Of a stretch of DNA of 64,000 bases, positions 1 through 64,000 are shown piece after piece; the first letter of the stretch is position 1, and each line of letters starts with the position of its first letter. The notes under the pieces were generated by a model that saw nothing but the letters and a program-made list of their open reading frames with translations, searched no databases and was not told where the DNA came from. Source of the DNA: Chrysophaeum taylorii. Its lineage: Eukaryota; Sar; Pelagophyceae; Pelagomonadales; Pelagomonadaceae. Location: assembly GCA_029834535.1 (NCBI GenBank), contig JAQMWT010000440.1, forward strand, positions 1 through 64,000, read 5' to 3'. Position numbers and translations under genes: made by a program.

Positions 1-40
1 TCAGTTGCGGCCGGCATGGTAGTTTTAACACGACAACGGT

Positions 41-718
41 GTGTGTCCTGTGCCGGACAGTCCCTCGAGGAAGAGGCGTGCTGCTCAGACGTTAACGAAT
101 GCGGGTTTCCAGCAACGCCAGAGGGACAGGAGCAATACCGACGGACGCTTTGCTGCAGCAGGACAGGCTTCAGTGACTCAGCTGGCGCCGCGCGTTGTGC
201 AACAGCCGCAGGTGGTCTACAGCAGCACAGGTGCCAGGTGCAGGTCAACAGCAGCTGGTTGCAGGCACTCAGCACAGCGTTTGGTTGCAGGCTCTCAACA
301 ACAGGTGGTCCGAAGGCAGCCCGCAGTGCAGCGGACCGCTCAGACCTCGGTGCGCCTGGAGGATCTGACTACGGCTCTCAACACGATGAACTTGATTCGT
401 CAGGCACAGCAGACGGCTCCGCCGGGTAGAGGGCGACAGTCTCAGAGAGCGAACCCTAGCCAGCACAATGATGGTGTCGCCGCTCAGTGGCTTGAAGTGC
501 TTGGCGAAGATCAGGATGACACTAAGCGAGCGGACTACTGCACTGTGCAGTATTCTGAGCTCATGGAGGGCAACGTGTATAACGATGACGATGTTGGGGG
601 CGATGATGATAGCTTCTCTGCAGAAGGCTATTCCCCTGGTGACCCCATGGAACCTCCTTCCTTTTGGTCATCACTGAAGATGCATGGGTGGAGGAGCAGG
701 AGCAAAGTACCGAAGTGA
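41..718 (+). pseudogene. Gag-like region of Gypsy copy A
   Basis: An open 225-aa frame rich in Q, R, S and A, ending in an acidic D-rich stretch. I see no CCHC knuckle. The assignment to Gag rests on position, upstream of the protease-like and RT regions and downstream of where the 5' LTR should be. Copy B has a different, more N-terminal gag piece (coiled coil), so the two copies probably preserve different parts of gag. Coding continues in another frame from about 664, which implies a frameshift. Confidence 0.4.
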
Positions 719-1592
719 CTGGAGTTGCATCTAGAGTTCTCTCGGAAGACGAAGATAATCGTGACGAATTGGGGTATACGATTGTTCGTGTGGGACAAGA
801 TACCGTGGTTGCCATGGATATAGTGCCACCGAGGGACGACTGTGCCGAGCGTTATGCCGCTCACCCTTCCATCTCTTCGGATTTCGAGAGTTTCTGCCCT
901 CAGACTGCGTTGAATACCACTCAGGATCCCGACCATCGTGAAAATAAAGCCGTAAGGTACGATGGCACGAGATCCGCCTCTTTGACGTATGTGCCTGTGG
1001 CTATCTCTTCGCTAGATGGTTCGAAATATTCCATCATCGCTGCCGGTTTGGATGGCATGGCTGATTCCCCCTACATCGATCACCGCTTGTATCGCAAACT
1101 TGATCGTGACGGCAAAATCATCTATCGTCAGCCACTCCCTACGATTCGTACTCTAAATGGATCAGGAGGTTCGGGAGCTGCTATTCGAGAATGGGTCATT
1201 CTCGGATCTCCTTGGTGCCGACGACATCCATGCTGCTCATGTTCTTCGTTGGTCAAACGAATGGGCAGTTACTATTAGGAGCACGAGAATTACGACTCTT
1301 GGGTACGATTTTGGATTATGCGACAGAGAGAGCTATTTTTCGGCGTTCTGAAGTGACCATTGGAGTTCTCAAGAATCGGACTTCCGCCTCGCCACAAGAC
1401 CAGCATGGAATTGTCCTTTACAATGATGCATTCGATGCGACTCCGCAGGTAGTGCAGATGTTCCCGACAGCTAAGCTTGCTGTGCAATACGGAAATATCA
1501 AACTTGGACGCCAGTTGGTAAACCGTGGAGTTATGACAGTCTATTGCGTTCTATTCGTATCAGAGCGAATCACCATCACATTCCTCCGGTGA
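664..1592 (+). pseudogene. Retropepsin-like protease region of Gypsy copy A
   Basis: Two overlapping frames (664-1278 and 1191-1592) look like one protein split by a frameshift. Around 1040-1110 the translation reads YSIIAAGLDGMADSPYID. This resembles the retroviral aspartic protease active site (hydrophobic, then D-S/T-G-A, then a fold-closing segment), but the usual DSGA or DTGA is changed to DGMA. The downstream LLGARELRLLGTILDY is compatible with the following strands. The position between gag and RT supports the call. The enzyme is probably inactive in this copy. Confidence 0.45.
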
Positions 1593-1668
1593 TCAGACTG
1601 CTGGAAAAGCGGAAGACCAACTTGAATGCCCTGCAGACGAGGAAGATATCATCCCTCATTTCGCGTAC

Positions 1669-2109
1669 GTGACGAGTACTCGATTTCTTCTTCAAACCAA
1701 CCGTACTTCTTGGAGATGGAGTGCGATGTGCCGCTGGAAAGAGTCACGTATTCCGACCTTATCGGTCACTCCTCAAGATCTCCGCCTTGTACCTGGTTCC
1801 TATTCATCGTATTGTGCTGATGAGCCCAACGAAGTTCATGTGGCTGTGGAGCACATTGGTGACGAACCCATTGGTATCGACCCCGAAGTCCCGGTGGTCG
1901 AAGGCGAGATCATGCCGCATGAAGGATGTGTCAACATGCAGCTAGAAGCCACTGATGACGTGTGTCATGCCACTCTTACGGCTGCTGTTGACGACGATGA
2001 AGTCGAGGAGGATGTCTTGAGTGACAGACCTCCTCCTCAGCCACCTCCAGATGAAGTGAAAAAAACACCAGAAATGGAGATGGAGGCGACTGTTAAGGCT
2101 GCTATCTAA
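1669..2109 (+). CDS. Acidic, proline-rich linker of Gypsy polyprotein
   Basis: This 146-aa frame lies between the protease-like and DNMT regions. Its C-terminal half is strongly acidic and contains a PPP-rich stretch (DRPPPQPPPDEVKK). The same segment, from GEIMPHE onward, is present in copy B at about 35270-35470, where it joins directly to an N-terminal gag piece. It is probably a linker in the polyprotein and has no recognisable domain. The frame runs to about 2109, and the DNMT frame follows within about 10 bases. Confidence 0.4.
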   Translation: MTSTRFLLQTNRTSWRWSAMCRWKESRIPTLSVTPQDLRLVPGSYSSYCADEPNEVHVAVEHIGDEPIGIDPEVPVVEGEIMPHEGCVNMQLEATDDVCHATLTAAVDDDEVEEDVLSDRPPPQPPPDEVKKTPEMEMEATVKAAI

Positions 2110-2119
2110 GCACGCCTCC

Positions 2120-3087
2120 TTGGTTTGGATACCCATCACCTACACCTTTGTCGTCGTCTACTTTGCTGGCGCTGGAGGATCAACGTTGGGTATCCGGCGA
2201 TGCAATGAGCTATATGGCAGTTCATTTCGCATTGTCCTGGCTTTGGATGCTTGTCCTCAAGCCCGAGCCACCTTTGAGCTCAATTTTCCGAAGATTCCCT
2301 ATGTTTTGCATGAGTTGGGGAAATCTCATCGTCGTACATACGACTTGGTGTTGTCGTATTTACACTCAACTTTTGGAAGCATTCTTATTTTCACGCAAAT
2401 CCGCCGTGTATCTATGGGTCGACTGCCAATTTGCACTACAGGGACGCACGCAAGGGCGCTACGATTACTTCTTGGGTCCTGCGTCATTTCCGCAACGCAC
2501 CTTATGTTGGACGATGGACGCTCGAGCAGGAACCATCAGTGATCCCTTTTGTGCATCACCAATTTTATGTGCCGCGTATTGTTGATTTCTATAGTATCAC
2601 GCCAGAGCTGCTGTGCTCGCGCACGCGCCTACTTGCGTGCAATGTTCGCTTGAACTGCCGTTATTATCGCGTGTACCACCGAATTTACGGGACCGTTTTG
2701 GCCCAGCGTTGGGATTTACAAGTGGTCACCCGCTCATTATAGTGAACAGTTTCTCATCTACGCGCCCGGCTATCGGCCCTACCTTCACGGTGACGCGCAA
2801 TAAGCTCCGCTTAGGACCTCATTTCTCGAACACCCGCCCACTCACGTTGCAGATGCACCAGGAAATTATGACCGTTCCTGCTACGTGGCAATGGAGTGCG
2901 ACAGTTTCAGACAGTAGCTATGAAGATGCTTGGCAGTATGGTGCCACCCGCGACTATGACGCGGATTGCGCTAGCAGTGCACAATTCGTTTGACCCTTCA
3001 CTTCGAAATTTGGGTAAGTTGCGGAATATTGCGACGACTACGCCCAACCTGATCACCATATTCTCCGGTTTTCACCTTTTGCTGTAG
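2120..3087 (+). pseudogene. 5-cytosine DNA methyltransferase domain in Gypsy copy A
   Basis: The order of motifs matches C5-DNA methyltransferases. Motif I (SAM binding) reads YFAGAGGSTLGI from 2159. Motif II has an acidic residue in VLALDACPQA (Asp at 2246), followed by an NFPK segment. Motif IV reads HANPPC, with the catalytic Cys codon at 2407-2409. A motif VI-like WTLEQEPSV lies near 2518-2544; the usual ENV is changed. A motif VIII-like CSRTRLLAC lies near 2614-2640. Motif X reads MLGSMVPPATM near 2926-2958, matching the family's GNAVPP. Motifs I-II are in one frame and IV-X in another, so there is a frameshift near 2350-2380, plus a stop at 2740-2742. It lies between protease and RT, where plain Gypsy elements have no such domain. 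It is damaged here but was clearly a full catalytic domain in an ancestor. Confidence 0.85.
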
Positions 3088-3125
3088 AGTCGCGCATTCC
3101 AACGATCGACCCTGCCACTCGAAGT

Positions 3126-4935
3126 GTGTCATGGATTTCGCCTGATGAACTCTATTCTCCCGCGAGTCCTGCACCATCAGCTGCTGCCACCACCACCCCG
3201 CCACCACCTTCAGTTACGTCGCCTGGGACGGCTTCATCTTTGCAGGGGGCACCGTCGCCACTGCTGTTATGCAGAGCAACCAAGTTGACAACCAGCCCTC
3301 CGCAACTGCTGAAGAAGAAGGCACCGCGAAAGAGCGACCAGCGTATTTCAATAAGTACGTTCCGTGGGCGGACGCGCCTCGACGAACATGGTCAACCTTC
3401 ACCGGTGATGCCTCCTCATTTAGCGGATCAGGAGCATGCAGGTCATCCCTCCGACCGTCGCGCAGGTCGAAGAGGTGATGACTGAATTGGGTATTACAGA
3501 GCATCCTGCTTTAGATGATGACGAGAAGCTGATGATGAAGCATTTAATCTCGTATTCGTGGGCATTTTTCGATGATGTGATGAGACCTGTTGATTCACCT
3601 GAAGTGACGCTCCGGTTCAAAGAAGAGAACCCGACCCCCGTCAAACTCTCGCCATATCGGTTGTCGAAAGAAAAGATTGAATGTTTGCGGATGCAGATTG
3701 AAGCATGGACCCGAGACGGAGTTATTCATCCTGCGAATTCTCCATGGGGTTTCCCTATTTTGATGTTGCCTAAGAGAGGTGCCGAGCCTGGCACTTCCAA
3801 TGCTTACAGAGCAGCTGTCGACCTACGGCGCCTCAATGCATTGCTCAAGGATGATAGCTGGCCGAGTGTGAGCATGGTTGACGCGCTGATGTTTCTCGTC
3901 GACAAGTTTTGTCGTTCCAGTTTGGATATTCGTTGGGGCTATCACAATTATTTGCGATTGTCGCTAGATGCACGAGATGTGGTAACCTTCACTAGTCCTC
4001 TGGGAGCGTACAGCTACATGCGTCTAGCTTTGGGAGTCAAACCAGCCGGAAGTTTGTTTTGCAAGCAGTTGAACACTGACTTGTAGAAATGGCTATATTG
4101 TGATCTCGTGGCATATATCGACGATATTCTCGCCGGTCACGCAGATACAAAGAATCACATGCAGTGCCTTGTGCAAGTTATTCCCCATCTCGCCTTGAAG
4201 GGGTACAGCGCCAAGATCAAGAAGATTCATTTTATGCAAGAAGTCATTGAGTTTGTGGGTCATTTATCTACCCCGAACGGACTTCTTCCATCACCAAGGT
4301 CTTTAGAAGCCATCAGACACATGCCAATTCCTGGCACTTTGTCGGATGCTGACCCTAAGAAGCAAGTGCGATCTTTCCTTGGAATGGGGAGATTTTGCCG
4401 GCGTTATGTAAGGAATTTTGCGAAAGTTGCAGAGCCATTAAGACAACTGACGTTGCCGGACGTGAAATTCAAGTGGACGAAAGAGTGTCAGGAAGCTTGG
4501 GATGCCATCATCGAGGCTATTGTCACTTCGAAGGGCGTCTATCATCCTGATTACTCATTACCTTTTTACATTCGAACTGATGCTTCCGCGCATGGGTTGG
4601 GTGCTTACCTATTTCAAAAAGTACCAGTCGTTGACGACGATGGAAGAGAAAGAATCGAAGAGAGAGTTATCGAGTACTGGAGTCGAACCGTGCCTTAGTC
4701 GATGAGGAAGTATGATCCTCGGCGCTTGGAACTCCTCGCAGTACTCTCTGCTCTCGAAAATTTCCGATTTTATATCGAAGGTCATCAGACGAAGTTAGAG
4801 ACGGATCATCATAATTTAACGTTTCTGCGGGATTCGAATCATACGCCTGGACAGTTAGCACGATGGGCTATGCGGCTTGCTGCGTTCGACCGGGAGCTCG
4901 GATACAAGCCTGAAAGCTCCCCTGGAGAAAGATGA
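3126..4935 (+). pseudogene. Reverse transcriptase and RNase H of Gypsy copy A
   Basis: A proline-rich linker (3126 to about 3430) leads into a Ty3/Gypsy RT read in one frame from 3436 to 4935. Visible parts are the fingers segment (KLSPYRLSKE), PANSPWGFPILMLPK, DLRRLNALL, the SSLDIRWGYH block, the catalytic YIDD at 4114-4125, the SFLGMGRFCRRYV thumb/connection, and RNase H blocks TDASAHGLGAYL and YDPRRLELLAVL. Two in-frame TAG codons occur. The one at 4084-4086 replaces a Ser codon that copy B keeps. The one at 4696-4698 is shared with copy B. The frame ends at TGA just after the RNase H region, where the integrase core has been deleted. Confidence 0.92.
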
Positions 4936-5875
4936 ACGGCGTCAGCCAGACTGGTCGAATTTCCTCCCATATGTGTCATTCATGTACAATAGGATGTACA
5001 TTCCGGGAACGAAGATTTCACCTTTCATGATGCGTACTGGCAAGCAACCCCTGTTGCCACCTGATTACAATCTTTTGAGTGAACAGCGTGATCTACCGCA
5101 ATCACGTCATCAGATTTTGGTGGAATTTAAGAACAAGTTTGAATTTTATAGTCGACTCGTTACACGAGCTCATCAGAAAGCACAGGAGAGTCAAAATCTC
5201 AACTATGATGCCCACCAAATTGACATCCAGTTTTCCCCAGGTGATTATGTTCTGCGTTTCGTGCCTAAGACACGCCACAAGCTACGGCCCATTTGGCGCG
5301 GACCTTACATGGTTACTAGAAAGATCTTTCCCGTCGTTTATGAAATTCAAGACGTCAACGACGATGATGCTGAATCGGTTGTAGTATCTGTACAACAGAT
5401 TGTGCCTTTGAAAGTGCCAACCATCGACACTTCTTCAGCCCCTCTGCATTTACCCTCGGACCGCGACCGGTTCAAACATGGTAAGTTCGTGATTTTCAGG
5501 GTGAGAGGACGATCCAACGCGTGGAAGAAGCGTCTCTATGTTACCGAAGTCTACGAAGAATATGACCACGACAATGATACAGTTGCTCTTCACTACTATA
5601 CCGATTTGGGACCGCGCGATGATCCTCGCGTCTTTGATCCTACTAAGCCTCTGGCTGAGCGACGCTTTAGACCAGAATACAAAGATCCTGACGGAGGTAG
5701 CTTCACACGCCTACGACCAAACATGGAGGGCTGTGAACCCTGTGTGACTGATTTCCACCCGGATGAAATCGATGTCCTCGTCACTAACTTCGGTCTCCAC
5801 AGCAACAAAGTTCCTGCTGATGTAGCTGAGCGAGCTTATCGTACCATTCGTGAGCGTGACCTTCGTCACCCTTGA
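4936..5875 (+). CDS. Integrase C-terminal domain with SH3-like tail, Gypsy copy A
   Basis: This open frame (nominally from 4877) starts in the last helix of the integrase core (WSNFLPYVSFMYN, PFMMRTGKQPLLP). It runs through a GPY/F-type motif (RPIWRGPYMVTRK) that marks the integrase C-terminus of many Gypsy elements. A further 170 residues follow. Part of this extension (FVIFRVRGRSNAWKKRLYV and the strand-rich run after it) looks like a small beta-barrel module of chromo, BAH or Tudor type; that is an inference from pattern only. The zinc finger and D,D,E core seen in copy B are absent. The stop is at 5873-5875, followed by about 130 bp of noncoding sequence before the polypurine tract. Confidence 0.8.
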
Positions 5876-5999
5876 AGTCGAGGACGACTTCATCTCAAGT
5901 AGGGGGCTCCACCTGTGGCAGTAACGCCCATTTCCCCCACTTGCCTGCCTGCCACCTGACTTTCCCTGATTGTTGCCCTGGTATTGACCTTGCATTTAT

Positions 6000-6006
6000 G
6001 GGGGGG
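6000..6006 (+). other. Polypurine tract of Gypsy copy A
   Basis: A run of seven G directly precedes the TGTC that begins the proposed LTR. Copy B has the same G7 run at 40716-40722. A purine run at this place is the plus-strand primer expected for an LTR retrotransposon, and it fixes the left LTR boundary. Confidence 0.6.
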
Positions 6007-6243
6007 TGTCATCTCGACACCTTCACCTGCGCTTCCACTGGACCCAATGTACCGGGCATTTGTATTACTTTCTTGATGTCTTCTTGATATTACCCTCTTT
6101 TGATTGTCCGATTTCGTGATGGCGTGAGGTATTACGCTGAGATCGGGCGTGTGGTGGTTTCTCCCGCGGTTCGGGTTGGGAGGAAGGGCTGTTGAGGCCC
6201 CCGGTCCGGCCGGGAGGGGCGGGTATCTGAGAAAACCACTACA
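6007..6243 (+). repeat. 3' LTR of Gypsy copy A
   Basis: The sequence starts TGTC after the G7 tract and ends CCACTACA. Its right two-thirds (TTACGCTGAGATCGGGCGTG, then GCGGTTCGGGTTGGGAG and GAGGGGCGGGTATCT) matches both LTR copies of element B at 34127-34266 and 40836-40962. Length is about 237 bp. The 5' partner is outside the window, so the target-site duplication cannot be checked. Confidence 0.75.
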
Positions 6244-6379
6244 CCCCCTCTTAGCAGTCGACCTTCAAAGACATACATAAATAATCGGAGGCAAAGAGGT
6301 CATTGATTAGTGCCTGGTGTCGTCATATACTGAAAAGTACTCAAAACGGACGCCGAAACGGACATTATTGTTAGTACGA

Positions 6380-6717
6380 ATACAAAATTTCGGGATGTTT
6401 GTGCGCTAGATGACGTACGGGAGGTCGCTCGCCAAGGCACTCCGGAAATGCGACATCCCCTTCAACTCGTGGCACGACCTTGCACAAGACCGCGCGCAGT
6501 GGCGGTCCGCCATCAACGCCTTTTCCTCCCTCGCCTCTACCCCAGCTGTGTGATTTTGCTCTGTGATCCTGGACCGGCGACTGCCGGCCCAGCCTGGCTC
6601 CCATGCCCGGGAGAGGTCCGAAGTTAGTTAGTTAGTTAATCGCTTTCGCGATTTTTTTTTTTTTTTTTGTCCGGCCCACAATTTTTGTCCGGGTGCGGCC
6701 AGTTGTTTAGAATTTTG
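6380..6717 (+). mobile_element. 5'-truncated LINE insertion with 14-bp target-site duplication
   Basis: The segment is flanked by an exact 14-bp direct repeat, TATTGTTAGTACGA, at 6366-6379 and 6718-6731. Inside are the last 48 codons of a LINE protein (6410-6553), a short 3' UTR ending GAGAGGTCCGAAG, a (TTAG)n tail at 6624-6638, a TCGCTTTCGCGA hairpin, an 18-bp T run and about 60 further bases. The 3' UTR and tail recur at 32099, 39847, 41193 and 48153. Matching protein sequence is found in the long LINE at 62367-62455. Confidence 0.8.
6410..6553 (+). pseudogene. C-terminal fragment of LINE reverse transcriptase protein
   Basis: This 47-residue frame begins MTYGRSLAKALRKCDIP and continues into a WHDLAQDRAQWR block. 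The family resemblance is to the conserved end of LINE ORF2-type proteins (G-R-P-x-x-T, then LAxDRxxWR). It is better preserved here than in the long LINE at 62367, where the same block carries small indels. It ends at a natural TGA. As a 5'-truncated copy it encodes no enzyme. Confidence 0.75.
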
Positions 6718-6738
6718 TATTGTTAGTACGAGGTATAT

Positions 6739-6947
6739 GTCTGTCTTTAAATGTCGACTGCTAAGAGGGGGGTGTATATGTCTGTCTTTAAATGTCGACT
6801 GCTAAGAGGGGGGTGTGTGTGGGGAGCATGAAGGATGTGGGTGGGTTTGTGGGGTATGAGGGATGTGCCTGACGGGCGGAGATAAGTACGTGGGACCTAG
6901 TCGGGGTCATCGCCGAGGCGTGGGGCAGGCGAAGAGAGGACGGGCCC
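6739..6947 (-). repeat. R1 repeat, full copy plus 43-bp tandem duplication of its end
   Basis: Bases 6790-6947 are the near-exact reverse complement of the 156-bp insertion at 25415-25570. The end sequence, TCTTTAAATGTCGACTGC plus TAAGAGGGGGG, is repeated in tandem at 6745-6790. Further partial copies occur at 6241-6275, 7338-7390, 7655-7745 and 41520-41596. It has no coding capacity. It behaves like a short nonautonomous mobile element. Confidence 0.7.
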
Positions 6948-7337
6948 CGCCCGTAGGTCGTACGCATGCTGCCGCCGGACGTATGTGCGACGAAGGGCTG
7001 CGGCAGGAAAGGATTATGCGCGCCGACTTCTTACCCTGCTTCGACGGTGCCCTCGACGTCTCGAGGGTGCCGAGCGGGTTGAGGAGCGCTTCCTTCCTGT
7101 CGATCAACCTTCAAACTGTCCACGAGCTTCGCTCCGAAGACTCGTGAAATGATTTATGGTTGAGATTAGTCGATTTGAAGAAGGGGAACGCCTGGTGGCG
7201 TTGTAATACGTGCGTTAGGGGTTGAAGTAGAGTCCAGTAAAAAGTCCAGTAGACGGGAAGTGGGGTAGAGAACTCGATAGAACTAAGGGGTAAGGATGGC
7301 GGTGTGAGGGTTACCGCCACAAGGGTGACGTCCTGGG
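6948..7337. other. Spacer, nothing recognised
   Basis: About 390 bp between R1 copies. Short frames on both strands show no domain, and I see no repeat copy elsewhere in the window. Confidence 0.5.
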
Positions 7338-7399
7338 TGTATATGTCTGTCTTTAAATGTCGACTGTTAAGAGGGGGGGGGTGTGGGTGTATATGTCTG

Positions 7400-7640
7400 G
7401 GTGGCGCTAGCCACAACACAAACGCTAACCCTGCGATCGCTAACCGTTGGTTGCGATGGAGGACGGCGCCTAACGCTTGCTCCCTGCGGCGGCCCCTGCC
7501 GTCCCGGAGTGAGACAGTGCCTGCTCGCCTCCCGGGCTGGCCGGTTAGCACCCGGAAAGTCCGCGCTGGGATTTGGTTCGCTCGGTTGGGCAGAACGCGA
7601 CGGACAGGTCGATTGTTCGTGGACCAACACGTCCCGGCGG
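7400..7640 (+). repeat. SINE-like unit related to the 39481 and 32099 insertions
   Basis: The segment contains GTTGCGATGGAGGACGGCGCC, CTCGCCTCCCGGGCTGGCC and TCGATTGTTCGTGGACCAAC. The first two blocks match the unit inserted at 39481-39847 in the same order. The last block, with its upstream CGGTTGGGCAGAACGCGAC, matches the reverse strand of 32270-32390. It lacks the (TTAG)n tail and abuts an R1 end, so it appears to be truncated or chimeric. Confidence 0.55.
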
Positions 7641-7654
7641 TCGACTGCTAAGAG

Positions 7655-7745
7655 GGGGTGAGTGTGTGGTGCACGAAGGATGTGGGTGGTTTTGTGGGGT
7701 AGGTCGACTCTCTTTAAATGTCGACTGCTAAGAGGGGGGTGTGTG
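7655..7745 (-). repeat. R1 repeat, partial copy
   Basis: It contains the AAGGATGTGGGTGG and CTTTAAATGTCGACTGC blocks of R1 in minus orientation, with the interior rearranged. It directly precedes the Copia-like coding region. Confidence 0.6.
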
Positions 7746-8469
7746 TAGGGCCACAAAGCATAAGACCGAAGACTTACGCAGTCTGCTGGACGATTCTCTT
7801 TTCGATAGTATGCTGTCTGTCATCAAGCTACTCCAACCCCTGGTACTACTGGCTAAGATGACACCCCCGCACAAGTACTGTCATCAAGACCACATAACTG
7901 TGGCCAATCTCATCCATACTACACTCGATTACTGTGTCGATGTTGTTGATAGGTTCCCGAGCTACCTCTGTGGCGGCTACCAACCTAGAGAAAGATGGAT
8001 ATGCATCGCACACAGGTATCCTACTGGACCAAATAACATATTGTCATGGCCTATCCTCCATCCACGCCCCTTCCTAAAGATCGTGGATGACTTACAAGCC
8101 ATTCCTAAGCGACTTTGGCTACCCAAACACATCGCCAAAGATTGGACCCGGGTGTTCCCCGATTCTCCATATGTGCCCGTTCCTAAAACGTTCGCACCTT
8201 ACTCTCGCACAGGCTCTGTTCAGCTTACTATGGCTGACCTTGAAACACTCAATATGTTATTATTGCGCCTTCACTCACAACAGGCTCACATCAACGTACT
8301 CACTCTGTTCAATCCGAGTGTACTTATCATCAGCTGTGCTTCAAACGCTCCTCCATGGAGCCGCTGCCTCATGCAACTAATTCTATACACGTCAAGGCTT
8401 TTACAATCCTCTATAACGTGTTTGCCAGATTGCACACTAACTCACCCACTCCTGTGTCCTATTACATAA
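7741..8469 (+). pseudogene. N-terminal Gag-like region of Copia-like element 1
   Basis: A 242-aa frame without a recognised domain, overlapping the following long frame by about 115 bp in another register. Composition and base use match the downstream integrase-RT frame, so it is probably the start of the same polyprotein, separated by a frameshift near 8355-8460. I cannot identify a Gag signature. The first codons come from R1 repeat sequence, so the true start is unknown. Confidence 0.35.
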
Positions 8470-11400
8470 CCGTTTTCGAAACTGACCAACCGTCACATAG
8501 GTTACTACTTACAACCTCATCAACATCACACAATACCCACTTCTTAACGGGTGGCCACCACACTGACGGCAACCTCACCATAGAAAACTCCGCCACCAAA
8601 TATCATGCTTCCATTGACGCGTTTGGAAGCATGTATACGTTTACTGCCTCCAAAGTCCCCCGCGACAGAGACAGATCTGTATATTTGGAGCCGTTTATGG
8701 GTTACTTGTGGATAGTCCAAGCCCTTCCTCAAGTTGGCTCCGCTGCCACCTATGGCACCGCCATACAAAAGCTCTTGTCCAGATGCTCTCTTGTGATGCC
8801 TGGCTGCCTTACCTACAAGGCCATCGACAACTCTTTCGACTACAAGGATTCTCATTTTGCTCTGGAAGATCACCACTTATCTCATAGTCGCTATATAGGG
8901 CACCTTCGTGGAAGTGACCGCAAACTCGGCTCTAAAATCCACTCCATGCTTGCTCCATTGCCCACCGTCCGAGGGTATGCCAACATTATTTTACTCGACC
9001 CTCGCAACGGGAAATTACGCTACCCCACTCGACCGGAGTTGATTCGTGCTAACAACCACACCAAACAACAGGAATCTTTCCTCTTGTCTCTTCGCCACGA
9101 CCTTTGCTGCGACATGCTCAGCAATGCTCTGCCTGCCGGTACGTACAGTACACTGTACAAGCACCTTTCGCTCCTCGTTGCCGATATTAAATCCCTTATG
9201 TTGGACCCTACCTTCCAACATACTGCTGCCGTGACGAAGAAATCCTATGTATCCAACTTTATGACCTTTGATCAGGCCTCCACCACGTGCAGCACAGATA
9301 CCTTGTCTTTGGCACAAGCTTTTATGATGTCTATTTCCAGCAACTGCTTGACCGAAATGTCGTTAAACTATATATCTTCGTCCTACGAAGATACTCTCGC
9401 TACTCGTGATGATGAGGATGCACCTCCAAGTGACCCTGCTGCGCACCAGGATGACGACGCACCGCCCCCCCCTGCCTTGGACACCGAACTCAAGTTCGAT
9501 GTTCGGCGCAAACGTCATATTCCCGCTCATCCCATTCCTCGCAAGTCCTTCGCACACGGATCTACCGAATATCTCAACGCCAAAGAACGTGCCAATCGCT
9601 TCCACCGGGTGCACCACTGCCCCGACAACGTCGCTGCCAAGGCCCCCAACGTACTGGCTCGCCCTGGCTTCTCTGCCTCTGACATACCGTATCGCGACTT
9701 ATGCACCGACTGCATCGCACACAACAAGCGCCACCCGCACAAGCACTTCAATCCGACCAAGCCCTCTTTTGAGCAAACTCACAAAGCCGGCGAAGTCTGG
9801 GCGTGCGACGGCGGCTATGTGACCATCCCATCCGAATGGGGAGGCTTCACACATATTATCGTCTTCAAGGAACTCATTTCGAAATTTCTCTTGGTGTACT
9901 TTACACGCACCACCAACGCCACGGAGTTCACTCAAGCTCTGGACTTTGTGTATGACTTTTGTCGTACACAACTCAACGTGCACATGCGCACCCTCTTCTC
10001 TGATGCCTTCAAACCCTATTTTAGCCAGCACATTACCTCCCCGTACCGCGTCGATAAGGGCATTCAACTCATCGCCTTCCCGCCGTACATGCACCACTTT
10101 AACTTTGAAGTTGAGTCTGCCATCGGTTTCATCGCCTCCGCCTCCTCAACTCGCCTTCGTTCTCTCCTTAATGCTCATTATCGTGGCTCAAAGATCGTGG
10201 AACCAGCCATCATGTTTCCCTGGGCGGTAATACACACCATACAAAGCTACAACCTCCTTCCGAACGCCACGCTCGAGCGCATTCACCATGCTATCCTGAG
10301 TCCGCAACAGCTACTCTACAACCAACTAAGCACTCCCCAGCATGACATGCTCAAGATCTTCGGCGCTGAATGCTACCTTCTATTGGAGCCCCACGAGCAC
10401 CACAAGTGGGAACCGTGCCGCCGCAAATACTTATATCTATGTTGCGCCAACGCGCAAAACCCGCTCGTCTCCCCACGCGTTGACCATATCGCCGACGTCG
10501 TCCTCAACCCTGAAAACGGACAAATTCGTGTTTCGTCCAAGCTGCAATTCCTCTACATGCTCCAGCATCCTACTCCTGATCCTGAACTTGCTCCTCCGCC
10601 TCACGCTCCTCCCGCGCCTTTCTCGCTCACACCCCACGCCGCTATCCAAGACCATGTCATTCAGAGGGGGACACGGACTCCTCATCCTCAGAGGGGGCAC
10701 TCTCCACCTCCTTCAGCTCCTTCTTCGTCCCCTGCTCCTGCCTCTTCTCCCTCTTCTGACGCTCTCGCCGACGATTCTGGCTCTATGCCACCGCCGCCCT
10801 TGCTTCCTTCTTACAAAGACCTTTTTGCACAAGATGACCTCATTCTTGTCCCAGGTTCCAAACAACCTAACACCCGCAAGGCAACCTCCATGAAAAATAT
10901 CCAAGCCCGGCTGCAAGCGTCTACTATTGGTGCTTACAAAGCCGCTGGTGGCAAACTCGCCGATTTCCGCTGGGATCTTCGCCACCACTTTCTTACGTTC
11001 AAGTCTCCCGCCCTCTCCGCCCTTCATATCAATGGTGGTATCCTCTGGTCTGCTATCTGCTCAGAGGGGGAACATGCGTTGTTAGCTCGTCTTCTTCTCC
11101 CGTTGCGCACTGACTTACTTGCCCGCTACCCGCACGTCGATGGTTACTTCGCCCACGCCAAGTGCGCATCCAGCATCCCAGCTGCAACCTTTCTAACTGC
11201 TGATGGTTCACCTACGTGCCCCATTCCTCAGCCCCTTTTAGCTGCGTTCACTGAGCACGCTGCTGCCTTTGGCATTTCTTCCTTACAATATGCACTTACG
11301 TATCTGGCGCCGACCAGCTTATCGATCACAACTCCTCCGAGTTTGGCGCTAATTCTGCATCTCTGGCTGACTTGGAGGAATACCTTCTGGTCTCTACAGA

Positions 11401-11531
11401 GTATATCACCCAGGTCTTACATGCCGACCCTACTATCCATATCCAACTGGAATCTGCCCCTACTACTCCTCCCGACGCTGTTTCCGCTTATCCCGAAGTT
11501 GCGCACACTGCCTCGACCGCAACGTCGCTAA
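8355..11531 (+). CDS. Copia-like polyprotein part 1: Gag-like region and DD35E integrase
   Basis: A 1058-aa open frame. Residues 1 to about 400 are unassigned (Gag-like by position). Residues 410-470 hold His and Cys residues (HRVHHC, later CTDC) compatible with an HHCC finger. The integrase core follows: Asp485 in WACDGGYV, Asp550 in LFSDAF, and Glu585 in NFEVE, exactly 35 residues after the second Asp. The segment to about 700 (LFGAECYLLLE-like, YLYLCCANAQ) fits the Copia integrase C-terminal side. A low-complexity P/S/A linker (about 735-820) precedes a region leading to RT. I see no clear protease motif. Reading switches by a frameshift near 11290 to the RT frame. Confidence 0.75.
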   Translation: MEPLPHATNSIHVKAFTILYNVFARLHTNSPTPVSYYITVFETDQPSHRLLLTTSSTSHNTHFLTGGHHTDGNLTIENSATKYHASIDAFGSMYTFTASKVPRDRDRSVYLEPFMGYLWIVQALPQVGSAATYGTAIQKLLSRCSLVMPGCLTYKAIDNSFDYKDSHFALEDHHLSHSRYIGHLRGSDRKLGSKIHSMLAPLPTVRGYANIILLDPRNGKLRYPTRPELIRANNHTKQQESFLLSLRHDLCCDMLSNALPAGTYSTLYKHLSLLVADIKSLMLDPTFQHTAAVTKKSYVSNFMTFDQASTTCSTDTLSLAQAFMMSISSNCLTEMSLNYISSSYEDTLATRDDEDAPPSDPAAHQDDDAPPPPALDTELKFDVRRKRHIPAHPIPRKSFAHGSTEYLNAKERANRFHRVHHCPDNVAAKAPNVLARPGFSASDIPYRDLCTDCIAHNKRHPHKHFNPTKPSFEQTHKAGEVWACDGGYVTIPSEWGGFTHIIVFKELISKFLLVYFTRTTNATEFTQALDFVYDFCRTQLNVHMRTLFSDAFKPYFSQHITSPYRVDKGIQLIAFPPYMHHFNFEVESAIGFIASASSTRLRSLLNAHYRGSKIVEPAIMFPWAVIHTIQSYNLLPNATLERIHHAILSPQQLLYNQLSTPQHDMLKIFGAECYLLLEPHEHHKWEPCRRKYLYLCCANAQNPLVSPRVDHIADVVLNPENGQIRVSSKLQFLYMLQHPTPDPELAPPPHAPPAPFSLTPHAAIQDHVIQRGTRTPHPQRGHSPPPSAPSSSPAPASSPSSDALADDSGSMPPPPLLPSYKDLFAQDDLILVPGSKQPNTRKATSMKNIQARLQASTIGAYKAAGGKLADFRWDLRHHFLTFKSPALSALHINGGILWSAICSEGEHALLARLLLPLRTDLLARYPHVDGYFAHAKCASSIPAATFLTADGSPTCPIPQPLLAAFTEHAAAFGISSLQYALTYLAPTSLSITTPPSLALILHLWLTWRNTFWSLQSISPRSYMPTLLSISNWNLPLLLLPTLFPLIPKLRTLPRPQRR

Positions 11532-13129
11532 ACTGTAATTCACCAGCCACTGTTGGTCCTGACGAATATAAGGTCCAAGAAGCGGACGTTTCCATTGACG
11601 AATATAAACTTAAGTGTCTCCACGGTTTGTCGCCTGAAAACAGGCACGCCTACCTCAAGGCCATCGCCAAGGAACTCCACGACATTATCCGCTTTGGCTG
11701 CTTCAAACTTTCCTTACCCGACGGTGTCTCTCGTCCTATTGACAGCAAGATGGTGCTGAAGATTAAGACAGACTCTGCAGGCAAATACGTTAAGCACAAG
11801 GCTCGCCTCGTGCTACGTGGCTTCCTAGCATCTCTTGGCGCCGATTTCTTTGGTACCTTCAGCCCCATGGCCACAATAACCGCAATCCGGGTACTACTGG
11901 CTATTGCAGCATACAAGCAATTGCCTGTCTACCATGCAGACGTCCCGAACGCCTTCGTTCAGTCTGACATTGACGCCAATGTCTATGTTCAGTTACCAGA
12001 CGGCATCAAGCTTATCGACCCCGATGACGCTAAGTACAAGGGCCGACGTCTACCGAAACTGCTGAAGTCACTTTATGGACTTCGGCAATCACCATCCCTT
12101 TGGAACAAAGAGATAGACGGCTTCTTCCGTAGCCTTGCTTACAAACGCCTGCATTCGGACTCTTGCCTATACGCTCGAGTATCCGCACATGCTAAGTTCG
12201 TCGTATGCAGTCTGTCTGTAGACGACATTGTTATTGTGTCCAATGACGACCCTCTTCGTACTGAATTACAGGATGCCCTCCACAAACGGTATGCTGTAGA
12301 GCAGTTTGAACCTGTCCATACCCTCCTAGGCATGCGCGTGTGTCGCACATCAGGTGGATCCATTTCTCTGGATGTGCAAGCCAAGCTGGATGAACTCTTC
12401 GCTGATCACCCAGTCTTGCAGCAACTGACCCCGCTTAAATATCCTATGTCATCGTCCTTCAAGTATAAAGATGGCACTCCCAGCACTGAAACAGAGTTGT
12501 ACATCAATTCGCACTTTGCCACCCTCCTTGGCAAGCTGGTGTTCATGCAAGTTGCCTGCAGACCTGACTTCTCGCAAGCCTTGGGCAGATGTTCGCGTGG
12601 TATGCATGCACCCACGTATGTTCACGTCCAAATGCTAGAGCATTTGCTTCGCTACCTCAAGAAGCCGGAAAACCGCTCACTTCGCCTCTGGTTCCATCCT
12701 AAAGGTAATGCCATTGAAGCTCACCTTCGCACTGTCTCCGCTAATCGAATTGATCTATCCACTGTGGTCGACTACCAACCGCAGGATGTATCTACTGGAC
12801 AGTTTGATCCCTTAGTTGCCATGGTTGACGCTGACAATGCCCCTCCCTTAGCACAGGAAGATAGGAAATCTACCACCGGGTTTGTCTTCTATCTTTTCAA
12901 CTGCCTTATTGGTTGGAAAAGCAAGGTTCAACCGATTGTCTCCTGCTCAGCTCACGAAGCTGAGTTGATTGCCCTCAGTATTTGTGCTGATGAAGCTGTT
13001 TGGTTTCTACGCAAACTGCTATTGGAACTCTCCTTTGTCGTCAACCCCACCTTCTACGTCAACAATGTTAATGGTGAGAACACCGCTGATCCTGTTGATT
13101 TCGATGACAATGACAACCCAATTGCTTAA
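11372..13129 (+). CDS. Copia-like polyprotein part 2: reverse transcriptase and RNase H
   Basis: A 585-aa frame with a Ty1/Copia RT (RVT_2 type). Visible blocks are KTDSAGKYVKHKARLVLRG, ADFFGTFSPMATI, YHADVPNAFVQSDI, LLKSLYGLRQSPSLWNKE and LSVDDIVIVSND, with Asp284-Asp285 catalytic; the usual YVDD is SVDD. RNase H follows with the DRKSTTGF block and CSAHEAELIAL. The frame is entered by a shift near 11290 from the integrase frame. It stops at TAA 13127-13129 inside the RNase H domain, and clear RNase H sequence continues in the same frame after the stop. Confidence 0.9.
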   Translation: MEEYLLVSTEYITQVLHADPTIHIQLESAPTTPPDAVSAYPEVAHTASTATSLNCNSPATVGPDEYKVQEADVSIDEYKLKCLHGLSPENRHAYLKAIAKELHDIIRFGCFKLSLPDGVSRPIDSKMVLKIKTDSAGKYVKHKARLVLRGFLASLGADFFGTFSPMATITAIRVLLAIAAYKQLPVYHADVPNAFVQSDIDANVYVQLPDGIKLIDPDDAKYKGRRLPKLLKSLYGLRQSPSLWNKEIDGFFRSLAYKRLHSDSCLYARVSAHAKFVVCSLSVDDIVIVSNDDPLRTELQDALHKRYAVEQFEPVHTLLGMRVCRTSGGSISLDVQAKLDELFADHPVLQQLTPLKYPMSSSFKYKDGTPSTETELYINSHFATLLGKLVFMQVACRPDFSQALGRCSRGMHAPTYVHVQMLEHLLRYLKKPENRSLRLWFHPKGNAIEAHLRTVSANRIDLSTVVDYQPQDVSTGQFDPLVAMVDADNAPPLAQEDRKSTTGFVFYLFNCLIGWKSKVQPIVSCSAHEAELIALSICADEAVWFLRKLLLELSFVVNPTFYVNNVNGENTADPVDFDDNDNPIA

Positions 13130-13132
13130 GAT

Positions 13133-13408
13133 GTGCGCTTCATCAGAAGCCTACCTCTCTTATCTGACAATGCCGCCGCCGTTCACACCTCTAATAACCC
13201 AGATGGATCTTCTCGATCCAAGGCACTGTCGACCAGATGGTTTAAGATCCGTGAGTACATCTCGCTGCAGAAAATTCGAGTCCATCATGTTCCCGGCAAG
13301 CTAAACGTGGCGGATGGTTTTACAAAGCCACTTGCTGCTGAGTTCTCCACTTTTCGTTCTCTACTCGGTATGCATCATGCCTCTGACGACAAGCGTTTAC
13401 CGGATTGA
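13133..13408 (+). pseudogene. RNase H C-terminus of Copia-like element 1, after an in-frame TAA
   Basis: This segment keeps the same frame as the RT ORF and begins three bases after its TAA. It has the conserved Copia tail: LLSDNAAAVHTSNNP, RWFKIREYISLQKI, then HHVPGKLNVADGFTKPL. A single nonsense change therefore separates it from the rest of RNase H. It ends at TGA near 13408. Confidence 0.85.
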
Positions 13409-13500
13409 AGATGCCTAACCCTAGTGACCGCAACGTCGTTAAACTAGCCACTAGCCCTGGCCCTACCTTCTTTTGCCACAATTTTTTTGTGCGCGTGTGA

Positions 13501-15236
13501 GTGTCGCTCATGTCTTTTTCTTGGCACTCCCGTGGCCGCGGCATCTCCCCAGTCGTTCGAAGGACAATCCCACGCTCGCTCTCCACGGCCGAACCTTCTC
13601 CCAGGTTGTCGCAAAAGCGACAACCCGTGACCGCTGTTACTGCTACCTCACAGGCTGCTGCTGTTGCACTGACACCAGCCGAACATACCTTACCTCAATC
13701 GCTAACACTCCAGGACGGCCTCAGCATAGATTATGCTCTGTTCGAACGGGGAATCTCTCTCCTTGAGAACTTCCGTGTCCCTGTCACCCCATTTCTCTCT
13801 TCTTTTATGCGAGTGGAACTCATCACTGCACTCAACTCTATCTATGAGTCTACTGACTTTTCATTGTTTGTGGAACTAACAACATTCATATCCATGCGCT
13901 TACCCATTACTATACCCTGGGAAGCTGCTCCTGCTATTGCTTCTATTGGCTGCTACAGAGGGGCCCCAAACGCGAACGTTTCATTTTGTCGTCTTTTTGT
14001 ACGCAATGCCACTCAATAATCTGGGACAACCGACTTTCCTTGCCTCGACCACGTACAGTTCCAAGGCACAAACACCTCGTGAACTCCCCACTGAAGTGCT
14101 GAGTCACCTCAACACGGACGACCACAAGAAGAATGGTCACATCCCCATCTCTGCTGTTACTATGGAAATTTGCTGTGCTTGTCACAATACCGATCAGGTG
14201 TCTATACAACCTACTGTATGTGCTCGCAATAATGCTACTTCCTCTGTGATGCGCGCTCAGCTGGTCATATACGCGCTACCCTCATACGCATCTATCATTT
14301 TCCAAAGGAGTTATACACTCTTTTGACTAGCATAATAACACAATACCCGTCACTTGTTAATTTAGTCCTATCTGTATCCGATACAGCCACAGATCCCACC
14401 ACACAATTGCCATTCGCACTGGATCTTCGTCTTATAACACAGATGCACCTTGAGCATCTTAACGTTCTTGTAACTCTTGTTCGAACACAGAGTCGCAAAG
14501 CTCAGGCTATGTTCAAGCCCTCCAAATTCCACCATGTGGTTAATACTGTTGCGTACAACATCTTGACGACTACGTATCATCTTCAGATGATACAAAACCG
14601 CCGTCACTCCTGGATGTAATGTTCGGCCCCACTTATACTCAGGCAGAACATCAAGACTTTCTACGCTTTCTAAACGCGAAACACCCCACTACTTGCACAG
14701 CCTGTGTTGATCGAAACGTCGTCGTTAGACTCCTCACTCTCCACATCTCAGAACCTACTCTGGAAAAGTCTTCGCCATCGACACACCCTGCTCCTTCTGC
14801 CTCTCCTGATGATGTCGATGCCTTACGTCAACAAGTCGAGCAGCTTCTGGAAACTCTTCGCCTACATATCCGCAAGGTTAACACCCTCAGCGCTGAAAAT
14901 CTATCTCTGCGCACAGATCTGCAGGCTGCCATTGCTTCAATCACCTCCCTGGAGAACCGGCTCTTTCCTCCTACAGGCAATGCACACGTGTTGCTTGTAA
15001 CACTGTTCAAGATCACAGAGCTACTGTCTCGCTTAACTCTTAGAGCTCATGACCAATATCCCGCCAATCACTCCTCCCCGGACGATCACCTCCATCATCT
15101 GCGTGACAATTTGCTCTCGTGTCTTCAAAGCATTCCCTTAGCATGTGAATCGGAAGAAGACTCTTCTATCTTCTCGGATCCGTTCGCTGAGGAGTCCAAC
15201 TTCTTGGAAAACCAACTGGACACCCTACAAACTTGA
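13501..15236 (+). CDS. Downstream ORFs of Copia-like element 1 (unassigned, coiled coil at the end)
   Basis: Plus-strand frames 13501-14019 (172 aa), 13937-14326, 14323-14619 (98 aa) and 14619-15236 (205 aa) overlap or abut. They share the composition of the upstream polyprotein. None carries a recognised domain. The last has a heptad-like leucine pattern (DALRQQVEQLLETLRLHI and LSAENLSLRTDLQAAI), suggesting a coiled coil, followed by an acidic C-terminus. They occupy the place where some Copia and Gypsy elements carry an extra or envelope-like gene, but I see no signal peptide or transmembrane segment. They could also be captured host sequence. Confidence 0.4.
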
Positions 15237-15629
15237 CTCGCTGGTGCCATCCATACTGAATGCTTCTTTACTTGCACTCACGTTTCGTATGGTACCACAC
15301 CATTCTGCTATTGGTGTTCACCACCTGACAGCAGAAGCTGACGAATAAGATACCGATACTCTCGAACCAGTAACGCTATCCACCACCTCAGATAGCCTTA
15401 ACACACTGTCTGTCGTACCCGTATTTCGCAATGCTCTGTTCAAAAGCGTCAAGTCGACTCTCAGCTCCACCAAGTCCAAGCCCTAATCCCTAAGACACCA
15501 CCCTGCTATACTCTTGATGCTTCGTATGTGACCTCTGCGACCATCAAGACTGTATTCTCCTTTTTTTTTCTTTCTTTCTTTCCTTCATCATCATCATCTT
15601 TCTCAAGAGATGTTCTATAGTCGCACCCT
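15237..15629. other. Noncoding 3' part of Copia-like element 1 or spacer
   Basis: About 390 bp with pyrimidine-rich runs (TTTTTTTTTCTTTC, CATCATCATCATC). No frame of interest. I could not find a matching LTR near 7.7 kb, so the right end of the Copia element stays undefined. Confidence 0.4.
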
Positions 15630-15878
15630 GCGCTTAAGACATCTCTGCTGCCTCTTACCCTTATCCACCGTCCGTCCGTTGAGAACGTGATCTCTCTCTT
15701 CCTTACCCTTATCCTTCCTTTTCTACACAATCAAATAGTCCTCTGATTTTTTGCTTTTTAAGCTCATCATCATCATCATGGTCTAGCGCGCCCCGAGGTA
15801 TGTAGCACGATACACTTTACCATTCTCGTGTAGTTCTAGATGCCGCCTGTCGTGTTCCGAGGATGATATAGGGAACAT
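15630..15878 (-). repeat. R3 dispersed repeat, minus copy
   Basis: Its reverse complement matches 30400-30637 and 55017-55246. Shared blocks, in order, are GGGAAC, a CGACAGGCGGC/CGACAGACGA block, CATACCT plus CGGGGCGCGCTAG, GATGATGAGC, AAATCAGAGGAC, AAGGGTAAGG and CGTTCTCAACGGACGG. It could be a solo LTR or a nonautonomous element. No coding capacity. Confidence 0.65.
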
Positions 15879-16129
15879 AATACCTATTCATTCCCCGAAT
15901 TAAAATACTTCCAGACGTTCATGATGAGACGGGCTGGTTTCCCAAATTGACTTACCGCTGCTTGCTAAATGCTCTGCAGTATGGGGGGTACTGGAAAAAA
16001 AAATTAAGTCTGCGCCTCTCAATTCGTTCTAGTCAAAACCCTTCTTCTCGTCGTTGGTTTTTGATCGCAGACGGCGTCGCCGCTGTCACCTGGTGAAACA
16101 CCTGGGGCCTATCTGGTGTCTGTCTGGAG

Positions 16130-16205
16130 TCCGACTGGAATCTGCCTGGTGGCCGTCACCCCGGAGTCTGTCTGCAGTCTGTCTGGAGTCTGTTTTTGGA
16201 TGTGA
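16130..16205. repeat. Short degenerate tandem repeat of CTGTCTGGAGT
   Basis: Units such as CTGTCTGGAGTC, CGACTGGAATC, CTGTCTGCAGT and CTGTCTGGAGTC follow each other. It is a local minisatellite without coding sense. Confidence 0.6.
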
Positions 16206-16300
16206 TGGAATCAAATACCCCCTCATTCACTTACGGTCCTTTTTTGGCGTCTCGGCGATATACCCCTGAGCCGGCGAGGTGCCGTTTCTCCCGCCATACG

Positions 16301-16765
16301 CACCTCGAGTGTTCAGGGCTCACCGAAGTCCCGCTTGCGGCAGATCTTCGCATCTCTAAAACTGTAGAAAGCAGGCGGTCCGAGCCGAAAACAGGTCAGT
16401 ACCTCGTCAAGTATTACGGCGGTCGCGCGTTTGCGTTACGGCACATTGAGTAAACTCTCGGCAGCAGCGCTCCCTCTGATCCTCTCCGAGCCTTCAACGT
16501 CCGTGCCCGAGAGGCGCTCCCCTCCGACAGAGCCGCCGAGCCTCAGTTCGCGGCGTTCCGTAGAATGGCAGCTCTGCAGAAGAAGAAGAAGAAGACCGGA
16601 GCGAGGCAGTTTGTTTAACCCTCGCGTTAACTCTGAAGACCGGGGGGAGCGCATATGGCAAGCAAGCCAGGTTTACCCTCGCGTATGAGACCTTCTTCTC
16701 CCGACCGACAAGCGAGTGCTAGAGACAGGCACGCAGGCGTAGGTGCGCGGCGGCCAGGAACCCCA
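16301..16765. repeat. R2 dispersed repeat, copy 1
   Basis: It matches 59066-59425 in the same orientation. Shared blocks are CACCTCGAG, CGGCAGATCTTCGC, CAGTACCTCGTCAAGTATT, AGCGCTCCCTCTGAT, TTTACCCTCGCGTATGAGAC and GGCCAGGAACCCCA. No protein domain is apparent on either strand. It may be an old transposon end or a duplicated gene flank. Confidence 0.6.
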
Positions 16766-17124
16766 CCCCCTCCCCGCGTGAAATTTTAGTGCTGGGGGGT
16801 CGCAGACCTCCACCTCGGCACGAAACTTTGGGGTTGGGGGGAGTACCTCGTTTATGACTCGCCCGCCCCACCCCCTGGAAGGAAGCGGCCTTCGCCCAGG
16901 CAAGGGGTTCTACGTGATCATTCCCCGAGCACGAAGGTCTCCGATGGTGGTGGCTTCGAAAAGAAAGGCCTTCGCGGGGCGCGCAACGTCTCAACCGAAC
17001 TCGAGCGCGACGACTACTGCGAGCTCGCGACCACAGTTACAACAAAGAGTACGCAAACAAAGCAGTTCGTCAGTACAGCTCACATCAACAGAGTGACACG
17101 CCCCTTAATCATCATCATCATCAC
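16766..17124. other. 3' flank of the ankyrin gene, partly duplicated at 46930-47055
   Basis: Bases about 16910-17050 (TTCCCCGAGCACGAAGGTCT, then GGTGGTGGCTTCGAAAA and GCGCGACGACTACTGCGAG) are similar to 46930-47055. In both places the block sits just beyond the C-terminal end of a minus-strand ankyrin gene. It therefore looks like 3' flank that was duplicated with the gene. The G/C runs at 16780-16870 resemble 41010-41095. Confidence 0.55.
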
Positions 17125-19182
17125 CTATGGGCATGACTCTCTGGAAATTAAACGTCGACGACCGCACAGCGGACACTTCTTTGTCGAGCGGCTTTCTTCC
17201 CTAACCAACAAAACCTGAAAATCATCATCCAGTCCGCAAGATAATTCCAAGATGAGGTCGTCGAGAGGAGGTCGGGTAGCGGCGAGCAGCCGGGAAACGA
17301 CGGCGTGATGGCCGCGGTCGCGCGCCGCGTCGATCGGCGTCATGCCGTACGAATCCACGCGGCGGGCGTCGGCACCGTACGCAAGCAATAACCGAGCGAC
17401 GTCGACGCACCCTTCGTAGCAAGCGAAATGAAGCGGCGAGAGGTCATAACACGCGGCCTGATTGACGTCAGCGCCGTGTTTCAGCAAGAGTCGGACGACC
17501 GAAAAGCAGCGAGTAAAGCTCGCGAGACAAAGCGGCGACATACCAGCGTTGTCGGTCAAATTGACGTCGGCGCCGGTTGTCTCCTCGAGCAACAACCGCA
17601 CCACTTCGACGTGGCCGTTTCGGCTGGCAAAGTGAAGAGACGAGGATCCGTCGTCGTCGTCCTTGGCGCGGTTCACGTCGGCACCGTTCGCGAGCAACAG
17701 ACGTACAACATCGACGTGGCCCTTCTCGCTCGCCACGCAGAGCGGCGAGGCACCTTTGCCCGCGGCTTGGTTGGCGTTAGCGCCGTGAGAAAGTAGCAAT
17801 CGGACGATGGCGACGAATCCGTTCTGGCTGGCCGCGCATAGCGGCGTGGCGCCGTCATTATCGGCGAGGTTGACATCGACGCTCGTTGTCTTCTTCTTCT
17901 TCTTCTCGAGAAGCAGCAGCAGGGCAACCACTTTGACTTGGCCGCGCTGGCTCGCAAGACACAGCGCCGAGGCACCACTGTTGTCGGTCAAATTGGCGTC
18001 GGCGCCTGCTGTCTCGAGCAACAAGCGCACCACTTCGACGTGGCCGTGCAGGCCCGCGAGGTGAAGAGACGAGGCTCCGTCGTCGTCCTTGGCGTGGTTG
18101 ACGTCGGCACCGTTCGCGAGCAACAATCGAACCACATCGACGTGGCCCTTCTCGCTCGCCATGCAGAGCGGCGAGGCACCTTTGCCCGCGGCTTGGTTGG
18201 CGTTCGCGCCGTGAGAAAGCAGCAATCGGACGACGGCGACGAATCCGTTCTGGCTGGCCGCGCATAGCGGCGTGGAACCGTCGTTATCGGCGAGGTTGAC
18301 ATCGACGCTCGTTGTCTTCTTCTTCTTCTCGAGAAGCAGGGCAACCACATCGACGAGGCCGGAACAGCTCGCAAGGTACAGCGACGAGCAACCGTAATCG
18401 TCGACCGCGTTGACGTCGGCGCCTTTCGAGAGCAGGAAACGTGCCACCTCGACGCGGTCGTCGTGGCACGCGATGAAGAGCGGCGAGGCACTACGGTTCG
18501 AGGTCTTTTCTAGGTCTGCGCCGTTCGCGACCAACAGACGTACCACGTCGAGGTGGCCCGCCGCGCTCGCCAGATAAAGCGACGAGCAACCGTTATCATC
18601 TTCCCCGTCGACGTCCGCGCCGTTCGCGAGCAGCAGAGTAACCACGTCGACGTGGCCGCGCTGGCACGCGATGCAGAGCGCCGGGGGGACTCGGCGACAG
18701 GCCTGGTTGACGTCCGCGCCGTTCGCGAGCAGCAGGGTAACCACCTCGACGTCTCCGTTACCACACGAGACATAGAGCGCCGACATCCCGTCTTCGTTGG
18801 CCTGGTTCGCGTCAGCGCCTCGCGAAAGCAGCAAAGTCGACACGGCGACGTCTCCGTTACTACACGAGACGCACAGCGGCGAAAAACCGTCTTCGTCGGC
18901 CTGGTTGACGTCCGCGCCCTTCGAGAGCAGCAGGGTAACCACCTCGACGTGGCCGTACAGACTCGCGGCGTACAAAGCCGACCAACCGTTCTTGGTTGTC
19001 TGGTTGACCTCAGCGCCTCGCGAGAGTAAGAGCCGGGCGACGCCGACGTGGCCGCCGAAGCTCGACTCCACGAGGGGCGAGTAACCGTTATCATCGACCT
19101 CATTCACGTCGGAATAACAAGAAGAATCGAGCTGCAATCGCACGGTGCCGATGTCACCATCATAGCACGCAGCCGCCAACAT
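17125..19182 (-). CDS. Ankyrin-repeat protein with C-terminal CPxC tail
   Basis: A single open frame of 685 aa made almost wholly of about 18 ankyrin repeats of about 33 residues (consensus G-x-S-P-L-x-x-A-x-x-x-G-H-V-x-V-V-R-L-L-L-x-x-G-A-D-V-N). Two internal units near residues 285-424 and 425-565 are near copies, each beginning with a lysine-rich insertion (EKKKKTTSVDVN). The last 50 residues leave the repeat pattern and end in KKCPLC (Cys670 and Cys673) with basic residues. Ankyrin repeats bind proteins; the partner is unknown. No signal peptide or membrane segment is seen. The same tail occurs at 33228 and 62613, and a degenerate form at 47076. The start at 19182 is the first Met and begins the first repeat. 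There is no sign of introns. Confidence 0.9.
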   Translation of the reverse strand: MLAAACYDGDIGTVRLQLDSSCYSDVNEVDDNGYSPLVESSFGGHVGVARLLLSRGAEVNQTTKNGWSALYAASLYGHVEVVTLLLSKGADVNQADEDGFSPLCVSCSNGDVAVSTLLLSRGADANQANEDGMSALYVSCGNGDVEVVTLLLANGADVNQACRRVPPALCIACQRGHVDVVTLLLANGADVDGEDDNGCSSLYLASAAGHLDVVRLLVANGADLEKTSNRSASPLFIACHDDRVEVARFLLSKGADVNAVDDYGCSSLYLASCSGLVDVVALLLEKKKKTTSVDVNLADNDGSTPLCAASQNGFVAVVRLLLSHGANANQAAGKGASPLCMASEKGHVDVVRLLLANGADVNHAKDDDGASSLHLAGLHGHVEVVRLLLETAGADANLTDNSGASALCLASQRGQVKVVALLLLLEKKKKKTTSVDVNLADNDGATPLCAASQNGFVAIVRLLLSHGANANQAAGKGASPLCVASEKGHVDVVRLLLANGADVNRAKDDDDGSSSLHFASRNGHVEVVRLLLEETTGADVNLTDNAGMSPLCLASFTRCFSVVRLLLKHGADVNQAACYDLSPLHFACYEGCVDVARLLLAYGADARRVDSYGMTPIDAARDRGHHAVVSRLLAATRPPLDDLILELSCGLDDDFQVLLVREESRSTKKCPLCGRRRLISRESCP

Positions 19183-19261
19183 GTGACGTACCGGACACCT
19201 ACGTACCCGATCGAAGACCTCCTCGAGGGTTTAGGTTTTCGATTTTTGACAACAAGTTAGT

Positions 19262-20062
19262 TAATAGCAAGTGCAGGCGCCAGTAAGTTCACCTATCTCT
19301 AACCCCAGTAAAAGTTCACCTGGTCCCAGTAAGTTCACCTACAGTACGCGTGGAGACGCCGGGAGAGGGCTTATCGGTATTGCGCAGCACGTGTGGGGTA
19401 GGGTGGGGTCGTCTACCCAGAAGAGGGTATCCTTGGGGTTGCCGACTCGACAGAGAGCCACGTAGAGCAGCTGGACGTGGTGGCAGAAGACGGGCAAGAG
19501 GACGCCGACCTTGCGGGGCGTCTGTCTGCCTCTGGCTCTTGTTGATCGTTTGGCGTCGGCGGGCCTTAAGGGATACACGTTGGAGGAGCCTCGGTGACAC
19601 GACACAACACGATCGATGACGTATCGGGTGCCGTTGCAGTGGCCGTGCGACGGGTCGAGGTTGCGAAGACTTTAAGCTCGCGATCAAAATCAGCATGCCG
19701 TTGGCTGTCAGGGAGTTGAAAAAAAACTCGACTGTAAAGAGCGAGGCGTCGTCTTCCGACCCAACCTAGTCGGCCAAAAAGAACTCCGACGCCTCGTCTC
19801 CAGGAAAAAAAGGCCGCGGTCATTCATGCGCGCGTTGTCAGCATCGACAACATCGTTTCGACGGGGGGGGGGAATGGCGCGCTGGCTAAAAGAGCCGCCG
19901 CGGGTCGTGGAAATAGTCTGCGAGGTCGCCGTAGACGGCTTGGAGGATCAATGCCTGGCTGGCTCGCGGGCCTACCTGATCCTTACCCTAAATCGAAAGA
20001 CAGACAAACAAACAGACAAACAAACAGACAGACAAACATCTGTCGATTAGTAGTTAGGAAAG
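19262..20062 (-). mobile_element. Helitron-type fragment (R4), copy 1
   Basis: It is homologous to 24455-25613 in the same orientation. On the minus strand it begins TCCTAACTACTAATCGAC, compatible with a Helitron TC start. It contains a decayed C-terminal part of a PIF1-type helicase, then several GGTGAACTTACTGG-like subterminal repeats (19270-19345), and ends near GCACTTG. The usual CTRR end and hairpin were not found, so assignment to Helitron rests on the helicase. Confidence 0.6.
19316..19960 (-). pseudogene. PIF1/Helitron helicase C-terminal remnant, copy 1
   Basis: Frames at 19339-19605 and 19316-19696 are frameshifted versions of the helicase C-terminus read more clearly in the second copy. 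Visible are RPADAKRSTRARGRQTPRKV and VFCHHVQLLYVALCR, corresponding to the family block TINKSQGQT followed by VFxHGQLYVALSR. Upstream (19826-19960) lies the reverse-strand YGDLADYFHDPRRLF segment. It is too broken to be functional. Confidence 0.6.
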
Positions 20063-21168
20063 GAGTTTCTCTAGGGTTTTTAGGACGACTCGTGCTTCCT
20101 TTAAATTCGTGCGTGCGTGCCACACACTCCAGTTCAAGACCGCGTCGTCCAGCCGGGAGTTTGGTGGTCAAGGGCGACGGCACCACCTTCGAATGGAGAT
20201 GTGCGGCACGCAAAAAAGCTCAAGCCAACCAAATGGGTTGAGCACCAGCCAGATTCCGATCACACACCCTCCTCCCTGATGTTTAGCGTTAAGTTTAGTG
20301 CACGCTCGCGAGCACGTCGTCTGCTAAGAATATCTATCTCGGTTGTGAAAAGTCAGGAACGAGCCTCGACGCGGACTCGAAAGAACGGAAAGCACGCCGG
20401 GCGAGGGGTGGGCAACGCAATTCCAAAACAACGAGCCCGAGGGCTCGACCGCGTGCCGGACGCCCCCTTCGCGCATACGAGGCCACTCAACACGTAAAGC
20501 ACCGAGTCGTCGTGCATACGCAGGACCGAGCTCGCTCCGTTGCGGTTGACCGAGCGCGATTGTCCGCGAGCAAGACGTTGCCGTACGGGTCGTCGAGAAC
20601 CCGCTGGGTGGGTGTCGCCAAGAATGCCCCGGACAGCGGTACGCAGGCCGGCGACGGCAGCACGAGGAGGAAGTTGCCACAACGAAACGACTTCCGGTGG
20701 GAAGTCGCAGTTCGAGAATGCCAGATATCGCGAGGGCCATGAAGCCACCCAGGCGGTGGTGGAGAGTTTGTCGGCAAGGCCAAGGTCGTAGTCCGCGAGG
20801 CGGCGACGCGGGTCGTGGCCATCCCGTCGCGAGCGCCTTTGATGAAGGCGGCGCAGGCCGAGACTGCGGCCTAGGCGAGCGTCAGCTACGGTCGCAGATC
20901 GCGTTGCGACGATAATGGAGGTCGGGCTTGCGGCGATCATCAAAGAAAACGTGCCGCCGGCCGACGGAGCTGCCACTCGAGGTTTTTAGCGCCGGGAGTT
21001 CTTGATGATCAAAAGGGCGAACGAGGACTGGGCGAGAGCGGACTGGGCGAGCGTCTTGGCTGACGGTCAGTACTCTCGCGGCCGGCCTCGAGAAGATCAT
21101 GGACGGCTGCAGCGCGCTCTACGGCGAGGAGTGGTTGGAGAGGATCGGATCTACGCCGCGTCACCTCC
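20063..21168. other. Degenerate sequence, no assigned gene
   Basis: Bases 20004-20040 just before are an (ACAA/ACAG)n microsatellite. Minus-strand frames 20353-20976 (207 aa) and 20882-21100 are open but arginine- and serine-rich, without a motif I recognise. They could be a remnant of the 5' part of a Helitron or of a host gene. Confidence 0.35.
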
Positions 21169-21880
21169 TTGAATCTCCAAGAGACGACGACGCTCGAGTG
21201 CTCTAGCCAGGCGTGGCCTCCAGCTCGATTAGGTGAACCGCGAGGCCTCAGGGTCCGAGTCCGGCCTCTCCCCCTTCAACCAGGCCCCCTATTGGAGGAT
21301 CCAGCTCTGCCAGGAGCAGCGGCAAGACTCCGCCCGCGCGGCGCCGGCGGGCGAACTCTCCGCGCTTCTGAACACGTCTGACGCTGTTCCCGTCTTCTTC
21401 TCGGAAAAAAAAGCGCGTCACCCCCGCCGCCAACGATGCCGACCCTGAATCCGAAGCTCCCACCGCCGGCGGCGCTCGCCTGACCCCCAAAGCAGTCCTG
21501 GCGCCGCCAACTACAACCGCGAAAAAAATCCAGCTCTCGTACCTCGAGAAGCAAGGTGTCTGTCTCAAAGGCCATCAAGGAGCAGCTCGGCAAGCACAAC
21601 CTCGGAGCCTACGCCACCCAGGACGACGCCGACAAGATCGCCCTCCTTCCACACCTCGACGCAAGCCCAGTTTGGCATGAAAAAAATCCTCCCCTCCTGG
21701 CTCACCGAGAGCCTTCGCGCAAAGTTTTCCCAAAGAAAAAAAAAGAAGCCCGACGACGACGACGACATAGACGCCTTCCAACTCAAAGAAGCCAAGGCTG
21801 GGGAGTGCATAGCCAAGTCCTAACGCGCCTCGAACGCCCATCGGGTTCCCCCATTCAAGCCTCCAACACCACCAGGGTCT
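21169..21880 (+). pseudogene. Degenerate unassigned coding remnant
   Basis: Plus-strand pieces such as VSKAIKEQLGKHNLGAYAT followed by an acidic KKPDDDDDIDAF stretch read like former coding sequence split over frames, with A-runs (for example 21409-21416 and 21736-21746) at the likely frameshift sites. No family recognised. Confidence 0.3.
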
Positions 21881-21929
21881 GAGTCGCCCTCGGGCTGCTC
21901 TCAGACACTCCTCTAACCTTCGCAGCAAC

Positions 21930-24454
21930 TTGAACAAGCTCCTCAACCAGCTGTTCTCACGGCAACCCCAATCAAGAAAAACGAAGTCGCGACCCAAGAC
22001 CCGATCATCTCGATGGTCACACCCCCTCCTGCTGTTCAATAATGTTTTCTCAAACACGAACAGAACCTACCTCCCCCTGCCGACAACCCCACCGGATGTA
22101 AAACACCCCACGGCAAAGTCTACTGCCTTCCCTCCGGACCCAGGCATAGCCAAGGTTACTCCACAACCTGGCACACCCCACATTCGCGAGGACACTCCAC
22201 CTTGTTCGAAGAATATTATCGCACCCGAAAAGTTCAACACTCCACCACACATTACTCCCTTCACTCCACCAACCCCACCGGAGCCTCCACCTCCTTCGCT
22301 GGAGCCTCACTCCCCACTATCGGCAACTCCCCCTACACCATCCATACAAGTTCCCCAACGTCCTCGTCAACCCCTTCGCCGCAACACTCATTTCCTTGAT
22401 GATCATGCCACCTACGGCCATGACGGCACCGTCATCCCTGACCAAGCCCCCACCGAGGCTAAAGCTCCTGCCGCCTCACCGTCGGGCTCTCCTGTCCGAT
22501 ATCCATCATCTTCCGCAACTCACTCTCCTCGAGACTTTCGTCTCCACCCACAAGACCATGCCACCTACGGCCACGACGGCCCCGGCATTTCCATTCCTAC
22601 CCCAGCTCCTTCCGCGGCTTAAGCTACTGCCGCCAAACCATCATCGGACCATCCTGACCGACCTTGATCACCTTTCGAAAGTTGTTGTTCCCCCGATTTC
22701 CATCTCCACCCGCGTGACTACGACCATTCCCCTCCTTTCTCAAAGTTCCAAATCACCTCCGTCAACGCGAGTTGGCCACCACTCTGGCTGCATTCCGCTC
22801 CCAAACCGCTGACTTGGCCGTAACCGAGGCCACGCTCACTCTCAAGGACGACGCTTTGTCCTCCACACCCGCCAAACTCACCGTAACCGACGCCGCCCTA
22901 GCTTTCGCCACTGAGCCCGGCTCGCCATCCAAGCCGACGAATTGGCCTACACCCGCGCGGAATTCCATCTCACCCACACACAGTTCAGGGAACTCGAAAA
23001 TGCCCACGCTGACATCCGCAATTCCCAGTTTGAAACCAACGCCGTCCTCCACACCCTGGATGCCTCCCACCCCACTCCGTCTGTTCTCCACATCCCGCCA
23101 TCTCTGGCCCCTCCCCCTCTGCCAAATCACTCTTCGTCTCTCTGGCACACAATGAACGAACCCCTTTGCTTTGTTCTCAGCCACCTGGTTCATCCCAACT
23201 CGACCACATCCCCGCGTCCGAGTTGCGAGGGCGTACATCCAACACCGGCGACCGTACCCCTACCACCAGCGGCGATCACCACGTGCAAACTCCCACCAAA
23301 AAACAAGACCACCAACATCAAGAGTCGACAATTTCCGAATTATCAAGCTCTTTCCCTGATGGTCATGCTCACCATCATGCTGCCAAGACACGTGCACAAG
23401 GGCTTCTTCTCTCTTCGAGCACAACGACCCAGGAAGCAGTCTTGTCGAAGGAACACCAAGCCACCTCGATCCCACTTTCGACAAATCAAAGAACAAGACA
23501 CCTCGAGATGTTCCCGAGTATTATGCCTACGTCGACTATGGCAACAAGGACCCAAGGCTCCGCCGTATTCTATACCCCAAGCACAAGAGCCGCAGGCCAC
23601 TGACAGACAACATCCCCTCGGATTCAGCCCCCTGGTATGATGCATACGGCGAAGAATCAAGACCCACTTCACTCGCCTCGAAGATGGTCTCCTCGACCAT
23701 TCCAGATCAGCCGCCTGATCCAAGCACCACCATCAATGCCCCCGGAATGCCGTATCCACAAGGACAAGACACGCTGTCATCGGCCCCACGGTCAACAACG
23801 TACTCGCAGGCACTCACCGCACCCGCAGGTATCAGCTCAGATTCACCAGGCACTCCCGCCTTGTTCGATGTTTCTCGATCAGCCGCTCCCGATCACTTCG
23901 AAGCTGGTTCCACCTCGCTGCCTTCTCTCCCCGAAGGCAGGCGCGCACTGCCGCTCACCGGCGCTTGCTGCTGCACCCACCATCCATCTTTTCGGCCGAA
24001 TGCACTGGATGACACTGGATGCAGCAGGTTGCACGGACCCATCTGCGATCACAATTTCACGATTCGATGGATGTCTTCGCACGAGCATCAGTCGCAGCAC
24101 ATGATCACCCGCTCCCCAACTCTCAGTCAGAGGACGCACTCCTTTCGGCTGCCGATCCTTATGTCTCACCGCGACCAAGCTTCTGGAAAGCCTTCACCAT
24201 GGCCGCAGTAATAGACACAGATTTCGAGAGTTCTGAACGGCCCGATCAGCCGCAAACTATGCACGATTCTATTGCGACCACTTCGGTCCTTTATGTCCCC
24301 TTGCATAGCTCTCTTCTGGACGCCACACGCTTGCGCTGCCTCCGGAAAATCGATGTTGCGCTCTCAGGAAACATTCTCCGCGCACAATGCACAGACTCGC
24401 TCCACCTGAACCGCTTCTGTCAGCGCTTTCGCATCACTGGAATATACGACAAAC
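21930..24454 (+). pseudogene. Proline/threonine-rich degenerate coding region of unknown element
   Basis: Frames 21930-22622 (230 aa, many PP and TPP), 22942-23640, 23684-24211 and 24019-24480 follow one another on the plus strand. They share the CA-rich composition of the frame at 25747. The 24019 frame is cut at about 24455 by the second R4 copy. The coding region may resume at 25614, which would make R4 an insertion. No domain recognised. A Gag-like role in a retroelement is a guess from composition. Confidence 0.35.
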
Positions 24455-24747
24455 AAGTGCAGGCCAGTAAGTTCACCTAGTCCCAATCTCTAACCCCAGT
24501 AAGTTCACCTGGTCCCAAAAAGTTTCGTATAAGTTCACCTGGTCAGTAAGTTCACCTAGCTCACACCAACTCCTTTGAGCTCGTCGCTCTCGCCTCCGCC
24601 AATCTAAGCTGCTTTGATCCGCACGCGCCGCCAACCTTTGAGTTTACTCTAAAAACCCTTTACTCTAAAAACCCCAGTATGTTCACCTGGTCCCAGTTTC
24701 ACCTGGTCACTCAGTTCACCTAGTCCCAATCTCAAACCCCAGTAAGT

Positions 24748-25368
24748 TCACGTGGTCCCAGTAAGTTCACTTAAAGTGCGCGTGTAGACGCCGGGAGGGG
24801 GCTTATCGGTATTGCGCAGCACGTGTGGGGTAGGGTGGAGTCGTCGACCCAGATGAGTATATCTCCTCGGGGATGCCGATCGACAGAGAGCCACGTAGAG
24901 CTGGACGTGGCAGAAGACGGGCTTGGGAAAGAGGACGCCGACCTCGCGGGGCGTCTGGCCCTGGCTCTTGTTGATCGTTTGGCGTAGGCGGGCCTTAAGC
25001 GATACAGGTTGGAGGAGCCTCGGTGACAACGACACGATCGATCATGTATCTGGTACCGTTGCAGTGGCCGTGCGACGGGTCGAGGTTGCGAAGACATTAA
25101 GCTCGCGATCAAAGTCAGCATGCCGTTGGTTGTCAGGGAGTTGAAAACTCTACTGTAAAGAGCGAGGCGTCGTCTTCCGACCCAGCCTAGTCAGCCGAAA
25201 AGAACTCCGACGCCTCGTCTCCGGGAAAAAAAGGCCGCGGTCATTCATGCGCGCGTTGTCAGCATCGACAACATCGTTTCGACGGGGCGTGAGAATGGCG
25301 CGCTGAAAGAGCCGCCGCGGGTCGTGGAAATAGTCTGCGAGGTCGCCGTAGACGGCTTGGAGGATCAC
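24748..25368 (-). pseudogene. PIF1/Helitron helicase C-terminal remnant, copy 2
   Basis: Minus-strand frames give, N to C, YGDLADYFHDPRRLFQRAIL followed by TPRRNDVVDADNAR (family: ERAILxPxN and a downstream N). After a frameshift come TINKSQGQTPREVGVL and VFCHVQLYVALCRSASPRR (family: TINKSQGQT, GQLYVALSR). These are motifs near the C-terminal end of PIF1-like helicases, including those of Helitrons. The upstream Walker A part and the Rep domain are absent. Confidence 0.7.
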
Positions 25369-25414
25369 TGTCTGGCTCTACTCTCGCGCCTACCTGATCC
25401 TTACCCTAAATCGA

Positions 25415-25570
25415 GGGCCCGTCCTCTCTTCGCCTGCCCCACGCCTCGGCGATGACCCCGACTAGGTCCCGCGTACTTATCTCCGCCCGTCAGGCACATC
25501 CCTCATACCCCACAAACCCACCCACATCCTTCATGCTCCCCACACACCCCCCTCTTAGCAGTCGACATTT
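25415..25570 (+). mobile_element. R1 element inserted in R4 copy 2 (empty site in copy 1)
   Basis: R4 copy 1 reads CTAAATCGAAAGACAGAC. Copy 2 reads CTAAATCGA, then 156 bp of R1, then AAAGACTAAC. The inserted sequence begins GGGCCCGTCC, ends CAGTCGACATTT, and is almost identical in reverse complement to 6790-6947. Confidence 0.75.
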
Positions 25571-25746
25571 AAAGACTAACAAACAAACAAACATCTGTCG
25601 ATTAGTAGTTAGGACATTCCACGCCAGCTGCCGGCTCCACCACAAACATTCTCCCAAGTCACGCACGTTGCCTCCCTCAAAAGCGTCTTATCGCTCGGCA
25701 CGTCACTCCTCATTCTAGGACGCATGTCGCATGCCCGCACCTTCGA

Positions 25747-27825
25747 ATGCCCTACACGCCTATGGGCAACCCTGGTCACTACGGCACTCACTGCTCTGGT
25801 CCTCGCATCTCCGCCATTGAGGAGGATGCACCCAGGAGGACTGACCCTTTCATCGCCCTTGGTACTACTGCACTCTCCTTCGGCGATCCCCCCTTTCGAA
25901 TTCCCGCACTGGACCCCAAGCATTCCAGGCCGGATACCCCCCAGCACTTGATCTCAGCTCACGCGCCCATCTGTCCCACCTTGCAGACAGGTCAGCCGCG
26001 AGCCACACGTCTTTTGGCACTGACATCGGACCACCCGCATCACGCGCTTTTGCTCTTGGAGCATGACACGTTTTTCGATGCTCACCGCGTCACCACCTTT
26101 AACACCAAGACATTCGTCATTTCCACCGACGCTCCGCGCCGCAACGTATCTCACGACCTTCAGATCACCAACATAAGTCGCTCACGCCCGCACCACGTCG
26201 CGCACGCCTTACGAGGGCGTATTTCAATTGGTGACCTCACAGGTCTTTCGATGCATTTTCCGACGTCCGACTTTGAACTTACTAGTTACTTTATGGCAAT
26301 CGCCAACGCCAAGACGTCTGAAGCTGCGCAATCATGTCTCTGGAACTCCAAAGCCACAGAAACTGCCAGACAAGAGAGCACTCAGCTCTCAACAGCTGCT
26401 CAACAGCTACTTATAATCTCGCACATAGCAACGAGTACTATCTCGCAGTCTCTCTTGGGCGACAAGACGAAAAATAAGACCACTAAAGCTAGCTACACCA
26501 GTCAGCCCAATGATGTAGCAGACGAGACAATGCAAACCAACTGCACAGCACGGTTCCAGACTATGCAAACGATGCTCAGGTCCAACGCTCAATTGCTCGA
26601 CCACGCACACGTTCTGTCACCTGACCTTGCACTGCTACTGCCTCCTGTCTCATTCATAGCTGATGCACCCCATCCGATGGACCAGTCCTTAAGATATGTC
26701 CCGCTCGCAGAAGCACCACCGCAGGACACACAGGTACATCATGAAGATACAGGTAAACACACCACGATCACGCGCACATGCTCATTGCGCCTATCTGATC
26801 ACGATGAGACGAAGCTACAGCTTTGCTTGGTCCCTTCGCCTCTGGAAGACAAAGGCCGCCTTCCAGCCTCCCTGACACATGACCCGCCCCTGTCGCTGCA
26901 ATCCGCATTAGCACAGACGATCTCGCTTCCCTGCACGACAGCAGATCAGGCACAAGCAAATGTCGGTATTCTCCAGAGTTATGAGCACCCGCTGGAATCT
27001 TACCAGCACGGCTACCTCAGCCAGTCAGGTCACAGCACCACCTCGGTCTCCCCTGACATCAGGTCGACGTATCGTTCATTCGCGACCACCTCACGTCATC
27101 TATTGGACGACTATGATCTCGAGCATGAACTCATCGCAACGCTTGAGTCATACCCAAGAAGGAATCCTACTTTGGAGTCACCTCAGCCACTCCCACAGGA
27201 ACTTTGGCCACCAGACGCCACCCATGTGCTCGTGGTTTCTCCATTGCTATCCTCCAGAGCTTTTGACTGCGGCAGAGACAAAATGCAACCTTCCCATGCG
27301 ACTATACCCGCATTCTCGTTTGGGACACAAGCATTTACTTCATGTCAGATGTTTACGCTCATAGTACCGCCACACACGGCAACCAAGATCGAAGCGGACT
27401 GCGTTCCACCCTCATCTCTGAGCGCTACCCCCGACATGCTGCTGCTCCCGGCACTACTAGCCAGTCCCATCACGTCTGATTCAGCTCCCATCGCATTGTA
27501 TGACGACGTCATATGTCATATTCCGATTAAAGCCCAGACACCGCACAGGCTACAATGCACTCGCGACGGCACGCTCACCGCCCCTCTCGGTTTAGACTAC
27601 GAACATTGCGCCATACCCATGGTACACTCACAGTCAACTGAGACGCACGCTCGCTTGTCGCACAGTACGATGCCCAAACACCTTTTGATTCAGGATAAGC
27701 AGAACACTGTCGTCTCAGACACCGCTGACGCGCCTCCTCCGACCGCCGCCCGGCCCTGCGCTCGTTTCGCAACCACGGTCTCTCCGTCTCACCGGCAATT
27801 CGAAGATTCCACCCAGTTCGAATGA
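25747..27825 (+). CDS. Unassigned 692-aa open frame
   Basis: An uninterrupted 692-codon frame, rich in T, S, H, P and A, without repeats, Cys pairs, transmembrane runs or any enzyme motif I recognise. Its length without a stop argues for recent coding status. Codon use (many third-position C and A) resembles the Copia-like element at 8355-13129 more than the GC-rich host genes, so I think it belongs to a transposable element, perhaps a Gag. No RT, integrase or transposase is found next to it. The start is the first ATG after the R4 fragment; the real start could lie in 25614-25746. Confidence 0.5.
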   Translation: MPYTPMGNPGHYGTHCSGPRISAIEEDAPRRTDPFIALGTTALSFGDPPFRIPALDPKHSRPDTPQHLISAHAPICPTLQTGQPRATRLLALTSDHPHHALLLLEHDTFFDAHRVTTFNTKTFVISTDAPRRNVSHDLQITNISRSRPHHVAHALRGRISIGDLTGLSMHFPTSDFELTSYFMAIANAKTSEAAQSCLWNSKATETARQESTQLSTAAQQLLIISHIATSTISQSLLGDKTKNKTTKASYTSQPNDVADETMQTNCTARFQTMQTMLRSNAQLLDHAHVLSPDLALLLPPVSFIADAPHPMDQSLRYVPLAEAPPQDTQVHHEDTGKHTTITRTCSLRLSDHDETKLQLCLVPSPLEDKGRLPASLTHDPPLSLQSALAQTISLPCTTADQAQANVGILQSYEHPLESYQHGYLSQSGHSTTSVSPDIRSTYRSFATTSRHLLDDYDLEHELIATLESYPRRNPTLESPQPLPQELWPPDATHVLVVSPLLSSRAFDCGRDKMQPSHATIPAFSFGTQAFTSCQMFTLIVPPHTATKIEADCVPPSSLSATPDMLLLPALLASPITSDSAPIALYDDVICHIPIKAQTPHRLQCTRDGTLTAPLGLDYEHCAIPMVHSQSTETHARLSHSTMPKHLLIQDKQNTVVSDTADAPPPTAARPCARFATTVSPSHRQFEDSTQFE

Positions 27826-29760
27826 CGAAGGCGCATTAGTTTCCCACGGGCAAAAAGATTCGTTTCGATTCGTATTAGTCATGGCTCCGATGGCTACGAC
27901 GGCTACATCGGAACTCAATTCAAGGCACGTACCGAAGTCCCTTTTTCTAAGAAACTCTGTCACATGCCAAGACTTGATGAGTATTCGTCGTTCCTCCCCG
28001 CTTCAACGCGACTCCCGACGACCAAATCCCCGACGATTTGTGATGACACTAAGTTCCGTCATAACAATGCAATTCAGAGCCTCCTCCGTCAGTCTCTAGC
28101 AGGTTACACCTCTCAAGTTTCAGCTCGCTCGATGTTATCCAGCATGCCGCCATATGCGAACGAAGTTCTGTCAAGCCAAATCCACACGTCGCAGTTATCG
28201 CCAGTCTCGCGCAATAATATGCCCGCTACCAAATGATAGCCGCACGCAGAGTCCTTTGCTCACCTCTCTTCACGTCCCTCCCAGCACTATGCTCGACGTT
28301 GAAGCTCTGCACGACTATGGTTCGGTTACGACACAACTTCACACCTCTCCCAGTTCTGATCATGTTTCGCATCTGTCGACATTACTATCAGAATCGTGTT
28401 TCGGACACAGCTCAGACTACACTCGCGTATTACGCTCTTATGACGCATCCGGTTCGCTCCTCTCCGTTCGGACTGCGGGTTTAATCTTGCAGAACTCCGA
28501 GCCCAACAGCCGCCATTGCGATTCGCACCCAGTCGACATTTTCCGTAGCACCCGCGAGGAGGGATAACCCCCAAGCTCCACAGGTTGTTGGACACGCGCT
28601 CTGCTCTCAGCATTCCGCCGAATGTCACTGCCGCTAGCCCCACCCAGTTGTGTTACGAATCAAGGGAAGTCAACTGCCATGCCTATATCTTCCTTCATTC
28701 CCGCAGACTCTCTGCTAGCCACAGTCTCGCATGACTCATTATCGGACAGTTCTCGCATTATGGAAATCACCTCACATCATGTTCATTCTCCGGACATCCC
28801 CCGTCCACAGATTAATCATCTCTTGAAACATACGCTCCCTACACGTTGTATACTGTACAGCTCTCGCATATCGACAACACCCTTCTGTCGAATGTCTCCC
28901 CTTTCAGTCACTGCACGATTCACCAGGGATGCACCACGCTCCCTCGCGCTTGTACATCAAGGGAAGTTTGATTCTGGTGAAAACGTTTCGTTTGATTCTG
29001 GTGAAAACGACTCCGGACAACATGAAGAAATGAATACTGCATCAGTCGATTCTTACAATTCAGGGTTACTTTGCCGAATAGAACACGAAAGATGCGACTC
29101 CGACCATACCTTCATAGTCAACTCTTCCCCAGGCAAGGACAATATCTTCGAACAGTCCATCGCCTTGAGGCATTTTCTTCTGTCGCCCAACTCTTCGGGA
29201 TTTTCTGCACAGGACACGCGCGCCCGTATCCACCAGCATACGCGATACACTCGCAAACCTCAGTCCCAGCCCCATCATCTTTCGATGATAGCCACTGGCG
29301 ACTTCCACCAGACCACAACTCCAAGTCTACAGCAAATTTATAGTTTTCATATTTGTGGTCACCCCCAGACACCTTTATCCCGATATCATCATCGCGCTAC
29401 GATCATCCGCATATCATCTTTTAGATGCTCATAGTTTAGCTTTTCAGCTGTCCCACGCTACACTCAGGACGACAGCTTCGACACGTATGTGACAAGCAAT
29501 TCTGGTTCTCTCATCTTCCAGGAACAGCTCCGCCTTGCTCGCTATCATTACGACGATTACCTTACCGTGTCGAAACCGATTTTTTGGTTCAAACGCTGCC
29601 GCTCAGTCACATCGTCACACCTTTACTAGCCCAACTTTAGTCACAATAGAATCTCATCCCTACGGCCACTCTCACTATTCGCCTTTGGATCAATCATTGG
29701 TCTGCTGCACAATTCCCGACTGCCCGACCCGTGATCCCTACTGTTGTTATCAGTTATAGA
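27826..29760 (+). pseudogene. Degenerate continuation of the unassigned coding region
   Basis: Plus-strand frames 27964-28236, 28154-28567 and 28622-29434 (270 aa) follow the 692-aa frame with the same composition. A 19-bp tandem repeat (TTTGATTCTGGTGAAAACG, at about 28967-29007) duplicates six codons in phase. No domain recognised. Confidence 0.3.
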
Positions 29761-30399
29761 CCACCCGTTCGACTACGAGGATCCCCCCCAGTCACTTAGG
29801 ATTTATCCACCCGCACGCACTGTCCCGTATTTCATCAGTCACTGAAAGTAGATGATCCGATCTCTCGTACAGAATTCGCTATATTTCGCCGTTAGTTTCA
29901 CTTAGCATCTTCCTTCAACTTCTTCTTCCTCCTTACGATCGATGCCTTTTTCCTTTCCTTGATCATTCACCTCTTCTTGCAATATCCTTTTCATTCTGCT
30001 TCTCCTCTCAACCTATTCCACGTTCAACTTCGCGCTCTTTCTCACTCACACTCACCTGCTATTTCTTTCTTTTTCATGCACTTCGCACACTTCTCCTTTC
30101 ACGCCTCCTCACAACTCAACGTCCAATTGTCTCTGGCTAGACATTTGTTTTGTTTGTTTCAGATTTTGGCGCTCGTCGCCGAGTTCAACAATCTGCGAGG
30201 GCAGAGAGAGAGAAAATTTGATTTAGGGTTAGGACCCGCCCCCCTTAGTCTCACACTCACACATAAACACCCAAAATTGCTGTGTCGAACACCGTGCTGC
30301 TGCTCTTTGTGTCGTCGTAAGAGGAGAGGGCGAAAGGCAGCACTACCACTGCCACCATTCTCTACCAGAGGCACAATGATTTTTACTGTTCTCTAATAA
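29761..30399. other. Pyrimidine-rich spacer
   Basis: C/T-rich sequence with a TTTAGGGTTAGG block at 30222-30233 (two telomere-like units only). Short frames have low complexity. Nothing else recognised. Confidence 0.45.
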
Positions 30400-30637
30400 G
30401 TTCGGGGAACAAGGGTAGGTAGGTCCCCCTAGCCTCAGCACACGACAGAGACGATACATAGAAACACACACCTAGCTCAACATGTGGTGATCCTACATAC
30501 ATACCTACGGGGCGCGCTAGGCCATGATGATGAGCTTGCTAGGCCAAATAAATCAGAGGACTATAGTACAATTTGATGAGTGTGTTGCAAAAGGGGAGAA
30601 GAAGGGTAAGGGAGAAATCCCGTTCTCAACGGACGGA
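30400..30637 (+). repeat. R3 dispersed repeat, plus copy 1
   Basis: It runs from GTTCGGGGAAC to CGTTCTCAACGGACGG and shares the R3 block order with 55017-55246 and the reverse of 15630-15878. Confidence 0.7.
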
Positions 30638-31141
30638 ATAATAATAAGGGATCCGTCAAGTTTGGTCAAAAAGTTTGGTGAATTTCTTTCATGTTTGCTC
30701 GATTTTGATGTATGATTAAGGAAAAACTCACATGTGTGGTCACTTTCCATAGAAGTTAGGTCAGTTAAGTTTGGTCACTCCGAAGTTGCATTAAGTTTGA
30801 TCAATCAACCATTCAAGTTTGATTAATTTCCTTGTAAGTTTGGTCAACAAGTTTGATCACTACTCCTCAAACTTCCACAGTATTGACCAAACTTCGGCTT
30901 TTAAAATCAAACTTAAGGAGGCTTTAAGGGGGCGCGTGAGCGCTTTTGGTGCGAAAATGCTTTAAAAACGAGAGCTAGGTGCTGCAGCTACGCAGAATCT
31001 ACCGTGGCATTACACGCGCGGCATGGACACCCCCCCATGACCGCCTTAGAAGGAGGTCCGTCCTAAGACAGCACGGCGATACGCAAGGAGAGCGGGCAGC
31101 GACACGCGGCCCCGAGAGCAGATTCCCACGGCTTGGCGTAC

Positions 31142-31760
31142 TTAAGCTGGGCCCATTCTCGTACCTTCCATCGTTCGTAGAAGCCACCCAAACCGCGACT
31201 CACCACGGTGGTGTTGCCGTGGTCGTGCTTCATTCTTCAACAACAAGCGGACATAGGACACCAGACTTACACGGTCTGCGTGAGACGGATCACCCCATTC
31301 TGCATCCCAAAACTCGAGAGGGAGCGCGTCTTTGATAATCGACTCGGGGTCGAGAACGCGAAACTCGACGACCTCGAGAAAATGCGCGAGCAACGCCCCT
31401 CGAGCACCCAAAGATTGTAGTCCCACACTTGTGCGGGACCGTACAGGACCACGTTCAGGAGTTCCTCACCGTCGCGTACCCGATCCGGAGTTAGCTGTCC
31501 AGCTTGATCATGGGACGGCAACGCGAGCACGTGCCGTTACGCCAGCATAAACAACTCGCACGACCGTAAGAGAACACCTCCTTATCCTCCTCCTCCTCGC
31601 GCATCTCGACAACCCCGCCCTGCCGCAAGATCTCCCCGGGAGCTGCTGCTGCACCGTCGAGCACTGTACGAGAAAGTCGGCAAATACAAGCTGCGGCGCG
31701 AAGGGATGTCAAGACGTCGACAGCCTCGTTCCGGAAGATCGCCGACACCACCCCTGTCAT
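31142..31760 (-). pseudogene. Degenerate unassigned coding fragment inside the TA-flanked element
   Basis: Minus-strand pieces in two frames (DGEELLNVVLYGPAQVWDYN, then HFLEVVEFRVLDPESI and EFWDAEWGD) read like former protein sequence split by frameshifts. I do not recognise the family. It could be the element's transposase or captured host sequence. Confidence 0.35.
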
Positions 31761-32098
31761 TCTTACCCAGTCATCATCAGTACGAGTCTAAAATATGACA
31801 AGTTTGATGTGATTGTTCGAAATTTGATCACACCAAATTGAATGCCTCCAAATTTGACCATACACGCGCATCAACATGCGAACACTCGCAGAACAACATC
31901 CACAAACAAGGCCTGCGCAAGATAACGCTGATACCACGCTGTTTCGTCGTCGCCCAAGATTTTTCGGATGCGCCTTATTAGTGTTCGATGTTTAGGACAG
32001 ACTACAGCGAACGATCCCGGTTCGTCATCTCGTGCCTTTAGCGGATGACATTGTTGCAGATGTCTATCAAACGCGTATGCCGAGAAGAGCCGCCTGAC

Positions 32099-32394
32099 TA
32101 ACTAACTAACTAACTAACTAACTTCAGACGTCTCCCGAGCATGGGAGCCAGGCCGGACCGGCAGGAGCCGGTACGGAATCACGGAGGAAAATCACGCAGT
32201 TGTGGGGCAGAGGCGAGGGACGAGGACGGACTTGTTGATGGTGGACCGCCACTGCGCGGTCTTGTGCGAGGTCGTGCAAAAGCGTCGCAGGCCGCGGACG
32301 TGTTGGTCCACGAACAATCGACCTGTCCGTCGCGTTCTGCCCAACCGAGCGAACCCCATCCCAACACGGACTTTCCGGGTGCTAACCGGCCAGC
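32099..32394 (-). mobile_element. LINE-tail insertion with 12-bp target-site duplication
   Basis: The insertion is flanked by GAGCCGCCTGAC at 32087-32098 and 32395-32406. In minus orientation it carries the degenerate LAQDRA segment of the LINE protein, the 3' UTR (CCGGCCTGGCTCCCATGCTC) and a (TTAG)n tail, seen as (AACT)n at 32099-32122. Its 5' part matches the unit at 7400-7640. It lies within the TA-flanked element. Confidence 0.8.
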
Positions 32395-33227
32395 GAGCCG
32401 CCTGACGACTTGCCCTCCATAAAGCCCTTGATGAGGACCGACACGGCCTCGCAGAAGTGTGCTTCGCGCGATAGCTGGATCTTTGTCGGCACGAAGGTTC
32501 CGAGACCAGGCGTGCCTTTTACAACACACGTGACGGTATTGTCTAATTGCACATCACAACGACCAGCACGCACATAAACGCTGCATCTTACATATAGCAC
32601 TTGAACGACAGCGCTGTCGCGCTGTAGACCATGATGTTGTACGCGCCGTCAACTTGCTGCCCGTGTCGAACATCATCTGCTGCAAGTCGGCCTCGAGAAC
32701 ACACCTGCTGAACTTGGCATCTTGGTCAGATCGAGTAAAGTGGAGCCTCGTATTTGCGCGCTCTGAGCTGCGACAGCGTACTCGGCGATCTCTCATAGTC
32801 GTTTACCTTCGCCTGGGCACGCGACTTCTTGTTTTCTTTCTCGGCGTCGTGGTCAACCGACGTCGGCGTGTTACCACCACGCTCCCGCTCGACCTGAGCG
32901 AAGCCCGCATCGATACCGTGTTCGTTTCGAAGTCGAAGGGACGATCCGGAGTCACAGCGCGACGTGCAGAACCGCTGAAAGCTTGATCACGACGGGCCTT
33001 GTTTTGTCATCGAACCGTATGTTTGCTCTCTAAGAGTACAAGTTTAGTCAACCAAGAGACGGATTGACCAAACTTAAGTGACCAAACTTGTTGAAGGTTT
33101 ACGGTGACCAAACTTATATGGTGGTTGGAAACTTGACTTTTCCCTAATAATAATAATAAGAGCCAGCTGAACCCCCTACTACACCACCCCGGAAGCCGGC
33201 CGCCCCACAAAATATAGTAATCGTTAA

Positions 33228-34045
33228 TTATTTATGTCCTAACGACAAGAAGCGTCGACGACTGCAGAGCGGACACTTCTTCGTCCTGCGGCGCTCTTCC
33301 CGGACCAAAACCCCGAACATCATCATCCTCTCTGGAAGGAAGAGATGAGCGAGTCGAGGAGACTCGTCCGGGCGAGCAGCCGCACGAGGTTGTGATGGCC
33401 ACGGTCCCGCGCCGCATCGAGGGGCGTCTTGCCCTCTGCATCCACGCGGCGGGTGTCGGCACCATAGCCAAGCAACAACCGAGCGACGTCGACCCGTCGT
33501 AGCTAGCAAAATGCAACGGCGATAGGCCGCGGCGACGAGCAATCCGGTTGACGTCGGCGCCGCTGTGCCTGGCGAGCGACCAGGGCCACGTCGATGTTGT
33601 ACGTCTGTTGCTCTCGCACGGCGCCGACGTCAACCACGCCAACAACGACGGTGCCTCGCCGCTTTGTCTGGCGTGCATTGCTGGCCGCGTTAGACGTCGG
33701 CGCCGTGCGAGAGCAACAGACGTACAACATCGACGTGGCCCTGGTCGCTCGCCAGGCACAGCGGCGACATCCCGTCTTCGTCGGCCAGGTTCACGTCAGT
33801 GCGGTTCGCGAGCAGGAGACGAGCGACGTGGTTAGCCTTCTGCTCGCGGCATAGAGTGCAGAGCAACCATCCTTCCCGGGCCAGGTTCACATCGGTCGGC
33901 GCCGCGCGAGAGTAAGAGCCGCGCGACGCGGAGGTGGCCGCCAAAGCTCGCCGCAATGAGGGCCGAGTAACCGTCGCCATCATCGACCTTTTTGTTCACG
34001 TCGGAAGAAGAAAAATAAGCGAGGCGCCAGCCCCAAGCACGCAGC
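33228..34045 (-). pseudogene. Ankyrin-repeat pseudogene with CPLC tail
   Basis: Minus-strand frames show ankyrin repeats (DGMSPLCLASDQGHVDVVRL, LSPLHFASYDG). The C-terminal tail TKKCPLCSRRRFLSL is nearly the same as in the 17125 gene. Frameshifts and an internal inversion disrupt the reading: an ankyrin unit is read on the plus strand at 33548-33690. The N-terminal end near 34000 still resembles the start of the 17125 gene (DDGDGYSAL-like). Confidence 0.8.
33561..33763. repeat. Inverted repeat, 71-bp arms, within the ankyrin pseudogene
   Basis: Arm 33561-33631 (starting CGCTGTGCCTGGCGAGCGAC) is the exact or near-exact reverse complement of 33693-33763, with a 61-bp spacer. Each arm encodes the same ankyrin unit on opposite strands. 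Confidence 0.85.
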
Positions 34046-34114
34046 CTTCAGCATCTCTTGGGGAAAGTGTTATTATCCTCCTCTCGCCGGAATGAAAAAA
34101 TTGGTCCATAAGTC

Positions 34115-34266
34115 TGTATGTCGAGATGATGGCGGCGTGAGTCTTTACGCTGAGATCGGGCGTGTGGTGGTTTCACCACCCGCGGTTCGGGTTGGGAGAA
34201 AGGGCTTGTTCTTGAGACCTCTGGTCCGCCCAAGAGGGGCGGGTATCTAAGAGAAAAACCACTACA
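34115..34266 (+). repeat. 5' LTR of Gypsy copy B (left end partial or uncertain)
   Basis: The strong match to the other LTRs starts near 34127 and ends CCACTACA at 34266. Weaker similarity (TTATTATCCTC against CTATTACCCTC) may extend left to about 34066. The left part of the LTR seems eroded or replaced by the neighbouring ankyrin pseudogene. Confidence 0.7.
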
Positions 34267-34630
34267 GTGGGTGGTCTCGGAAATCGATAGTCCAAACAAC
34301 AAACTCCCGGACTATCGATCTCCTGTTTTCGGCGGCGGCGAGGAGTCGGTTTGTAACGGTCGAGTGAGTGCGAAGCCGACGCATTTGTGGGTGAAGATCC
34401 AGAGGATCACGGGTACCGCTGCAGGGTTCATTTTACGTGATTCGGATCAGACGGGGAGCGGAGTCACTACGACTCAACCAGGCAATATTCATTTATATAA
34501 GACCTAACCAGGCAAAGAAAGAGTAAGACCTAACCTACCTCGCGCGAGGCAGACCACCACCTCCCTGACGGCGAGGAGCGACAGCACCGGGAAGGCCGTC
34601 CATATAGCCTTCAAGAAGGCAAAAACTTAT

Positions 34631-35474
34631 GTGAGTCCAGCGCACCGGTTCAGGGCGCAGTCAGACACGGTTGCCGGCATTCTGCCGTCTGACGAAAAAA
34701 TGGTGCACTGGACCAGAGGAGAGTGCACCTCCTATAGGCCACCATCCGCGAATACGAGAGTTCCGCCAGATTTTCGAGTGGATACCGACCCCGAGATTCT
34801 GCAGACCATCAACGAACGATTTGAGATGTACCAGTCGCAGATCGAGCAGGTCCTACGTGAAATAGAGCGCGCCCGCCGCGACGCGCAGCAACAACGCTCA
34901 GAAGTGGAGCGGCAGCGGATCGACAACGATCGACTTCGACGAATGGTGGAGGAATCCGCGCGGGCGCATGCTCGAGAGGCACGGCCAGCCTCTCCGGACA
35001 CACCACGCGTGTTACGCCCGAAGAGGATGATGACGCTGTATCGGCACTGACCGATGATCAGCCACCGCGAAGAAGTCGACTGGAGCCTACCCTACCAAGC
35101 AGCATCATACTGAACCCTGTTCGGCATATCCTCGTGACGACGAAGAGCTACTTGAGATCAAGAAGAAGGGAGCTGCTGGTATGACTCGTATCACGTTTTC
35201 GCCTCTCGCCGGGCAAATCACCAAGGATGAGGTTAACGCGTGGTTTATGCAGTTGCGGCGTAAGATGGAAGGTGAGATCATGCCGCATGAAGAATGTGTC
35301 AACATGCAGCTAGAGGCAAATGAGGACGTTTGTCGTGCGACTCTCATGGCTGCTGCTGTTGACGAGACTGAAGTCGAGGAGGATGTCTTGAGTGACAGAC
35401 CTCCTCCGGAGCCACCTCCAGGTGAAGAAGTGAAAAAAAACACCGCCAGAAATGGAGATGGAGGCGAATGCTAA
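34631..35474 (+). pseudogene. Gag N-terminal region and linker of Gypsy copy B
   Basis: Frame 34631-35050 (139 aa) includes a charged helix (EILQTINERFEMYQSQIEQV and on to about residue 110) likely to form a coiled coil, typical of a Gag N-terminus. After a stop the region resumes in 35181-35474 with ITKDEVNAWFMQLRRKME and runs directly into the GEIMPHEECVNMQ linker that lies after the protease in copy A. The joint at about 35266 marks the gag-protease deletion. Confidence 0.6.
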
Positions 35475-35504
35475 GGAGCTGCTATCTAAGCACGCCTCCT
35501 TGGT

Positions 35505-36210
35505 TTGGATACCCATTACCTATACCTTTGTCGTCGTCGTCGTCGTCGTCTATTTTGCTTCCGCATTTATTCCCCGAATTTTGTTGGAAGCATTCTTATT
35601 TTCACGCAAGTCCGCCGTGTATCTATGGGTCGACTGCCAATTTGCACTACAGGGACGCGCGCAAGGACGCTACTTTTACTTCTTGGGTCCTGCGTCATTT
35701 CCGCAACGCACCTTACGTGATTTGGACGCTCGAGCAGGAACCATCAGTGATCCCTTTCGTGTAGCATCACAAATTTTATGTGCCGCGCATTGTCGATTTT
35801 TATAGTATTACACCGGAACTGCTGTGCTCGCGCACGCGCCTAATTGCTTGCAATGTTCGCTTTGAACTGCCAAACGCGCGTACCACCGAATTTAAGGGAC
35901 CGTTTTGGGCGAGCGTTGGGGTTTACGGGTGGTCACCCGCTCATTATAGTGAACAGTTTCTCATCTACGCGCCCGGCTATCGGCCCTGCCTTCATGGTAA
36001 TGCGCAACAAATTACAAATGGGACCTCACTTCTCGAACACCCGTCCACTCGCGTTGCAGATGTACCAGCAGCAAAATTATGATGACCATACCTGCTACGT
36101 GGCAATGGGGTGAGAAAGTATCAGAGACAGCAGCCATGAAAATGCTTGGCAGTATGGTGCCACCCGCGACTATGACGCGGATCGCGCTAGCAGTGCACAA
36201 TTCGTTTGAT
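35505..36210 (+). pseudogene. 5-cytosine DNA methyltransferase remnant, Gypsy copy B
   Basis: Motif I has been lost: after VVVVVYFA the sequence jumps about 200 bp relative to copy A. Motif IV reads HASPPC with its Cys at 35618-35620. WTLEQEPSV (VI-like), the CSRTRL block (VIII-like) and motif X (MKMLGSMVPPATM, from 36135) are kept, the last after frameshifts. The block before motif X (IPATWQWGEKVSE) fits the target-recognition end of C5 methyltransferases. Non-functional in this copy. Confidence 0.8.
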
Positions 36211-38322
36211 TCGAAACGGGTACGTTACGGAATATTGCGACGACGACGATAGCACAAGTCCCGATATCACCGCATATTACGATTTTCGCCTTTTGCTATC
36301 GAATCGCGTATCCCAATCCTTGACCCTGACACCCGAAGTGTGTCATGGATCCCTCAAAATGCACTGTACTCGCACACTAGCCCAGCACCCAGTCCTGCAC
36401 CCTCATCCCACCTCCACCATCGGTTACATCGCCTGGGACGGCTCAATCTTTTGCAGGGAGGGGGCACCGTCGCCACTGCCGTTATGCAGAGCAACCAAAC
36501 CAACAACCAGCCCTCCGCAACTGCTGAAGAAGAAGGCACCGCGAAGGAGCGACCGGCGTATTTTCAATAAGTACGACGTTCCGCGTGCGGATGCGGCTCA
36601 CGACGAACATGGTCAGCCTTTGCCAGTGATGCTTCCTCATTTAGCGGATCAGGAGAGCATGCAGGTCATCCCTCCGACCGTCGCGCAGGTCGAAGAGGTG
36701 ATGGCTGAATTGGGTATTACAGAGCATCCTGCTTTAGGTGATGACGAGAAGCTGATGATGAAGCATTTAATCTCGTGGGCATTTTTCGATGATGTGATGA
36801 GACCTGTTGATTCACCTGAAGTGACGCTCCAAAGGTTCAAAGAAGAGGATAACCCGACTCCCGTCAAACTCTCGCCATATCGGTTGTCGAAGGAGGAAAA
36901 GATTGAATGCTTGCGGATGCAGATTGAAGAATGGACCCGAGACGGAGCTATTATTCGTCCCGCGAATTCTCCGTGGGGGTTCCCTATTTCGATGTTGCCT
37001 AAGAAAGGTGCTGAGCCTGGCACTTCCAATGCTTACAGGGCAGCTGTCGACCTGCGGCGCCTCAATGCGTTGCTCAAGGATGATAGCTGGCCGAGTGTGA
37101 GCATGGTTGACGCGCTGGTGTTTCTCGTCGACAAGTTTTGTTGTTCCAGTTTGGATATTCGTTGGGGCTATCACAATTATTTACGATTGTCGCTAGATGC
37201 ACGAGATGTGGTAACCTTCACTAGTCCTCTGGGAGCGTACAGCTACATGCGTCTAGCTTTGGGAGTCAAACCAGCCGGAAGTTTGTTTTGCAAGCAGTTA
37301 AACACTGACTTGTCGAAATGGCTATATCGTGATCTCGTGGCGTATATCGACGATATTCTCGCCGATCACGCAGATACAAAGAATCACTTGCAGTGCCTTG
37401 TGCAAGTTGTTTTCCCCATCTCGCCTTGAAGGGGTACAGCGCCAAGATCAAGAAGATTCATTTTATGCAAGAAGTCATTGAGTTTTTGGGTCATTTATCT
37501 ACCCCGAACGGACTTCTTCCATCACCGAGGTCTTTAGAAGCCACCAGACACATGCCAATCCCTGGCACTTTGTCGGATGATGCTGACCCTAAGAAGCAAG
37601 TGCGGTCTTTCCTTGGAATGGGGAGATTTTGCCGGCGTTATGTAAGGAATTTTGCGAAAGTTGCAGAGCCATTAAGACAACTGACGTTGCCGGACGTGAA
37701 ATTCAAGTGAACGAAAGAGTGTCAGGAAGCCTGGGATGCCATCATCGAGGCTATTGTCACGTCGAAGGGCGTCTACCATCCTGATTACTCGTTGCCTTTC
37801 TACATCCGAACTGATGATGCTTCCGCGCATGGGTTGGGAGGAGCTTACCTATTTCAAAAAGTACCAGTCGCTGACGACGATGGAAGAGAAAGAATCGAAG
37901 AGAGAGTTATCGAGTACTGGAGCCGAACCGTGCCTTAGTCGATGAGGAAGTATGATCCTCGGCTCTTAGAACTCCTCGCAGTACTCTCCGCTCTTGAGAA
38001 TTTCCGATTTTATATCGAAGGTCATCATCAGACGAAGTTAGAGACGGATCATCGTAATTTAACGTTTCTTCGGGATTCGAATCATACGTCTGGACAGTTA
38101 GCGCGATGGGCTATGCGGCTTGCTGCGTTCGACCGGGAGCTCGGATACGAGCCTGGAAGCTCCCCTGGCATGCGTATTCCGGATTGTCTGTCGCGCAACC
38201 TTATCGACAAATTGATCGAGAAAGGCGAAGACGGGGAACCGATCAATGAAGTTTATTTGATCTTCCAAGAAAAATCACCACCGATGTACCTGGCACAGCT
38301 TGTTTCACCTTCTCTTCGGTGA
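36206..38322 (+). pseudogene. Reverse transcriptase and RNase H of Gypsy copy B
   Basis: Frame 36206-37429 holds the linker, RT fingers and palm with YIDD at 37343-37354. A single-base loss near 37410 shifts the frame; the thumb and connection continue in 37393-37710 up to a TGA in place of Trp. RNase H then follows (YDPRLLELLAVLSALENFRF from 37942). The TAG at 37936-37938 is at the same place as TAG 4696-4698 in copy A. Many differences from copy A are 3-bp tandem gains or losses. Confidence 0.9.
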
Positions 38323-38573
38323 CGATGCCTATACCGACGGGCAGCGGACCCACCGCAGCTATGGCAGCAGTTAGTACGCGACAGAACGTACAACCGCCTC
38401 AATTCACGTACGAGTCTGAGCCAGTTAACTCCGTCGAACGTCTTCCTTTTGCGGATCAAACTGAGGATGAGATGAGATAGCGAAAGAACAAGCTGAAGAT
38501 GTGACACATGCAAGCGAATCAGACGAAATCTCGGTTCTGAGCAGAAAGATCAAGATGATCAGTCATCCGTACC

Positions 38574-39350
38574 TTGTATGAAGTTGATAACAACGTGTTG
38601 TTGTATAAGGTCGATGATTCGGATTCTCAACGTCTTATTGTGGTCCCTCAAGTCGATGCGAAAGCGTGTAACCGCCATGCATCACCGAGGATTGTTCGGA
38701 GGCCATGGAGGACGAGACTCCATAGCGAATCCAATCTTAGAACGGTATTGGTGGCCAAACGTCTCATCGTCAGTTAATAATGAGTTCGTCAATGCCTGCA
38801 TTATTTGCCAGAAGATTCGATCCACCATGCCTAAGCGTCATGGCTTGCTCTGTCAACCGAATCGCGTCGGAGATTGCTATGTCCTAGGTATGGATCTGAT
38901 TGGACCTCTGCGAGGCGCTGATCTGTACACGTACATACTCGCGATGTACGATGCAGCGTCGCATTTCTTGAAATTAGCTCTGATCAACAACACCTAGCAT
39001 GATTATTCAATATTGAAAACGCGTTTGTGGACAAGATTTTACTTGAGGGATGTCGTCTCCCACGGTGGTGCATAGTCACGGATAATGGAAATGAGTTCGC
39101 GAACAGGTTATTTCGCACGTTCGTTCGTCAATTCAACGTACGTTATCGTACTTACTGTAGTACTACCCTTCCGTATCACCCTCAGAGTAACCACACTGAA
39201 CGTGTCAACCGATTTATCAAAGCCTTCTTGAGAGCTGCGATCGATGAACAGCGACAGCGAGATTCGTCGAATTTCCTCCCATATGTGGCATTCACGTGCA
39301 ATAGGATGTACATTCCGGGAAGAACGAAGATTTTTCACCTTTCATGATGC
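38574..39350 (+). pseudogene. Integrase zinc finger and catalytic core, Gypsy copy B
   Basis: The HHCC finger is visible as HHRGLFGGHGG followed by CIICQK. The catalytic core shows Asp in VLGMDLIGPL, Asp in VTDNGNEF and Glu in HPQSNHTERVNRF, in the order and context of Ty3/Gypsy integrases. A stop (TAG near 38995) and frameshifts separate the parts. The core end (SNFLPYVAFTCNRMYIPG) overlaps the start of what copy A retains, which lets the copy A deletion be placed. Confidence 0.88.
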
Positions 39351-39480
39351 GTACTGGCAAGCAACCCCTGTTACCACCCGATTACAATCTTTTGAGTGAA
39401 CAGCGTGATCTATCGCAATCACGTCAACAGATTTTGATGGACTTTAAGAACAAGTTTGAATTTTATAGTCGACTCGTTAC

Positions 39481-39847
39481 AGACCTTACCCTGATCGCCG
39501 ACTGCGGTTGTGATGGAGGACGGTGCCTCATGAATCCTGAGCCTTGCGAGGGCATCCGCCCTCCCGGCGTAGGTTGGCACCTATTCGCCTCCCGGGCGGG
39601 CCGGTTGGCAGCCGGAACGTTCGCAGTGGGACGGTGTATGGCCGGGGGGCGAAGACGGAAGGTTATCGACGAGTTCGTTGTCAGTCACATCGCGGTGGTC
39701 TCCTCGTCGCATGGCGATTGATGGTCACTCTCCGCCGACCGACCTTTCGGCGCTCCTCGTCTACAGGCCCGTGATTCCGGACTGGCTCCTGTCGGTCCGG
39801 CCTGGCTCCCATGCTCGGGAGAGGTCTGAAGTTAGTTAGTTAGTTAG
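39481..39847 (+). mobile_element. SINE-like insertion with (TTAG)n tail and TCGTTAC duplication
   Basis: A 367-bp insertion inside the integrase gene of Gypsy copy B. The 7-bp TCGTTAC is present at 39474-39480 and 39848-39854, whereas copy A has it once (GACTCGTTACACGAG near 5155), giving an empty site. It starts AGACCTTACCCTG and ends in (TTAG)n. It shares its last 60 bp with the LINE copies and its front with 7400-7640. The longest frame (about 80 codons) matches no domain. Confidence 0.85.
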
Positions 39848-40583
39848 TCGTTACACGAGCTCATCGCAAAAGGCACAGGAGAGCCAGAAACTCAACTATG
39901 ATGCCCACCAAATTGACATCCAGTTTTTTTCCCCAGGTGATTGATTATGTTCTGCGTTTCGTGCCTAAGAGGCGCCACAAGCCACGACCCATTTGGCGCG
40001 GACCTTACATGGTTACTAGGAAGATCTCTCCCGTCGTTTATGAAATTCAAGACGGTAACGACGACGATGCTTGATCGGTTGTAGTATCTGTACAACAACA
40101 GATTGTGCCTTCGAAAGTGCGAACCATCGACACTTCTTCAGCCCTTCTGCATTTACCTTCGGACCGTTTCAAACATGGTAAGTTCGTGATTTTCAGGGTT
40201 AAAGGACGATCCAACGCGTGGAAGAAGCGTATCTATGATGTTGCCGAAGTCTACGAAGAAGAATATGACCTCGACAACGACACCGTTGCGCTTCACTTCG
40301 GGACCGCGCGATCGATGATCCTCGTGTTTTTGATCGTACTAAGCCTCTGGCCGAGCGGCGCTTGAGACCTGAATACAAGGATCCTGACGGAGGTAGCTTC
40401 ACACGCCTACGACCAAACATGGAGGGCTGTGAACCCTGTGTGACTACTGATTTTCGCCCGGATGAAATCGATGTTCTCGTCACTAACTTCGGCCTCCACA
40501 GCAACAAAGTTCCTGCTGCTGATGTAGCTGACCGAGCTTATCGTACCATTAGTATGACCGAGACCTTCGTCAATCACCCTTGA
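39848..40583 (+). pseudogene. Integrase C-terminal domain, Gypsy copy B
   Basis: It corresponds to 5164-5875 of copy A, with the GPY/F-type block (GPYMVTRK), the SH3-like tail (FVIFRVKGRSNAWKKRIYD) and the end TFVNHP. Several small indels and a stop near 40072 break the frame. The SINE-like insertion separates it from the core. Confidence 0.82.
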
Positions 40584-40722
40584 AGTCGAGGACGACTTCA
40601 TCTCAAGTAGGGGGCTCCTCTCCTGTGGCAGTAACGCCCATTCCCCCCACTTGCCTTGCCTGCCTGCCACCTGACTTACTCTGATTGTTGCTCTGACTAC
40701 TGACCTTGCAATTATGGGGGGG

Positions 40723-40962
40723 TCGCCTAGGCACCCTCACCTGCGCTTCCACTGAAGAACCCAATGTTCGAGACACTTGTACTATTTTCTTGCTGTCTTC
40801 TTGCTATTACCCTCAAATGATTTGATTGTCCGATTTACGAGACGGCGGGAGTGTTTACGCTGAGATCGGGCGTGTGACCCGCGGTTCGGGTTGGGAGAAA
40901 GGGCTTGTTGAGGCCTCTGGTCCGGCCAAGAGGGGCGGGTATCTAAGAGAAAAACCACTACA
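40723..40962 (+). repeat. 3' LTR of Gypsy copy B
   Basis: It follows the G7 tract at 40716-40722 and ends CCACTACA. It shares TTACGCTGAGATCGGGCGTG and GAGGGGCGGGTATCTAAGAG with the 5' LTR. The first two bases of the canonical TG start are changed. Confidence 0.75.
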
Positions 40963-41192
40963 GCCTCTTCTAGAGTGCGTGCGCGGTGGTCAGGTCAGAC
41001 ACCCCCACGAAACTTTCGTGCTGGGAGGTCGCGCAGACCCCCCCCCCCGGACACAAGAACTTTAGCGCTGTGGGGTGGCGCCCTCCCCCGCCCAGCAAAA
41101 CGCTGTTCTCGCCCCTCGGATGCGGCTGTCGCCAAGCCACGTCAGACAATTCATCGTTGTGTAGTCACTAAACCCTCGTCAGTGATATCAAC
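40963..41192. other. Spacer resembling the ankyrin 3' flank
   Basis: CACGAAACTTTCGTGCTGGGAGGTCGC and the following C run resemble 16780-16850. No gene seen. Confidence 0.4.
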
Positions 41193-41242
41193 TAACTAAC
41201 TAACTAACGTCGGACCCCCCCCGGGCATGGGAGCCAGGCTGA
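41193..41242 (-). mobile_element. 50-bp LINE tail insertion with ATCAAC duplication
   Basis: (AACT)n plus GGGCATGGGAGCCAGGCT, the last 50 bp of the LINE/SINE tail in minus orientation. It is flanked by ATCAAC at 41187-41192 and 41243-41248. It is an extreme 5' truncation. Confidence 0.7.
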
Positions 41243-41301
41243 ATCAACCTTGACCCTTTACCCTCCCTTCTCCCCTCTTTTTCTCGCCATCATATGAAAC
41301 A

Positions 41302-41397
41302 TGTGACAACTGGAATGAGGCGTTACACTAGCGATAAGGGAATGACGTAGGGATACTGGATACGTCGTGCAGGGGTAAGTGTCATAGCTTTCTCACA
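41302..41397 (-). repeat. 3' LTR of Copia-like element 2
   Basis: A 96-bp terminal repeat, TGTGACAACTGG to CTCACA, differing from the other LTR by a few substitutions and small insertions (for example GTAGGGATACTGG against GTACTGG). Confidence 0.85.
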
Positions 41398-41635
41398 CAG
41401 GTGGTGGAAAAGAAAGAAAAGGAAAAAGAGTAAGTGAGGTCCTCACACAGGTGCTGGAAAAGAAAGAAAAGGGGAAAGGGGTAAGTGAGACGCTCACAGA
41501 GGAGAAGCTTTGAGGAAGACTCATACCCCACAAACCCACCCACATCCTTCATGCTCCCCACACACACCCCCCTCTTAGCAGTCGACATTTAAAGACGTCA
41601 ATAGCGGCATTGTGGCAAGAAAGAAACAGGAGAGA
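41398..41635. repeat. Tandem duplications and R1 fragment next to the 3' LTR
   Basis: CACACAGGTGGTGGAAAAGAAAG and CACACAGGTGCTGGAAAAGAAAG units of about 48 bp occur twice (41394-41490). Bases 41520-41596 are an R1 end. A further 47-bp unit (GAGGTAACGAGCTCGAAGCC) is duplicated at 41655-41745. Confidence 0.65.
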
Positions 41636-43526
41636 TCAGGGCGAAGTCACGAGGTGAGGTAACGAGCTCGAAGCCGGAAGAAGGAAGGAGCTTCCGTAGG
41701 TGAGGTAACGAGCTCGAAGCCGGAGGAAGGAAGGAGCTTCCGTACGACGGGTGAAAATATCGCTAAGGTTGTCAAGACGAGTAATGTGTTGGAGATTAAT
41801 GATGTGATTGCGATGATATTCGGCGGTGCTGTAAAAGCACAATGTCAATATGGCGGGTGCGCCGTGTGAGACATTGGAGACGGACTTGGGTGACGGTGGT
41901 GCTATTATCGACATACATTGGTAGTACCGTGTGACGAGGGAGATCAAAGTCATCAAAAAGTTTGAGAAGCCAAGAGAGCTCAGCAGTATCGGCGTAAAGA
42001 GCGAGCAATTCAGCTTCAAAAGAAGAGTGAGCAAGTAAGTACTGCGAGCGGGAGCAGTAGGCTATCATAGAGCCAGCAAGGAGAAAACAAAAACCAGTTG
42101 TGGAGTGGCGGTCATCGGGGTCGTCGGCCCAGCTGGAGTCGGAATAACCACAGAGACGAAGGGTAGAATCGCGACCAAGAACAAGGGCAAGATCGTGAGA
42201 ACCATTGAGGTAACGAAGAGTGTGGGATAAAGCGTGCCAGTGGGGTTTACCAGGATTGTGGGAAAAACGCGCACACTGATTGACGGACCAAGTGATATCA
42301 GGGCGAGGCATAACAGAAATGAACAAGACACAACCGACAATACGTCGAAAAGGGATGCGTGCCATGAAGACGTGAGCAGGGGAGCCAGGTGCAGGACAAT
42401 CAGCCGCAGAAACATGAAGACCTTTTGGAGCGGGAGTCAAGTCTGGTTGTGCGCGATCACGCGTAATGCGGAGACCAACGTAAGTGGTGAGATCAAGCTC
42501 ATTGACGTCAGTGAAGGTTCTGAAACGGAGGAAAAAGGCTTGGTAATGGCCAATACAATGACGAGGGTGCGCCACAAGAAGATCATCAACGACAAGTACG
42601 AGACGTAGGACAACGGTAGAATTGAGCACGAGCCTGTAATTGCAAGTGTCACCAGATCCGCGGACGAAGCCACAATCATTGAGAAGGAAGCGTTCCAAAT
42701 AAAGCCACCAATTGCGACAAGCTTGTTTGCAACCATACCAAGAGCGACGGAGCTTGTAAACGATTTTGGAACCATCGGTGGGTTGGCGAGGAGCATAGGC
42801 TTCGGGTGGCCAGACATAGATGTCTTCGTCAATGGGAGCTTGGATAAAAGCGGAGCTGACATCCAACTTGTGCAAATCCCAGTCATGAACAGCGACAAAG
42901 GTGAGAAAGAAACGGATCGTGACGATGTTAGCAACCGGTGAGTAGGTGACATGATAATCAATGCCGTGAACCTGGGTGTAACCGCGGACAACGAGGCGAG
43001 CCTTGTACGATTTGAAGCGGCCAGAGTCATACTTCTTGCGGAGGATCCACTTGAGGGTACAAATGTTGCCAGAAAAAGTCGAAGGAAGGCGAACAACATC
43101 CCAGCAACCAAGCTGACCAAGGGAGCTATACTCTTTGGCGATGGCTTGCAACCAGCCAGGACGCTCAGGATTGGTCGGAGCTAAAGCTTCACGTAAATGG
43201 GTGGAAGTAATGGTAGTTTCGTCAATGTATGAATACTGAGAGGTTTCTTCGGAAGCAGAGTAATAAACATGTGCATGGGGATCAACAAGGGTGTTAGCTA
43301 AACAAAGGGGAAGGAAGACATAATGAACTAACAAACGAAAGCTAACATAAGAGACATACAAAGAGTTACAGGAGGAAAGAGAAGCGACAGAGGAAACAGA
43401 ATCGACATTGCGTTGTTGACAATCGCCAGTATGAAAGTTTGTTGGTTGTTGTAATGCGCTTTGGTCGACTTTGCGCGGTCGGCTCCGTTTGGCTCGACTT
43501 TGTTTTGCATGCTTTTTGTTTTGCAT
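41636..43526 (-). CDS. Reverse transcriptase and RNase H of Copia-like element 2
   Basis: An open 576-aa frame (43526 to 41796). Copia RT blocks are YDSGRFKSYKARLVVRGYTQ, YHVTYSPVANIVTIR, LHKLDVSSAFIQAPID, KLRRSWYGCKQACRNWW and LVVDDLLV (Asp314-Asp315; YVDD changed to VVDD). RNase H follows with SDSSWADDPDDRHSTTGF and SSFEAELLAL. The last 50 residues of the domain (HIINLQHITRLDNLSDIFT) are in another frame at 41636-41850, so one frameshift removes the C-terminus. The N-terminal 90 residues are K/R/S-rich and unassigned. Confidence 0.9.
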
Positions 43527-45170
43527 GCTTGTTATTTTGTCGGCTCTGGTTGGCTCGACTTTGTTTTGCGCTTTCTGTTGTTTTCTCTCTTTTGCACTTT
43601 CTGTTGTTTTCTCTCTTTGGTGCGTCGGAGTTCATGAGCTCGTAGAATGGTCGGTTCACGTGATGGGGTGATCAGTCCCAGTGAAACCGGCGCATTCTCA
43701 TCAAACACATGGGGCAAGGGGGCAACATCGGAAGAACAGCGGAAGAACAGGTGACAATCGGGCAACAGCAGGAACAGGTGACAATGGGGCAACAGTAGAC
43801 GAGAGCTGGGAAGCGTGATTCGAGTCAGAACAACGTTGAAGTTCCTTCGGTGGTTGACATTGTAGGAAATGTGATAATCGAAACTGTCAGCAAAATCGAG
43901 GTCTGAAGAACAATAGCGACAAAAGTGCCTGGGATGACGTGCGTTAGACGATTGTGGCCACTGAGAATCGCAGCGGGGCAAATATAGCGGAAACACAAGC
44001 TGGTACATATGATGGCGGTGTACCAGACGTCTGATGAGAACGTGGCCTTTGGGCAGATATGTTGTATGGTGACCAGGTTATGACGATGGTCGGAGGCGAC
44101 TGAAGCAAAAACAGGCGTAAACAGGGTTGATGCGAACGTTGGGTGTTTGGTTGTGGTGGCGCGAGCAAGCTGCCATGGGCACGACCGCGTCCTGTACGCG
44201 AAAATGGAAGACTTCGGACGCGCCAGCGGTGTAAGGAACGAACACGGGTAGACCAGGCTGCTGTATGCCAGCCTGCTGTGGCAGATAAGAAAGTGGCCCG
44301 TTTTCGCATTCGCAAGAACGAAGTTGCCATATGGGCCAACGTTGGAGGAGCAAGCGGCGAGCTTGGCTCGTCATGCTCGAATAGACTGCGGTAGAAGTTG
44401 GCGACAGTGGCAAAGCAGTTGTGGCACGTAAGAACGTTGCAGATAGCGTCGCAGTGGCACGTAAGAACATTGCAGATAGCGTCGCGGGTGCTGAGCACGG
44501 AATTCACTGCGAGAGCAAAACCGGATTGTAAAGATCAGAAAAGCGGCGAAAAGGCGATAGTGCGCGAAGGAGAACCAGAAATCACACAGCAAAGAAGCGT
44601 CTGTCCAGGATCCCGAAGATGAGCGATCCAACCACATAGGAAGCACGAAAACTGCGCACGCGAAAAATTGACAGGCACAGCTTAGTTGTGGCAGGTGAAA
44701 TGCGCGATGGAACGTGATTCGCTGGTTTTACCAAAACCGACAAGCACAACGAGGAGTGGATCAACGAATAGCAGAAAATGTAGAACGGGGAGTGGATCAA
44801 CGAATAGCAGAAAATGCACAACGGGGAGTGGAGCAACGAATAGGCGAAATACAGAACGAGGAGGGGAGCAACGACGAGGTGAAAAGACAACGAGGAGGGG
44901 AGCAACGAGGAGGTGAAAAGACAGAACGAGGGGAGGAGCAACGACGAGGGGAAAATACAGAACGAGGGGCGGAGCAATGGGAGCTAAAAACAAAAACGAG
45001 GGGCTTCCGTGGGATGGGGTTGTTGATGTGCTTGCATCAGACATTCGGCGGTACACGCGCTGACTTGGAATTATCTTGATTGGCAGAAAGGTGCAAAGAT
45101 GTGTAATAGGTGGTGGTATTAAGAAAAGCGGCGGAGTGGAACTAGAATCAGTCAAGGTTGGAGTAGGCAT
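43527..45170 (-). pseudogene. Gag-pol spacer of Copia-like element 2 without recognisable integrase
   Basis: Several minus-strand frames (43532-44008, 43944-44507, 44682-45170) are open but of low complexity. I looked for the HHCC finger and D,D,E residues and found none. A minisatellite fills 44735-44990. The region has probably been replaced or has decayed, leaving the element dependent on integrase from another element. Confidence 0.45.
44735..44990. repeat. Minisatellite of ACGGGGAGTGGATCAACGAA-type units
   Basis: Degenerate 30-45 bp units (GGGGAGTGGATCAACGAATAG, GGGGAGTGGAGCAACG, GAGGAGGGGAGCAACGACG) follow one another. They cause the long leucine/proline-rich minus-strand frame there. 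Confidence 0.75.
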
Positions 45171-45423
45171 AGGAGCAGAAAAGGTAGTGTTGCTGGTGTT
45201 GGTTTTGGTGGGTTGGTGTTGTTGGGTGTTGGTGGAGTCATTTGGAGTGTTGCGCTGTTGAGAAGAACGGCGATGGTGGGTAGCGCGTTGTCGTGGAATA
45301 GCTAGGAACTTTGAAACTTGCGGCAGTCCCTCTTAAAGTGATGATCCTTGCAGCAGCCGCCAAAAGGACATTGGGTAGTGCGTCGGAATCGAGTAGAGCC
45401 AGGTTGTTGGGAAAGGGGAGCGT

Positions 45424-46117
45424 CTAGGGTAGGTCAGTTGGAAGAGTCTGAAGTCGGGGCTGACGACGCGGCGGATAGCGCGGCGGAAGTGGTTGTGCAT
45501 GCCATCGAAATTGATTGTTGGTGAACTTCTCAAGGGCACAACCACATTCATCGGTACGAAACGCGAGACGATAAAACAAAGCCAGTAAGGCTTGAAGCAC
45601 GATGCACGTATTCAAATGTGAGGACACACTCGAGGGTGCGTCGGATCAGGAACAATGCCGAGCAACTTGAACTCCGGTGATAGGTAAAATGCGAGCAACC
45701 CGAGCAACTTGAACGCCGGTGATAGGTACAATGCCGAGCAACTTGTATACTCCGATGATGAACTTGTTGAGGAAGTTCGCTACGCGATCCCCACGGCCCA
45801 TGTAGACATCGGTAATGCGCTTGTAAAGTCGCGTGAAGTTCACGTCGCGGTTTTCATGGATATCAACGTTGTTGCTTGACGCGAAAGTCTTCTTCAGAGC
45901 AGCGAGATGCTTCTGCAGAGCAGCGAGATGCTAAGATGCTAGTCCAAGTGTCGATGGTCAAGATAATGCGATCACCGGTGGAAATGATCATGTTTTCCAG
46001 GCGCCGGGTCCATTGGTGAAAAAGATGACGCTCACCACGGATGGCATCGAGTTTTTGCGAAAGCTTGCTATCTTTAATTTCGATCGAGGACATGATAAAC
46101 GATAACGAACCGAACAC
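45424..46117 (-). pseudogene. Gag of Copia-like element 2
   Basis: The minus-strand protein starting near 46093 reads MSSIEIKDSKLSQKLDA, then FHQWTRRLENMIIS and ILTIDTWTS. After a small disruption it continues with DVNFTRLYKRITDVYMGRGDR and VANFLNKF. This matches the style of a Copia Gag N-terminal domain (W near the start, helical). A short duplication (PITGVQVAR twice) and frameshifts follow. No zinc knuckle seen. Confidence 0.65.
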
Positions 46118-46179
46118 GTAGCAATGAACTGAAGCCGATGAGGAGTCGCCGTGAAGTCAAGCACAGGTTCGATCGAAAC

Positions 46180-46197
46180 GAACGAGCACCTCTACCA
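46180..46197 (-). other. Primer-binding site of Copia-like element 2
   Basis: Directly inside the 5' LTR, the minus strand reads TGGTAGAGGTGCTCGTTC. Its TGG start pairs with a tRNA CCA end, as expected for a minus-strand primer site. The tRNA identity is not certain. Confidence 0.6.
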
Positions 46198-46287
46198 TGT
46201 GACAACTGGAATGAGGCGTTACTCTAGCGATAAGGGAATGACGTACTGGATACGTGGTGCAGGAGTAAGTGTCATAGCTTCCTCACA
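46198..46287 (-). repeat. 5' LTR of Copia-like element 2
   Basis: A 90-bp terminal repeat, TGTGACAACTGG to CTCACA, next to the AAACA duplication at 46288-46292. Confidence 0.85.
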
Positions 46288-46292
46288 AAACA

Positions 46293-47075
46293 AATGGAAG
46301 CGCAACCGCTCCCCATCCAGATCAACAACACCAACTCAAAGAAGATCCGACTTCCTCTCGAAGCTAGTGACCCTAACCCTAAATGTTCCTAGTGACCCTA
46401 GACCCTTCTTATTATTTGCTTTGAATGCTTGAACAGTTCTTCGAATAGCGACCACCGTTTCCACCACACGCTCCCTCTAGGTCGGTCAATCACTCACTCT
46501 CTCTCGCGAGCGAGTGATGCGCTATTGTTCCTCGTAGACCCCGCGAAGAAAGCTGCGCATGCGGGGCTGCAACGCGTGCGTCGTGCTAAGGCAAGCAAGG
46601 CTGATAAGCAGGAACGAAAAGGGCGGCGAAGCCGCTGCCGCCAAACATGGCCGTAGAGTACTTTTCGGCACAGCTCGCATTTGCCGTCACCGATTTCAAG
46701 GCAGCACGGTGGAGAAGAGTAATGATGAGGGCCCAAGGAAGCATGTTATAAAATCGAAATCTCTCGTTTCTTCTTCCTTTTGGTTGTGCGAGGGGCGAAC
46801 ATGCGCATTGTAGAAAGAAAGAAAGAAAGAAAGAAAGAACGTTGTTGGTGTATAATATCTTCTTTGTGCGTTTCTTCTGTCTCGTCGTGCGCATGAATCC
46901 AAGTTCCCCGCGCGGAAGCTTAAGGGGCTCAACGTGCTCATTATTCCCCGAGCATTCGGTCTCCGACGGTGGTGGCTCGAAAAAAAAAGGCCCGTGCGGT
47001 GATAAACTCAAGCACGACGACTCCTGCGAGGACCTCAGTTACAACGAAAACGCAAAGCTTCTTAAAAGCTGAAAT
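46293..47075. other. Spacer with (GAAA)n microsatellite
   Basis: It contains CCCTAACCCTAA (46374-46385, telomere-like but only two units), a (GAAA)n run at 46811-46838, and the duplicated ankyrin 3' flank at 46930-47055. No gene recognised. Confidence 0.5.
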
Positions 47076-47890
47076 TCATTCACATCGACGCTCCCCTCGA
47101 TCAATCAATAAACAACGATGGGGCACGACGGAATTCAAACGTAGTGAGAAGTGTCGACGTGGACACTTCTTGGCTTTCTTCCCTAACCAAAACCTGAAAA
47201 TCATCATCATCTTCTCTGGAGGATGAGTCGAGGACGAGCGAGTCGAGCAGCCGCACGAGACCGCGATGGCCGCGGTCGCCGCGTCGATAGGCGTCTTACC
47301 ATCATCTGCATTCTCACGGCGGGTGTCGGCCAATCAATAACCGAACGACGTAACCATCTTAGCTAGCGAAATGAAGCGGCGAGAAATCGACGCGAGTCCG
47401 ATTTACGTCGGCGCCGAGTTTCACCAATAGTCGGGCGACTTTAACGCGGCCAGATATGCACGAAGCGGCGAGACATCATGTTTGTTGGCCTGGTTGACGT
47501 TGACGCCGATTTGGGTCTCGAGCAACAGCCGAGCGAGAGCTGCGTTCCCGTTTAGGCTCGCGACGAAAAGAGCCTTGAAAGCGTAATAGTCGACCGCGTT
47601 GACGTCGACGCCTTTCGAGAGCAGGAGGTTCTCGCACGCGATGAAGAGCGGCACCACGGTTGGAGGCCACGTCGACGTCTGCGCCGTTCAAGATCAACAG
47701 ACGTACGACGTCGAGGCGAGCGCTCGCCAAATCAAGCGCATAAAGTGACCGTCGACCTAGTCGACGTCGGCGCCGTTCGCGAGGAGCAGGCTAACCACCT
47801 CGACGTGGCCGCGCTGGCTCGCGACAAAGAGCGCCGATCAACCGAAATTCGCGGCCAGGTTCACGTCAGCGCCGCGCGAGACTAAGAGCC
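47076..47890 (-). pseudogene. Ankyrin-repeat pseudogene
   Basis: Minus-strand fragments read as ankyrin units (LLLSKGVDVNAVDYYAFKAL and ALARLLLETQIGVNVNQA), with a degenerate C-terminal tail (KKAKKCPRRHFSLR) in which the second Cys is lost. Frameshifts, stops and internal deletions are frequent. It is followed by the same 3' flank block as the 17125 gene. Confidence 0.75.
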
Positions 47891-47911
47891 GGGCTTGACG
47901 TCATAAGGCTT

Positions 47912-48152
47912 AGAGAGAGAGAGAGAGATATTCTGACGTTGCAGCGCCATGTTTCAAAATCAAAATCAGGATCAGCACATCCATCCTCTAGCTCGGCACG
48001 TTTGAGGCCGTCCTGCCCGAACGCCGAGGGCCTTTAGTTACTCCGCTGAGCCACGCGGCCAGGACCTTCTTCCGGACCTAGACTCAGCTTGGGTAATTCA
48101 AGGCTGTCCATCGCGACACTCGGTCGAACGCGCGAGACGCATGCCGCGAACA
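47912..48152. other. Spacer with (GA)n run
   Basis: A short (GA)8 run near 47912-47928. Nothing else recognised. Confidence 0.4.
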
Positions 48153-48496
48153 AACTAACTAACTAACTAACTTCAGACCTCTCCCGAGCATGGGAGCCAG
48201 GCCGGACCGACATGAGCCAGTCTTCTGGAATCACGGGCCTGTAGACGAGGAGCGTCGAAAGGTCGGTCGGCGGAGAGTGACCATCAAGCTTGTCGCCATG
48301 CGACGAGGAGGAGACCGCGATGTGACTGACAACCAACTCGTCGTTGACGTTTCCTTCTGCGTCCACCGGCCATAACCCGTCCCGCTGCGAACATTCCGGC
48401 TTCCAACCGGCCCGCCCGGGAGGCGAACAGGTGCCAACCTACGCCGGACGAATGCCCTCTCGCTAGGCGCTGCTTAAGAAGGCACCGTCCTCCTTC
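48153..48496 (-). mobile_element. SINE-like/LINE-tail copy, minus orientation
   Basis: Starts as (AACT)n at 48153 and matches 39481-39847 in reverse complement through CTCGTCTACAGGCCCGTGATTCC, GCCTCCCGGGCGGGCCGGTTGG and GGACGGTGCC. No clear target-site duplication was found. It is slightly 5'-truncated relative to the 39481 copy. Confidence 0.75.
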
Positions 48497-49190
48497 GCGT
48501 ATCCGCTCGTCATCCCTCGTCCGCGCGTTATCCGCATCTGCTACGGAGCTGCGTCCGCAGCCGTATCCGCTGTCTAACCGCTGTCCCGGGACTCCGTGCC
48601 TGCCGTCTAACTGTATCTACCTATGTCGGCGTCCAAGGCACACCTGCCCCTACGGCTGCTCCGAGTCTGCTGGGTGTCCGCGGTTGTTGCAGGGAAAAAG
48701 AGGCAAGTTGGAGTTTATGTCGCCCTTGCCATGTCCAATTACGTAACTGTGCCCTCGCCCGTTTTTGATCGGAAGTCTGTTTACGTGCATATCATAGTGC
48801 GCGATCGTGAAGCCCGCCGGGACCCGGGCGGGGTGGGGAGCCAGGAAAGGCTCGAGCGATATTGGGCTTACGGCTCCAGGCTGCGAGATGGACAACACGC
48901 AACAGGCGGTGCGAACAGGAAGGAGGCGGCGACAAGGGCAAGGCAGGGTGAGAGCTGCCGACGAGAAGATGGCGTAGAAGCCACGGGCCGGGAGTTGGTA
49001 TTCGTACGAGGAGAAGAGGCCGCAGGAAGCGGAGACACGTCATAAGAGGCGGCGAAAAGAAAAAGAAGGGCGTCGTCTATCAAGGGTAGAGCGAGAGGAC
49101 GCCCAGAGGAGGTGCGAGGACTACATGCGATCAAGTGTTTTCGAAAGGCGCCGGACTCTTCATCATCAACCTCGGTGTCGTCGTACTCGG
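48497..49190. other. Spacer with TATCCGC-type short repeats
   Basis: Repeated GTATCCGCT/TTATCCGCA words at 48490-48590. Open frames beyond are short and have no motif. Confidence 0.4.
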
Positions 49191-49201
49191 GATTGTCGTG
49201 C

Positions 49202-51284
49202 TCACCAGTGGTGTGTTAGGCGTTTCTTTGAACAACGCCCAAAGCCGGTCGTAGTCGATGCCGCCGTCGAGTTTCGTTCTTCCAGAAAAAACGAGAAGTC
49301 ATGTTTGATGATTACAAACGCCTTGAGCAGCAGCCTGGGCCTGAGGCGAGAGCGAAGCGGCATTTTGGTCAGCTTCGTGAACCCGAAGAAGACCCGCTCC
49401 TCGTGAGCTTCAGTGAACTGTGCGCAGCCCTTACTACTCTCAAACAACAACGTCGCCGTCGGGTATTCGTCGCGGATCATCGAGTTCGCATACATCTTTG
49501 TCATATCGAGACGCTTGCCGCCGCGAACTCCATCTTCGGCAACGAATTGCTCGTATGTACCATGAGTCATCATCGCCCGGAACTTAGCCAGCTCGATGTG
49601 AGCGTCCTGTTTCTGCGGCGTAGCGACTGGTTTATCCGCGGATTCATCGTCATCGCCGAGGTCGAGAAGATCGTCGTCGGAGTCGGAATCGGAGTCGGCA
49701 GTACGACGTTTCTTCTTCTTATGGGGCAAAGGCTGCGTCGGTTCTGGCTGAAGCGAAGCGAGTCTCCCTGCTGCTTCCTCCCAAGCTGCCTCGAACGTGA
49801 CATCAGTCGCGAGCTTGGCTTGTGCCTGCGGCAGAATCTTCTGGTTGAGCTTGAGGGTATTGGATTCAACAGCATCAAATCATCACCGCTTCCGCCGGCG
49901 CGCGGCACAGGTGGCGCGGCTTCAGTTTTTCGACAAGCACCTAACTGAAAGTTTGAAAGGACTGGTCAACATCATCCCACGGAATATCGTTTAATTTGCG
50001 ATTCGGGCCAGTGCCGGCGTGCCGTCTTGGGACGACACGCAGCTCCCGTTTCTCGAGCGACGACTTGATGCAACGATAAACGTACGCTCGCTCCGTGTCG
50101 GCGGCGGCCACTGGAACTTCGCCTTTGGTCTGGAGTGAGTTTCATGGGTGGCTGCATGGCGAGCTGCGAGTTGACGCTCCATTCGAAGTCAGTAAATGGC
50201 CGAGGAACCTAGCCGAAAGACGCGGAGTAAGAAGCGGACTCGACGGCTCTAGACGGGGTGTCTGTAGTCGCATCTGTATCAGAACCTAGGTTCTCATACT
50301 GGTCGCGCAACATGTCCTCGCGCAACACGTCCTCGATCTCTAGCGCGACATCATCCTTGTTGGCTTTCTTTGACGGACCTCGCCGGTGACAATCTGCGAA
50401 GTGGAGAACGGCGACTTGCCTTGGATAAGTTCGTCGTCGTAGATGGGCGGATAGTGTCCGTTAATAAACGCAGACATCCGTCCGGTGTTCGATGATGCTC
50501 CTTGATTGAATCCTTTCTCTTGCAAGCCTGTGGCAGCAGCTTGTTGCCGCCCGGTAGGACGCATCTCATTTGAAACGCGACGCTCTTCGCTGAAACGCCG
50601 TCGGTGAACATGCTTGCCATGGGGTCGTTCGCCACTCCGAAGAACGACTTGAGAATTGACTTGTACAAGCGAGACTGGCTAGCCATCTCATCGACGTCGG
50701 CATCAGAGACACCCCCTTCGTCCGTCCTCGGTAGTTCCATCAGTGGCATGCGATTCTCGATAGGCGTTGACGAGGCTTTGAGCCTTCACACGCTCATCGT
50801 TCTCTTTCTTCATCTTCTCGTACCGCGCCTTCAGACTCGCAAACGAATGAAATGGCCTCGAACTCCGGCATTCAACCCAGAAAAAACTCGCGCTCGCTGT
50901 CGTCGTGGACTTCGTACTCCGGACACGAGATCTTCGCCGCCTCTTTCTGCACTCCGCTCGGAAATTTGAGCGTTGGTTGGTGCTCAACGACAAATGCCTG
51001 CCATTCTCTTCGACGTTCAGCAGCAGCAGTCCACCCTTCCACCAGGTGCCAGGCATGCAAAATTGGTACCCGACGTCCTTCGAAAAGTCTTCGAACTCGA
51101 CCTTCCTCTGCGCAGCACCTTCTGAACCCCTGCGCTCCCCTCCCAATGCTGATGTCATGACCGCTTCTTGCTCGCTGTGTCGCGAGACGAGGTTAGAGTT
51201 ACGGATTGAGTGGGGTTGGACCCATTGTTTCAAGCAGCGGAGACACGGAGAGACGCGGCGCTCCCACACCGCAGGCGTCCGCAT
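49202..51284 (-). pseudogene. Unidentified protein family U1, copy 1
   Basis: Minus-strand frames 50703-51284, 50872-51060, 50351-50749, 50340-50564 and 49202-49729 together read as one disrupted protein. Notable parts are WQAFVVEHQPTLKFPSGVQK, ISCPEYEVHDDSEREFFLG, SRLYKSILKSFFGVAND, SVAFQMRCVLPGGNKLLPQ, a KKKKRR basic patch followed by a DSDSDSDDDL acidic run, and AQFTEAHEERVFFGFTKL. A second copy at 57210-58030 confirms it is a repeated unit. It is back to back with the transposase at 51281, so it may be an accessory gene of the same transposon. Function unknown. Confidence 0.5.
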
Positions 51285-53281
51285 TTGCTGGGTGTCTGCA
51301 TCCGCGAGGCGTCTGCATCCGCTGGCTGTCCGTGTGCGAGCCTCTTGCCCACTTCAAGGCTGCGCATCCGGAGGACGAGCTGGGACGTCAACAGCTCACC
51401 AAGAAACAGAAGACAGACCAAGAAAAGGAGGGCGTTATGACGGCCGTGGGCGTTGTGGCAGCCTCGAAGGGTAAATCGGATGTTACGAGATACTTCATGG
51501 CCATGCCCAGCCAGGCAAAGCACTCTTCCCTGATGGCGTTCTCGACTTTACGTGTACACGTCGCCGCGGATTTCCAATCGCACCTTTGACGACGAGGATT
51601 ATCGCAACCTAATTGAGGCGTATTACCGCGGCGGTGGCGCGAAAGGCAAGTTCATGACTCGAAAGGCGCTGTTTGATGAATGGGTGGACGCTGAATATCG
51701 TTGTTTTGTTGTTCGAATCTTGAAGCACGTCGTTACGGAGTGTTATTTATGAAGCGGCTTTCGGCAATCCATTCGCCCAGGTGCTGCATGACGGTGGGAA
51801 ACTCAAGGATAAGATCAAGCGACAGGCCATTGGCCTATCCTTCATCTGGCCCGATTGGAGTGGCGTTGAGACGGTGTGCGTGGGCCTCGTTCTAGCTGAC
51901 GACGGAACCGATTCCGGCACGGCTTCTCTGCTCCGTTCTGTGGTCGCAGAGCATGCGGGAATCGATATCGATTTGGCGGCCGCAACCATTGTTCAAGAGA
52001 CCGGGCTCCCAAATTGGCGTCGCCGAAGAATTTTTTTTTTTTGAGGTCGAAGCGTGTGTGACTTGCGTGATATCTCAAAAATCTCGGCAGCGGCATGTGG
52101 CGACTTGACACGATCCAGAGGCAAGCAGGTGATCAATCCATTCCCAGCTCGCCAGGAGCTGCTGAACAGTGGCCACGATGGAGCCAAGTACTTTTCTTAC
52201 GGCACACGTTTGAAGGATCTGCATGCGCTTTTGCCATTACAGCCGGGGATATAAATCGCCGAAGCTCAAGCTCGACATCAATAAGACGAGGTTCCGGGCG
52301 CGATACCAACTTATTCGTTCCTTGCTGCGTATGCACCACGTGCTCAAACTGTATACGGCGACCAACAATGGACTCCCCTGGACAATCAATCAGTGATGAG
52401 CAATGGGTGGCGTTTGCTTTGAATTCGAGGCGATTTTTGCTATAACGGATGCGGCCGTTGTTTTCGTGCAACACGAACACTTATACCATAAGGGGGCGTG
52501 CGCCGCATTAATCAAGCACAACATGATCGAGTCTCTGCGAGCTGGGACGCTAGAAGTCATTGATCTCCCGAACATAACTGCGAAATCCATGCCACGTAAG
52601 ACTGTCGATGTTGACGACCTCGGCGAGACCGGCAAAATCTGTCTAGAACGGGCTATTCTCGAATGTGAGCGTCGGTTTTGCGGGACTAATGAAAACTACG
52701 TGCGTCACTTCGACTACGAATTCAACGATCGCGAGCTGATTGCCTTCCTTCTTGACTTTCGGACTATCAACTGCCGGCACCTGTCGTCCAATCAGAGAGC
52801 CCAGGCCAGGAAGTTGCTCAAGGAAGAATATGTGATTTACGCACGGACTGCATTCCACCGCGAAAAGGCAAAGACATCCTCCGAGTCTGCGCCGCCCTCC
52901 GAGCCTGCGCCTGCCCGCAGTCTCTTGGCGGCACTCGACGCACCCGACGACGCTTGGGACGACGACATTGGTGGCGACGTGCCTTCTTTTGCTATGCCTG
53001 AGAACCAGATGCCCGATTTTTCAATGTGGAGGAGTTTGAACAGGTCTTCACTCAATGGATCATCAGGCTCTCGAGATCGCTCAACTGGAGAGAACATTAT
53101 CCTGAGCTTGAGAAGAAGGATGAAGTCGGCTTCACAGATCTGGCTGCGGTGCTCGACGTTGGAAAGCTGTATCGACCGCTCACCAAGCAGCAGTATGGGT
53201 TCCTTCCTTCCGGACATGGCGAGAGCCTCCTCTAAGGTTTTTTTCAATTGGTACACATGGCGCGCAGCAGAGCTACTGTGA
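51281..53281 (+). pseudogene. BED-finger, hAT-like transposase remnant
   Basis: Successive plus-strand pieces in shifting frames form one protein. An LAHFKAAHPEDE segment has the L-x-x-H-x4-H spacing of a BED finger end. Then come FMTRKALFDEWVDAEYRCF, LHDGGKLKDKIKRQAIGLSF (family: HDGxTLKDKxKYQAxG), CVGLVLADDGTDSG, VINPFPARQELLNSGHDGAK with YFSYGTRLKDLHAL, a LRMHHVLKLY helix, and the 292-aa frame 52403-53281 with a C-terminal region like hAT dimerisation blocks. The pattern matches a DDE transposase type common in oomycetes and other stramenopiles. The hAT placement is from memory of that family. A 12-T run (52028-52039) and several stops show decay. Confidence 0.6.
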
Positions 53282-53639
53282 GCGCTGCCTGAGCATTGGA
53301 AATCTTGTCTCCTGACCGAGGGAAAGAAACACGGTCATGCTCGGCGCGGACGAGACGGGCAAAGTTGTTGCCCTACTGCGCACGAACAACAAGAACTTCT
53401 TCATTGCGGCGGCGGCCCGGATTAAGTACAGGGACCTCGGACACGAGACCGAGTTCAAAAACGCCGAGAGCACCATGATTCCTTCCCCGAAGACTCTTCG
53501 GAGATGGAGGTTGATGAGGAAGAACCAGACGAAGATACCGAGGTTGTTCGTTCGTTCGTTCACATCGCCTAAAGTAAGAAGAAACACTGAACCCCATCCA
53601 CGGTAAGTCCTCCTTCCGACCGAAACGCGAATGAATCTA

Positions 53640-53780
53640 AGAGCACCAGATGAAAAAAGAAGTGGCGTTCACTTCACCAAAGTTCACGATAGCTTCGTCG
53701 TGTTCACTTCAAATCACTTCACCAATATTGCGTGGCTGGTGAAGTGGTTCACGTTCACTTGCTGAAGTGAATTCCCAACG
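53640..53780. repeat. TTCACTTCACC repeats with hairpin, possible transposon end
   Basis: Several direct and inverted GTTCACTTCA and TGAAGTG words cluster here. A 10-bp stem CACTTCACCA / TGGTGAAGTG (53715-53724 and 53737-53746) encloses a 12-bp loop. It lies about 400 bp past the transposase remnant and may be its subterminal region. Confidence 0.45.
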
Positions 53781-55016
53781 CGGATTATAGACTTCAATAA
53801 TGGCTGGCCAGGCCGCGAGAGCTGGTTTATGAACACTCTCGTGATTGAAAAAGGTACATTAAAAAGTCGCATAATGGTAGGTTTGCCAATCAGCATGTGA
53901 TAAGGCAAATATGGACACTGGAGCATTGATTCTGGTGTCAAAGGCAAGGATAGTTGCGGTTAAGAATACGCTCTTTGAGGCGATTATTATTTTCGGGCCG
54001 AACATAGCCCTGACCACATATTATCGTAGCAGACAGCTGCGTTTGGTAAGTGTGGGAACGCTTCAGCTGTGAAGTGCCAGCTCTGAAATTGAGGTGGCAA
54101 TTCTTCAACAGATCTGAGGTTGAGTAATTGCCAACCTCGAGTTTTACCATTCCAGGAAGGACTGGTACAAAATCCTATTGCGCGTGACTTCTTCTTCATA
54201 GTCAGCGCAGGATCTTGTGTAAGCCTCATTACTCGAAGAGGGCTCCAGCGTGGAGAAAACGCAACATTTGTCTTATCTGTCGCGACACTTTCCGGCTTTG
54301 CAGTTGAAAGCGGTTCCCCTCGTTGAGAAAACCAACAACGGGAGCTTCAAACTTCAATGTGTCTGCGCCCGTGGTTACTGCCTTGGGCGCAGCTCTTGTT
54401 GCTCGTTCTGCCATGAGAAATACGGTGACGTGAACCTGTGGGTTCGTTCAGTCAGAGCAGCTGACTCCTTGACTAGACATTTTAGGGGACTCTGTCTAGC
54501 GGTGCGTCTATCTACGCTCATCAGGTATAACCAATGGGAGGATGCCTATATGGCAACAACAAAAGTACAGCCTCTGATTCCAGTCAGACAGAGTGCAGGG
54601 GTAGCACTGACAGGCAGTTGTGGTAAGTTGTGCTCCAAGAGCGGTTAGTGCATCATCGTGGAGTGTCCACGTGGACATACCGACAAGATTCTATAGCGCG
54701 CGCGTGCACTCAGTACAGGTGAAACAAAACACACACCAACACTTTCACGACAATACGATGACACATAAACAAGCACAGCAACAACAAGGGCACGCAGTCT
54801 TATTAACGCGTGCGGTGTAGCTGTGCACAACCCACGTATAAAAACAAGCGCGTGTTGCATGGCGAGGTTAGACTGGCGCGGTAACAGTCCAATGCCCAAC
54901 ATGGTACGTGCATGCAACACATGATTCTTCAGGACCCCGCTGGGCCCATAACCCGCAGAGTCTTCTTTCCGCGAGGCAGTGGTATAAAGTCGTTCACTGA
55001 AGAACCGCCAGGTAAA
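53781..55016. other. Weakly coding sequence, no assignment
   Basis: Minus-strand frames 53714-54414 give pieces like EAPVVGFLNEGNRFQLQ and AVCYDNMWSGL, and plus frame 54250-54648 has 132 aa. None matches a family I can name with confidence. They may be remains of another transposase. Confidence 0.3.
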
Positions 55017-55246
55017 GTTCAGGGAACAAGGTTACTTTAGGTCCCCCTAGCCTCGGCACGCGACAGACGATACATAGAACAACAACAACAACAACAACAC
55101 CTAGGTGGTTAACATGTCATCCTACATACCTACGGGGCGCGCTAGACTACGTTGATGAGCGCGAGCACAAATCAGAGGACAGTAATTGATAGTGTAAAAG
55201 AGAAGACGAAGAAGGGTAAGGGAGAGATCGCGTTCTCAACGGACGG
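55017..55246 (+). repeat. R3 dispersed repeat, plus copy 2
   Basis: GTTCAGGGAACAAGG through CGTTCTCAACGGACGG, with an (AAC)n expansion at 55081-55098. A second partial start (GTTCAGGGAACGGG) lies at 55329-55390. Confidence 0.7.
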
Positions 55247-55385
55247 AAAGAAAGGGTAGGAGTCAGCAGATTTCTCTGCACGGGGTGGGTCACTCCAGAG
55301 GTGAAGAATTAGCACCTTGCAAGTCCGAGTTCAGGGAACGGGCTCCTAGTTCCCCTAGCCGCCGCGGCACACGACAATCGACACG

Positions 55386-55640
55386 TAGAACTACCGTCGG
55401 CACCATACGCCGTCGTTGCATGTCTGGTTGATGTCAGCGCCGTTCGCGAGCAGCAACCGCGCGACAGAACCGTTACCCGTTTTCGCTCGCCGCGTACAGC
55501 GCCGTGCAACCGTCGTTCGCGAAGCATGGTTTGCGTTGGCGCCGCGGGAGAGTAAGAGCCGGGCGACGGCGAGGTGGCCGTTGAAGCGAGTAACCGTTAC
55601 TATCGACATCGTTGACGTCGGAAGAAGAAGAAGAATCAAG
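55386..55640 (-). pseudogene. Ankyrin-repeat gene fragment (N-terminal part)
   Basis: The minus strand reads HLAVARLLLSRGANANHAS and then NGSVARLLLANGADINQTC, two ankyrin units close to those at the start of the 17125 gene, preceded by a DVNDVD-like segment. The rest of the gene is absent; R3 sequence abuts the fragment. Confidence 0.75.
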
Positions 55641-55771
55641 CAGCAGCAGCAGCCACCAGGAGTCCGCGCACCGAATCCGAAAGCTTGTATTATGTACAAC
55701 GGCTTCTTTTCAACACTTAAACTTGGGGTAAGTGTTAGGTGTGATTTTCGTACTTTACTTGCCCGCGTGGT

Positions 55772-55803
55772 GAAGGAAGGAAGGAAGGAAGGAAGGAAGG
55801 AAG
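55772..55803. repeat. (GGAA)n microsatellite
   Basis: Eight GGAA units. A similar (GGAA)n tract is at 59020-59046. Confidence 0.8.
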
Positions 55804-55893
55804 GCTCTCTCATAAAAATACCAGTGCAGAATCAGAGAGAGGAGGTGGTCAATTATTTATTAATTCTTTATGTAAGGAGTCGGGAAAAAAAAA

Positions 55894-57090
55894 TTAGAAT
55901 CCTTTCTTCTCCAAATAGGGACTACTACTACTACTATCGAGGGGCCTTTCGTCGGTGTCATTATGGTCGATGGCGCGGGTCGGGGGGGGGACTCCAGACG
56001 TGTAGTGGTCCCCTAAGGTTCGGTGGTACCTCGCGTCTCGAAGGGCGAGGTACTCGTGGAGGGCGAGGACCAGGACGAGGACGGCGCCCCCGACGAAGAC
56101 GGAGTAGTGGGGGCGCTCTTCGAAGGCGACGTAGACCCATACCGGCGCGAGGGCCGAGTTGACGACGATGGCGACGAGGGCGATCGTGGCGGCGTCGACG
56201 AGCCTGACGGCGACCGCGAAGGCGACGTATGGTAAGCTGACGACGAAGCTATTCAGGACCATCAAGCTGCAAAAGAGCCCTCGTCGGCGATCCGGCAAGA
56301 ACGGCAGGCTGGCGGCGAGGAGCGCCAACGCGCACCCCGCGGCGCCGACGAAAGCGCCCGTCGAGCTCAGGAATACGAGAGGCAACGCCGGCGCCCGAAG
56401 CGCTGCCGCACGCCCTAACAACAATGTCGTCGCCTGGGTGAATCCAGCTGCGACGCCGAACAAGTCGCCGATCAGGGTGCCGCCCGACCGGCCGACAGGA
56501 GCGAGGACGAGCGATAGCGCGGAGACCGAAACCAAAAGCGCCGCAACAGTCCGTCGGTGCAGCGTATCGCCAAGGATCAACCATCCCCCCAGAGCTGCCC
56601 AGAGCGGATTCATCGCGAAACAAAAAGAGACGTTCGCAGCCAGCGAAAGCATGAACGCTGCGGCGAGAAAAATGTCAGGGATCGTCCGCGATACGGCGAT
56701 AGCCGTCGCTAGCTTTGGACTCTGGCGGCAACGGCCCGAGGCACCGGGCTCGGTTCTCTTGGCGTAAGCGAGCACAAAACACCCAACAAACAACAGCCGC
56801 CACACCAGGACCGTGCTTACGGTTGCTCCCGAAGCAATCTGCGCCCATCGCAGAATCGCTGCGTCCGTTGAGACGCAGGCGACGGCGCCCACGCACATCC
56901 ATATTCCCCTTCTTTCTTGCTCGATCTTCTCGGCCTTCCGCGCCGAAAGGCTCGATGTCGTTGCGGCGGCGTCGTCGTGCATCAGATTCTTCTTCTTCTT
57001 CTTCTTCTTCTTCTTCTTCTTCTTCTTGACGACCCGATTCCAAAAGAGAAGAACTCTTGCACTTCGTCGTCGAATTTTCACTTCTGACAA
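55894..57090 (-). CDS. EamA/DMT-superfamily membrane transporter
   Basis: A 398-aa frame with about ten hydrophobic segments between residues 60 and 350 (for example WMCVGAVACVSTDAAILRWA, FCFAMNPLWAALGGWLIL, FVVSLPYVAFAVAVRLV, VGGAVLVLVLALHEYL). The segments fall in two similar halves, each ending with a conserved N/S-P-x-W or A-P-V-W-like turn, as in EamA-type transporters. This superfamily moves small metabolites or nucleotide sugars; the substrate cannot be told. Residues 21-34 are a lysine run encoded by an (AAG)n repeat. A second Met at 56982, just after it, may be the true start and would remove the basic N-terminus. The C-terminal tail is hydrophilic. No intron signs. Confidence 0.8.
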   Translation of the reverse strand: MSEVKIRRRSARVLLFWNRVVKKKKKKKKKKKKKNLMHDDAAATTSSLSARKAEKIEQERRGIWMCVGAVACVSTDAAILRWAQIASGATVSTVLVWRLLFVGCFVLAYAKRTEPGASGRCRQSPKLATAIAVSRTIPDIFLAAAFMLSLAANVSFCFAMNPLWAALGGWLILGDTLHRRTVAALLVSVSALSLVLAPVGRSGGTLIGDLFGVAAGFTQATTLLLGRAAALRAPALPLVFLSSTGAFVGAAGCALALLAASLPFLPDRRRGLFCSLMVLNSFVVSLPYVAFAVAVRLVDAATIALVAIVVNSALAPVWVYVAFEERPHYSVFVGGAVLVLVLALHEYLALRDARYHRTLGDHYTSGVPPPTRAIDHNDTDERPLDSSSSSPYLEKKGF

Positions 57091-57209
57091 TCACTCCTTA
57101 CCCTACTACGTACGTAGGATACACTACTCCTACTAATCTTCCGAAAGCTTTATGGCAGGAGATTCCGAAAGATTCTTGGTTTCGGTAGAGGTTTGGAGAA
57201 AAACTGAGT

Positions 57210-58030
57210 CAGCATGACGTCATCATCAATCAGATCAGCCTTGGAGCGCGCGAAGCAAGTCGAGACCGACTCATCATCTCACGAGCGACCGTTTCCGAGG
57301 ACGTCGGTTATTTTTCCATGTCTGGTCTGTCGCCCCTGGGACTGCTGCCGCCGAACGTCGAAGAGAATGGCTGTTGTCGCTGAACACCAACCATCGATGC
57401 AGAATCAGAGGCGGTGAAGATCTCGCGTCCGGAGTACGAAGTCGACAGCGAGCGCGACTTTTTTCTGGGTTGAACGCGATGAGCGCGTGAAGGCTCAGAG
57501 CCTTATCGTCAACGCTTACCGAGAATCGCACGCCACCGATATTATATATACTGTGTCTCTGATGTCAACGAGAGAGATCGCGGGCCAGTCTCGCAATCGT
57601 CTAGGCGTTCTTCGACCGACCCGTCCACCGACGGCGGCGTTTCAGAGAAGAGCGTCGCGTTTCAAACGAGATGCGTCCTACCGGGCGGCGGCAACAACGA
57701 AGCTGCCGCTGGTTCGGAAGGCCTGCAACAGAAAGGATGCAATCCCAATCGAACGAACCCCGGACGACGGATGTCCCTCATTTCGCGGAAATGGAGAAGC
57801 GTTGCGGCGCGTCTTTCCTGCGGCCGTCCGAGCGCGTCCGGACAGCGTCGATAGGCTCTCGTCCGCCATCACGGCTGCCGTCGGAGCTGAAGAGTACGCC
57901 GTGCTCTTGCCTCCAAAGAGGACTCTATTGTGCGAGCGGCAGTACTCGAAGTCGCAAGCACGCGGGGAAGTGCTGTGACTACCACGATAGGGAGCGAGGA
58001 AGGACCGAGGTCGTGAGGACTACTCTGGTA
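57210..58030 (+). pseudogene. Unidentified protein family U1, copy 2 (inverted relative to copy 1)
   Basis: Plus-strand sequence matches the minus strand of 50350-51000 in blocks: AACGTCGAAGAGAATGG, GTCCGGAGTACGAAGTC, GACTTTTTTCTGGGTTGAA, GTGAAGGCTCAGAGCCT, GCGTTTCAGAGAAGAGCGTCG and ATGCGTCCTACCGGGCGGC. The frames are broken. It ends about 60 bp before the PrmA-like gene. Confidence 0.6.
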
Positions 58031-58090
58031 TAATAATAGCTCGACCGTACCAGTCCAAGCGTCACATGCAATAATATCAGCCTTACCCTG

Positions 58091-58750
58091 ATGCTTTGGG
58101 TGATTGCTGCCGGCATCGTGCGCGGCGGCGTTCATGTCGTGAATGAGGCGACGACCCCCCTCGCTCCCGTGCAGGTGGTGGTGGACACGAGAAAGGCCTG
58201 GGGAGACGGGCGACACCCCTCGACGGCTCTGTGTCTCGAGTGGCTCTCGGCCCAGTCGTTAAAGGGACAGTCGGTCCTGGACATGGGCTGCGGTACTGGA
58301 GTCCTCGCCATCGCCGCCGCCAAGCTCGGCGCCCACCGCACCGTGGGTGTGGACATCGACGATGAGGTGATCGAAGCAGCGACTGCGAACGCGCGAAAGA
58401 ATGACGTCGACCTCGAGGTCCTCCACGCTCGCGGACTTGTTCCGGGATACGAATCGTTTGACTACGTCGTCGCCAACATTCTCGTCGGCCAGCTGTCGAG
58501 GCCGTCGATGGTCGCGAGCCTCGCTTTGAGCGCCAAGTCGAAACTCTGTCTCTCGGGTGTTCGGCCGGGGGATCAGTGCGACACTCTGCGACGGATCTAC
58601 GACCCTTATTTTCACTTTGACGACATCAAAACCATGGCCGCGCCGAGATCGGAGACCTGGGGGACCTGGGCCTGTCTCCACGCGACGAGGCGCCCAACGC
58701 TCGACCGAGACGCTCTGCTCGACGCATTTTCGGATGCTGCAGCCTCCTGA
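58091..58750 (+). CDS. Ribosomal protein L11 methyltransferase (PrmA)-like SAM methyltransferase
   Basis: A 219-aa protein equal to the catalytic C-terminal domain of PrmA. KAWGDGRHPSTALCLEWL (residues 35-52) matches the family's AFGTGxHxTT block. SVLDMGCGTGVLAIAAAKLG (61-80) is the SAM-binding loop, with GVDIDDEVIEAATANA after it, and FDYVVANILVGQL (123-135) is the N-I-L catalytic-side motif. PrmA methylates lysines on ribosomal protein L11; eukaryotic relatives act on other proteins such as ETF beta, so the substrate is open. Bacterial PrmA is about 290 aa. The N-terminal substrate-binding domain is missing, because U1 repeat sequence lies directly upstream or because an exon is not visible. 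The C-terminus ends normally. Confidence 0.82.
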   Translation: MLWVIAAGIVRGGVHVVNEATTPLAPVQVVVDTRKAWGDGRHPSTALCLEWLSAQSLKGQSVLDMGCGTGVLAIAAAKLGAHRTVGVDIDDEVIEAATANARKNDVDLEVLHARGLVPGYESFDYVVANILVGQLSRPSMVASLALSAKSKLCLSGVRPGDQCDTLRRIYDPYFHFDDIKTMAAPRSETWGTWACLHATRRPTLDRDALLDAFSDAAAS

Positions 58751-58765
58751 GAGGAAGTATCAATA

Positions 58766-58811
58766 ATAATAATAATAATAAAGGCGCCATTTGTGTGTGT
58801 GTGTGTGTGTT
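58766..58811. repeat. (AAT)n and (GT)n microsatellites
   Basis: AAT units at 58766-58781 and GT units at 58794-58811, just past the PrmA-like stop codon. Confidence 0.8.
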
Positions 58812-59065
58812 TGGAATGTACGTGCGAGATTTGTAGTACGTGAAGGAAACATTCTTGAGGAAAACATCAGACTAGTCGCCGCGCTGGACCTTGTCAGTGG
58901 TGCTTGCCCCCCCCCACCCCCCGCGGGACGACACACTCTCTACTCGCCAAGCTACAGATCAGCAGGGCCCCAAATTTTGGGGCGGGAGGGTTTTGGCGTG
59001 CGAAAGACGGAAACCACGAGGAAGGAAGGAAGGAAGGAAGGAAGGAAGCCCCACGGGCGCGTGCA

Positions 59066-59425
59066 CACCTCGAGAGTGCTCAGGGCGAACTCCTCCCTGG
59101 GGGGCATGCCCCTCATGCGTCGCGGCGGCAGATCTTCGCGAGCCGAAGACTTACAGGTCGCATTCAGTACCTCGTCAAGTATTTCGGAGTCGCGCGTTTG
59201 GCTACGACACAGTGATCTTTCTGCAGCGGCGCTCCCTCTGATCCGAGCCTTCAACGAGCCCGAGAAGAGCGCGAGGCTCTCAGAGGCAGCCGCACGAGTC
59301 TCAGTTAGCGGCGGTTTGTGGAATAGTCGCTCTGAAGCGCCTGGCAAGCAAGGCAGGTTTACCCTCGCGTATGAGACCTCCTCGCGACTAGAGACAGGCG
59401 CGTAGGTGCGCGGCCAGGAACCCCA
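59066..59425. repeat. R2 dispersed repeat, copy 2
   Basis: It matches 16301-16765 through CGGCAGATCTTCGC, CAGTACCTCGTCAAGTATT, GCGCTCCCTCTGATC, TTTACCCTCGCGTATGAGAC and GGCCAGGAACCCCA. No coding function recognised. Confidence 0.6.
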
Positions 59426-59811
59426 TGTCTCGAGGTGTTGACGATTGGGACTCAAATTCCCTATACAGAGGGAGGACACACTAATAATAAGTTTGGGTGC
59501 TCATAATAAGCAGTTTTGGTAAGTGAGTGAGTGATAACAAGCGTCCTAGTCCTCCCAGTAGTAGTTAACGACTTTTTTTTCTGTCACAAAAGATCTCAGC
59601 TGTGGCAAAATTCTCCTCCGCTTCAGTTTCAGAGTGACTGCATTTCTTCGAGCACAGGAGGAGCACCATGTTCAGGTGCTGTCGTCGTCGTATCAGTCAC
59701 ATATTGGGAGGAATAATGCGATGCTTCCCCATGCGCGCGTGAAGTGGTCACGAATTCAGTTCTTGTCATGCGTTATCCTTTCAGAAATGTCGACGAATCC
59801 GGATACAAAGC

Positions 59812-60230
59812 ATGTTCGGAATCCGTTTATCACAGCTAGACATTGACCTTGCGCTTCAAGCGCGGCGGTCGGACGACATCCTCGTCCTGGGGATGGACGG
59901 GAACGCGGCTCTCGGCGTGCGCTCCAAGTACGTCGACGACGGCCCCTGTACGGGGGCCATACGGGGCGCCTTACGTCAACGACGCCGTCTCCACACGTTC
60001 CTCGCAACACGGCGTCTGGCGGCACGTTCTTCCGCAAGCGCGCCTACGCGTCGCGGCTGCACCCGCGCTCCTGGAAAGACGTACCAGCTCGATCACGTGA
60101 TCTCGCGGCGGCGCGACGTGCACCGGTTCGTTGATGTGGGTTTGACAAGCAACCTCGTCGACTCGGACGACCGCGCTCTCTCGAGTGCATCGTCAAAGTC
60201 CGCCTCGCACGCTCGAAAGTGCTCGACATC
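59812..60230 (+). pseudogene. LINE apurinic-type endonuclease remnant
   Basis: The ILVLGMDGNAALG block corresponds to the family's GDFNA. QLDHVISRRRDVHRF corresponds to the IDYIL-type block, and SDDRAL to the final SDH with His changed to Asp. A frameshift in the middle is evident because the YGAPYVNDAVSTRSSQHGVW segment is in another frame. Confidence 0.6.
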
Positions 60231-60814
60231 TTCGGCTTGGGCCGAGGGTCACACGACGACGCGACCGACGACGCACCGACCGACGCCACGGATGGGTTAC
60301 CCGACGACGCCGACCGGGGCTCGCCGTACTCCCGCCTTGCGCGGGCGGCGGCCTCGGCCTCTGACGCCTTGCTGCCGAAGACCCGACGCCTCCGAACGCG
60401 GCGGCGGAAGAGCTCCAGCCTCTGACCGAGCGACGCACCTCCCTCCGCGCGTTTGTGCTCTCGCTCGGTGCCCGGCGCCGTCTTCGCTCGGCGTCCACTC
60501 GACGACCTTCGGGCCATCAAGTCGCGGCTCGCGAAGGCCGTAGCACGGGCGACAGACGCGCGATGGATTACTCGTCGGTGCGACGGACTCAACGCCCCGG
60601 AAAGCGAGTCGCTCGGCGGCACCTCGAAATACTGGAACACGGTCGGACGGCTCCGACGCGGTCTCGCGAAGACCACGTTGGCTAGGCAAGTGCAGATGAC
60701 GCGAAGGCCGACGGTAGCAGGTGCTCGTCGCCACAGGAGGAGAACGCCGCCGACGTGTTTTCTAGGCGCACTTCAAACAGCTCTACAAGCTCGCTACGAC
60801 CCCACCGTAATGTA

Positions 60815-62498
60815 ATCAACGACGACGTTGACCAGTTGCCGATCCGCCCGAAACTCGGCGAACCACCGACGGAGGAGGAGATAAAACGGGCCGTTGGTCA
60901 GCTGAACTGCACCGGCGAATCGGGCCTGCGCGCGGAGGTCTGGAAGGCGCTCGCCACCGACGCTCGCACGCTCCCGCTGTTGGAGCGTGTAGTCCTCCGA
61001 AGTCCAGCCGGCCGAGCGGGACGTTAGGCCTCCTCGGGATTCTCCCCAAGAAGGGGGACCTCTCCCTGCCGGGCAACTACCGCGGGATCATGATGCTCGA
61101 GGTCGCGCAGAAGATCGTTTCGAACATCGTCCGTGCGCGACTCAACGTCATCTGCGAGGCCCTCGATCACGAGTCCCAACGTGGATTCCGACCCGAGCGC
61201 GGTACGTCCGACGCCACCTTCTCGTTCAAGCTGGCGCTGAAGAAACGGCGTGAGCACCTCGTGGGTACTGTTCATCGATTTCGTTAAGGCGTTCGACCGC
61301 ATCCCCTGAGAGCTTCGCTTCTCTAATGAGAGGTGCTCCTGAAGTTCGGCGTCCCGCCGCCGAAGGGAAGTCATCAAGGGCCTCCACCGAATCAAAGTCC
61401 CCTTCTCGGTCAGCGGTGTGGTCGCCTGCCTCGGTTGACTCGATCATCGGCGGCGTCAAGCAGGGCGGCGTCCTCGGCCCCGTCCTGTTCATGGCGGCAT
61501 TGACAACGTCGTTTCGAGGACGCCGCCACGGCCGCGCCCCCCGGTGTGTCTACGGGACGCTGGAGGACTTTTTACTCCTGACGAACCGGAGTCGGTCCTC
61601 TCGCGGCGATAAGTTTTTTCCCTTCGACGAGCCGGCCTCCGCCGACGACGTCGCCTTTGTTGTCTTCTGGGAACGCCACATCGAACCGCCAGCGGGGCCT
61701 CATCGAACGCTGCGACGCCTGGGGCACGGAGGTGGTGCGTTGCGGTAACCGACGCGCGAAGGCGGCGTCCAAAACGGAGATGCTGTTCGTCGCTCGCCCG
61801 GCACACACCTCCTGTAGGGCGACCAAAAGTCGGTCGTGTCGTTCGACGACACGGACCTCTCGGACATCGAGCTCGGGCGCGGCCGCTTCATACCGGTCGT
61901 CGACCAGTTTAAGTACCTCGGCTCCGTCCTCTCGCGAAAAAACCGCCGCGACGACTTAGGCGTCGACGCGCGGATCAAGAAGGCGTTTTTCTCAGGCCTT
62001 CGGTGCATTGCGGGACTGCATCTTTGCCTCGAAGTCCGTCTCTGCTCGCGCCAAGCGCCTCGTCTACGTCTCGCTCGTCCTGGCCGTCATCCTTCGCGGT
62101 GCGGAATCGTGGTGTGGTGCCTCACTCCTGTTCCGCCGGCTGCGGTGCTTCCACGCGCAGCGCGTCATGTGTCCCGCGACCCGGAAGCACACCATGGCTC
62201 CACCACATCTCGACGGAGATCCTGTCGCGGCGCTTCGAGTCCATCGACGTCTACACTCGCCGGAGAAGCGGAGCCGGTCACGTCGCCCGCATGCTCCCGA
62301 CGCCCTCGCAAGATGCTCTCGTCGTCTTGGGTCCGCTCCAAGCGCCCACCGGGGGCTCCGCAGATGACGTACGTACGGGAGGACGCTCGCCAAGGCACTC
62401 CGGAAATGCGACATCCCCTTCACAACTCGAGGCACGACCTCTCACACGAGTCCGCCATCAACGCCTGTTTTTTTTTGTGCCTGCCTGCCTTGCCTTAA
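60815..62498 (+). pseudogene. LINE reverse transcriptase remnant
   Basis: In order: PTEEEIKRAVGQLNCTGESG, ILPKKGDLSLPGNYRGIMML, RLNVICEALDHESQRGFRPE with RGTSD, IGGVKQGGVLGPVLFMAAL, a SADDVAFVV box (YADD-type) near 61638, FKYLGSVLSRKNRRDDLGVD, and the terminal PPGAPQMTYVREDARQGTPE block. These are standard LINE RT blocks. The F-x-D-F-x-K-A-F-D block near 61275 is split by a stop. At least five frameshifts are needed to connect them. Confidence 0.85.
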
Positions 62499-62612
62499 AA
62501 AAAAAAAAAAAAACTTTGGTGGTGCCGGTATGTAGGGGAGGGGTCTCATAATTCGCAGGGAAAGTATGAGTGGTAGAGAGAAGCGGGAATATCACTCACT
62601 GCCTAGTGTTGT

Positions 62613-63932
62613 CTAGGGGGGGCGGCGGTCTTTTGTTCGATTGGTGCTGCAGCAACGCGGACACAGGCGCGCGGTGCGCGGTTCTTGGACTAGAAGGATG
62701 TCACCAACTTTATCCAACAGAATGTCGGGGATTGTAGTTTTTGTGAGGACGCGGACGACGGCGTGGTGGCCCTTTTCCTTCGCCGCATCGAGGGGCGTCT
62801 TGCCGCGGAAGTCGACTCGGCAGAGGTCGGCGCCGTGGTCCATCAGCAACCGTACCATTTTGTCGTGACCTTTATAGCACGACGCGAGCAAAGGCGTCAT
62901 GCAGTGAGCAAAGGACGTCTGGTTGATGTCCGCGCCCCGCGAAAGCAAGAGCCGGGCGACGGCGAGGTGGCCGAAGTTTGCCGCGATGAAGAGCGGCGAG
63001 GCGCCGCTGCGGTTTGGCCGGTCGACGTCGGCGCCGTCGTCCAACAGAGCGGTCGCCACCCGCAGATGTCCTTGCTGGCACGCCACAAAGAGCGGTGTGC
63101 TACCGCTCCTCGTGGTCGCGTCGAGTCTCGCGCCCTTCGCTAGGAGCAGGGTTACGACGGAAAGTTGGCCGTAGGCGCTCGCGGCGTACAGGGGGGAGCA
63201 CCCGGATTCGTCGGCGCTGTTTAGGTCGGCGCCGCTCTCGATCAAAAGCCGCGCTACCTCGAGGTGGTTGTTTTGGCTGGCCAAAAAGAGCGGTGATATT
63301 TTTTTGAACGAGGCGCAGTTGACGTCGGCGCCGTGCAAAACCAACACCCGAACGACAGAAGCGTGTCCGTCGCGGCTCGCCGCGGCCAACGCGGTGTACC
63401 CGTCTTTCCAATCCGCGAGCTCGACGTTCGCAGACGTCCTCTCCAACAGCAACCGAACTACATCTTCGTGACCGAGGATGCTGGCGACGTACAGCGGCGA
63501 CATCCCGAAGGGGTCCACGAGATTCGCGTTCGCGCCGAAATCGACGAGAACGGTCGCGGTTTCTAATAATCCTTTCTGGCACGCGACGTAAAGGGCCGAA
63601 GCCCCCCGGTCGGTGATCCGGTCGACATAAGCGCCCTTCGCAAGCAGCGCCCGCACCACCGACGCGTGCCCCCCAAGACACGCGGCATACAACGGCGCCC
63701 CATTGCATTGTTTTGCGTTCGTTTCGTTTGGGTCGGCGCCGTGCGACAGTAATACCTGGACGATCGAAAGGTTGCCGTCCAAGCACGCCGTCATCAGGGG
63801 CGAGCACCCGTCAGAATCATCAACACCCTCGCTCAAGTCGAGGGCTAGATGATTCTCGAGCACCCTCCGCACAGCGCCCACATCGCCAGCCAAGCACGCG
63901 GCCTTCAACATGCTTTCAGGCGAACTGTCCAC
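62613..63932 (-). CDS. Ankyrin-repeat protein with C-terminal CPxC tail, paralogue 2
   Basis: An intact 439-aa frame: a short N-terminus (MDSSPESMLKAACLAGDVGA), then about 12 ankyrin repeats of 33 residues to about residue 390, then a segment (TTIPDILLDKVGDILLVQEP) leading to LCPRC (Cys424, Cys427) and a basic end. Compared with the 17125 protein it is shorter and lacks the lysine-rich insertions, but it has the same layout: start motif, repeats, LLV-E-x-R hinge and CPxC tail. Probably a cytosolic or nuclear protein-binding scaffold; partner unknown. Single exon. The start Met at 63932 is followed at once by the first repeat. Confidence 0.9.
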   Translation of the reverse strand: MDSSPESMLKAACLAGDVGAVRRVLENHLALDLSEGVDDSDGCSPLMTACLDGNLSIVQVLLSHGADPNETNAKQCNGAPLYAACLGGHASVVRALLAKGAYVDRITDRGASALYVACQKGLLETATVLVDFGANANLVDPFGMSPLYVASILGHEDVVRLLLERTSANVELADWKDGYTALAAASRDGHASVVRVLVLHGADVNCASFKKISPLFLASQNNHLEVARLLIESGADLNSADESGCSPLYAASAYGQLSVVTLLLAKGARLDATTRSGSTPLFVACQQGHLRVATALLDDGADVDRPNRSGASPLFIAANFGHLAVARLLLSRGADINQTSFAHCMTPLLASCYKGHDKMVRLLMDHGADLCRVDFRGKTPLDAAKEKGHHAVVRVLTKTTIPDILLDKVGDILLVQEPRTARLCPRCCSTNRTKDRRPP

Positions 63933-64000
63933 TCTACCTTTATTTACCCTTACCCTCCCTCAGAAGAAGAGTCTCTATGTATTTGGGTTGTGATGTGTGG

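Follow-up and report, generated by a model that had tools for sequence, protein, structure and literature searches.

The question raised by this locus is whether a Ty3/gypsy retrotransposon of the alga Chrysophaeum taylorii carries a C5-cytosine DNA methyltransferase (DNMT) in its polyprotein and, if so, what such a domain would do. Capture of DNMTs by retrotransposons has been reported before, in dinoflagellates and a charophyte. Excerpts of de Mendoza et al. (2018; PMC5890265) describe DNMTs in a gypsy element of Klebsormidium nitens and, for Symbiodinium, in elements of the LINE and DIRS types, in agreement with a sequence-only reading of the present DNA, which had pointed to such captures in a few algal and protist groups. 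According to these excerpts, the SymbioDIRS DNMTs methylate CG in yeast and the results for KnitGypsy and SymbioLINE were inconclusive; self-methylation, evasion of foreign-DNA recognition and slowed retrotransposition are discussed as consequences. Furthermore, part of Sarre et al. (2025; PMC12344493) mentions DNMT3 in LTR Copia and DIRS elements, citing the 2018 paper, which says Gypsy, and part of Morozov et al. (2019; PMC6338049) mentions methylase-bearing Ty3/Gypsy and DIRS elements in Stramenopiles and other groups, with adenine and cytosine enzymes lumped together.

In this study, the window (the whole stretch of 64,000 nucleotides from contig JAQMWT010000440.1) was analyzed together with searches of the genome (70.8 Mb). 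The reading preferred here, to which we give a probability of roughly 0.7 on sequence evidence, is that a C5-DNMT domain was captured into the gag-pol of an algal Ty3/gypsy element and has been kept under purifying selection, and that it would most likely be translated and packed with the reverse transcriptase (RT), acting on element or target-site DNA.

Two element copies in the window

The window contains two copies of the element, with the following features.

1-6243, + strand: Ty3/gypsy LTR element, copy 1; 3' end present, 5' end cut by the contig start, integrase zinc finger and core missing
1026-1310, + strand: protease-like (retropepsin-like) stretch, placed by eye; AGLDGMADSPYID ... 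GARELRLLG in open copies
2120-3087, + strand: DNMT domain (C5-cytosine methyltransferase); frame broken by five short deletions
2162-2182, + strand: DNMT motif I, FAGAGGS (FAGAGG at 2162-2179); PF00145 model 7-46 at 16.7 bits
2398-2418, + strand: DNMT motif IV, NPPCIYG (PPC at 2401-2409, Cys codon at 2407-2409)
2515-2538, + strand: DNMT motif VI-like, WTLEQEPS; EQE where ENV is expected, placed by eye and spacing
2614-2634, + strand: DNMT motif VIII-like, CSRTRLL; by eye
2835-2864, + strand: DNMT motif IX, RPLTLQMHQE; PF00145 model 260-321 in open copies
2929-2970, + strand: DNMT motif X, LGSMVPPATMTRIA; PF00145 model 260-321 in open copies
3424-4698, + strand: RT and RNase H, in two frames; PF17919 in the frame 4087-4698
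4931-5875, + strand: C-terminal part of the integrase, core missing; PF22938 and PF24626, both under their cut-offs
5914-6243, + strand: 3' LTR of about 330 bp, TGTGGCAG...CACTACA; ends set by eye
34130-40962, + strand: second copy, degraded; 5' LTR remnant to 34266, 3' LTR at about 40624-40962
35582-36210, + strand: DNMT domain of copy 2, motifs IV to X; by sequence comparison with L062

Copy 1 is 97% identical to L062, a long stretch retrieved from elsewhere in the genome, over window positions 1-4925 and 4931-5521. Its 5' end is missing because the first base of the window is the first base of the contig, and the integrase zinc finger and core were lost through a deletion of L062 positions 7921-8967 at the window junction 4925/4931. 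Pfam scans of the window and of open copies gave no match for the protease-like stretch. Of the two frames that cover the RT and RNase H, that at 4087-4698 matches PF17919 (E 7e-14) and also PF00078, at 23.5 bits and under the cut-off of that family, and that at 3424-4086 is without a Pfam match; in the RT search of the genome, the window copy was matched at 3760-4290 of its contig (94%).

The sequence-only reading had placed motifs I, IV, VI-like, VIII-like and X of a cytosine methyltransferase in this order at 2120-3087, and they do occur there in order, scattered over three frames. Relative to L062, this copy has five short deletions and contains no intact DNMT gene; its longest frame reaches only 16.7 bits (E 0.005) with PF00145, for which the curated cut-off is 22. 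Motifs VI and VIII were placed by eye and spacing and not by profile. The VI-like assignment holds in that the glutamate is kept, the first Glu lying 40 residues past the Cys in the open copy L036; it departs from the expected motif in that the residues read EQE instead of ENV.

The domain in copy 2 had been said to share motifs IV to X at 35505-36210. These motifs are indeed present, at 35609-36186, and motifs I to III are deleted, L062 positions 5141 to 5354 being missing between window positions 35538 and 35581. Most of gag and the protease (L062 2276-4877) is also absent from copy 2, and foreign DNA is inserted at about 39491-39847. Compared with copy 1 by eye, copy 2 has several tandem duplications of 2-4 bases, such as a repeated gtc or gat.

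The domain in other copies of the family

If the domain belongs to the element, it is expected in further copies, and the sequence-only reading had made its case depend on this. A DNA search with window 2110-3200, in which 40 of 168 candidates were scored, gave at least 41 rows in the same genome, none of them below 94% identity; 39 of these rows, the window included, span nearly the full query, and one copy accounts for two rows. Among 30 DNA copies (window included), the domain is free of indels and stops in 16, has one stop in five and has indels in nine, and intact copies have open frames, as long as 1812 aa, that also hold the RT. A protein search with 310 aa of the DNMT gave at least 135 matches (128 of 896 candidates scored), which merge into 125 places; these include subfamilies at 79-85% identity, and two matches lie in open frames of more than 2100 aa. 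The refuting outcome named in the sequence-only reading, a segment missing from all other copies, is thereby contradicted. The contig pairs C25/C521, C10/C297 and C6/C268 have the same matches at nearly equal positions and are perhaps duplicate haplotype contigs, which would inflate the copy counts slightly.

The domain is linked to the RT of the family. A search with the RT gave at least 150 matches (150 of 875 candidates scored), 115 of them at 77% identity or more and 35 at 61-65%. For 84 of the 115 family RTs listed, a DNMT match lies on the same strand no more than 3 kb upstream, at a distance of 600-900 nt in 70 cases; the true share must be higher, because the 31 negatives include both window copies, which carry the domain. 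The RTs at 61-65% identity represent a sister Ty3/gypsy lineage in the same genome, in which none of the 35 listed RTs has a match to the DNMT query within 3 kb upstream, a search that a diverged domain would escape. Two members of this sister lineage (RT 61%), at C5:523104-523631 and C5:547165-547692, belong to open frames that are 3067 and 3063 aa long.

In open copies, the domain is a C5-DNMT by profile. PF00145 is matched above its cut-off of 22 bits in four open frames, namely L035 (33.8 bits, 1056 aa), L042 (32.7 bits, 1212 aa), L036 (30.4 bits, 1317 aa) and L060 (27.4 bits, 1077 aa). RVT_1 shares the open frame with PF00145 in L036, and in L060 it falls just under its cut-off; the claim that a Ty3/gypsy element encodes a DNMT between the protease-like region and the RT is supported. 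L062, which is a longer stretch of the same locus as L036, has a frame of 1812 aa containing a gag match (under the cut-off), the DNMT in two stretches (the best at 1223-1286) and RVT_1 at 1555-1718. A later, separate frame contains the integrase H2C2 domain PF17921 and rve PF00665 (28.3 bits, under the cut-off). The direct LTRs of L062, at 718-988 and 9633-9899, are 91% identical over 277 columns, and the 3' LTR reaches the end of the retrieved stretch.

In an alignment of 13 domain sequences, comprising 11 of the 16 intact copies of subfamily A and two sequences from another subfamily, PF00145 is the one family matched at E <= 0.01, and all 13 sequences match it (best E 7e-10), so that the profile comparison upholds the assignment that the window frame gives only below the cut-off. 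The two halves of L035 match the profile separately and collinearly; the first match covers model positions 7-77 (20.7 bits, E 3e-4), the second positions 260-321 (21.2 bits, E 2e-4). For L074, the N-terminal half is weak (13.7 bits, E 0.04) and the C-terminal half scores 21.8 bits. Single halves thus each fall below the cut-off, and the PF00145 profile gave no match for the middle of the domain or for motif VIII in open copies. With the NCBIfam dcm model, L036 scores 19.4 bits, far under the cut-off of about 101, and L074 has no match.

What motifs I, IV, VI and VIII generally do in C5 methyltransferases is established. Motif I, as FAG[AS]GG, and SPPC occur in all 11 sequences of subfamily A; the other two sequences start at GAGG and keep SPPC. 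The ENV of motif VI is absent, with EQE in 12 of the 13 aligned sequences and EHE in one, so that the Glu is kept throughout. Motifs IX-X are matched by the profile, and motif VIII (CSRTR) was recognized by eye. A profile built from the gypsy DNMT reached no solved structure in the PDB at E <= 1 and none of 6468 candidates in the protein database at E <= 10, so that no named DNMT was reached. No database match was found for the polyprotein regions of this family or of the copia family described below, among candidates limited to 0.55-1.75 times the query length, and the 116 and 57 pattern matches in viral contigs included no relative.

A Ty1/copia family and the host methyltransferases

A search of the genome with PF00145 itself gave at least 57 matches (123 of 474 candidates scored). 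Of the 30 that were retrieved, two are the host genes considered below, and 24 of the other 28 share motifs that mark a single repeat family, each in a frame of 250 aa or more. This family is Ty1/copia. Its representative L061 (G000:C96:60500-70400) has an open reading frame at 2597-8452, of 1952 aa, which contains PF00145 at residues 349-475, rve at 1016-1110 (17.2 bits, under the cut-off) and RVT_2 at 1686-1933. The copia DNMT (E 2.7e-9 against PF00145) sits between a protease-like region, identified by eye, and the integrase, which lies upstream of the RT. Its motifs are IAGGLH, LPCQHLS (PCQ), VENV (ENV) and SKTRY; the IX-X region was read by eye as RYATLNEIAKFG and ALANAVPHHML, without a Pfam match there in the two copies scanned. 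With this domain as the query, at least 119 matches were found in the genome (112 of 665 candidates scored). Ten pairs of five open copies gave dN/dS values of 0.119-0.178, four of the pairs over 394 codons only. In the PDB, the copia profile reached one row, a cytosine-specific methyltransferase at E 0.21.

Profile comparison gave no significant alignment between the gypsy and copia DNMT domains. As the gypsy profile is shallow (Neff 1.1), the undetected homology is no proof of separate origins.

Other parts of the window resemble the copia family. A diverged copia element lies at 8244-13129, with RVT_2 in 11255-13129; residues 213-724 of its frame 8244-11531 are 23% identical (E 3e-22) to the part of L061 that covers the C-terminal DNMT and the integrase, so that the copia DNMT may be old. 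At 25609-27825, a 738-aa open frame without a Pfam match aligns with the DNMT region of L061 at 25% over 209 aa (E 6e-9, in a two-sequence comparison). Another copia RT, on the minus strand at 41796-43631 (RVT_2, E 1e-33), is 31% identical to the RT of L061 over 205 aa.

Two host DNMT genes were recognized. The best PDB match of the DNMT2-like L001 is 1g55, an entry named DNMT2 (E 4e-39). The DNMT5-like L002 (G000:C621:15462-18998), with an open frame of 2086 aa, aligns with 7r76 along 640 aa (E 3e-143); the depositors name this entry DNA repair protein Rad8, and we take it to be the DNMT5 of Cryptococcus. No further host DNMT was recognized among the 30 retrieved PF00145 matches, a set that intron-split genes can escape. 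The gypsy DNMT has no close match with either host gene; in the profile comparison with host DNMT2, only motifs I to IV align, with a probability of 1% and an E value of 0.05. The Cys-to-Glu spacing is 40 in the gypsy and copia DNMTs and 41 in host DNMT2 and DNMT5.

Selection, alternatives and known relatives

The gypsy DNMT has evolved under purifying selection. Between subfamily A (L062) and subfamily B (C225), dS is 1.33 and dN is 0.112, giving a dN/dS of 0.084 over 309 codons; across four blocks of the domain, the ratio ranges from 0.028, the lowest value, in codons 71-120 with motif IV, to 0.112. For the RT of the same pair it is 0.035 (236 codons), roughly half the DNMT ratio. Within subfamily A, the mean pN/pS is 0.27 for 210 pairs of 21 copies, five of which have a stop. 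The pair C225 and C384, within subfamily B/C, differs by four synonymous and 12 nonsynonymous changes (dN/dS about 1). Of 109 motif columns, 14 differ between subfamilies A and B, compared with 43 of 200 columns elsewhere, so that the motif columns taken together are not significantly slower (p 0.067); the blocks of motifs IV and VI have changed in none of their 27 residues.

CpG observed/expected is about 1.0 in the gypsy and copia elements, compared with values from 1.25 to 1.46 in three stretches elsewhere in the genome. Among 30 copies, 108 of 321 CpG sites are variable, compared with 122 of 462 C and 124 of 429 G outside CpG, so that CpG is only slightly more variable. The element would appear from its base composition and variation to carry little sign of methylation, the CpG signature being weak.

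The polyprotein order is gag, protease-like region, DNMT, RT, RNase H and integrase, the last in a separate frame in L062. Since the DNMT adjoins the RT in Pol, it would be made together with the RT, packed into the same particle and brought into contact with new cDNA; its predicted target is newly made element DNA or the DNA of the integration site. In the predicted chemistry, the Cys of PPC would be the nucleophile, FAGAGG would bind the methyl donor and the Glu of EQE would take the role of that in ENV. The replacement of ENV by EQE may change the kinetics or the substrate. The sequence data establish the identity of the domain by profile, its position in the polyprotein, its copy number and the selection on it; catalysis, packaging, substrate and a benefit to the element are inferred.

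The most serious alternative is that the domain derives from a DNMT and has lost catalysis, being retained in the polyprotein to bind DNA or RNA or to serve a structural role. The EQE motif, the middle of the domain without a profile match and a dN/dS above that of the RT would all suit such a history; however, subfamilies A and B do not differ in the blocks of motifs IV and VI, the lowest dN/dS falls on the motif IV block and the Cys-Glu spacing has been maintained, and we consider this alternative unlikely. It is also conceivable, though rather improbable, that a catalytic domain methylates RNA, such as the element RNA or a primer tRNA, and not DNA. DNMT2 acts on tRNA. In excerpts of PMC5890265, the SymbioLINE DNMT was inactive on yeast DNA, a result called inconclusive by the authors, and an RNA role was proposed; the gypsy DNMT, however, lacks a close affinity with host DNMT2.

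A chance resemblance of an ordinary connector between protease and RT would account for the low scores of single copies (27-34 bits) and for the lack of any match in the PDB or the protein database. It is very improbable in view of the match to PF00145 alone in all 13 aligned copies, the two separate collinear profile matches, and six motifs in order with the Cys-Glu spacing. That a retroelement has broken into a DNMT gene of the host, or that the assembly is chimaeric at this locus, was considered for the frame-broken window copy and found no support: the domain occurs at 125 merged places, a single open frame holds a weak gag match and the RT, and host DNMT2 and DNMT5 are not close. This reading is ruled out by the copy number and the open frames.

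The preferred reading, a captured and selected DNMT acting on element or target-site DNA, can be compared with known systems. Gypsy capture being already known in K. nitens from the excerpts of PMC5890265, the Chrysophaeum family is a further case, as had been suggested. According to the same excerpts, KnitGypsy-Dnmt3 resembles the present family in being a gypsy element with the DNMT within the Pol polyprotein and the key residues kept, and in purifying selection (Ka/Ks < 0.2, compared with 0.084 here). It is assigned there to Dnmt3 and has a DIRS-like repeat arrangement according to a figure legend, whereas direct terminal repeats only were found here, in the one long stretch examined (L062); the present family also differs in the EQE of motif VI, in its fucoxanthin-type algal host and in the copia family with its own DNMT alongside. 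Symbiodinium, as described in these excerpts, likewise has multicopy retrotransposon DNMTs and two DNMT-bearing element classes in one genome, which are DIRS and LINE elements there and LTR Ty3/gypsy and Ty1/copia elements here. Methyltransferases of unrelated enzyme classes are also carried by mobile elements, namely the Dam-like adenine methylase of DIRS elements (parts of PMC5890265 and PMC6338049) and the ParB-like plus N4/N6 methyltransferase of an Ectocarpus Sola element (part of PMC12477816). No published report of a copia DNMT was found in a literature search of limited depth; nevertheless, owing to the statements in the excerpts of Sarre et al. (PMC12344493) and Morozov et al. (PMC6338049), neither the copia DNMT nor the stramenopile case can be called the first. 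The gypsy DNMT is a real, selected and multicopy domain of a known rare type, and differs from earlier cases in its host, its active-site motif and the accompanying copia DNMT.

The different DNMT that Ty1/copia elements of this genome have past their protease-like region points to a recurrent advantage of capture rather than a single accident. As both LTR superfamilies occur together and their DNMTs are under purifying selection, the association is suggested to be recurrent and useful to LTR elements. Fungal DNMT5 is a maintenance enzyme. For a host in which DNMT5 but so far no DNMT1 or DNMT3 has been found, it becomes a testable question whether selfish elements are a source of de novo methylation. 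A bolder proposal, which we regard as doubtful, is that gypsy and copia elements independently captured different DNMTs into the same post-protease slot, that both enzymes work, that the gypsy enzyme represents a new EQE class methylating cDNA or an RNA:DNA hybrid, and that the elements could supply de novo methylation which the host DNMT5 maintains.

The host genome also has 84 chlorophyll a/b-binding matches, many in tandem, and only two Zn-cluster matches, which rules out the fungal host that the DNMT5 match had suggested. For one of two light-harvesting proteins compared with the PDB, the closest chains are the fucoxanthin chlorophyll a/c proteins 7vd6 (262 bits) and 6ly5 (253 bits), presumably diatom entries, with only 120 bits for 8z11, presumably a haptophyte entry; the affinity of the other protein is ambiguous. 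These data are read as those of a fucoxanthin-type alga and probable stramenopile. Light-harvesting gene clusters with equal or nearly equal scores occur on contigs C88, C539, C390 and C533 of the same assembly (G000). In the window itself, long ankyrin-repeat open frames lie at 17125-19230 and 62613-63959 (minus strand).
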